Positions 1 through 35,763 of a DNA stretch of 35,763 nucleotides are shown one piece after another (the first letter of the stretch is position 1; each line of letters opens with the position of its first letter). Location: positions 1-35,763 of the forward strand of contig CALJAA010000076.1 in assembly GCA_938028465.1 (NCBI GenBank), in the 5' to 3' direction. The notes beneath the pieces were generated by a model. The model was not told the origin of the DNA, ran no database searches, and saw only the letters and a program-made list of their open reading frames with translations. The position numbers and the translations under genes are program-made. The DNA comes from an uncultured Granulosicoccaceae bacterium. Lineage in GTDB: Bacteria > Pseudomonadota > Gammaproteobacteria > Granulosicoccales > Granulosicoccaceae.

Positions 1-14
1 ATTGCGCTGATTCT

Positions 15-1226
15 CTATTGATTGCGATAAATCGCAGCATCAGGCATGAACGCCAGAGATGCAAAAGCAAAGTTTACTCCAACATCTACTCTTTTAAGGT
101 TTACGCCTTTAAGCTCTCCCGCTATGGCCTCACCGAACGCATTCCATTGTGACCTTGTTTCAGTGTCTATGATCTTGCCATTGATGCTTGTAAACTTTAA
201 CACGGTGTTGTTGTTTATAGTTCGGTCAAAGCCACTTGCGGTTGGTACGCTAGTTGAGTTGTGGATATCTGTTTGATCAAGAGGTGATGCATAAGCTAAT
301 CCGCTCATGACCACTACTGGACGGCCGTCGACAACATCATTAATCACACCACTACTCTTGACAGAAGTAAATGGGTACAACTTTAGCGATTCATTAATCC
401 GCACATTCAACACCCTTTCCATAGCAGGCAAACGAGGGTCAGTTTCATCTTGAAACAGCAGTGGATTATTATCAATTGAGTCATAACCTTGAAACGGATT
501 AAGACCGTATTTGCGATTAAACCCTGTATCACGTGAAAGCACCCGCCCTTTTGGGTGTCGCTGTGCAAACTGCGAAAACGCTATTAACTGAGTAGGGTAA
601 TCTAGCGATAATTGCTTAGTGACGTATTGGCCAGCAATCGCAGTACCGGTAAACTGTTGCCATAGTGATTCTGTCTGCCGATCGAACATGACTAATCCAC
701 TATTGCGTAACAAACCAGATGTTCCGAAGGTGAGTGTTTTACCATCAACTCTTCGATTCAAAACTAAGCCGTTGTTGCACAGCGGACAAAACGTGATCAA
801 TATCGGTTTATTGCGAAATGTATCGTTCACTATCTGATGATAGAGGAGAATCTGCAGCGGATAAGCACGTGCCTTATTGTCGATTTCTACTACTAAAACA
901 GGCTCTCTATCATCAATCCACTTTCGTGCCTTTTTCACAGAAACAAAACGAGGCCGACTGATGGCGGGAATACCATCCTTAGGTATTCCGCTATCAACAA
1001 TTTCAGTGAGATTTATATTGGTCTGGGTAAAATCGGTTTTCGGCCAATTTTGAGTCCAAGTAGTGTGTTCCTGCGCGAGTGCGACGTTTGCTAATGCCAA
1101 ACTGGCAATCACTAGAATCCCATTTGTCACCCTCGCAAACGTGGTGAACCATGGCGTGCAGAGTATGGCGTTCTGAAACCCGAACCCCCTCCTTTGCAAC
1201 ATAAAAAAATGTTGTGCAATCTTCAT
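15..1226 (-). CDS. Exported DUF3179-family protein
   Basis: A complete 403-residue protein of the DUF3179 family, whose biochemical function is not established. The first 51 or so residues contain a long basic and hydrophobic leader ending in ALAQ, which looks like a Sec signal peptide, so the protein is probably periplasmic. The DUF3179 core fills the rest. Its hallmark is the FCPLC motif followed by N-x-G-L-V-L-N-R near residue 148, with the later motif GFNRKYGLNPFQGYD also typical of the family. The ATG start is followed directly by the leader. It diverges from the LpxR-like gene across about 107 bp, so the two may share a promoter region. The family call is firm and the function is unknown. 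Confidence 0.88.
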   Translation of the reverse strand: MKIAQHFFMLQRRGFGFQNAILCTPWFTTFARVTNGILVIASLALANVALAQEHTTWTQNWPKTDFTQTNINLTEIVDSGIPKDGIPAISRPRFVSVKKARKWIDDREPVLVVEIDNKARAYPLQILLYHQIVNDTFRNKPILITFCPLCNNGLVLNRRVDGKTLTFGTSGLLRNSGLVMFDRQTESLWQQFTGTAIAGQYVTKQLSLDYPTQLIAFSQFAQRHPKGRVLSRDTGFNRKYGLNPFQGYDSIDNNPLLFQDETDPRLPAMERVLNVRINESLKLYPFTSVKSSGVINDVVDGRPVVVMSGLAYASPLDQTDIHNSTSVPTASGFDRTINNNTVLKFTSINGKIIDTETRSQWNAFGEAIAGELKGVNLKRVDVGVNFAFASLAFMPDAAIYRNQ

Positions 1227-1333
1227 GAATTAATACTGTATTGTTCTAGTTTCCTTGCATCACATTTCGCGTGCAAATGAACAGTCGAATTGTTTAAACT
1301 ATAAGTCTATTGTAATCCACTCTAAAAATCGCT

Positions 1334-2557
1334 GTGAAATTACGACAAATGCCCAGCGCAGCAACTTTAATAGTCTGCCTTTCGGTATGTGGCTTGCAAG
1401 CTGCAGGCGTTGTATCAGCTTCAGAACTTGAATTGCAACCGTCCGTGGGCGTGCTAGATAGCGACATAGGGCAACAGTTTGCACAACAGTCAGATTCTAA
1501 GCTTTTAACTACATCAGACACCAAATCGCTTTCATCGTTCCCCTCGCTCATTATCGATCCAATGGCCTACGATGAACCCTACGATGCAGGCTGGCAAGTG
1601 TATTTTGACAATGATCTTTTTACCGGTACCGACCGAGATCGTGACTATACAGGCGGTTTTGCATTGGCTTATAGTGGAAGACGAGCACGAGAGTGGATCT
1701 TCTCAATGGACACTTGGTTGGATCATATCGATGAGATTGCTGGAATCCAATCATTACAATTCGACGCTGATGGTTTTTTGCGTCATACCTTCGAATTTGG
1801 TTTAGTGCTTTTTACACCTGTAGATTTATCTGAGAGTGCACCATTACCTGAAGATCACCCTTATTCTAATTTTCTGTTTGTGGCCAATAGCCAGCAAGTG
1901 ACGTTTCCTAAACAACGATGGGTATTGCAATCGGCTTTAACGCTTGGTCTCGTAGGCACTGGGCTTGGGCCTGAGTTTCAAAATTCGATACACAGCGCGA
2001 CTGGAAGCGAGGAAGCTAATGGCTGGGGGAATCAAATATCTGACGGAGGCGAACTAACCGGCAAATATTCTGTCGTGGGGCACAAAAACCTCATTAGTCA
2101 GTACAACAGATTTTCGTATGAGTTTACCGGCTCTGTAGAAGGTAACATTGGATTCAACACAGACTTAGGTATCAGCATGGCTGCTCGTTTAGGGCAACTC
2201 AAATCTCCCTGGTGGAGCTTTGTACCCCATCAATCTGACTATATTAATCTCGGTCAGACAATTACTGGACGCATTGATGAGCGAACTTTGCCTGCTGAAT
2301 TGTTCGTTTGGACAGGAGTGAAAGCTAAATACATTGCTTACAATGGATTTTTACAAGGTCAGTTTAGAGATAGTGCAGTCACGTTCGATAGAGATGAGCT
2401 TGAAAATGTCACGTATGAAGGATGGCTAGGAGTGACTAAAACTTGGAATAGCGGCATCGGTTTAAGCTTTTTCGTTCGTCGTCGTACAGGTGAAATCAAA
2501 GGTTCATCTTCACGAAATCCTATTTGGAGCGGCTTTATCATTAATTTTACAAGCTAA
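1334..2557 (+). CDS. LpxR-family lipid A deacylase (outer membrane)
   Basis: A 407-residue member of the LpxR/DUF2219 family. Characterised members are outer-membrane beta-barrels that remove the 3'-acyloxyacyl group of lipid A. After a signal peptide (residues 1-30, ending VVSAS) and a variable linker, the family's opening block DNDLFTGTDRDRDYTGG runs from about residue 92, giving the expected Asn93-Asp94 pair and Thr106. The second catalytic region, with His220 followed by GWGNQ at 230-234, is also present. The start codon is GTG; an in-frame ATG at 1349 would shorten the leader by five residues and is an alternative. A weak AT-rich 7-bp inverted repeat (2562-2582) follows the stop. The fold assignment is strong; enzymatic activity is inferred from retained residues. 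Confidence 0.85.
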   Translation: MKLRQMPSAATLIVCLSVCGLQAAGVVSASELELQPSVGVLDSDIGQQFAQQSDSKLLTTSDTKSLSSFPSLIIDPMAYDEPYDAGWQVYFDNDLFTGTDRDRDYTGGFALAYSGRRAREWIFSMDTWLDHIDEIAGIQSLQFDADGFLRHTFEFGLVLFTPVDLSESAPLPEDHPYSNFLFVANSQQVTFPKQRWVLQSALTLGLVGTGLGPEFQNSIHSATGSEEANGWGNQISDGGELTGKYSVVGHKNLISQYNRFSYEFTGSVEGNIGFNTDLGISMAARLGQLKSPWWSFVPHQSDYINLGQTITGRIDERTLPAELFVWTGVKAKYIAYNGFLQGQFRDSAVTFDRDELENVTYEGWLGVTKTWNSGIGLSFFVRRRTGEIKGSSSRNPIWSGFIINFTS

Positions 2558-2627
2558 TCAAAAAATCTGTATCAGAGATTTTCGTACACTTTGGGTAACG
2601 AATCTACGTTGTTAAGATAAACACCGC

Positions 2628-3317
2628 TCATGGCGCGATACCCACTGCGGTAACGCCAGGTATTGCACGAACAGTTTCAATCAACTGGCTTACTTTTTCG
2701 GGGCTTACAGTTGAATCATCAAAAGGATCGATCACAGTTAGGCGGTAGCCACCTGAACTAGTTTCAACTAACTGAGAATCAAGTGCCATTTGCTCAGTTG
2801 CTTCCGTTAACTTAGCCCCTGTTTGATCGTTTATCATGCTTGTATCTAAACTGATGGCTAACGAAATGCTGTTAACTGGGTCCCCGGAGCCATGCACCTG
2901 ATAAACGTCATCCGTGTTGTTCCCCATTATCCCAGTTTGTACCAACACGACAAACCCCAAAAGCAACCCACCCACCGAGGCTATCGCCCATTGTGGCGGT
3001 GCTCCCGTAGGCATGACACGCCCAAGCGCTGCGAAGAAACGGTTTGCTCTATCGCTTAATGGGTTGTTAGGTTCTGCTGCTATCCGTTCGCGCATTTTAT
3101 GTAACGATGCAGAGGCGTTGCCCGTTTCATAGGGCCTACTATCGATAGCGTTGTTTACTAGGCTCAACGATGCGATTTCGCTTTGACACTGATCACAATG
3201 TGCAACGTGGTTTTGCATGGCGTTAGCTTCAGTTTCAGGCAATGTACCGTTAAGTAACCAAGGTAATTTAAGCATAATTTCTTCGTGCTCGGATTGTGTT
3301 GTAGAGTCGATAGTCAT
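2628..3317 (-). CDS. Zinc-type anti-sigma factor (membrane-anchored)
   Basis: A 229-residue protein that begins 20 bp after the stop of the ECF sigma gene, the usual place for its cognate anti-sigma factor. The N-terminal region carries H-x3-C-x2-C (His37, Cys41, Cys44), the signature of zinc-binding anti-sigma domains that hold the sigma factor in the cytoplasm. One transmembrane helix lies at about residues 109-130, and the C-terminal 100 residues would be periplasmic. That outer part matches nothing I recognise and is presumably the sensor. The motif, the single membrane segment and the gene order support the role; the signal it senses cannot be read from the sequence. Confidence 0.85.
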   Translation of the reverse strand: MTIDSTTQSEHEEIMLKLPWLLNGTLPETEANAMQNHVAHCDQCQSEIASLSLVNNAIDSRPYETGNASASLHKMRERIAAEPNNPLSDRANRFFAALGRVMPTGAPPQWAIASVGGLLLGFVVLVQTGIMGNNTDDVYQVHGSGDPVNSISLAISLDTSMINDQTGAKLTEATEQMALDSQLVETSSGGYRLTVIDPFDDSTVSPEKVSQLIETVRAIPGVTAVGIAP

Positions 3318-3337
3318 AATTAATATCCGTACACCGA

Positions 3338-4009
3338 TTAAATAGAATCGAGAATGGTGCGTAGTTTTTTACGCGCACTAAACATGCGTGTTTTAACCGT
3401 ATTGCTAGGGCAACCAACTATTTCGCCTATCTCGGTAGTCGTCCAACCCAAAGCTGTAAGCTCAACCACAGCTCGTTGTTCGGGGCTGACTTCATTAAGT
3501 GCCGACATGACATGTGATAGTTCCTCCGACATCGTCGTGCCAACTGCTGGATCATTACTGGTATTTTGATCAACCAAAATACCGGCATCCTCACTGTGTT
3601 CATCAAACCGAGTGTGGCGTTTACCAGACCTGATGGCTTTCATGGCTGTTCTAAAAGCAATGCCGAATATCCATGTTGATACTTTGGATTGGTTTTGAAA
3701 CTTCCCTGCTCCCGTCCACACCGCGTAAAGCGTATCGGATACCACCTCTTCAATTTGCGAGGGATTCTTTAGCAGCCCTTGCACAAAACGAAATAGCTTT
3801 GGGTGATAGCGTAGATAAAGCCGCTCAAACGCTTTTTCATCTCGCTTAGCAATACGCTGCAACTCAAGCACCTCATCGTTAGGTTCTGTTGAATTGTCTT
3901 GCCACGCCCCTAGCGCCATTGTAGTTACAACCGTGTTCATCCCAGTCTCAACATCATTTATAGCAGTCTTGCTATCTACTGGGTACCCGCTAACAACGGT
4001 TGGGTTCAT
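3338..4009 (-). CDS. ECF-type RNA polymerase sigma factor
   Basis: A 223-residue sigma-70 family protein of the extracytoplasmic-function class. Region 2 lies at about residues 55-130, with the -10-recognition part around STWIFGIAFRTAMK. Region 4, a helix-turn-helix with TTTEIGEIVGCPSNTVKTRM, lies at about 170-220. There is no region 1.1 or 3, as expected for ECF factors. The first 45 residues are non-conserved; an internal ATG at residue 24 preceded by a purine-rich stretch is a possible alternative start. It forms a two-gene unit with the zinc-type anti-sigma gene. The upstream lipoprotein and TPR genes point the same way but are separated from it by a hairpin, so they may be targets rather than operon partners. 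Confidence 0.92.
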   Translation of the reverse strand: MNPTVVSGYPVDSKTAINDVETGMNTVVTTMALGAWQDNSTEPNDEVLELQRIAKRDEKAFERLYLRYHPKLFRFVQGLLKNPSQIEEVVSDTLYAVWTGAGKFQNQSKVSTWIFGIAFRTAMKAIRSGKRHTRFDEHSEDAGILVDQNTSNDPAVGTTMSEELSHVMSALNEVSPEQRAVVELTALGWTTTEIGEIVGCPSNTVKTRMFSARKKLRTILDSI

Positions 4010-4098
4010 TGATATCGCAAATTAGTTGAAAATATAACTAAGTTGTTGGTTTTGTGAACAATATTGTGAATTTCCTTTTTTCGGTTTTCACACAATTC

Positions 4099-4138
4099 AA
4101 AGAGGATCCGTAGAGACATACCCCCTACGGTCCTCTTT
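4099..4138 (-). terminator. Hairpin between the TPR gene and the sigma gene
   Basis: The arms 4099-4113 and 4125-4138 form a 14-bp stem with one bulged T and an 11-nt loop. On the minus strand it sits just after the TPR-protein stop and can end that transcript, although the T-rich tail on that side is short (CTTTG). The longer T-tract is on the plus strand (4136-4141), where no gene converges. It probably separates the lipoprotein-TPR unit from the sigma/anti-sigma unit. Confidence 0.6.
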
Positions 4139-4143
4139 TTTAG

Positions 4144-4602
4144 TTAATTAATCGATGCCAACGCTCTATCAAGATCATCTAATTCCTCACAACCAATTGG
4201 GCATAACTCAGCAAGCATGGCGCGGTTTGCTCGAGCTTTGTCGTATTGTTGCGTTTCGATAAAAAGCTCGCCTTGATACTCCAACGCACCCTTGTGCTCG
4301 GGGTTGTACTTAAGCGCTTTTCGATAGGCTTTGCTGGCTTTCTTGTACTTGCCTAGCTTCCGATTTGAATAGCCCAATAAATTCCAAGCATCGGCGTTTT
4401 TATAATCTTCCCTGATGATGTGGTTCAGTTTGCGAATTGCTGCTTTATACTTATTTTGCCCAAGAAGCGACTGAGCTGCATTCATATGTTTGTTTAAACT
4501 AGCATCGTTCGAATCGCTATCATAGCCGGATCCACCACTACTACCAGCTGCGTAGGCGGCTTGTGATACGAAAAGTGAAATTACTAAAATAAAATATTTC
4601 AT
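4144..4602 (-). CDS. Small exported TPR protein
   Basis: A 152-residue protein with a signal peptide (residues 1-19, ending AAYAAG) and about three tetratricopeptide repeats between residues 38 and 135. The clearest is NADAWNLLGYSNRKLGKYK, followed by a second unit with the ALKYNPEHKGALEY pattern. Two cysteines near the end (CPIGC) could pair in the periplasm. It follows the two-repeat lipoprotein gene by 45 bp on the same strand, so the two are probably co-transcribed. TPR proteins act as protein-binding scaffolds; the partner is unknown. The hairpin at 4099-4138 follows the stop. Confidence 0.82.
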   Translation of the reverse strand: MKYFILVISLFVSQAAYAAGSSGGSGYDSDSNDASLNKHMNAAQSLLGQNKYKAAIRKLNHIIREDYKNADAWNLLGYSNRKLGKYKKASKAYRKALKYNPEHKGALEYQGELFIETQQYDKARANRAMLAELCPIGCEELDDLDRALASIN

Positions 4603-4647
4603 GGGTTGTTCTCCTAATGGTTTTGATTAGTTAGTTATGTAGTGGAT

Positions 4648-5463
4648 TTAACGAGATACCGGCACAGCGACTTCCCATACACCGTTTACACCGTTACCGT
4701 TGGTGTCACCCGCTGCTGAATCGCCTTGGAAGAAATAAAGTGGCTGACCGTTTTGTGCCCATTGCACGGTGTTATCGGCGCGTGTAATGAGCGTGAAGTC
4801 GTCTGCTGGCAAAGCTCCCGCATCAGCGTACAGTGGTGGCCATACAACAGCACATTGGCCGTTACATACAGACGTATTTAATGAATCGTTTCGAAAGGTG
4901 TATAACGTTAATCCGTCAACATTGTTGCGTACGGCGGGATCACCTGATCCGTCATTTATATTGCCGGCACCAACAAAAACAGTGCCTAAGGCTGTTGTAC
5001 CAGTTGAAATCGGGTCAGGCCTTGTAACAAACCACACACCACCACTACCTTCTCCATTAATCTCCCCAGCGGCAGCATCACCCTGGAAGTAATACACGGG
5101 TCGACTTTTAAAGGTAAATTGGAATCTACCATCGCTAAGTTCAATGGTTCCAAACTGTCCTTCCGTCGTGGCCGATGCTGCTATGACAGGCGGCCATACC
5201 TCCAAGCAGCCACCAGTACAGTTAGAAACGTTGTCATCATCATTATCAAAGGTGTACAAGGTACGGTTAGCGTTACCAAATGCGAACACAGCTCCAATTG
5301 CTGAATCTTCGGTTCGGCCGATTCCGGTTGTACTGGAACCATCAGTATCATTTTGATCAGCTTGCGCTGTATCGTTAGAGCTGCTACAGCCGTAGAGGCC
5401 AACAGATATCGTAATGACACCCATGACCAAAACTTGTTTTATTCGCTTATTGAAATGTTGCAT
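4648..5463 (-). CDS. Lipoprotein with two 'secreted repeat' domains (COG4315 / PF03640 type)
   Basis: A 271-residue lipoprotein. The leader ends in a lipobox-like GLYGC, which would make Cys26 the lipidated residue. Two copies of the roughly 100-residue repeat follow, at about 52-148 and 157-267. Each copy has LYTF, then a Cys-x3-Cys pair followed by VWPP, then a PxYxFQGD motif and GVW. This is the COG4315 type of secreted repeat, whose biochemical role is unknown. It is the first gene of a pair with the TPR protein and lies beside an ECF sigma/anti-sigma pair, so envelope-stress or redox-linked control is plausible but not shown. The linker after the lipobox is rich in Asp, Ser and Thr. Confidence 0.85.
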   Translation of the reverse strand: MQHFNKRIKQVLVMGVITISVGLYGCSSSNDTAQADQNDTDGSSTTGIGRTEDSAIGAVFAFGNANRTLYTFDNDDDNVSNCTGGCLEVWPPVIAASATTEGQFGTIELSDGRFQFTFKSRPVYYFQGDAAAGEINGEGSGGVWFVTRPDPISTGTTALGTVFVGAGNINDGSGDPAVRNNVDGLTLYTFRNDSLNTSVCNGQCAVVWPPLYADAGALPADDFTLITRADNTVQWAQNGQPLYFFQGDSAAGDTNGNGVNGVWEVAVPVSR

Positions 5464-5626
5464 CAGAAATACCCAATTAGTTAATTAATAGCTGCGTTAA
5501 GTAGCTGTAATCACTGAGTACCCGCGTCTTAGCAAATGGTTCATGTGGGTTGGGATTTGTGCAGTTAAATTGGGTTATATGGCTTGTCTTTGTAGCTAAG
5601 CCAATAGGCAAATCTATATACTGTCT

Positions 5627-6052
5627 ATGATGCTACATATCAAAGGCCAAATTAGTATTCCCGAAAAGGAAATCGAACTACAGCCAATACGCGCTAGTGG
5701 TTCTGGTGGGCAGCATGTTAACAAAGTGTCAACTGCCGTTCATCTTCGCTTTGATATCAATGCATCTTCTCTCCCGCAAAATTACAAAGAAAAACTGCTC
5801 ACGTGGGAAGATCAGAGAATATCTGATGATGGGGTAATCATAATAAAGGCGCAGAGCTTTCGTAGCCGAGCTAAGAATAAAAAAGATTCTCACGATCGCT
5901 TACGTGAACTAATACTGGCTGCTACCGTTGTGCAAAAGAAACGTGTAGCGACTAAGCCGAGCCGCAATTCTGCCAAAAGGCGTATGGATAGTAAAACCAA
6001 ACAATCAAAAACTAAATCGCTACGTGGCCGCGTTAAGTTTGATAAAGATTAA
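5627..6052 (+). CDS. arfB: Alternative ribosome-rescue factor ArfB
   Basis: A 141-residue protein of the ArfB/YaeJ family, peptidyl-tRNA hydrolases that release nascent chains from ribosomes stalled on non-stop mRNA. The GGQ hydrolysis motif is at residues 27-29 within SGSGGQHVNKVST, the same context as in class I release factors, and the stop-codon-recognition domains of release factors are absent. The C-terminal tail is strongly basic (Lys/Arg-rich from about residue 100), as needed to enter the empty mRNA channel. Two ATG codons stand in tandem (5627 and 5630), and no clear Shine-Dalgarno precedes them. It converges on msrB with a 3-bp gap. Confidence 0.93.
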   Translation: MMLHIKGQISIPEKEIELQPIRASGSGGQHVNKVSTAVHLRFDINASSLPQNYKEKLLTWEDQRISDDGVIIIKAQSFRSRAKNKKDSHDRLRELILAATVVQKKRVATKPSRNSAKRRMDSKTKQSKTKSLRGRVKFDKD

Positions 6053-6055
6053 ACC

Positions 6056-6718
6056 TTATTGGTTGGCCAGTTCAGTTACGTTACCTGACACTCTTTCTAT
6101 GTAGGCACCATAGCCGGTTTTTGCCATTTGCTCTAACGGAATGAAACGCATAGCGGCTGCATTCATGCAATATCGCTTACCTGTTGTAGCTGGGCCATCA
6201 TTAAACACATGCCCTAAATGAGAATCAGCCAACGAACTACGAATTTCTGTGCGCGCACCAAAAATCGATATATCTGATTTTTCCACAACAACGCCTTCTG
6301 AAATTGGTCGATCAAAGCTAGGCCAGCCCGTTCTTGAATCATATTTATCAATGGACGAAAACAACGGCTCTCCTGAAACAATATCGACATACAAGCCAGG
6401 TCGCTTCTCATTGTGCATTGAGTTAGAGAAGGCGCGTTCTGTGCCCTCATGTTGAGTCACTTTGTATTCAATCGCCGATAGTCGCTTTTTGAGCTCTGCA
6501 TCCGAAGGCATTACGAAGTTATCAGGGTTATACACCGCAGCTGTTCCTGGGTACGTGGTTGACATAGGTTTATCAGCAGGCAAACCGGTATTATCTCGAA
6601 GGGCCTCAGTTGCTGATTGAGATGCTCCTTTGTTAGCGTTTTCGGTTGGATAAAAAGCCATAGAAGCTGCGACTCCGAGCGCCACTGTGATACCAGCGAC
6701 CATTGTTAAACGCTTCAT
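6056..6718 (-). CDS. msrB: Exported peptide-methionine (R)-S-oxide reductase MsrB
   Basis: A 220-residue protein: an N-terminal hydrophobic signal or anchor segment (residues 1-22), a 45-residue linker, and a full MsrB domain from about residue 71 to 196. It reduces R-methionine sulfoxide in proteins, here probably in the periplasm. Diagnostic motifs are HEGTERAF (90-97), GWPSF (131-135), [10 protein letters not shown] (167-176) and RYCMN (182-186), with catalytic Cys184. This is the only cysteine in the whole chain. The zinc-binding CxxC pairs are missing, and the position before GWPSF that usually carries the resolving cysteine is Thr130. A G-rich Shine-Dalgarno lies just upstream of the ATG. 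No msrA is nearby. Confidence 0.92.
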
Positions 6719-6996
6719 AGTGCCCCCCTGATTGTTTTATATATAGTGACTAAGAGCTTTATTAAGTGTTGTAAGTTCCCGTATAACTCAAACTTCACCC
6801 ACAGGCCCCATACCTAAATGGTTAGCTTCTGGATTTGCCTAATGGGCACCCGGTAGATTTGAAGCTCTTCTCACTCTTAACAATGTAACACTGACCACTC
6901 ATCAAGAATGAGCCAATGAGCATCCCATCTTTCAAGTACCGACAACTCTGGCCGCCTTACTAGTGAAGTATATGAGTAAAATGAAAAGGATGCCTC

Positions 6997-7998
6997 ATGA
7001 TCAAACTCTGTCAAATTGCCAATAAGGCCAAAGGACTACCAGCGCCAAACGTACGTGCTAACTCTCTCACCGCCGCTGTGGTTTGTTCTCTGTTGTCGGC
7101 TTGTGGTGGTAGCAGTTCAGAAGGGCCGCCCCAAGCGCTAGCTGCTAGCAGCAATCAAATTATCGACTTACCGGCAGACACCATATCGCGAATCGGAACA
7201 GTGACTTTTGCCGCTATTGATGGCAAAGGCTACACCGAGCTTGGCTTTCCATCGGGGTATGTTGTTGCTGATGCCGTATTCACCGACTATCACGAAGTCC
7301 TTAATAATGCGTTTTTGTCTAATCGTTTTCCTGCTGCTGATACCGACACATGCCTAATAACAATAGACAGTACTGATGACTCTCAAAACACAGGGCTTGA
7401 GAATAATTCTGAATTCCTACAACTGATTGCAGACTCAAGCACAATAGCAGCCGGCGAGGCATTAAGTATTTCAACGCCAAGCACTAGTTGGCCTGATCTC
7501 ATTTTGTCGGAGGAAACTTTTGGAGAAGTCCAATCTTTCTACTACGAATTTCAAACCGATACATCATCACTAGGCACGCTACCAGCCGGCAGCTCTATAA
7601 GTATCCCTGGAGATGAATTTCCCGCTTTCCTGAGCCTATCTATCCCCACAGTGGCACAGGTAAAAGAGGCTTCACTATCCAATATAGTGGGTGGTTTGAT
7701 CTCACCAGAAACGACCGTAACATGGGCCAAACCTCAGACTCCAAATTCAAATGAAATTACTACAATCTCATCATATGTTGAGGTGACCGATAATGCAAAG
7801 AATGCTGAATTGAGTATAACGATGATTTGTACGGTTGATGATGATGGAGAGTTTAATTTCCCCAACAATGCTAAGCAAGTATTATCTGAATACAATATAC
7901 CCGCTGAACAACTTTCGCTGGGTCGCTTTGGCGTGACGAGTGAGGTACAAGGAGACGCCGCAGCCATAGTCATTAACGCTTCGGTTTATTCTTTCTGA
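6997..7998 (+). CDS. Lipoprotein of unknown function
   Basis: A 333-residue protein that I do not recognise. The leader is long and ends in the lipobox LSAC, followed by GGSSS, so it should be lipidated at about Cys36 and anchored in the envelope. The mature part is acidic, rich in Ser, Thr and Asp, and predicted to be mostly beta-strand, with no clear catalytic motif. Two well-spaced cysteines (in DTCLI and MICTV) could form a disulfide. The ATG has a good Shine-Dalgarno (AAAAGGA, 6984-6990) six bases upstream. It stands alone, with about 280 bp of non-coding DNA before it, in which I see no clear element. Confidence 0.7.
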   Translation: MIKLCQIANKAKGLPAPNVRANSLTAAVVCSLLSACGGSSSEGPPQALAASSNQIIDLPADTISRIGTVTFAAIDGKGYTELGFPSGYVVADAVFTDYHEVLNNAFLSNRFPAADTDTCLITIDSTDDSQNTGLENNSEFLQLIADSSTIAAGEALSISTPSTSWPDLILSEETFGEVQSFYYEFQTDTSSLGTLPAGSSISIPGDEFPAFLSLSIPTVAQVKEASLSNIVGGLISPETTVTWAKPQTPNSNEITTISSYVEVTDNAKNAELSITMICTVDDDGEFNFPNNAKQVLSEYNIPAEQLSLGRFGVTSEVQGDAAAIVINASVYSF

Positions 7999-8137
7999 TG
8001 CTAGTAGCCATGTACCTCCTGTTTTCGACAATGGCTTTCGGCAGGATATTATTTAGCGTCGTGATTGAATAATCCACTACGAGTGATTGCAACTACACCA
8101 CGGTTTGCGTATATTCCCAAAAAAATCGTTAAAATCT

Positions 8138-8827
8138 ATGTGTCAGCTCAACCTAAAATCACTGTTGCTTATCGTAACCTTACCGCTAACGGTTACACAA
8201 GTATTTGCGCAGACCGCACCTTCTGCAACTGAAATTGCAGGCTATGAAGATCTCCATGCCGCGGCTCATACCGGCAACCTGCAATCACTCGAAACGTTGT
8301 TATTGAGTGGCTCTAATATAGAAGCATTGGACAGCTATAGCCGCACACCTCTTCACGTTGCAGCATACGCCTCTAACGATGAGATTGTAGAACGCTTAGC
8401 CAAAGCTGGCGCTAACCTCAATGCACTCGAACTACACGCCTACGATATCGTGACCATTGCAGCAGTTGCCAATGACTTAGCGCTTATGGATTTAGCACTA
8501 CGCTTAGGCGCTAAATCAGGTAATGTCACCAGTCCTTACCACGGTACAGCGCTAATTGCCGCAGCTGACCGTGGGCATATTGAGGTAGTGCAACGATTGA
8601 TTGATGCAGGCGCACCACTTGATCATATAAATAACTTAGGATGGACAGCGCTACTAGAGGCCGTCATTCTAGGGGATGGAGGCCCTAATTACGTAGCTAT
8701 CGTTGAGGCACTACTTAAAGGTGGTGCCAATCAAACTTTGGCCGATAAGGATGGAATGACGCCGTTAAAGCACGCTCAACAACGCGGTTTTGACAACATG
8801 GTGAAAATACTGGAAGCCAATAAATGA
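8138..8827 (+). CDS. Exported ankyrin-repeat protein
   Basis: A protein of about 229 residues with a clean signal peptide (hydrophobic core, ending VFAQ), followed by five or six ankyrin repeats covering the rest. The clearest are SRTPLHVAAY, GTALIAAADRGHIEVVQRLIDAGA and DGMTPLKHAQQRG. Ankyrin arrays bind other proteins; the partner is unknown. I chose the ATG at 8138 because it gives a normal signal peptide. An upstream in-frame TTG at 8087 would add 17 residues and has no better ribosome-binding site. The stop overlaps the start of the nrtS-like gene (ATGA at 8824-8827), so the two are translationally coupled. Confidence 0.85.
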   Translation: MCQLNLKSLLLIVTLPLTVTQVFAQTAPSATEIAGYEDLHAAAHTGNLQSLETLLLSGSNIEALDSYSRTPLHVAAYASNDEIVERLAKAGANLNALELHAYDIVTIAAVANDLALMDLALRLGAKSGNVTSPYHGTALIAAADRGHIEVVQRLIDAGAPLDHINNLGWTALLEAVILGDGGPNYVAIVEALLKGGANQTLADKDGMTPLKHAQQRGFDNMVKILEANK

Positions 8828-9048
8828 CGTTTTTCCGACTAGCGCGCCGCCCTGCTATCGTCAAACGATCAATTATCATTGCGGCCATCGTTGGAACCAT
8901 CCTCAATTTGATTAATCAAGGTGATCTCATTGATGATATGTCCAAATTCCAATGGTGGAAATGTATGTTGACGTATCTGGTGCCGTATTGCGTCTCAACA
9001 TACGGTGCCGTTTCAGCCTTGATGGATACACAAAAAAAAGCTAGCTAA
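8824..9048 (+). CDS. nrtS: Small membrane protein, NrtS-type nitrate/nitrite transporter
   Basis: A 74-residue protein with two hydrophobic segments (about residues 15-28 and 46-66). It carries the conserved pattern of the NrtS family, NLINQGD in the first segment and LTYLVPYCVSTYGAVSA in the second. NrtS proteins are very small nitrate/nitrite transporters thought to act as oligomers in the inner membrane. The start overlaps the stop of the ankyrin gene by four bases (ATGA). No nitrate or nitrite reductase gene lies within the window, so the transport role rests only on family resemblance. Confidence 0.75.
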   Translation: MTFFRLARRPAIVKRSIIIAAIVGTILNLINQGDLIDDMSKFQWWKCMLTYLVPYCVSTYGAVSALMDTQKKAS

Positions 9049-9697
9049 CGCCTTCCTCCTCTTCGATCAGTTGTTTTATAACGGCAAGATAATTCTCAAC
9101 TCCTTGAGCGCCAGTAACGAGATACTTATCGCGAAAAACCATTGCCGGCACACCAGTGATTCCGTGATCAGTCCAATGTTTTTGGCGTGCCCTAACATCG
9201 GTTGCATAAGTTTGATCCGTTAACACTGTTAAGGCTTCACCTGAATCAAGCCCCGCATTGCTTACGGCCTCTATTAATACATCATCATCACTGACATGTT
9301 GTTTGTCTGTGAAATAGGCTTTGAACAGCGCAAGCTTCAGCTTATGTTCGTGTTCTAGGGATTTCAGCCCCGCCCAATGCAATAGCTGGTGTGCCTTAAA
9401 CGTGTTGGCCATGCGGCTATCGTCAGAGAACCTAAACTCAAAACCCAACGAATCCCCAATATCGGTTAGCCGTTTTCGGTTTTCGTCGCTTTGTTCTTTT
9501 GAGCTGCCGTACTTTTCGCTAATGTGCTCTTGCAGGTTTTGACCTTCTGGTGGCATCGTTGGGTTTAGCTCGAACGGCTGCCAATGAATCTCAGCGGTTA
9601 CATCACTTTGCGCCAAAGCTTGCTCTAATTGCTTATAACCTACGATGCACCAAGGGCACACGACGTCTGAGACGATTTCTATTTTTAGTGATTTCAT
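9041..9697 (-). CDS. DsbA-family oxidoreductase (FrnE-like)
   Basis: A 218-residue protein of the DsbA-like thioredoxin-fold superfamily, closest in pattern to the FrnE / 2-hydroxychromene-2-carboxylate isomerase branch. The active site CPWC is at residues 14-17 directly after the first beta-strand (IEIVSDVVCPWC). The helical insert and the cis-proline loop (TGVPAMVF, near residue 187) are in the expected places. There is no signal peptide, so it acts in the cytoplasm as a thiol-disulfide oxidoreductase or isomerase. The substrate is unknown. Its 3' end overlaps the 3' end of the nrtS-like gene by 8 bp on the opposite strand. Confidence 0.88.
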   Translation of the reverse strand: MKSLKIEIVSDVVCPWCIVGYKQLEQALAQSDVTAEIHWQPFELNPTMPPEGQNLQEHISEKYGSSKEQSDENRKRLTDIGDSLGFEFRFSDDSRMANTFKAHQLLHWAGLKSLEHEHKLKLALFKAYFTDKQHVSDDDVLIEAVSNAGLDSGEALTVLTDQTYATDVRARQKHWTDHGITGVPAMVFRDKYLVTGAQGVENYLAVIKQLIEEEEGVS

Positions 9698-9936
9698 GTA
9701 ATTAATCGATTAACGGCTGTAGTCAGATACTACTCTATCAGCATAAATGGTTACATATTTGACGGGTGTTCATGACAAAAGTTGAATAAGCGGAATAATT
9801 GTACGATCGATCAAAACAACTGTACGCAAAATCATAGCCTGTTTTTAATTGCACCCTAAAATATTGTTGAAGCTTGCTGCATCAATCAGTTGCAGATCAA
9901 GTGCCTCTTCTGCAAATTGATTTAGGATGGATACAC

Positions 9937-10497
9937 ATGAAAATTAAACTGTTAATCGCTACTGCGGTAGTTGTGGCTCTTACGGGCTGCGCTAATACGC
10001 CTTACGGCAATACAACCGAATCGAAAGCCGCTCAAACACCAGATCAATTAAATGATCTTGAAATGGCACACGCTGCTTACACTGCTGACAACATTGATAT
10101 TCAATATGCGCACTTAGCACTCAGCATTTCTCAAAACCCTGATGTCCAGGAATTTGCTAAAACGATGATCAGAGATCACGAAGCAGTTAACGAGCAAGCA
10201 CTGGCATTGCTAGCAAAGTTAGGTGCGCAGCCGCAAGATAACTTCCTCAGCCAAAGCCTGACTGAAGGTTCTGTCAAGATTATCGATGAATTGAGCCAAT
10301 TGCGTGGTGCGGCGTTTGATAAGCGTTATGCTGAAAACGAACTGGCGTACCACAAAACAGTCAATAACGTGGTAGAAAACGCGTTTATCCCCAACATTGA
10401 AAATGCTGAAGTGAAGTCGCTATTTGAAGCAGGCCTACAGATCTTCAAAGCACACGAAGGCCATGCTGAGATGATGGTTAAAAAACTGGGCGGCTAG
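9937..10497 (+). CDS. DUF4142-family lipoprotein
   Basis: A protein of about 186 residues, with a lipoprotein leader (MKIKLLIATAVVVALTGC) and then a ferritin-like four-helix DUF4142 domain. The domain shows the typical pattern of helices with His and Glu (EMAHAAYTADN, MIRDHEAVNEQ, AYHKTVNNVV, AHEGHAEMM). Members are envelope proteins of unknown biochemical role. The ATG at 9937 is preferred because an AGGATGG ribosome-binding site lies seven bases before it and the lipobox follows at the usual distance. A longer reading from a TTG at 9874 would hide the lipobox. A terminator-like hairpin follows 30 bp after the stop. Confidence 0.85.
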   Translation: MKIKLLIATAVVVALTGCANTPYGNTTESKAAQTPDQLNDLEMAHAAYTADNIDIQYAHLALSISQNPDVQEFAKTMIRDHEAVNEQALALLAKLGAQPQDNFLSQSLTEGSVKIIDELSQLRGAAFDKRYAENELAYHKTVNNVVENAFIPNIENAEVKSLFEAGLQIFKAHEGHAEMMVKKLGG

Positions 10498-10526
10498 CCA
10501 GTAAACTTAGCGTGTTATAAACTGAT

Positions 10527-10557
10527 AGGCGGTACCGGCAGGTGCCGCCTAAGTTTT
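10527..10557 (+). terminator. Stem-loop after the DUF4142 gene
   Basis: A 10-bp stem with one G-U pair (10527-10536 with 10541-10550), a GGCA loop, then a short T-run (10554-10557). It can end the DUF4142 transcript. The ribosome-binding site of the next gene (CGGAGGT, 10558-10564) begins directly after the T-run, so it could also act as an attenuator on the TPR gene. Confidence 0.55.
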
Positions 10558-10568
10558 CGGAGGTATTC

Positions 10569-11171
10569 ATGCTCAGATTAAAACAAAATGCGTTGATCAC
10601 TATTCTAGCCTTCGCAAGCGCTCTAGCGATATCAATCGGCGTGGCGAATGCATCTGATACGTCCACCTCGGATGCAAACAAGATTGCTTTGTTTGCAAAT
10701 CTAGCCAACGCCAAAACCGAAAAAGAGGGCAAACTTGCCGAAGAAGCCATCTGGCAGTATTGGTTTGACCAATCACCTACAACTGATGTACGAGCAATAC
10801 TTGATGCTGGCATCGAACGGCGTGAAGCCTATGATTTTGAAGCGGCTGAAAAACACTTTGATAAGGTTGTTGAACTAGCGCCTAACTATGCCGAAGGTTA
10901 TAACCAACGCGCATTTGCTCGGTTTTTGCGTGAAAACTACGAAAACTCAAAAACAGATCTTGAAACCGCAATTAAGTTAGAGCCCGATCATTTTGGCGCA
11001 CTATCGGGTTTGTATCACGTATTGCAGATTCAGAATCGTCAAAAAGCGGCAATAAATATGCTACAAAAAGCGGTTGTTATTCACCCTTGGTTGCGAGAAC
11101 GCCTAGCATTACCAAAAGATCTATGGCCCGAAAATTACCGAAAGATTCATGGCCCCGGTCAAGAAATATAG
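10569..11171 (+). CDS. Exported TPR protein
   Basis: A protein of about 200 residues with a signal peptide (MLRLKQNALITILAF..., cleaved after VANA). A helical segment and two to three TPR units follow, around residues 85-170 (EAADKHF-like pairing, then NYAEGYNQRAFARFLRENYE and DHFGALSGLYHVLQIQNR). The start at 10569 is supported by a strong Shine-Dalgarno (GGAGG, five bases upstream); an ATG at 10542 in frame lies inside the preceding hairpin and is unlikely. TPR proteins are binding scaffolds; no partner can be named. It converges on the choline-sulfatase gene with a 6-bp gap. Confidence 0.85.
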   Translation: MLRLKQNALITILAFASALAISIGVANASDTSTSDANKIALFANLANAKTEKEGKLAEEAIWQYWFDQSPTTDVRAILDAGIERREAYDFEAAEKHFDKVVELAPNYAEGYNQRAFARFLRENYENSKTDLETAIKLEPDHFGALSGLYHVLQIQNRQKAAINMLQKAVVIHPWLRERLALPKDLWPENYRKIHGPGQEI

Positions 11172-11177
11172 CGAGCC

Positions 11178-12701
11178 TTACTCCCCCCGCGGGAATCGCT
11201 GGTTCTCCTCAAGTACGTTTAAGTCCATATGGTTTCGCATATAACGCTCTGATGCTTTTTGCAATGGTTGAAACTCCCAAGGATAATAATTACCGTTCCT
11301 CAGCGCCTCGTATACAATCCATCTACGAGCCTGCGATTCTCGTACTTGATTATCAAACTGCTCTAAATCCCAACGCTTGTCAGCCTGCTCCCTAAACTGC
11401 TGCAGCACATCCTGATAATCGCTTGATTCAGCCAAATTAGTTATCTCCTGAGGGTCATTGTCTAAGTTAAATAACTGTTCTGGATCTAGTTGGCAACGGT
11501 TATATTTCCAGGCACCCTGCCGAATAGACACCACGGGCGCATAACTACCCTCTGCTGCATATTCCATTAACACAGGCGCATCACGTGTAGCGCCACTGCC
11601 CATAGGCACCAAGCTCATGCCATCTGTCCACGGTTGGACTTCATCAAGCGATACACCTGCAAGCTCTGCCACGGTGGGTGTCACATCAATATTCGACACG
11701 GGTGTTTGCACCAAACCAGGTTGCATATTAGGTGCACATATCATCAGAGGTACCCGAGAGGAACCCTCAAGAAAATTCATCTTAAACCACAAGCCCTTTT
11801 CGCCAATCATATCGCCATGATCTGATACGAATACGATTGCCGTGTTGTCGGCTTGACGAGTTTCCTCCAATACTTGCAATAGCTGACCAATCTTTTCATC
11901 GAGGTAAGAAATATTGGCAAAATACGCTTGTCGTGATCGCCGCACGTCTTTAGTTGTTATATCAAACTCAGTGTAATCATTAGCAAGCATGATACGTTTT
12001 GAATGCGCATCGTAATCTTCATAGTTATATGCAGCCTCGGTCGGTTCAAGGTGTTCGCAATCGATATACAAATCCCAAAACTTTTTACGCGCTACGTATG
12101 GGTCGTGTGGGTGTGTAAAACTGACGGTTAACGACCAAGGACGCTCATCCAAACCACGAGAGAGTTGATACAATTTTTGAGTAGCAAAATTTGCTACCTC
12201 ATCATCGTATTCCATCTGATTGGTGATCTCGGCAACACCTGCGCCCTTAACCGATCCCATGTTGTGGTACCACCAATTGATGCGCTCACCCGGTTTTCGA
12301 TAGTCGGGCGTCCAACCAAAATCTGCGGGGTAGATGTCCGTGGTTAAGCGTTCTTCAAATCCGTGAAGCTGATCGGGCCCGACAAAATGCATCTTGCCTG
12401 ACAAACACGTGTAATAACCCGCACGACGTAAGTGATGAGCGTAGGTTGGGATATCCGATGCAAACTCGGCTGCATTATCATAAACACGAGTACGAGACGG
12501 CAATTGGCCTGACATAAAGCTTGCTCGGCCTGGTGCACATAGAGGGGATGCCGTATAAGCATTTTGAAATCGAGTCGAACGTGTGGCCAGTGCTTTTAAG
12601 TGCGGCGTATGCAACCAATCCACAGGCCCATCTGGAAACAAGGTTCCATTGAGCTGGTCGACCATGATGATTAGAATATTGGTTTTATTTGCTGCCATCA
12701 T
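11178..12701 (-). CDS. betC: Choline-sulfatase
   Basis: A 507-residue type I sulfatase that closely follows the choline-sulfatase pattern. BetC hydrolyses choline-O-sulfate to choline and sulfate in the cytoplasm, feeding glycine betaine synthesis or providing sulfur. The formylglycine motif CAPGR is at residues 55-59 within SPLCAPGRASFMSG, and Asp15 in IMVDQLNG is a metal ligand. The blocks SGKMHFVGPDQLHGFEERL and FTHPHDPYVARKKFW are family hallmarks. Full length. Two ATG codons are in tandem; the second has better spacing from GAGGA. No betA, betB or betI gene is beside it, unlike the classical bet operon. It lies 74 bp downstream of tex on the same strand. Confidence 0.92.
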   Translation of the reverse strand: MMAANKTNILIIMVDQLNGTLFPDGPVDWLHTPHLKALATRSTRFQNAYTASPLCAPGRASFMSGQLPSRTRVYDNAAEFASDIPTYAHHLRRAGYYTCLSGKMHFVGPDQLHGFEERLTTDIYPADFGWTPDYRKPGERINWWYHNMGSVKGAGVAEITNQMEYDDEVANFATQKLYQLSRGLDERPWSLTVSFTHPHDPYVARKKFWDLYIDCEHLEPTEAAYNYEDYDAHSKRIMLANDYTEFDITTKDVRRSRQAYFANISYLDEKIGQLLQVLEETRQADNTAIVFVSDHGDMIGEKGLWFKMNFLEGSSRVPLMICAPNMQPGLVQTPVSNIDVTPTVAELAGVSLDEVQPWTDGMSLVPMGSGATRDAPVLMEYAAEGSYAPVVSIRQGAWKYNRCQLDPEQLFNLDNDPQEITNLAESSDYQDVLQQFREQADKRWDLEQFDNQVRESQARRWIVYEALRNGNYYPWEFQPLQKASERYMRNHMDLNVLEENQRFPRGE

Positions 12702-12775
12702 TGAATCCTCGAACTGAAATACAGATTAGCAAATCCCATGGAAATTTCGCACGTTAAAAACGACTACTAATTAGC

Positions 12776-15130
12776 TTAGTCATCTGAATTACCAGCCAAT
12801 GCGGCTTTAAGTGACAACGCTAACGCTGAAGGCGCATCAGCTTGCGCAGTCTGACGCTGTTGCTTCGACGGTTTGTTTGGCTTAGTACGCTCGGTTGGCT
12901 TGTTGTCTTGTCGCGATGACCTGGTATCTCGAGGTGCGTTTACATCATCCGCACTATCTGTTAAGCGCATCGATAGTGCTATTCGATTGCGCTCGACATC
13001 AACACTCATCACTTTAACCCTAACAATGTCGCCAGCCTTAACTACTGAGCGTGGATCTTTAACGTAGGTATCAGCCAATGCTGAAATATGAACCAAACCA
13101 TCTTGATGAACGCCAACATCAACAAAAGCGCCGAAGGCTGTAACGTTTGTTACTTGCCCTTCTAGTATTTGATCGCTTTGTAAATCCTTAATTGATTCAA
13201 TACCGTCTTTAAATTTTACGGCTTTAAAATCTGGACGTGGATCTCTACCAGGCTTGTCTAGTTCAAGCAATATATCTTTTACGGTAGGTTCACCAAATTG
13301 CTCATCGATAAACTGCTTTGGATTAAGCGAAGTTAGGTAAGCGGTATCACCGATGACTTCACTGAGCTCACGCCCAGCATGTTTAATAATGCGTTTAACA
13401 ACAGGGTAGGTTTCAGGATGAACGCCTGATGCATCCAATGGGTTTGAACCCGTGGGTATACGCAAAAAGCCTGCGCATTGCTCATATGCTTTTGGGCCTA
13501 ACCTAGGCACCTTTTTAAGTTGAGCTCGTGTGTCAAACGTTCCATGTTCATCTCTGTACGCGACGATATTTTCAGCAAGCGTTGTAGATAAACCGGCAAC
13601 ACGGGATAACAATGCTGCAGAGGCAGTGTCAAGGTTTACACCTACCGCATTGACGCAATCCTCAACCGTTGCTTCCAAGCTACGTGCTAAGGCAGTTTGT
13701 GATACATCGTGCTGATATTGGCCAACGCCTATCGCCTTAGGGTCAATCTTAACGAGCTCTGCTAATGGATCCTGCAAACGCCTCGCAATGGATACAGCAC
13801 CTCGAATGGTTACATCTAAATCTGGAAATTCGTCCTCAGCAATTTTTGATGCCGAATAAACTGACGCGCCTGCTTCTGATACCAATACCTTTGTTATCCC
13901 GCCAACGCCTGATGTTCTTATGATTTCTTCAGCCAATTTTTCTGTTTCGCGACTAGCGGTACCATTACCCACAGCGATGAGTTCGACTTTATGTTTTTTA
14001 CACAAGTTGTTTAGAGTGGCCAGCGCTCTGTCCCACTGCTTTTGTGGTGCGTGCGGGTATATCGTGTCGTGCTCGACGACCTTGCCGTTAGTATCAATTA
14101 CGGTTACCTTCACACCAGATCGATATCCAGGGTCAAGCCCCAAGGTTGGGCGCGCTCCTGCAGGTGCTGATAAGAGTAAGTCCTGCAGGTTGGCTGCAAA
14201 AACGCTGATGGCTTCAGCATCGGCTTTGATTTTTAAGTTGGTAAATAATTCGATTTCTAGGTGTGATACTAACTTCACTTTCCAAACCCAAGAAACAACT
14301 TGTTCTCTCCATGCATCGCTGGGGAGCTGCTTATTTTCAAAACCCAGATGACGCGCCACGGTGTCGACACAAGCCGTATCACCATAGCCTTCAGCTTCTT
14401 TAAGTAACAAGCGCAAAGACAACACACCCTCTTTACGCCCACGAAACATGGCTAATGCCCGATGCCCGGGTACTTTACTGTAGTGCTCTTGATGATCAAA
14501 GTAATCGCGAAATTTTTCGCCTTCAGCATCTTTACCTGGCGTGAGGCTAGCGCAAAGATAAGATTGGTTCAGTAATAGATCTCTTACTCGGCCGATCAAT
14601 ACGGCGTCTTCTGCAAATCGCTCCACCAATATGGATCGTGCGCCCTCTAGCGCAGCTTTTTCATCGGCAATGCCTACGTCATCCTTGATAAATGCTTTGG
14701 CTTCAGTATCCGGTTGCTTATCGGGGGAATTCCACAATAGATCAGCCAAGGGCTCTAACCCAGCTTCGATCGCCATCTGGCCTTTTGTACGCCGTTTCTT
14801 TTTATAAGGAAGGTAGAGATCCTCAAGTGCCGACTTTGTGTCGACTTGCATAATTTGCTTTCGTAGCTCATCCGTGAGCGCGCCCTGCTCTTCTATAGAG
14901 GCAAGTATGGAGTCTTTGCGCGTATCAAATTCGCGCAGATAAGAAAGCCGTTGTTCAAGATCGCGCAATTGTGTGTCACTTAAACCACCCGTGGCCTCTT
15001 TTCTGTAGCGCGAGATAAACGGTACCGTATCACCGTTGTCAAGCATTTCCACCGCAACTTGTACTTGTTGAGAAGATGCATTGATGGTTTCAGCTATGCG
15101 TTGAAATAGCGTTGTATTGTTGGGCTTCAT
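12776..15130 (-). CDS. tex: Tex-family RNA-binding transcription accessory protein
   Basis: A 784-residue Tex protein, a highly conserved nucleic-acid-binding factor related to eukaryotic Spt6 with a role in transcription. In order: the Tex N-terminal helical domain (about 1-190), a YqgF/RNase H-like domain (about 327-450, opening with [12 protein letters not shown]), a helix-hairpin-helix region (about 490-560, with [20 protein letters not shown]) and an S1 RNA-binding domain (about 655-725, with [16 protein letters not shown] and GLVHIS). A basic, Gln/Lys/Pro-rich tail of about 50 residues follows. The ATG start and full length are secure. Confidence 0.95.
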
Positions 15131-15267
15131 TTATTAAATTAACGATAGCGGTCGAGGCTGAGCCGCGTATCGTAACATCAATAAAGCGCAAATTAATCCA
15201 CCACTGGCAGGCAAACATAGCTCTTTGATAGAACATTGTTTTACTTGTTCACGGCAAAAGACGAAGG

Positions 15268-15981
15268 CTACAGCTTCTCGATATCAAACCGACCAACCAT
15301 GGGCAAGCCTTGTACAAATGGAGAATCAGTTGCTTCACTGGTAAGTCTAGTTATCGTGTCGCGTGGCTGTGTATCATTGTTTGCGGATGTATAACTCGCG
15401 CCACTATCTGTACCTGAATCGTAAACAATAGCGTCTACGGTTGTGATGTCGATAAACCGGCCATTTTCATACAGATTAAGGCCATGAAAACCAACAAACC
15501 AATCTGGGCTTGGCGCAATCATGGTTGTAACCGTGATTAACGGGTTATCAACGCTAACAGTTACGTCAACAAATGCCATCCCTGGAGAAGTAACGATACC
15601 TGGCCCGTCAATGGCCGATAATGCGTACCCAGAATTGATTGCACTATCTACCTCTTGAAGAAAAATAGCTTTAGAACCTGTCTCAGCCATTTGTTCAATG
15701 CCATCGGAGGCGACTTGCCCTGGCTCCCAAAAAATCACTTGATCGTTATGAGCTGCGCCAACCATGCCTGAAAAGTGCGGGTTGCCTGGGAATTGTGTGG
15801 GATGAGTTGCAGCGCTCCATGTACCATTAAATGTTATGCGGTAACTGGCTGTGTTGTCTCCAGGCATTTGCTCCATCATGTCGTTATCAGAGTTATCTGT
15901 TACGGCCGGCGTTGTGTTTGAATCGGAACATGCACTCAAAACAAGCAGGCCGCTAAGCATTAAAAAAGACATTTTGTTCAT
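15268..15981 (-). CDS. Spondin-domain lipoprotein
   Basis: A 237-residue lipoprotein with a lipobox at LSAC (Cys18) followed by an Asp/Asn-rich linker. The rest, about residues 45-230, fits a bacterial spondin N-like domain: the opening YRITFNGTWSAATHP, the FSGMVGAAHN segment, and SPDWFVGFHGLNLY near residue 157. In animals spondin domains are extracellular matrix modules; bacterial versions are exported and have no assigned role. It stands alone downstream of the csrA-hutD unit on the same strand, about 60 bp beyond it. The AGGA ribosome-binding site lies about eight bases before the ATG. Confidence 0.82.
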   Translation of the reverse strand: MNKMSFLMLSGLLVLSACSDSNTTPAVTDNSDNDMMEQMPGDNTASYRITFNGTWSAATHPTQFPGNPHFSGMVGAAHNDQVIFWEPGQVASDGIEQMAETGSKAIFLQEVDSAINSGYALSAIDGPGIVTSPGMAFVDVTVSVDNPLITVTTMIAPSPDWFVGFHGLNLYENGRFIDITTVDAIVYDSGTDSGASYTSANNDTQPRDTITRLTSEATDSPFVQGLPMVGRFDIEKL

Positions 15982-16040
15982 GGAAGTTGTCCTGGTTATT
16001 GATCTATGTAAATGTTCGGCTCAGTTATTAACGGAGTGTC

Positions 16041-16607
16041 TCAAACGACTTGCAGATGTGCATGTAAAATCCGAATTTCCGGCGCATTGATAGAAATAGT
16101 GCGGGCTGAACTAGCCAATACAGCATCATGTTTAGCCATAAGCACATTCTCATCATCAGAGCGCACTACGCAGTTCTGTAGAGCAAATAACAACAGGTAT
16201 TCGCCATCCTGAAGTACATAGTTATCTTGCTCAGTAACACCGCAACTGAGAAAGTTCCACTTTTCGCGCCTAGCCATGACATTGATCACTTTTATAGCAC
16301 CGTTTCGAGGTTTTCCCATTGGTGTGAGAGCGGAATCAAAGCGGAGTGATTGATTTAGGACAAGTTCGTGTTCTTTTTCAGCAAATTCCAAGCGCAGCCC
16401 CGCCCCTTCAACGGGCGTAATAACGCGTTCTATCCCCGGAAATGCCGAAAACACGTTGTTTTCTACAATCGGGGATAAGGCAAAACGGAGGTCAAAATCG
16501 GCGTGATCTGCGCCTTTGGGGAATAACGCGATGTCGTAGGTGGTGCCTAAGCCGTTCTTCCAGAGCTTTGATTCGAATTGATCAAACGGGACGTGCGTTA
16601 GTGTCAT
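16041..16607 (-). CDS. HutD-family cupin protein
   Basis: A 188-residue protein of the HutD/Ves family, a bicupin fold usually linked to histidine utilisation loci but without a demonstrated enzymatic activity. The signature WKNGLGTTYDIAL is near the N terminus (residues 16-28). The block FSAFPGIERVITPVEGAGLRLEF around 54-76 is typical. No hut genes lie in the window. The ATG overlaps the TGA of csrA by four bases (ATGA at 16604-16607), so it is read from the csrA message and coupled to it. Confidence 0.85.
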   Translation of the reverse strand: MTLTHVPFDQFESKLWKNGLGTTYDIALFPKGADHADFDLRFALSPIVENNVFSAFPGIERVITPVEGAGLRLEFAEKEHELVLNQSLRFDSALTPMGKPRNGAIKVINVMARREKWNFLSCGVTEQDNYVLQDGEYLLLFALQNCVVRSDDENVLMAKHDAVLASSARTISINAPEIRILHAHLQVV

Positions 16608-16807
16608 GAATCATCTACGAGGCCTTTTCTCTTAATCCTAGCTGAAATCTCGTCGGCTATCTCCTGAATCTCTTCTCTGTGCACAATGATATCCCTAGGT
16701 GCGTCAATCCCTAGCTTGACCTGACTTCCATTGATTTCAGAAATGGTAACTTTGATTTCATCACCGATGATGATGCTCTCGCCCAGCCGACGACTTAAGA
16801 TAAGCAA
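16604..16807 (-). CDS. csrA: Carbon storage regulator CsrA
   Basis: A 67-residue CsrA/RsmA RNA-binding regulator, which binds GGA motifs in mRNA leaders and changes translation or stability. The chain begins MLILSRRLGESIIIGD, and the second RNA-binding strand shows LGIDAPRDIIVHREEI, including the conserved Arg44-type residue. The start codon is TTG (16807-16805 on the minus strand), fixed by the invariant N terminus. AGGAG lies eight bases upstream (16820-16816) and a second AGGA (16814-16811) follows, so two GGA motifs overlap the ribosome-binding site. hutD-like DNA overlaps the 3' end by four bases. Confidence 0.95.
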   Translation of the reverse strand: MLILSRRLGESIIIGDEIKVTISEINGSQVKLGIDAPRDIIVHREEIQEIADEISARIKRKGLVDDS

Positions 16808-16820
16808 CTTTCCTACTCCT
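16808..16820 (-). promoter_or_regulatory. csrA ribosome-binding site with twin GGA motifs
   Basis: On the minus strand the leader reads AGGAGTAGGAAAG directly before the TTG start. It holds a full Shine-Dalgarno and two GGA triplets four bases apart in their spacing, the core that CsrA recognises. Autoregulation by CsrA binding at its own leader is known in other gammaproteobacteria; here it is an inference from the motifs. Confidence 0.55.
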
Positions 16821-16953
16821 GCCCAAATGGCAACTGCGTCCGTTTATAGCGGTAAATTACTATTGTTCGGAATTATTCCAATAAGATACTTCATGCAGCT
16901 GTATTTGATAATATCCGTTATTCTGAAATCACTATTCGGTTATACTGAACAAT

Positions 16954-17916
16954 ATGGATAAGTTAGGTGATATGGATCTATTTGTGCGGGTTGTTCGTGC
17001 AGGTGGGCTCGCTGCCGCTGGGCGCGAGATAAATCTTTCTCCAGCCAGCGTTAGTGCCCGTATTACCGCTCTGGAGCAACGACACGATACTCGGCTACTC
17101 AATCGAACTACCCGTAGCCTATCCATCACTGAGGCCGGCCAGGCATTCTACGATGCAAGTATTCGCATTTTGGCTGATATGGCTGAGGTCGAACTCCAAC
17201 TGTTGTCGAGCCGCACGCAATTGGCCGGGCCACTCAATGTCACCGCAACGTCTGATCTTGGGCAGCAACACGTCGCACCTTTACTTTCCAAGTTGGTCGA
17301 CAAACATCCCGGTATAGCCCCATACCTTCATTTAACGGATGGAATCGTTAATATTGCAGAACAAAATATTGATCTTGCCATTCGATACTGCGAACCGCCA
17401 GATAGCTCATTAATAGCAAAAAGGCTAGCGCCGAGTTATCGAGTATTGTGCGCATCAAGGTCGTATTTGGAAAAAAAAGGGGTTCCCACTAAACCTGAAC
17501 ACCTAGCTGAACATGATTGCTTGGCGATGGTTAAGCTAGTCGAACCACTGACTAACTGGTACTTTACCGTTGGCAATAAAGAGCAAACGGTATCGATTAA
17601 ACCTGCACGCTCATCTAACGACGGTGCATTAGTTCGTAAATGGGCATTAGAAGGTCATGGAATAATGCTGAAGTCCTATCTTGATATAGCAGAGGATCTG
17701 AAAACAGGACGGCTCGTAAGCCTGCTGGAGCCCTTCTCTCCTGATTATCATCGAAGCGGCTCTAAGCACGGCGCTGATCTTTATGTTGTTTATCCCACGC
17801 GGCAATACGTTCCAGAACGGGTCAGAACATTTATCGATATGCTAGCAGCTCATTTTAAAACGATGGGCCGTAATAATTCAGCGTTTGTCGATTCTTTACA
17901 TTTAGAGCCAAATTAG
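16954..17916 (+). CDS. LysR-family transcriptional regulator
   Basis: A 320-residue LysR-type regulator. The winged helix-turn-helix is at residues 5-65 (MDLFVRVVRAGGLAAAGREINLSP as two adjoining parts, then RLLNRTTRSLSITEAG). The periplasmic-binding-protein-like effector domain spans about 93-305 and includes IDLAIRYCEPPDSSLIAKRL. The sequence fits the subgroup of regulators that control nearby redox or detoxification genes, but no target can be named. An ATG at 16972 (residue 7), preceded by AGGTG, is an alternative start. The UMF1-type transporter follows 45 bp later on the same strand and could be co-transcribed. It diverges from csrA. Confidence 0.92.
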   Translation: MDKLGDMDLFVRVVRAGGLAAAGREINLSPASVSARITALEQRHDTRLLNRTTRSLSITEAGQAFYDASIRILADMAEVELQLLSSRTQLAGPLNVTATSDLGQQHVAPLLSKLVDKHPGIAPYLHLTDGIVNIAEQNIDLAIRYCEPPDSSLIAKRLAPSYRVLCASRSYLEKKGVPTKPEHLAEHDCLAMVKLVEPLTNWYFTVGNKEQTVSIKPARSSNDGALVRKWALEGHGIMLKSYLDIAEDLKTGRLVSLLEPFSPDYHRSGSKHGADLYVVYPTRQYVPERVRTFIDMLAAHFKTMGRNNSAFVDSLHLEPN

Positions 17917-17961
17917 TTGCGAGACTGGCTGTAGGGTTCATTGTGAGTTAGCATTAATCGC

Positions 17962-19224
17962 ATGCTAAACAAAACAACACGCCCACAACTCTCGTGGGCT
18001 TTTTACGACTGGGCTAACTCCACTTTTGCCACAACGGTTATGGCGGGCTTCTTTCCAATATTCTTTAAGCAGTATTGGAGTGGAGACATGGCCGTTACCA
18101 CCAGTACGTTTTATTTGGGTTTAGGTAATTCAGTTGCCAGCCTAATTATCGTCATACTCGCACCATTATTAGGCGCAATTGCTGACTCAAGTGGCAGACA
18201 CAAGCGCTTGTTAATGTGTTTTGCCATGCTTGGCATCTTGGCTACCAGCAGTTTCTTTTTTGTCGCGCAAGGAATGTGGCCTGTTGCCGTGTTGGTTTAT
18301 GTTGTGGCTATTATCGGTTTTTCCGGTGCGAATGTTTTTTACGATGCGTTACTTCCCATTCTTGCCCCTAAGTCTCAACACCACAGCCTTTCAGCTCTTG
18401 GTTTTGCACTCGGCTATTTAGGTGGTGGAATATTGTTCTTGCTTAACGTTGCAATGACGTTAAAACCTGCCATGTTCGGTTTAGCCAATGCTGCCGAAGC
18501 GGTTCGGTGGTCGTTTGTTACGGTGGCTATTTGGTGGACAGTGTTTACGATTCCATTATTGCTAAACGTAAAAGACAATCCAAATGCAACAAAGAAAAAC
18601 GTCACAATTGCCAGCTCACTACGCCAATTATTTGAAAGCGCCAAACGAATATTTGCCAATAAAAATGTCGCTATCTTTTTACTCGCGTATTGGTTCTACA
18701 TCGATGGCTTAGCCACGATAATTAGAATGGCTGTTGATTACGGTCTTTCAATCGGATTGCCTACAAACAGCTTGATCACAGCTTTGCTCATCGTGCAATT
18801 TGTTGGCTTTCCTTCTACTTTGTTTTTTGGTCGATTTGGGCATCGATATGGTGCAAAACTTGGGCTATGGATCGCACTAACAGCTTATGTTGTTGCGACA
18901 GTTGCTGCATCACTTATGCAAACAACGATGCATTTTTACGTGTTAGCCGTTGTGCTTGGTTTATTTCAAGGTGGCGTGCAATCGCTTAGCCGCTCACTCT
19001 TTAGCCAGCTAATACCTCAAGATAGAAGCGGTGAGTATTTTGGCTTTCTTAATATGCTGGGTAAATCTGCGGCAGTGGTGGGGCCTGTTTTAGTGGGTAT
19101 TGTTGGTGTGCTAAGTGGCAGCACGCGTGTTGGTATCGTATCCATAGTGGTGCTGTTTGTTATCGGAATGGTACTGCTTAAGTTTGTTAAGGAACCTTCC
19201 TCGACGGAAGCTGCATCTGCTTAA
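17962..19224 (+). CDS. UMF1-type major facilitator transporter
   Basis: A 420-residue integral membrane protein with about 12 transmembrane helices. The opening LSWAFYDWANSTFATTVMAGFFPIFF (split here as LSWAFYDWANSTFA and TTVMAGFFPIFF) is the hallmark of the UMF1/Atg22-like branch of the major facilitator superfamily. The loop after helix 2, ADSSGRHKRLL, and the repeat-related GRFGHRYG in the second half fit the fold. The related yeast protein Atg22 exports amino acids from the vacuole; bacterial substrates are not established. It lies 45 bp after the LysR gene. No clear ribosome-binding site is seen. Confidence 0.88.
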   Translation: MLNKTTRPQLSWAFYDWANSTFATTVMAGFFPIFFKQYWSGDMAVTTSTFYLGLGNSVASLIIVILAPLLGAIADSSGRHKRLLMCFAMLGILATSSFFFVAQGMWPVAVLVYVVAIIGFSGANVFYDALLPILAPKSQHHSLSALGFALGYLGGGILFLLNVAMTLKPAMFGLANAAEAVRWSFVTVAIWWTVFTIPLLLNVKDNPNATKKNVTIASSLRQLFESAKRIFANKNVAIFLLAYWFYIDGLATIIRMAVDYGLSIGLPTNSLITALLIVQFVGFPSTLFFGRFGHRYGAKLGLWIALTAYVVATVAASLMQTTMHFYVLAVVLGLFQGGVQSLSRSLFSQLIPQDRSGEYFGFLNMLGKSAAVVGPVLVGIVGVLSGSTRVGIVSIVVLFVIGMVLLKFVKEPSSTEAASA

Positions 19225-19237
19225 TATGCAGTTTTTG

Positions 19238-20140
19238 CTAACTGGCTTTTGTTATTTTGCGTTTACCAAAGGAACCGCTAACAATAGCCACGCCCAAAAC
19301 ACATAAGGCCGTGCCCGTTATAACGTTAAGAGTAAGCGGTTCTTCAAATAGCCACCATGCTTCAATGGCAACCACGGGTGGTACTAGGAAGAACAAAGCA
19401 GAGACACGCCCCGCCTCACCGACTTTAATAAGCCACATCAGCAGAAACACGGCACCAAGGGATAACACTAATACTAACCACACCATGACAAGCTGTAGTT
19501 TAGGGGTCCAATCAATTGCGTAAGACTCCCAAGCCCATGCAAATGGCAGTAAAAATAATGCGCTGGCGATGTACTGAGCAATCATATTAAAGTGCAAATC
19601 AATCGATTGGCAAAAACGCTTTTGATATAAGGTGCCAAGCGTAATCCCAAATAGCGCTGCAACACAAAAACCAATGCCCTTTGCCGATATCACATCATCG
19701 GCTTGGCCCCATGCTGCAGTGACAAATGCAACACCTATAAAACCTAGTGTAATACCAATTAATTTAGCTTTACTAAGCTTCTCTGATAACCAAACTGCGG
19801 CGAGCAACACAGTGAGTACTGGCTGTATTCCAACGATGAGAGATGATAAACCAGCGCCTATACCTTCGTTAACTCCGGCAAACACACCACCGAGATAAAC
19901 GGCCTGCAACAATACGCCAGCCACTGCAGCATGTGCTAGCTGCTTCCAATGTAGCTTCATGGTTTTGAGCTTTGGGAACAATATGCTCAGCGCTAATAAG
20001 GCTAACGCTGCTAGTGCAAATCTTATTGAAAGGAAACTTGCAGGCTCTGCTGTTTCCATACCAAAGCGCGCCATAATAAAACCAGTGCTCCACAGTAGTA
20101 CGAACATCAAGGGAATAAAGGAGCGCAATACAGCAGCCAT
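19238..20140 (-). CDS. DMT-superfamily transporter (EamA type)
   Basis: A 300-residue membrane protein with about ten hydrophobic helices in two EamA repeats (about 8-140 and 152-290). The first repeat shows FVLLWSTGFIMARFG, and helix 4 shows LSSLIVGIQPVLTVLLAA, the usual pattern. Members of this group export amino acids and other small metabolites. It is the last gene of the minus-strand glutamate mutase operon: the start lies only seven bases after the ligase stop. That position suggests it exports, or possibly imports, the operon's product or a related acid, but the substrate is not known. Confidence 0.88.
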   Translation of the reverse strand: MAAVLRSFIPLMFVLLWSTGFIMARFGMETAEPASFLSIRFALAALALLALSILFPKLKTMKLHWKQLAHAAVAGVLLQAVYLGGVFAGVNEGIGAGLSSLIVGIQPVLTVLLAAVWLSEKLSKAKLIGITLGFIGVAFVTAAWGQADDVISAKGIGFCVAALFGITLGTLYQKRFCQSIDLHFNMIAQYIASALFLLPFAWAWESYAIDWTPKLQLVMVWLVLVLSLGAVFLLMWLIKVGEAGRVSALFFLVPPVVAIEAWWLFEEPLTLNVITGTALCVLGVAIVSGSFGKRKITKAS

Positions 20141-20147
20141 GCTGCTA

Positions 20148-21719
20148 CTAGCTCCTAGATAGTTCGCGTTTCAGCTCATCCTTGTTAATTTGATTTTCGT
20201 CGCTTTGCACCAATGGCAACGATTTACGATACACAATACGGCTTGGAATCATATAAGACGCTAGATGCTTCTTGAGCTCAAACGTAATCTCTTTCTCTGA
20301 GATCTCGCTGGGCGATGAATACACCATAACGATTTCTTCTTCAATCTGCGGGTTATCCATGCCGAAAACAGCACATTGTTGTATCTGCGGTAGGTGCTTT
20401 GAAACAACAGATTCGATTTCATAGGGTGATACGCGAAAACCGCTGGTTTTAATCATGTCATCACGACGAGAGACAAAGTAAAAATACCCCTCTTCATCTT
20501 TGTATACATAATCGCCAGTTGCCACCACGATTTCATCAGCCAGCTGCCCTTCTAGCTCGACTACATTCTTTAAAATCTGTACTGATTTGAATCGCTCTGC
20601 TGTATCTTCTGGAGCATTCCAAAACCCGCGATAGATGTAGCTGCCTCGATGGATTAACTCGCCGACTTCACGTACCTTACACTCTTGTCCTTCTTCATTT
20701 AAAACGTATAGTTCAACGTCTGGTATCGCTTTGCCGATAGATTCAGGTCGAATCTTTATCTGAGCAGGGTCTAGAAAAGTGGAGCGGAATGCCTCGGTTA
20801 AGCCGTGCATCGAGTAAAAACTGGCATTTTTAAATGTTTTCTCACAATCATCGATCATCTTCGTCGTGACGTTACCACCAGATGATGTGATCGTACGAAC
20901 CTTGTCAAACAACTCCACATTTGTATGTGCGTAGAGATCTTCGTCAAACATCTGCGAAATATTAACAGGCATTAGTGGAAGAACCGTAACGCCATCATTT
21001 ATTAGATGATTGAAAAAATCTTCCGGCAAAATAAACCGATGTAAGGCTAAGGTTGCACGGTTCATCAATGAACAGAAAATTTGATTTAGACCGTAATCGA
21101 GGTTAAATATGAGTAGCCCAGAAATGACGTCATCTTCGTTGAGATCCAGATACTGTGTAACCACGCGTGCGGAATCAATCAGGTTACGATGCGATATAAC
21201 GATACCTTTTGGCGTGCCTGTTAAGCCAAAGGAATACGTAATAACCGCATTTTCATGGCCATTGATATCACAACTGAATGGTTTGTTGTAATACTTGTAG
21301 ATTTCTTCAAACGATGGGATGTCTTTGCCGGCGTTTTCTATCGATACGATATGCCCTTCAAAGTTAATTTCCTCGATACTTTCAAGCTTTAATTTGTCAG
21401 TGATGATGCATTGGATACCACAGTCATCAATGATGTATTGAACCTGCTCAGGTTTGAGCAGGCGCGTTAATGGTACCAATATATAATCAGTTGAAAGGAT
21501 CGCTAATATGGCAATGACCTGCGAGGTATCTTTGTTGGAGTAAATCCCTACTCGTGCACCTTTTGGTAAGTCCAGCTCTTGCAGATACAGCGCAACCTGA
21601 TTTACCCGAGCCAACAGCTCAGCGTAAGTAAGCTGTTTTTCTTTATGTGTTAGTGCAATCTTGTCTGGGTGCGATTGAGCAGCGTTTTCTAGAAGAATAC
21701 GAATACAGTTTATTGACAT
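20148..21719 (-). CDS. Stand-alone AMP-forming acyl/aminoacyl ligase
   Basis: A 523-residue member of the ANL (adenylate-forming) superfamily. The P-loop-like A3 motif is YSFGLTGTPKG (162-172), A5 is HGLTEA (305-310), TGD is at 401-403, and the hinge segment SRRDDMIKTSGFR is at 417-429. Lys513 sits where the catalytic C-terminal lysine is expected. The overall pattern (LLKPEQVQYII, ISHRNLIDSAR, LDYGLNQIF) resembles the AMP-ligases found beside exosortase systems, but no exosortase gene is seen. Its 5' end overlaps mutL by 10 bp, so it belongs to the mutase operon. It has no attached carrier domain. Substrate unknown; an acid made by the mutase branch is the natural guess. Confidence 0.88.
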   Translation of the reverse strand: MSINCIRILLENAAQSHPDKIALTHKEKQLTYAELLARVNQVALYLQELDLPKGARVGIYSNKDTSQVIAILAILSTDYILVPLTRLLKPEQVQYIIDDCGIQCIITDKLKLESIEEINFEGHIVSIENAGKDIPSFEEIYKYYNKPFSCDINGHENAVITYSFGLTGTPKGIVISHRNLIDSARVVTQYLDLNEDDVISGLLIFNLDYGLNQIFCSLMNRATLALHRFILPEDFFNHLINDGVTVLPLMPVNISQMFDEDLYAHTNVELFDKVRTITSSGGNVTTKMIDDCEKTFKNASFYSMHGLTEAFRSTFLDPAQIKIRPESIGKAIPDVELYVLNEEGQECKVREVGELIHRGSYIYRGFWNAPEDTAERFKSVQILKNVVELEGQLADEIVVATGDYVYKDEEGYFYFVSRRDDMIKTSGFRVSPYEIESVVSKHLPQIQQCAVFGMDNPQIEEEIVMVYSSPSEISEKEITFELKKHLASYMIPSRIVYRKSLPLVQSDENQINKDELKRELSRS

Positions 21720-22912
21720 GATGCGTACTCCTTAGCGCCGATTGTCCAGATGTCGTAGTTGGCATCCAGTACTGTTACCGGCTTGTGGTCTGAATTTAAG
21801 ATTTTTCGATAGAAAAAAGCCACCACATCTTCGATGTCTTCAACAGTCAGTACTTTTGTTATCCCACCCGTAAAGACAATTGAATTCATGGCCAGGAGTT
21901 TTAGTGTTACATTCGCTGTTCGATAGTGTGACATCTCGCATAGCACTAAGAATATGGCTAACTGCATAATAACCTTTGTCGCACGTTCGCTGTTTTCTTT
22001 GTAGATGCTTTCGGTTACTTTAAGATGCATCAGCAACTCATAGGCAAATTCATTTTGTTCAGCGGTAAAAATCAAAGACTCTCTTGATTTAAATACACCG
22101 AGCTTTTTAAATACGATCCGATCATGACCTTGTTCAGTGACAATATTGTCGCGAACCAAATCTTTCGAGTAATGAACATCAGTGGTTGCACCGCCGATAT
22201 CGAGCAATATAAATGGATCTGTTACTGAAAATGTCGCATTGATCTCCGGTAACGATTTATTTACAACGTAAGGCGTTGAATAGATTTGATTGCCGGTGAT
22301 CTTGTAGAGATCCTTAATGTCTTCCTTACCTTCAATATCTTGTTGATATAGGTTGGTTAAATACTCCTTTAGGTGTTTTTCTACGATATGAAGGCGATTA
22401 TCAATAACATTTGGCAATACAAGCAGTTTATCTATTCGCGATGCAAGGCCCATAGCATCTGGACCGTTGCCTACATAAACAATATTCGAGTAGTTTAGCT
22501 TTTCAAGATAATTATCAAGGCGCTCATCAAATTGACCACCATTGGAATCGATACCACCCACAATAATCACAACATCGATGAGATCACTCGGGATTGAGTA
22601 GTCTTCTATATCTTGAAAGATGATCGAATCAATAACATTGATACCCGCGTTATAGGCAATGTTGGTTGCATATTTTAATGAGTATGAATGGGTAAGCCCG
22701 ATTATAAGCGTACTTAAGCCACCATTAGCCGATGAGCATATATGGATATCATCTGATTCAAAGCGTTGCACGGTATCACTACACTTGTGCATTAAGTCAT
22801 CGAGTATCTGCTTATTGAAATCCCGAAAATGCTGCTCGATGGATTCCTTAGTGCTGACTTTAAAATAGGTACTGCCGATATCAATTAGCAATTTGTCGCT
22901 TGAGGTACTCAC
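21710..22912 (-). CDS. glmL: Glutamate mutase-associated protein MutL (GlmL)
   Basis: A 400-residue protein of the MutL family that sits between or beside the mutase subunits in glutamate mutase operons (not the DNA mismatch repair protein). It has an actin/Hsp70-like ATPase fold: phosphate-1 motif DIGST at 11-15, phosphate-2 motif DIGGATTDVH at 238-247, and VVIIVGGID near 114-122. It is thought to help reactivate or assemble the B12 enzyme; the mechanism is not settled. Start codon GTG, overlapping the glmE stop as GTGA (22909-22912). The end overlaps the ligase start by 10 bp. Confidence 0.9.
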   Translation of the reverse strand: MSTSSDKLLIDIGSTYFKVSTKESIEQHFRDFNKQILDDLMHKCSDTVQRFESDDIHICSSANGGLSTLIIGLTHSYSLKYATNIAYNAGINVIDSIIFQDIEDYSIPSDLIDVVIIVGGIDSNGGQFDERLDNYLEKLNYSNIVYVGNGPDAMGLASRIDKLLVLPNVIDNRLHIVEKHLKEYLTNLYQQDIEGKEDIKDLYKITGNQIYSTPYVVNKSLPEINATFSVTDPFILLDIGGATTDVHYSKDLVRDNIVTEQGHDRIVFKKLGVFKSRESLIFTAEQNEFAYELLMHLKVTESIYKENSERATKVIMQLAIFLVLCEMSHYRTANVTLKLLAMNSIVFTGGITKVLTVEDIEDVVAFFYRKILNSDHKPVTVLDANYDIWTIGAKEYASCQ

Positions 22913-24273
22913 TGCATTATCCCGATATCATGAATGATGTCATTGACGATACTGGTTGTATCTTTGTTTAGGTCACAACACGATTTTTCGTATTCATAGC
23001 AATGATCAGGTATCGGTACATTACCACGCTCAATAATGCGAATATTCTTTTGCGGATCGCGAATGGTGATCATCTTATTGTGATTGATGATATGCGGTGA
23101 GAATGGCACATCGATAATGCCGTTTTTAATTGAGTTAAATACTTTGCGCCATAAGGTATCCGCTGGATCGTTAAACACCGCCTCCATAATGGCGTGTACC
23201 TCTGCTGTAAGTATTTCTTCTTCTTGCTCATCTACCACAGCTGGCAATCCACTGAGTATGTTTAGCGTGTACTGCGTATTGGCCACGGTTTGAGCATTGG
23301 CTTCCTTGGTCGGTATCCCAACGGCTTCTTCTCGGGTTTTCGTGATGATTTTGTCCGCTCCACACATGGAAGCAATTACCGTCGACATATTAATAAGCTG
23401 ATCTGCCGAGTCTCGATTCATCGGAAATGCGCCCATCCACTGATGATAAACCAGATTAATTACCGCATCTTCGCAACCGATTTGCGCGGCATAGTGTTCA
23501 GCCAGTTTGCGAGTAACCGTGCCAGTCACGATGTCCTGAATCATAGAGCCTTGTTGGGCAAATGATACTGAAAACGATTTCACTCCCTCTTCTAGAGACA
23601 ACAACATCTCCAGTAACTGAATAACGATAGTGATAGACGGCGGCACCAGTGTTGCCGTAAGCGGCCCAAACGATTCTCGGTTAATCGGTTTGTTAAGTGT
23701 TGAGTAGTCGGCGCAAACTCGCTCTACATATTTCCAATACAAAAAAGCTTTATCCAAGGGGAAGTTCTTGGAATATGGGAGTAGATAGGTGATCGGGCCA
23801 CCTTCGATCTCAAAAATACCAGACGCAATGGCGATTTCAATAAGTAGCCGTGCATCGGGTGTGCCGTGACGCAAGCTTACCGGATGATTAAAATGCGTCA
23901 TCATCTTACGTGTTGTACGGTAGCCATGGTTGACTAGGGGGTAGCCGTTTAGCATGTCAACTTCGTTGGCTTCACTTAAACGCAACATTTTTTTAGCTGT
24001 GGCGTAATCGTTGAGGCGTGTGTTGGAGTCAATCGTAAGGGGTAGCACATCTACATTGGCATCAACAAAAAATTCGTACAGCGCATACTGTTTTTCATAG
24101 GTTGGGAACCCACCGCGTGGCTGCACCAGCATCTTTCCTTTTTTGGCAAAATGATGCGAGATAAACAGATTTTCGTCAGCGCCTTTTACAAATTCTCTTA
24201 CTTCATCAAAATCAAACGAATCGACATTTTCATTGCCGAGGATGATCTCTCGTTCTTCTTGTAACTGGCTCAT
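22909..24273 (-). CDS. glmE: Glutamate mutase catalytic (epsilon) subunit GlmE
   Basis: A 454-residue GlmE/MutE subunit; with GlmS and adenosylcobalamin it interconverts L-glutamate and (2S,3S)-3-methylaspartate. All substrate contacts of the Clostridium cochlearium enzyme are kept: Arg53, Arg86 and Arg135 (the three-arginine clamp, R66/R100/R149 there), Glu157, Tyr163 and Tyr167. Lys312 and Glu316 in KTREEAVGIPTKEAN match the cofactor-contacting pair. Blocks NREsFGPLTATLVPPS and YHQWMGAFP are also family hallmarks. I chose the ATG at 24273, two bases after the glmS stop; reading back to a TTG at 24342 would add unconserved residues overlapping glmS. Confidence 0.94.
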   Translation of the reverse strand: MSQLQEEREIILGNENVDSFDFDEVREFVKGADENLFISHHFAKKGKMLVQPRGGFPTYEKQYALYEFFVDANVDVLPLTIDSNTRLNDYATAKKMLRLSEANEVDMLNGYPLVNHGYRTTRKMMTHFNHPVSLRHGTPDARLLIEIAIASGIFEIEGGPITYLLPYSKNFPLDKAFLYWKYVERVCADYSTLNKPINRESFGPLTATLVPPSITIVIQLLEMLLSLEEGVKSFSVSFAQQGSMIQDIVTGTVTRKLAEHYAAQIGCEDAVINLVYHQWMGAFPMNRDSADQLINMSTVIASMCGADKIITKTREEAVGIPTKEANAQTVANTQYTLNILSGLPAVVDEQEEEILTAEVHAIMEAVFNDPADTLWRKVFNSIKNGIIDVPFSPHIINHNKMITIRDPQKNIRIIERGNVPIPDHCYEYEKSCCDLNKDTTSIVNDIIHDIGIMQ

Positions 24274-24275
24274 GC

Positions 24276-24683
24276 TTATCTGTGTTCCTGGATGTACGTT
24301 TCGAGCATGTCTAAACCCGTGTTCAAATCGACTTGGTGACAAACCAAGTCAAAACCATAATTTTTATAACGCGGCACGATGTCTTCGGCGTTACCACTAC
24401 CCACGGTAAGGTTGCCACCAATCATCATGGTTAGATTGTCAAGGCTCTTATACTTAGCTTTGAGTAGTTTGACTTCGCGCCCCCATCCCTCAGCTTCACC
24501 ATTGAGAGAGGAAATCAGTAGTATTTCAGCACCGGTTTCAACCACCGCATCGAAGAACTCTTCTAGATAGGTGTTGACGCCTAAATTGAATACTTCATAG
24601 CCCCTCGCATTGAGAGAGAGATCCATTAATCGGTTGGCGACAACGTGTATATCATTGCCAATTACACCCGTTACAACTTTCAT
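24276..24683 (-). CDS. glmS: Glutamate mutase B12-binding (sigma) subunit GlmS
   Basis: A 135-residue cobalamin-binding subunit with the Rossmann-like fold of GlmS/MutS. The base-off/His-on motif reads D-x-H-x-x-A here (Asp11, His13, Ala16) in place of DxHxxG; His13 is the lower axial ligand to cobalt. The nucleotide-tail site ISSLNGE (near residue 57-63) and GGN (near 89-91) are present. It is the first gene of the operon, so the mutase is made as glmS then glmE, separated by two bases. This is the amino-acid mutase subunit, not glucosamine synthase, which shares the symbol. Its promoter lies in the 127-bp gap shared with the RraA-like gene. Confidence 0.93.
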   Translation of the reverse strand: MKVVTGVIGNDIHVVANRLMDLSLNARGYEVFNLGVNTYLEEFFDAVVETGAEILLISSLNGEAEGWGREVKLLKAKYKSLDNLTMMIGGNLTVGSGNAEDIVPRYKNYGFDLVCHQVDLNTGLDMLETYIQEHR

Positions 24684-24810
24684 GCTTTAAGCGCCTTATA
24701 TCCAGCCGATCATAGTATCAAAAGACACCGGGCCCAGCGAAGCTGAGATGGTAGAATTTAGCCTTAAAACCTCGTTTATCGGGGCTAGCGACCTAATCCG
24801 AGAGCAAAGC

Positions 24811-25293
24811 ATGGCTGATTTTACTGCAGATTTTTGTGATAACCATCCTGACAAAGTGTCCGTACTGGGCCCGGGGTACTCAAACTACGGCGGCGCTGCC
24901 ATGTGCCAAGGCGAAGTCGTGACCATCCAACTTGATCGAAACAACAGCGATCTCATCACACTTTTGCGGGATGAAGATGGTACTGGCAAGGTGGTTGTTG
25001 TGGACTCTGATGAAGCCTACTACGCCATTGTAGGTGAAAACTTAATGAAGTTTGCGCTTAAAAATGGCTACGCTGGGATCATTGTTAACGGCTACATAAG
25101 AGATACGCAGCAGATCAAAGACATCCCCGTAGCACTCTATGCGCTAGGCACCTGCTCTAAGAAATTCATACCCGTTACGCAAGGCAAACGCGATGTTTCC
25201 TTGAGTTTTGGAGGCACAGAATTTCGCCCAGGAGATTATGTTTATACCGATACAGATGGGGTGATTGTGACGAGTGGGAAGATTGTTTCTTGA
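24811..25293 (+). CDS. RraA-family protein, probable aldolase/decarboxylase
   Basis: A 160-residue protein of the RraA / class II HMG-CHA aldolase family. Arg97-Asp98 in NGYIRD are the catalytic pair that distinguishes the 4-hydroxy-4-methyl-2-oxoglutarate aldolases (many of which also decarboxylate oxaloacetate) from the RNase E regulator RraA, which lacks it. Block GENLMKFALKNGYAGIIV upstream is the cofactor and substrate loop. Homology begins at the ATG at 24811 (MADFTADFCD), so I prefer it; an ATG at 24748 would add 21 residues. It diverges from the mutase operon. A keto acid from 3-methylaspartate is a plausible substrate, but this is only inferred. Confidence 0.83.
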   Translation: MADFTADFCDNHPDKVSVLGPGYSNYGGAAMCQGEVVTIQLDRNNSDLITLLRDEDGTGKVVVVDSDEAYYAIVGENLMKFALKNGYAGIIVNGYIRDTQQIKDIPVALYALGTCSKKFIPVTQGKRDVSLSFGGTEFRPGDYVYTDTDGVIVTSGKIVS

Positions 25294-25296
25294 TTG

Positions 25297-25321
25297 GTCA
25301 TCCCCGCTTTCGCGGGATGAC
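25297..25321. repeat. Palindromic intergenic hairpin
   Basis: The arms GTCATCCCCGC and GCGGGATGAC form a 10-bp stem with one bulged C and a 4-base loop. It lies between the convergent RraA-like and metallophosphoesterase genes, and neither side has a T-tract. The sequence looks like the short GC-rich palindromes that are scattered between genes in many proteobacteria. It may act as a two-way terminator or mRNA end protector. Confidence 0.6.
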
Positions 25322-25338
25322 AATGCACGAAGATGCTA

Positions 25339-26916
25339 TCAATTACACGGATTAGCAATAGCATCAAACCGAGGAGCAATCTCGTTTAGATCTACCCAAG
25401 CACCAGAAGCTGACGCGCCACCCAGGCTTGCGGCACATTCTTCCGTAATCCAAATATTGCCGTCCCCTTCTACCCAACGATACTCAGCTACATCAGTACG
25501 GCTATAAACATAGCCCGTTGTATCGTTTGTTGGACTACCCGTTAGGCACGGGTTCGCGATAGAGTCCATAGCCGGCGCTCTACCCACTAAATCATTCCAG
25601 TCACCTGATGCTGATGCATCACCAAGTAGCATTGCACAGGCTTGGTCGATCCAAACGTTACCCATTTCTCCTGTGGCGTTACGGTCTACCCAACGATATT
25701 CTTCTGTATCAGTCCTTGAAAACACATAACCGTTTTCCGCTGGTACGTTATCGCAAGGGTTGCTAATCGAATCCATCGCAGGTGCCAGGTCCCTCAGCTC
25801 ATTCCAATCTCCGTAAACCGACGCTCCGCCTAATTGTTCTGCGCACTCGCGATCTATCCAAACATTGCCCATGACACCTTGCTCTGTTCTGTCGATCCAA
25901 CGAAATTCATCTGTATCGTTGCGAGAGAAAACATACGCAGCTCGGTCAGTATGGGGTTGTGCACCGCGGCGCAACGTAAATTGATCAGGTATCGAGCCAT
26001 CAATAGCCTTGAAGTAACACTCAGCAACCACATCACCAAATTCGCAAAAAAGTGCACCATGTGTTGCACCTTGTGACGCTGTGTAAACAGACGCCCACCA
26101 ATCACCGCCACGTCGTTGCGGCCTAACTTCTCGTCCACCAAGGCCTGAAACAGCGACGAATGACTGGCCGGATTGCAAGATCATATCGCTTTCACGGTTT
26201 ACGACGGTTTGGTTCTCAAAATCACTCAGCAGATAAGAACGCGAATAAGCATGCTCATGAGCAACCACGACCATGGCACCAGCATCTAAACAGGCGTCAT
26301 ATACGCCCCAACCCGTTGAGTCACCTTTACGGCCCGTTTGCAGTGCGTTCTGGTTTTTATGCCAAGCACAAATGCGCCAGCGATTACTATTATTGGCAAA
26401 TGTTGATCGGATATAGTCAGGGTAGTTGTCGTCGGCTTGAACGCCCTCTACTTCATTGATGCCAGGCGACACCTGAACAATATCGATATTGCCAATTTGA
26501 CAAGCAGCCTTAACACCAAGGTTGCCACTACACGACAGTGCTCCGGAACGGTCAAGTCTCTGTCGTGTTAATGATTGGTAAATAGGCCATTCGAAATTTT
26601 CATGGTTACCAACAAGCGTTAATATTGGAAAATTTCGTCCTAGCGCGTCATTATTATTGGTTTCCCATTGCGCGGCTGCTTGCACACTGTACCCAAGATC
26701 ACCCTGAATCATCAGCAGATCAGCGCCTTCCGACTGAACCAGCCTAAGTAATGATTGGGCGTGCTCGCCGACGCCTTGGTCACCCGTAAACGCGATTTTC
26801 ACTGTGTCTGCAGAAATTGCGGGAGCAATTGAAAAAAATGCAAAAGCTATCGAGGTGATAGATAGCCGCCGGCCAATTGCTAATCGGCTTTGGAGGCGAT
26901 GTTTTTTTAAAAGCAC
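25339..26916 (-). CDS. Exported metallophosphoesterase with three C-terminal repeats
   Basis: A protein of about 525 residues, secreted or periplasmic. The signal peptide ends AISA. The calcineurin-like phosphoesterase domain (about 37-320) shows the metal-binding motifs GD (46), GDLGY (72), GNHE (103-106), and AHEHAYSR. The substrate is unknown. The last 200 residues are three tandem copies of a 65-70 residue unit, each with the pattern GYVFSRTDTxEYRW, then GNVWID-C, then ASASGDWN, and ending NPC. The repeat is described further below. I chose the GTG at 26916 because AGGG lies eight bases before it and it gives a normal signal peptide; a TTG at 26958 would add 14 residues. Confidence 0.83.
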   Translation of the reverse strand: MLLKKHRLQSRLAIGRRLSITSIAFAFFSIAPAISADTVKIAFTGDQGVGEHAQSLLRLVQSEGADLLMIQGDLGYSVQAAAQWETNNNDALGRNFPILTLVGNHENFEWPIYQSLTRQRLDRSGALSCSGNLGVKAACQIGNIDIVQVSPGINEVEGVQADDNYPDYIRSTFANNSNRWRICAWHKNQNALQTGRKGDSTGWGVYDACLDAGAMVVVAHEHAYSRSYLLSDFENQTVVNRESDMILQSGQSFVAVSGLGGREVRPQRRGGDWWASVYTASQGATHGALFCEFGDVVAECYFKAIDGSIPDQFTLRRGAQPHTDRAAYVFSRNDTDEFRWIDRTEQGVMGNVWIDRECAEQLGGASVYGDWNELRDLAPAMDSISNPCDNVPAENGYVFSRTDTEEYRWVDRNATGEMGNVWIDQACAMLLGDASASGDWNDLVGRAPAMDSIANPCLTGSPTNDTTGYVYSRTDVAEYRWVEGDGNIWITEECAASLGGASASGAWVDLNEIAPRFDAIANPCN

Positions 26917-27063
26917 TTGGTAACCCTGCGCAGAAATTGTTGGGCTGAAAATAGACAACCGTCAAATATACAGCGCAGATATTACGCACTTCAAAAAAAT
27001 AGTTTGTTCATATTTTGACCAATCACGGTGATTTTACATTGTCATTAGGCAAGGATTAGCCAC

Positions 27064-27109
27064 AAAAAAAGCCCACTGAACAACCAAGTAGTTGTAATCA
27101 GTGGGCTTT
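27064..27109 (-). terminator. Rho-independent terminator of the cotH-like gene
   Basis: The arms 27068-27084 and 27091-27109 form a long stem: AAAGCCCACTGA and ACAAC on one side pair with GTTGT and TCAGTGGGCTTT on the other, around a 6-base loop with two unpaired A. On the minus strand the stem is followed by a run of seven T, right after the CotH-like stop. This is a textbook intrinsic terminator. Confidence 0.9.
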
Positions 27110-27144
27110 CGCTCTGCAATACTTACTGAGGGCTAGATTGAAAA

Positions 27145-29190
27145 CTATGGCACTACAAAACGCATTGCCCCATAGTAAGTTTGGTTTTCGAAGTACAGTT
27201 TGTTACCAGACACCTGCCAAAGCCGTTCTGGCTCATTGCTCGGTGTCGCAATCAGCCGAGCAAAATATTGACCTGCTGGCAGCTGACTTTGAGCGACATT
27301 TTGTACCACGACATCTGGCGCGTCTTGGATTTGACTGATATCAACCACGATTGACTGTGAGTCAAAGGTCGGTGTAGTGGCTATTTGCAAACGATATTGA
27401 ACAACCCCAGCAACGGACGTCACGTCATAAGCTGGCTCCCATGTCATACGCCATTGCCCTGCCACCAAAGTTGGTTCGAACAAAGTAGGAGGCATGAGTA
27501 AGCCAAAATTTGAACGTACAGCCAGCTCGTTGTCGTCAAACAGACTAATAAATTTTTCAGATGAGTAAATCGTGAAGCCAGGATTATTCAGACTATCTGG
27601 TGCGCGATTTTGATATTCCTCAGACAAACCAATGTAGTGATTCACTTTTTTAGCCATCTCGTCTTGCAAAACATGATTACGGCGAATGCTCTCGATAGTG
27701 GTCAATATCTCCTCATGAATACCAGGTTGCTTGTAGAACTTATTAAGAAACGTGTTTTGTGATGCTAGTGCGTAACCGTATTCCAAACGTTGCCTTAGCG
27801 AATCGGCAGACATATCGTTAGGTGGTTCAATCCACTCGCCCATTGCCTCATCGTAGTCCCAAGGAACAAAATAGAACTTCTCGGTACCAACTGGGTTGTA
27901 CAAAATATAGTTATGACGAACAGCATCCTTTTGGCGAAGCAGAATATTTGCGGTAACCCATGCCATGACGTTGCTACGATCAAAATACTGATTTAATACC
28001 GAATCGAATGTTCGATTTGGATCGTGCAATGCCGTAATCATTGCTACCAGCGGACGATGATCATCACCATTTTCGATGGACAAAGTAGACTCGAATAAGT
28101 CTTTATTTAACGGCTCGCCTAATTCATCTAACTTTAGCGTGTCCAACGATTGTTTGTTGAATTTAAAGTATTCTGCCTTGTAGATCCTGTCATCGTCATT
28201 CCAACCACGCTTGCGTAAAAAATATCCATTTACGCGCTCAACATGCGTAAACAAGCCATAGTCAACTGGACCCTGACCATCATCAATCCACAGGTTAACA
28301 AACTGAGTACGCACACTTGGAAGATTGGGAATTTCAGCCATTATGTCCATAGCAAGCTTGTTTCGGATACGGCTTGATTCATAGGGGTGTTTGTTGAGCT
28401 GCAAATGACGCTCACCGCGCCACAGAGCTTCTTTACTATCTAACTTAATACGGAATGACTTCTGTGGAGCAGAACGAGAGCCACCGCCGCGCAATCGTAA
28501 TTCAGCATTACTAACTGATCCATCATCAACAAAATCGCTGCTTTTAAAATGCACGTTAATATCAACGGTATGATCATCGAACTTATCAACATCTGCCATC
28601 ACATCAGCAAGTGTGCAACCAGATTCATCGACTGCATTACAAGGGCCAGCCACGGTCGCTGTACGTAAATCAACGCGAATAACATTGCTCGGGCTATAGC
28701 CATCCTCATACAGGTTGGCAGGTTCTGCTATGTTTTGATCGTTTGGAGCTGGCGGAATTATCGTGCCCGGAACGTTTGGGTCAATATTACTGTTCTGGGT
28801 AATCAAAGTTATTTCAGCCATAGCAGAACGCCTATCATCCGCGGCTATTGCAACGACTCCATAAGTGTATGTTGTAGCACTGGCTAGCGCGTTATCCGTA
28901 AAGCTAGTATTGCTCGTATTGCTAACGACTGTATCGTCACGGCTAACCTCATAGGTGAGCCCAGCAGTGCTGCCTGCTTCCCAACGAATTTGTACTGAGC
29001 TTGATGAGTACACCGTAGAAGCCAAACCTGTGGGTGCCGCTATAGGACCGTTTTCAACAATAGGTGGCGTTACATCAGGTGTGGGTGCTTCGTCATCAGA
29101 TGAACAAGACGTTATCAACAACAGTAAGGTTGCAATAATGGTTATGCTTTTTAATGGAGCGAGTGTGGGTCCTTTCTTGTTCAGTTGCAT
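27145..29190 (-). CDS. CotH-kinase-family lipoprotein
   Basis: A 681-residue lipoprotein with lipobox ITSC (Cys29). A fibronectin type III-like domain (about 49-130) and a low-complexity linker come first, then a CotH kinase domain (about 200-480). Motifs of the CotH fold are LRGGGS and the downstream KSFRIKLD, LNKHPYESSRIRNKLA, and FVPWDYDEAMG; the last holds the metal-binding Asp pair. CotH proteins are atypical kinases; spore coat CotH phosphorylates other coat proteins. In Gram-negative bacteria the targets are unknown. The C-terminal 140 residues look like a beta-sandwich. GGGGA lies upstream of the ATG, and a strong terminator follows the stop. Confidence 0.9.
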   Translation of the reverse strand: MQLNKKGPTLAPLKSITIIATLLLLITSCSSDDEAPTPDVTPPIVENGPIAAPTGLASTVYSSSSVQIRWEAGSTAGLTYEVSRDDTVVSNTSNTSFTDNALASATTYTYGVVAIAADDRRSAMAEITLITQNSNIDPNVPGTIIPPAPNDQNIAEPANLYEDGYSPSNVIRVDLRTATVAGPCNAVDESGCTLADVMADVDKFDDHTVDINVHFKSSDFVDDGSVSNAELRLRGGGSRSAPQKSFRIKLDSKEALWRGERHLQLNKHPYESSRIRNKLAMDIMAEIPNLPSVRTQFVNLWIDDGQGPVDYGLFTHVERVNGYFLRKRGWNDDDRIYKAEYFKFNKQSLDTLKLDELGEPLNKDLFESTLSIENGDDHRPLVAMITALHDPNRTFDSVLNQYFDRSNVMAWVTANILLRQKDAVRHNYILYNPVGTEKFYFVPWDYDEAMGEWIEPPNDMSADSLRQRLEYGYALASQNTFLNKFYKQPGIHEEILTTIESIRRNHVLQDEMAKKVNHYIGLSEEYQNRAPDSLNNPGFTIYSSEKFISLFDDNELAVRSNFGLLMPPTLFEPTLVAGQWRMTWEPAYDVTSVAGVVQYRLQIATTPTFDSQSIVVDISQIQDAPDVVVQNVAQSQLPAGQYFARLIATPSNEPERLWQVSGNKLYFENQTYYGAMRFVVP

Positions 29191-29551
29191 AATTCCGTTT
29201 CCCCTGATATTTACCGAATGAAACTATCACGGCAGTTCCCGTGTTTTTATGGTCCGTTTGGCAGGTTTACCCTTAATTTAATTACGTAGAATTGTTATTG
29301 CGTAAAACTGTGGGTTGATTCATATCTTTATGGGCTGAATGGTAATAAGACCATTTCATTTGTGACCGGTTGAACGACTACGGTCGCTCGACGATTTGTG
29401 TCAAATCAACCTTTTATGAGCGGGATTGGTAGCAATTTAATGAGTCATTGTGGTTATAAATGTAGGTGCGTTTTGTAAGCGAGATTGATGTGCACTACTG
29501 CTCAAAGGCGACTGGTATGATGCAAAAAACCTTGTAGGCATCAACGCTGTT
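29191..29551. other. Non-coding gap upstream of the epimerase gene
   Basis: 361 bases without a convincing gene. It must hold the promoters of the CotH-like gene (minus) and the enolase-superfamily gene (plus). One perfect palindrome, GATTTG-TGT-CAAATC (29393-29407), could be a regulator binding site. No clear -35/-10 pair was identified, and no tRNA-like structure is seen. Confidence 0.4.
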
Positions 29552-30658
29552 ATGAAAATCTCTGAGATACACATTTATCAAAAAGATCTACCCATTGTTG
29601 ATGGTCCCTACACCATGTCAACAATTACCCTGCACTCCATCGATACGACGATTGTAAAAATACTCACGGACACCGGCCTAACAGGATGGGGTGAAGTCAC
29701 ACCTCTTGGACCAAACTATCAACCACAACATGCCATGGGCGCGAGGGCCGCAATTGCTCATATGGCACCAGGGTTAATTGGGCAATCATGTTTAGATCAC
29801 CTACTTCTACGACGGCACATGGATGGTCTGCTCGATGGTCACAACTACGCGAAGGCCGCAATCGATATCGCGACTATGGATTTGGTTGGTAAGCATCATG
29901 GCGTAAGAGTGTGTGATCTTTTAGGTGGTGCAGTGAGTGAAAGATTACCGGCTTACTATGCCGTTGGTATTGGAAGCCCAACTGATACTGCAAATATTGC
30001 GGTAGATAAGATCAAGCAAGGCTATAACCGCCTTCAGTTCAAAATAGGTGGTCGTGATATCTCAACCGATATTGAAGTCATGCAGAAGGTTTGGGAAACC
30101 GTTGGGCACAAGGTACAACTTGTCGCTGACGCAAATCGCGGGCTTACGGCCGCACAGGCAAAACAATTTAGCGTGGGCTGCCGCAATATTCCGCTTGTCA
30201 TGGAGCAGCCTTGCAATACGATGGAAGAAGTTAAATCCATCCGTTCTCAGGTATGTCATCCATTGGCAATCGATGAGAATCTTGAAAGCGTGCATGATGT
30301 ACTGCGTGCAATCTCTATGGATGTAGCAGATGCGTTTGGGTTAAAGATCACTCGCTTGGGCGGAATCAATGCAATGGTAACGGTGCGCGATATTTGTGAA
30401 GCACGCCGTATACCCCACAGCATGGAAGATACATGGGGTGGCGATATTGTGTCAGCTGCTATTTTGCACGTTAGCGCTACAGTAAAACCTGAATTACTTG
30501 AAAGCGTGTGGACTTCCGGCAACTACATAGATGAACACTACGACCCAGATAACGGTATTGCTGTTGACGGGGGTTACTTTGAGGTGCCGAAGGGTGTTGG
30601 TTTAGGAGTTACACCCGATGAAGGACGCATTGGTCAATTGGTCGCCTCTTATAGTTAG
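29552..30658 (+). CDS. Enolase-superfamily epimerase/racemase, hydroxyproline-betaine 2-epimerase-like
   Basis: A 368-residue member of the mandelate racemase group of the enolase superfamily. It resembles the hydroxyproline-betaine / proline-betaine 2-epimerase (HpbD) subgroup, which racemises the osmolytes so they can be catabolised. Catalytic bases Lys164 (in QFKIGG) and Lys265 (in GLKITRLGG) match the two-lysine pair, and Asp193, Glu218 and Asp241 are the metal ligands. Blocks DGPYTMST, RRHMDGLLDGHNYAKAAIDIA and SMEDTWGGDI fit HpbD well. A cis-3-hydroxyproline dehydratase is the main alternative, as the two functions share a fold. No demethylase genes are beside it. The ribosome-binding site is weak. 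Confidence 0.82.
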   Translation: MKISEIHIYQKDLPIVDGPYTMSTITLHSIDTTIVKILTDTGLTGWGEVTPLGPNYQPQHAMGARAAIAHMAPGLIGQSCLDHLLLRRHMDGLLDGHNYAKAAIDIATMDLVGKHHGVRVCDLLGGAVSERLPAYYAVGIGSPTDTANIAVDKIKQGYNRLQFKIGGRDISTDIEVMQKVWETVGHKVQLVADANRGLTAAQAKQFSVGCRNIPLVMEQPCNTMEEVKSIRSQVCHPLAIDENLESVHDVLRAISMDVADAFGLKITRLGGINAMVTVRDICEARRIPHSMEDTWGGDIVSAAILHVSATVKPELLESVWTSGNYIDEHYDPDNGIAVDGGYFEVPKGVGLGVTPDEGRIGQLVASYS

Positions 30659-31067
30659 AAATAACAACGGGCAACCAACATTGTAGGGAACCGATTGACA
30701 GCATCTAATCCTAAAAGTGAATTACCTCATAATTACAGTTGTCTGCAAGCGTTCCGTGATTGCCTTACAAGGCAAATGGATGAAAGCCCGAGAGCTGATA
30801 GGCTTGCTTAAGTCAAATTATGATAAGGCCTCCCTTATCACCAGCACAAGCCAATACCAAGCACTAGCCTCTGGATTAACGGTTGGCATGGGTATTCATT
30901 CAGAATCGTTATGCAATTCACTATGGCGTGTTGATTAGGTATTTGTGCTGTCTTAATCAAAGACTACTGTATTATTAATATGCTAGCTTGATTTCAAAAC
31001 AGCGTGCAGTTAGCAATGGATTAAAACTCAACTAGGTTCAACTAGGTTCAACTAGGAGTAGAAAACA
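30659..31067. other. Non-coding gap upstream of hmgA
   Basis: 409 bases. The first 280 hold short open frames in more than one phase with no recognisable product, and may be decayed coding sequence. The last 110 are AT-rich and contain the hmgA leader and its tandem repeat. No tRNA-like structure is seen. Confidence 0.4.
31029..31058 (+). repeat. Three 10-bp tandem repeats at the hmgA ribosome-binding site
   Basis: Three head-to-tail copies of CAACTAGGTT, the last ending AG instead of TT. That change turns the third copy into the AGGAG Shine-Dalgarno (31054-31058), nine bases before the hmgA ATG; the other two carry a partial AGGTT. Such an array can gain or lose copies by slippage. Confidence 0.9.
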
Positions 31068-32399
31068 ATGAGTACGTCTGGCAGCGACCCAACCCCCTTT
31101 AATTATATGTCGGGTTTTGGCAATGATTTTGAAACCGAATCTTTGCCGGGTGCATTGCCGCAGGGTCAAAATAGTCCGCAAAAATGTGCCTACGGTTTAT
31201 ATGCTGAACAGTTATCGGGTTCTCCATTTACAGCACCGCGCGGCACGAATGAGCGAAGCTGGCTATACCGTATACGACCTAGTGTGCGTCATACACATCG
31301 ATTTACAAACCTAGAGCTGCCGCTATGGCGCTCAGCGCCTGCTAACCACGACGCTGTGTTATCACTACAGCAAATGCGTTGGAGCCCAACACCCTTACCT
31401 AGTGAGCCAACTAACTTTATACAAGGTATGCGTACTATCACAACAGCGGGTGATGTGATGACACAAACCGGTATGGCTTCGCATGTTTATGTTGCCAATA
31501 CTGACATGATTGATGATTACTTTTTTAATGCTGATGGCGAGATGTTGTTAGTGCCTCAGCAAGGCTCACTTATCTTGTTTACGGAGCTTGGCAAAATACA
31601 AATAGCTCCCGGCGAGATAGGCCTGATACCCCGTGGGGTTACGTTTAAAGTAGCCGTGCCTGACGGTACAGCACGTGGCTACGTATGTGAAAACTACGGC
31701 GCAAAGCTCACCCTACCTGATCGCGGCCCAATTGGCGCTAACTGCTTAGCGAATCCGCGGGATTTTAAAACACCGGTTGCCTGCTTTGAAGATAAAGAAT
31801 CGGCGTGCAAAGTTTGTATTAAATGGTGCGGTAATTTCTATAACACTGATATTAATCATTCGCCACTTGATGTGGTCGCCTGGCACGGTAACTATGCGCC
31901 ATACAAATATGATCTCGCTACATTCTCTCCTGTGGGTGCATTGATGTTTGATCATCCTGACCCATCAATCTTTACTGTGCTCACTGCGCCAAGCGATGAA
32001 GCCGGCACCGCCAATATCGATTTCGTGATATTCCCACCACGATGGCTAGTCGCTGAAAACACCTTTCGCCCACCTTGGTATCACCGCAATGTCATGAGCG
32101 AATTTATGGGGTTGATCCAAGGGCAATACGATGCCAAAGAAGAAGGTTTTGTACCAGGTGGTATGAGCTTGCATAATATGATGCTACCGCATGGGCCGGA
32201 TCATTCAGGCTTTGAAAAAGCGTCCAACGCGGCCCTTGCGCCACAAAAATTAGAAAACACCTTGGCGTTTATGTTTGAAACCCGTTACCCGCAGCATATG
32301 ACAAAATATGCAGCACAACTAGACACCGTTCAAGACGATTACATAGATTGTTGGGCTGGCTTAGAACGAAAGTTTGATGGAACGCCTGATCCAAAGTAA
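31068..32399 (+). CDS. hmgA: Homogentisate 1,2-dioxygenase
   Basis: A 443-residue HmgA, the Fe(II) dioxygenase that opens the ring of homogentisate to maleylacetoacetate, in tyrosine and phenylalanine breakdown. The iron ligands are in place: His339 and Glu345 in [12 protein letters not shown], and His375 in MLPHGPD, equivalent to H335/E341/H371 in the human enzyme. The opening [12 protein letters not shown] and [10 protein letters not shown] block are family signatures. Length is usual. It is the first gene of hmgA-fahA-maiA. Its ribosome-binding site is made by the third unit of a tandem repeat. No hpd gene or hmgR-type regulator lies in the window. Confidence 0.97.
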
Positions 32400-32448
32400 G
32401 CTTAATACTGCTTTGCATTTAACGACAACTAACTGAGTTAGCAAACCG

Positions 32449-33720
32449 ATGACAATCATACACTGCCGCATAGAAAGCGCTAATAACCCCGAGTCAGATT
32501 TTCCGCTTAATAATTTACCGTATGGCGTGTTCTCAAAAGATGCTGGTACTGCTCGTTGCTGTGTAGCGATTGGGGATTCAGTTCTTGATCTATCTACACT
32601 TTACGCCGAAGCAATTTTCCCTGATCTCGCTGAGAATGTATTCGCGCACACAACACTAAATGCATTTATGGGCATGGGTGCTAAGAGTTGGTCTTATGTA
32701 CGCAAGCAGCTCATTGAATTGCTTAGTACTGAAAACGACATCGACGCAAGTAAGTCCAATGTTATAGACACAGCACTTCATGCTCAGTCTAGTGTCACAA
32801 TGCATATGCCATTTGCAGTAGGAGATTACACCGATTTTTACGCAGGCCGTCAGCATGCTACCAACGTTGGTACTATGTTCCGTGGTGCTGAAAATGCCCT
32901 ACCGCCTAACTGGCTGCATATACCGATTGGTTATAACGGTCGCGCCTCTACTGTTGTGGTTAGTGGTACCGACATACATCGCCCTTTGGGCCAGATGAAA
33001 CCACCTACAGCTGAAATTCCCCACTTCGGCCCGTGTAAGCGGCTCGACTTAGAACTCGAAATGGGTGCAGTAATCGGTATGCCTAATAATATGGGCAGGC
33101 CAGTTACAGTCAAAGAAGCTGACAATATGATTTTTGGTTATGTTTTGCTTAATGATTGGTCGGCACGCGATATACAAGCTTGGGAGTATCAACCGCTGGG
33201 GCCATTTCAAGCAAAGGTCTTTGCAACCAGCATAAGCCCATGGGTAGTCACCAAAGATGCCTTAGCAAACTTCCGTATTTCAACGCCTGCTAGAGACGTT
33301 GAGCTATTACCCTATCTTCAAGAGAAAGAACCCTTGCTGTATGACATCGATTTAGCAGTACATATACAACCACAAGGTGCAGCTAAAGCCACAACAATTA
33401 GCAATACCAATTATCGGAATATGTATTACTCAGCCGCACAACAATTGGCACATCACGCTGTTGGTGGTTGCAAGATGAATACGGGGGATCTACTTGGTTC
33501 CGGCACCATATCGGGGGATGACAACAAGGCTTACGGGTCTTTACTGGAAATCAGCTGGGGTGGTAAAAACCCGGTAACACTGGATACGGGCGAAACCAGA
33601 TCATTTTTGGAAGATGGCGACACCTTAACGCTTACTGGTGCAGCAATCGGTGACGGGTTTCGAATCGGATTTGGTGAATGCACCGGCAAGATTCTCCCTT
33701 CGCCTGATTTCAATCCATAA
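32449..33720 (+). CDS. fahA: Fumarylacetoacetase
   Basis: A 423-residue fumarylacetoacetate hydrolase, the last step of the homogentisate pathway, giving fumarate and acetoacetate. The catalytic-loop block YTDFYAGRQHATNVGTMFRG (residues 127-146) supplies the metal-binding Asp and the active-site His. LDLELEMGAVIG and the NDWSARDIQAWEY block supply further metal ligands. An N-terminal SH3-like domain (about 1-115) precedes the fold, as in eukaryotic-type enzymes. It starts 49 bp after hmgA and ends 14 bp before maiA, so all three are one operon. Confidence 0.96.
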   Translation: MTIIHCRIESANNPESDFPLNNLPYGVFSKDAGTARCCVAIGDSVLDLSTLYAEAIFPDLAENVFAHTTLNAFMGMGAKSWSYVRKQLIELLSTENDIDASKSNVIDTALHAQSSVTMHMPFAVGDYTDFYAGRQHATNVGTMFRGAENALPPNWLHIPIGYNGRASTVVVSGTDIHRPLGQMKPPTAEIPHFGPCKRLDLELEMGAVIGMPNNMGRPVTVKEADNMIFGYVLLNDWSARDIQAWEYQPLGPFQAKVFATSISPWVVTKDALANFRISTPARDVELLPYLQEKEPLLYDIDLAVHIQPQGAAKATTISNTNYRNMYYSAAQQLAHHAVGGCKMNTGDLLGSGTISGDDNKAYGSLLEISWGGKNPVTLDTGETRSFLEDGDTLTLTGAAIGDGFRIGFGECTGKILPSPDFNP

Positions 33721-33734
33721 CACGGCACACCATT

Positions 33735-34379
33735 ATGACTGACGTAGTGCTTTACGATTACTGGCGATCATCCGCAAGCTATCGCGTGCGAATTGCACTC
33801 GCGCTCAAGGGCATTGAGTATCAATCGGTGTCAATAAATTTATTAACTGGTGACCATAAATCGAATGCCTATCATGACACTAATCCACAAGGCTTGGTGC
33901 CGGCACTTAAGATTGATGGCCATACACTGACACAATCATTAGCGATCATTCAGTATCTTGATAATACAAGGCCCGAGGTGAGCTTAATACCCGCAAATGC
34001 GTTGGATAGACAACGCGTACACGCCCTTAGCCATGCCATTGCAATGGAGATCCACCCCATTTGCAATTTAAGTGTTGCACAGCATGTTGGTAATTTAGTC
34101 ACGGAAACCGATTCAGAGACGACTAAAAAACAATGGATGCAGCATTATATTAACCGCGGATTGCAAAGTGTTGAAGCGTTATTAGATGATGGCCAAAGCG
34201 GGGATTTTTGTCATGGCAACGCTCCGGGACTGATAGATTGTTGCTTAGTGCCTCAGGTGTACAACGCTCGTCGCTGGGGTTGTGATTTATCTGAACTTTC
34301 ATTAATTTGCGCAATTGACCAACGTTGCGATCAGTTGGATGCGTTTGTGGCTGCCCATCCTGACAAGCATAAGATTTAG
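33735..34379 (+). CDS. maiA: Maleylacetoacetate isomerase (zeta-class glutathione S-transferase)
   Basis: A 214-residue zeta-class GST that isomerises maleylacetoacetate to fumarylacetoacetate with glutathione. The zeta signature SSASYRVRIALALKG is at residues 12-26, with the catalytic Ser in SSxxS; NPQGLVPAL and the QSLAIIQYLD segment bind glutathione, and a helical C-terminal domain follows. It is the third gene of the homogentisate operon, completing the set of three central enzymes. It ends seven bases before the convergent GNAT gene. Confidence 0.95.
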   Translation: MTDVVLYDYWRSSASYRVRIALALKGIEYQSVSINLLTGDHKSNAYHDTNPQGLVPALKIDGHTLTQSLAIIQYLDNTRPEVSLIPANALDRQRVHALSHAIAMEIHPICNLSVAQHVGNLVTETDSETTKKQWMQHYINRGLQSVEALLDDGQSGDFCHGNAPGLIDCCLVPQVYNARRWGCDLSELSLICAIDQRCDQLDAFVAAHPDKHKI

Positions 34380-34386
34380 CGCACCA

Positions 34387-34833
34387 TCACGCCGATTCTG
34401 GTTTTAAAAGAAATATATCGCCGCCTTCTAAAGTTCCATTTTTCTCAAACCCCAACTTTTTATAAAGTGCTAAAGCCCGATTGTTTTTAGGTTCGCAATT
34501 AGTGACAATATCCTTAGCGCCAAGCTCACGCATTTCATTGATAGCCAGCATAACAGCAGATTTGCCATGTCCCATCCCTTGGTATTCTGGCGCTATCATC
34601 ATGTGATAAAGCCAATAAAATCTACCGTAACGCCCATCATGAAAGTAATAGGCAAGCATACCGATTAACTCTGAACCTGAGTAAATCGCTCTTAATTGGT
34701 TATCAGGCTCGAATTTCCATTCTGCTATAGCAAATACGTTTGGGTCAACAAATGTTTTATCTTGTTCAGCAACCTTTAGCTTGATACAGGCGTCCCAGTT
34801 TTCTTCATCAACAACGCGCAGATGTGTATTCAT
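34387..34833 (-). CDS. GNAT-family N-acetyltransferase
   Basis: A 148-residue acyl-CoA-dependent acetyltransferase of the GNAT fold. Motif A, the acetyl-CoA pyrophosphate loop, is EYQGMGHGKSAVM, a Q/R-x-x-G-x-G/A type sequence near residue 92-104. Motif B follows with CEPKNNRALALYKKLGFEKNG. The substrate is not predictable. It starts with ATG, and its promoter must lie in the 160 bp beside the truncated CoA-transferase stub. It is probably monocistronic and converges on maiA. Confidence 0.88.
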   Translation of the reverse strand: MNTHLRVVDEENWDACIKLKVAEQDKTFVDPNVFAIAEWKFEPDNQLRAIYSGSELIGMLAYYFHDGRYGRFYWLYHMMIAPEYQGMGHGKSAVMLAINEMRELGAKDIVTNCEPKNNRALALYKKLGFEKNGTLEGGDIFLLKPESA

Positions 34834-34994
34834 GATGGGTTGTTCTTAATATTGTATGTATTTATGCCGCTTAGCATACTGCTTGCTACCCAGTGATAAG
34901 GATAAATTCTGAGTATCTACTGTTACCTAGCCTTATAGTTTTAAACAACCGACTCCATGCACTGTTAGTAAATCGTCACAGCAAATGACTGACG

Positions 34995-35102
34995 TCAGCC
35001 CCCAATGTCCGCAAGCATAAGCCCACAAGCCGGGCCTGCCATGATGTGTGCTAGCTCAATGACACGAAGGCCATCGAGTGGGCCAGATGACTCGCTTGTC
35101 AT
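34995..35102 (-). pseudogene. Truncated family III CoA-transferase (N-terminal stub)
   Basis: The ATG at 35102 overlaps the TGA of the upstream hydratase gene (ATGA). It begins 35 codons that read like the start of a CaiB/BaiF (family III) CoA-transferase: PLDGLRVIELAHIMAGPACG, then LMLADIG. A run of five G on the minus strand (34999-35003) then shifts the frame to an early TGA. With one G fewer the chain would read ADIGADV, exactly as in the family, and then lose similarity within a few residues. About 360 further codons are absent. It is therefore a decayed remnant, not a working gene. Confidence 0.82.
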
Positions 35103-35763
35103 GTACCTTGCCAATTCGGTTTACGTTTTGCGAAGAACGCGTCGATACCTTCTACGAAATCATCGCTGGTGTAACACTGAATAATGAGATCATCACCCGC
35201 TACGTTAGCTGCGTGTTCTCGCAAGCGGCGGAGCCCTTCTTTACTGGCAGCAATGGTCAGCGGGGCTTGATTTTTAAGTTGCGTACAGAGTTCTTGTGCT
35301 CTGAGCACTGGGTCATCGACGCATTCACTAACTAATGCGATGTTCATGGCCTCATCGATCTGTATTAGGCGTGATGTGAGTAATATTTCTCGGGTTCTAT
35401 TTGCACCAAGTAGTTCAACCAAACGCGATAAGTTACCAACAGACAAACAATTGCCTAAGGTACGCGCAATGGGAAATCCGTACTTTAGATCACTGCTGGC
35501 GATGCGCAAATCACAACAAGCAGCGATAGCTGCACCACCCCCCGTACACGCACCACGGATAGCCGCTACAGTGGGTATTGCCAACGTTTCAAGACGCCCC
35601 AACACCTGATCCATTCGGCGCTCATAACCTAACGCATCTTTTTCCGTTTTAAAATCCCTAAAACGCGAGATATCCGTGCCTGCAGCAAAAGCCTTATTGC
35701 CTGCACCGGTAATAATCAATGCTTTTATCGCAATGGTTTGTTCATGAATTTGATCACAAATAT
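35099..35763 (-). CDS. Enoyl-CoA hydratase/isomerase-family protein (5' end outside window)
   Basis: At least 221 residues; the frame stays open to the window edge, so the N terminus is missing. It is a crotonase-fold protein acting on a CoA thioester. The oxyanion-hole blocks are KAFAAGTDI and ACTGGGAAIAACCDLRIAS. The segment GFPIARTLGNCLSVGNLSRLV lies where hydratases usually carry the first catalytic glutamate; none is obvious there, so an isomerase or other crotonase reaction is possible. Its stop overlaps the start of the truncated CoA-transferase, showing they once formed an operon, as is common for CoA-ester catabolism. Confidence 0.88.
   Translation of the reverse strand, partial: ICDQIHEQTIAIKALIITGAGNKAFAAGTDISRFRDFKTEKDALGYERRMDQVLGRLETLAIPTVAAIRGACTGGGAAIAACCDLRIASSDLKYGFPIARTLGNCLSVGNLSRLVELLGANRTREILLTSRLIQIDEAMNIALVSECVDDPVLRAQELCTQLKNQAPLTIAASKEGLRRLREHAANVAGDDLIIQCYTSDDFVEGIDAFFAKRKPNWQGT

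Follow-up and report, generated by a model that had tools for sequence, protein, structure and literature searches.

The window analyzed here is a 35,763-nucleotide stretch of DNA from an uncultured Granulosicoccaceae bacterium. It carries a glutamate mutase operon on the minus strand and an RraA-like gene divergent from it on the plus strand:

24748..25293, plus strand: gene for an RraA-like protein (PF03737), reading away from the operon; the conserved start is probably residue 22 (base 24811)
24276..24683, minus strand: glmS, encoding the small, B12-binding glutamate mutase subunit (NF002612 match)
22909..24273, minus strand: glmE, glutamate mutase catalytic subunit (PF06368; PDB 6h9e, 1cb7)
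21710..22912, minus strand: mutL/glmL-like gene encoding a short, 400-aa form of the reactivating factor (PF13941)
20148..21719, minus strand: stand-alone ANL-family (AMP-binding) ligase-like protein with a VinN-like pocket, an altered A3 loop and the A10 lysine missing at the expected place
19238..20140, minus strand: EamA-type transporter, 7 bases past the ligase gene; a local addition outside the conserved module

The glmS-glmE-mutL-ligase-EamA operon described in an earlier note on this DNA was confirmed from the coordinates, with gaps of 2 bases (glmS/glmE) and 7 bases (ligase/EamA) and overlaps of 4 bases (glmE/mutL) and 10 bases (mutL/ligase). Related loci were collected by a GlmE scan of genome contigs, which yielded 215 relatives; the best 80 of these were examined and, with the window, constitute the 81 loci referred to throughout. 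The ORF list starts glmE at a TTG (24342), and homologues begin at residue 24 (Met in 75/81 rows), corresponding to an ATG at base 24273; it is this conserved start that gives the 2-base gap after glmS. An Rfam gathering search of the window and of L017, L019, L029 and L056 returned one tRNA only and no B12 riboswitch. Carriage on a phage or viral contig was rejected, as neither a phage match nor a viral contig relative was found, and so was carriage on a plasmid, since 30 plasmid records all showed <60% identity (at most 40% in the 20 listed).

GlmE matched PF06368 at 397 bits and TIGR01503 at 376 bits, just under the cut-off of 390, and aligned with the clostridial glutamate mutase structures 1cb7 and 6h9e. 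Nine positions corresponding to the substrate contacts of glutamate mutase, located by counting through these alignments (R66, R100, N123, R149, E171, Y177, Y181, K326 and E330), were identical in 81/81 rows (best 80 of 215 plus the window), which supports the earlier identification of GlmE as a glutamate mutase retaining all of its substrate contacts. GlmS scored 142 bits against NF002612 (cut-off 110) and 87.5 bits against TIGR01501, below the cut-off of 135.8; D-x-H-x-x-A, SSL and GG were each present in 81/81 rows, the base-off motif being DxHxxG...SxL...GG. MutL matched PF13941 (86 bits, cut-off 27) and reached 75.8 bits with NF040745, far below the cut-off of 475. Judging from family and invariant contacts, GlmSE with adenosylcobalamin would convert L-glutamate to (2S,3S)-3-methylaspartate, and MutL, by its family, would reactivate GlmSE.

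Conservation and distribution of the gene set

The conserved unit across the 81 loci was rraA, divergent, followed by glmS-glmE-mutL-ligase. The glmS gene was present in 81/81 loci, mutL in 80/81 (the exception being cut by a contig end), the ligase gene in 76/81 and rraA in 71/81. All five loci without a ligase gene end at most 0.8 kb downstream of glmE, such that it was found in 76/76 loci with enough contig, and rraA lay on the opposite strand in all 71 loci that have it. Among the 10 loci without rraA, two have <1.4 kb of sequence upstream of glmE, while L023 and seven Arcobacter-type loci lack the gene despite 8.7 to 10.1 kb upstream. The linkage of the ligase and RraA-like genes to glmE, which the earlier note had proposed to check, therefore held in this best-80-plus-window set. 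The exporter that it had counted as part of the system did not hold up: EamA occurred in only 2/81 loci, the window and L001, and is thus local. In a separate retrieval of 30 Campylobacterota loci, taken from the 31 GlmE-carrying genomes given below and partly overlapping with the 81, the ligase gene and glmS were each present in 30, mutL in 29 and rraA in 26; one of the four loci without rraA (L154) stops at a contig end, the locus without mutL (L151) has its ligase gene ~6 kb away, and L155 lacks glmE in the ORF selection, although a GlmE match was found in the genome scan.

Besides the five module genes and an aminotransferase discussed below, no family of at least 80 aa was present in more than 9 of the 81 loci. 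The 4 kb downstream of the ligase gene were searched for a gene shared by the loci in general, such as one for a carrier protein, and no such recurring gene was found; the largest small-ORF family there was a cytochrome-like ORF in 9 loci, those listed being Arcobacter-type. Flanking genes were common to up to 13 of 36 stretches, a sharing that we took as common descent.

The module was patchy among Granulosicoccus and relatives (19/57 genomes with a match, one only remote), and in an even sample of Pseudomonadota a GlmE match was found in 6/398 genomes, with >80% identity in only two, the window's genome and one other. In Campylobacterota, GlmE was found in 31/298 genomes at 69-84% identity. 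A rapidly built GlmE tree (114 rows), with many weak forks and a midpoint root beside very long remote rows, placed the gammaproteobacterial rows within a wider range of Campylobacterota rows; this nesting fits, and does not prove, a transfer of the module into Gammaproteobacteria.

The module proteins are under strong purifying selection. Between the window and L001, one of three pairs of loci compared, dN was 0.011-0.041 for glmS, glmE, mutL and the ligase gene and 0.10 for rraA, and dS was 1.3 for glmS, 2.4 for rraA and 3.1 for glmE, with mutL and the ligase gene saturated. Pairwise distances between module genes were correlated (rho 0.29 to 0.80), which fits co-inheritance; the run included no control gene and was accordingly given little weight. 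Marine bacteria of two distant groups, Campylobacterota and Gammaproteobacteria, share a strongly preserved gene set.

Proposed transamination and decarboxylation of 3-methylaspartate

The module resembles the methylaspartate pathway of glutamate fermentation, as outlined in PMC4682846, in having glmS, glmE and mutL, and differs from it in that no methylaspartase was found and a ligase gene and rraA are present instead. The absence of methylaspartase claimed in the earlier note is supported, in that no PF07476 match was found in the window's genome (88.8% complete) and 0/57 module-positive genomes had a match over the TIGR01502 cut-off, with three weak partial matches; 0/14 control genomes passed this cut-off, such that the search lacked a positive control. 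The possibility that an MR_MLE enolase-superfamily gene at 29552-30655 encodes an unrecognized methylaspartase was rejected, because its Pfam matches were the mandelate racemase/muconate lactonizing models and PF07476 was unmatched in the genome.

A class I Asp/aromatic aminotransferase gene was present in the flank of 32/81 loci (best 80 of 215 plus the window) and directly convergent with rraA in 26 of them; none was seen in the remaining 49, which include the window and L001-L015 and some of which lie on short contigs. Three of the flank aminotransferases matched NF006719 at 566-573 bits (cut-off 377). In 16/16 tested holder genomes (15 distinct) the flank gene was an extra copy, 73-78% identical to the query (100% in the genome from which the query came), with the other copies, at least one per genome, at 38-68%. 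In G059, this other copy is broken by stops. Granulosicoccus genomes had copies at 40-47% only, and the extra aminotransferase is thus not universal in the module.

The RraA-like protein tracked the module, being present in 26/26 tested positive and 0/14 negative genomes. It has E-x20-Arg-Asp in 68/68 rows, and E97 was at least 90% conserved in a set of 28 that included Campylobacterota. The full motif here is E-x20-R-D-x2-Q, whereas that of the HMG/CHA aldolase and RraA family (PF03737) is D-x20-R-D or G-x20-R-D-x2-E/D. Two observations count against a decarboxylase role: the protein carries the NCBIfam name of the RNase E regulator RraA (NF006875, 140 bits, cut-off 136), and RraA structures matched it better than an aldolase structure. 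Unlike RraA, however, it also occurs in Campylobacterota genomes in which RNase E/G is not found, 0/31 Campylobacterota genomes having a match over the cut-off. The window's genome has two, and there the protein may act as an RNase E regulator.

In the route that we tentatively prefer, a transaminase (the extra paralogue in many Gammaproteobacteria, a housekeeping enzyme elsewhere) would convert 3-methylaspartate to 3-methyloxaloacetate, and the RraA-type metal enzyme encoded by the divergent gene would convert the latter to 2-oxobutyrate and CO2. The route uses co-inherited genes and, by its chemistry, would take 2-oxoglutarate to 2-oxobutyrate and CO2 without ATP or NADPH. The earlier note had proposed the same steps, and the flank aminotransferase, its status as an extra paralogue in 16 genomes and the invariant E-x20-Arg-Asp lend them support. 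Its further view that neither this fate nor activation of 3-methylaspartate had been described is too strong, given that PMC7476758, citing Abramsky 1962, includes the formation of 2-oxobutyrate via glutamate mutase among the routes to isoleucine, and that PMC11253843 describes the binding and activation of 3-methylaspartate by VinN. The complete set of divergent rraA and glmS-glmE-mutL-ligase was not found among the matches listed in full-text literature searches, judged mostly by title and with subscription papers mostly outside their coverage. The steps of the 1962 route, which we take to be mutase, transamination and decarboxylation, could all be covered by the module; in contrast to that route, the module adds a ligase and coexists with threonine deaminase. 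We know of no assignment of genes to the glutamate mutase route to 2-oxobutyrate or isoleucine.

Threonine deaminase had a match in 52/52 genomes, whether or not they carry the module (in 48 over the cut-off), and was over the cut-off in 31/31 module-positive and 15/20 module-negative Campylobacterota, which does not support a replacement of this enzyme by the module. Since the enzyme is kept, 2-oxobutyrate is not obviously needed, and the module would be an extra source of it. Our leading interpretation, which falls somewhat short of being probable, is that the locus encodes a dedicated, transferable 3-methylaspartate pathway module with transamination and RraA decarboxylation to 2-oxobutyrate as its carbon route. 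Against it stand the retained threonine deaminase, the 49 loci in which the aminotransferase was not seen and the ligase, the most constant partner, which has no role in the route.

The ligase-like protein and competing interpretations

A place for the ligase is offered by a second interpretation, possible yet ranked below the 2-oxobutyrate route, although both may be true. Here activation would be the core: the VinN-like enzyme would adenylate C4 of 3-methylaspartate and hand it on to either CoA or a carrier encoded elsewhere, for a metabolite or cell-surface decoration, with RraA and the transaminase only clearing 3-methyloxaloacetate as a side product. The ligase core was nearest VinN and kept most VinN contacts. 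When the VinN pocket residues D230, F231, S299 and R331 were tested in an alignment of 105 module ligase rows (100 distinct, because some genomes repeat loci) and three outgroup ligases, D208, S280 and R312 were present in 105/105 rows and Y209 replaced F231 in 105/105; S280 was found in 0/3 outgroups. This pocket suggests that the protein would recognize 3-methylaspartate as a beta-amino acid, and it might either activate it for some acceptor or serve as a non-ligating partner. On the other hand, D208 and R312 are shared with 3/3 outgroups, VinN K330 is Phe in 104/105 rows, and VinN ranked only 12th among the listed PDB matches of the full-length ligase (E 5e-36), behind several peptide-synthetase domains. 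At the beta13-beta14 loop, which is shortened in VinN, the ligase aligned without gaps with VinN, but also with one of two LgrA domains.

The catalytic residues weigh further against activation. The A3 loop reads SFG, with F164 replacing the A3 Ser in 105/105 rows (100/100 distinct), while 3/3 outgroups keep Ser; VinN and the outgroups have the usual form, TSG[ST][ST]G. Lys occupied the A10 column in 46/105 rows, the window having Gln; it was present at 508 or 510 in 80/105, so the adenylation lysine may only have shifted. D403 (A7) and the hinge residues R418 and D420 were kept in 105/105 rows. Thus, of the AMP-forming ligase in the earlier note, membership of the AMP-binding family stands, and ordinary AMP-forming activity is doubtful because of the changed ATP loop and the variable position of the adenylation lysine.

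Activation also needs an acceptor, and neither a carrier nor another general gene recurred after the ligase. The best NCBIfam match of the ligase was the exosortase-associated TIGR03098 (446 bits, below the cut-off of 592). In two annotated plasmids, a relative adjoins a carrier protein, and in one of them also a PLP decarboxylase, which points to amino-acid activation instead of the 2-oxobutyrate route, whereas no such carrier was found after the module ligase. The sce and vin clusters use glutamate mutase and VinN (PMC5785472). The vicenistatin-type beta-amino acid starter pathway comprises the glutamate mutase VinH/VinI, VinN, the carrier VinL and the decarboxylase VinO. The module is like it in pairing a glutamate mutase and a free-standing protein of the adenylation type, with a pocket similar to one for 3-methylaspartate, and unlike it in that no carrier was found after the ligase, in adding RraA and often an aminotransferase, and in the altered ATP loop.

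It is improbable, though consistent with an A3 loop and A10 lysine that have departed from the family while D403, R418 and D420 are invariant, that the ANL protein is a former ligase, now a partner of the mutase that binds 3-methylaspartate and adenosine and acts in channelling, regulation or cofactor handling. Also in its favor, a PduO-type adenosyltransferase was found in 0/31 module-positive Campylobacterota and CobA in 0/7 tested; however, the PduO type was likewise found in 0/10 module-negative Campylobacterota, such that its absence does not distinguish module carriers, and Granulosicoccus has it in 13/13. The lysine at 508 or 510, which may reflect a mere shift, argues against a lost ligase as well, and we know of no precedent for a non-ligating ANL partner of glutamate mutase. 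That the locus is just a leftover of glutamate fermentation beside genes that adjoin it by chance, for which it can be said that all families are known, is very hard to reconcile with a constant gene set across two phyla, RraA co-occurrence, purifying selection and the failure to find a methylaspartase.

The earlier note's interpretation is partly supported. A bolder version of the 2-oxobutyrate reading, which we consider unlikely, would be a B12-dependent bypass from 2-oxoglutarate to 2-oxobutyrate that spread between Campylobacterota and Gammaproteobacteria, its VinN-type enzyme having become a non-ligating 3-methylaspartate-binding mutase partner or using a changed adenylation chemistry. 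If the 2-oxobutyrate reading is true, genes would be assigned to a route cited to 1962, RraA-like proteins of bacteria that lack RNase E would have a suggested catalytic job, and amino acid metabolism in marine bacteria would include a branch that depends on B12. If the ligase is instead the core, the module would point to a product built on 3-methylaspartate. Under either reading, the strong conservation indicates that the function matters to these bacteria.

Cobalamin-binding motif and adenosyltransferases

The cobalamin-binding motif of GlmS usually takes the form DxHxxG; at the corresponding position, residues 11-16 of the window GlmS, DxHxxA was found in all 81 rows of the alignment, which covered the window and the best 80 of 215 GlmE relatives. 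A PduO-type cobalamin adenosyltransferase is present in the window's genome. The module-positive Campylobacterota encode a predicted adenosylcobalamin-dependent mutase, yet the PduO type was found in none of their 31 genomes (nor in any of 10 module-negative genomes of that phylum), and CobA was found in none of the 7 module-positive genomes tested for it.

Genes around the module

At four loci (L003, L004, L020 and L072) rraA lies 3 to 10 kb from glmE and remains near the module despite intervening genes that separate it from glmS. Two features of the window itself lie outside the module:

29552-30655, + strand: MR_MLE gene of the enolase superfamily, ~4 kb from the module
2631-5463, - strand: consecutive genes for a zinc-finger protein, an ECF-type sigma factor, a TPR protein and a secreted-repeat lipoprotein

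The MR_MLE gene, which precedes genes for homogentisate dioxygenase, fumarylacetoacetase and GST, is, judged by family model, not a methylaspartase. The minus-strand row is likely a sigma/anti-sigma unit.

A fused mutase cassette in Pseudomonadota

Locus L168 (genome G085) carries the following genes:

6528-11908: fused GlmS-GlmE, together with a ligase resembling VinN, a PLP decarboxylase and a carrier protein

This pseudomonadotal cassette is perhaps a 3-aminoisobutyryl-loading unit.
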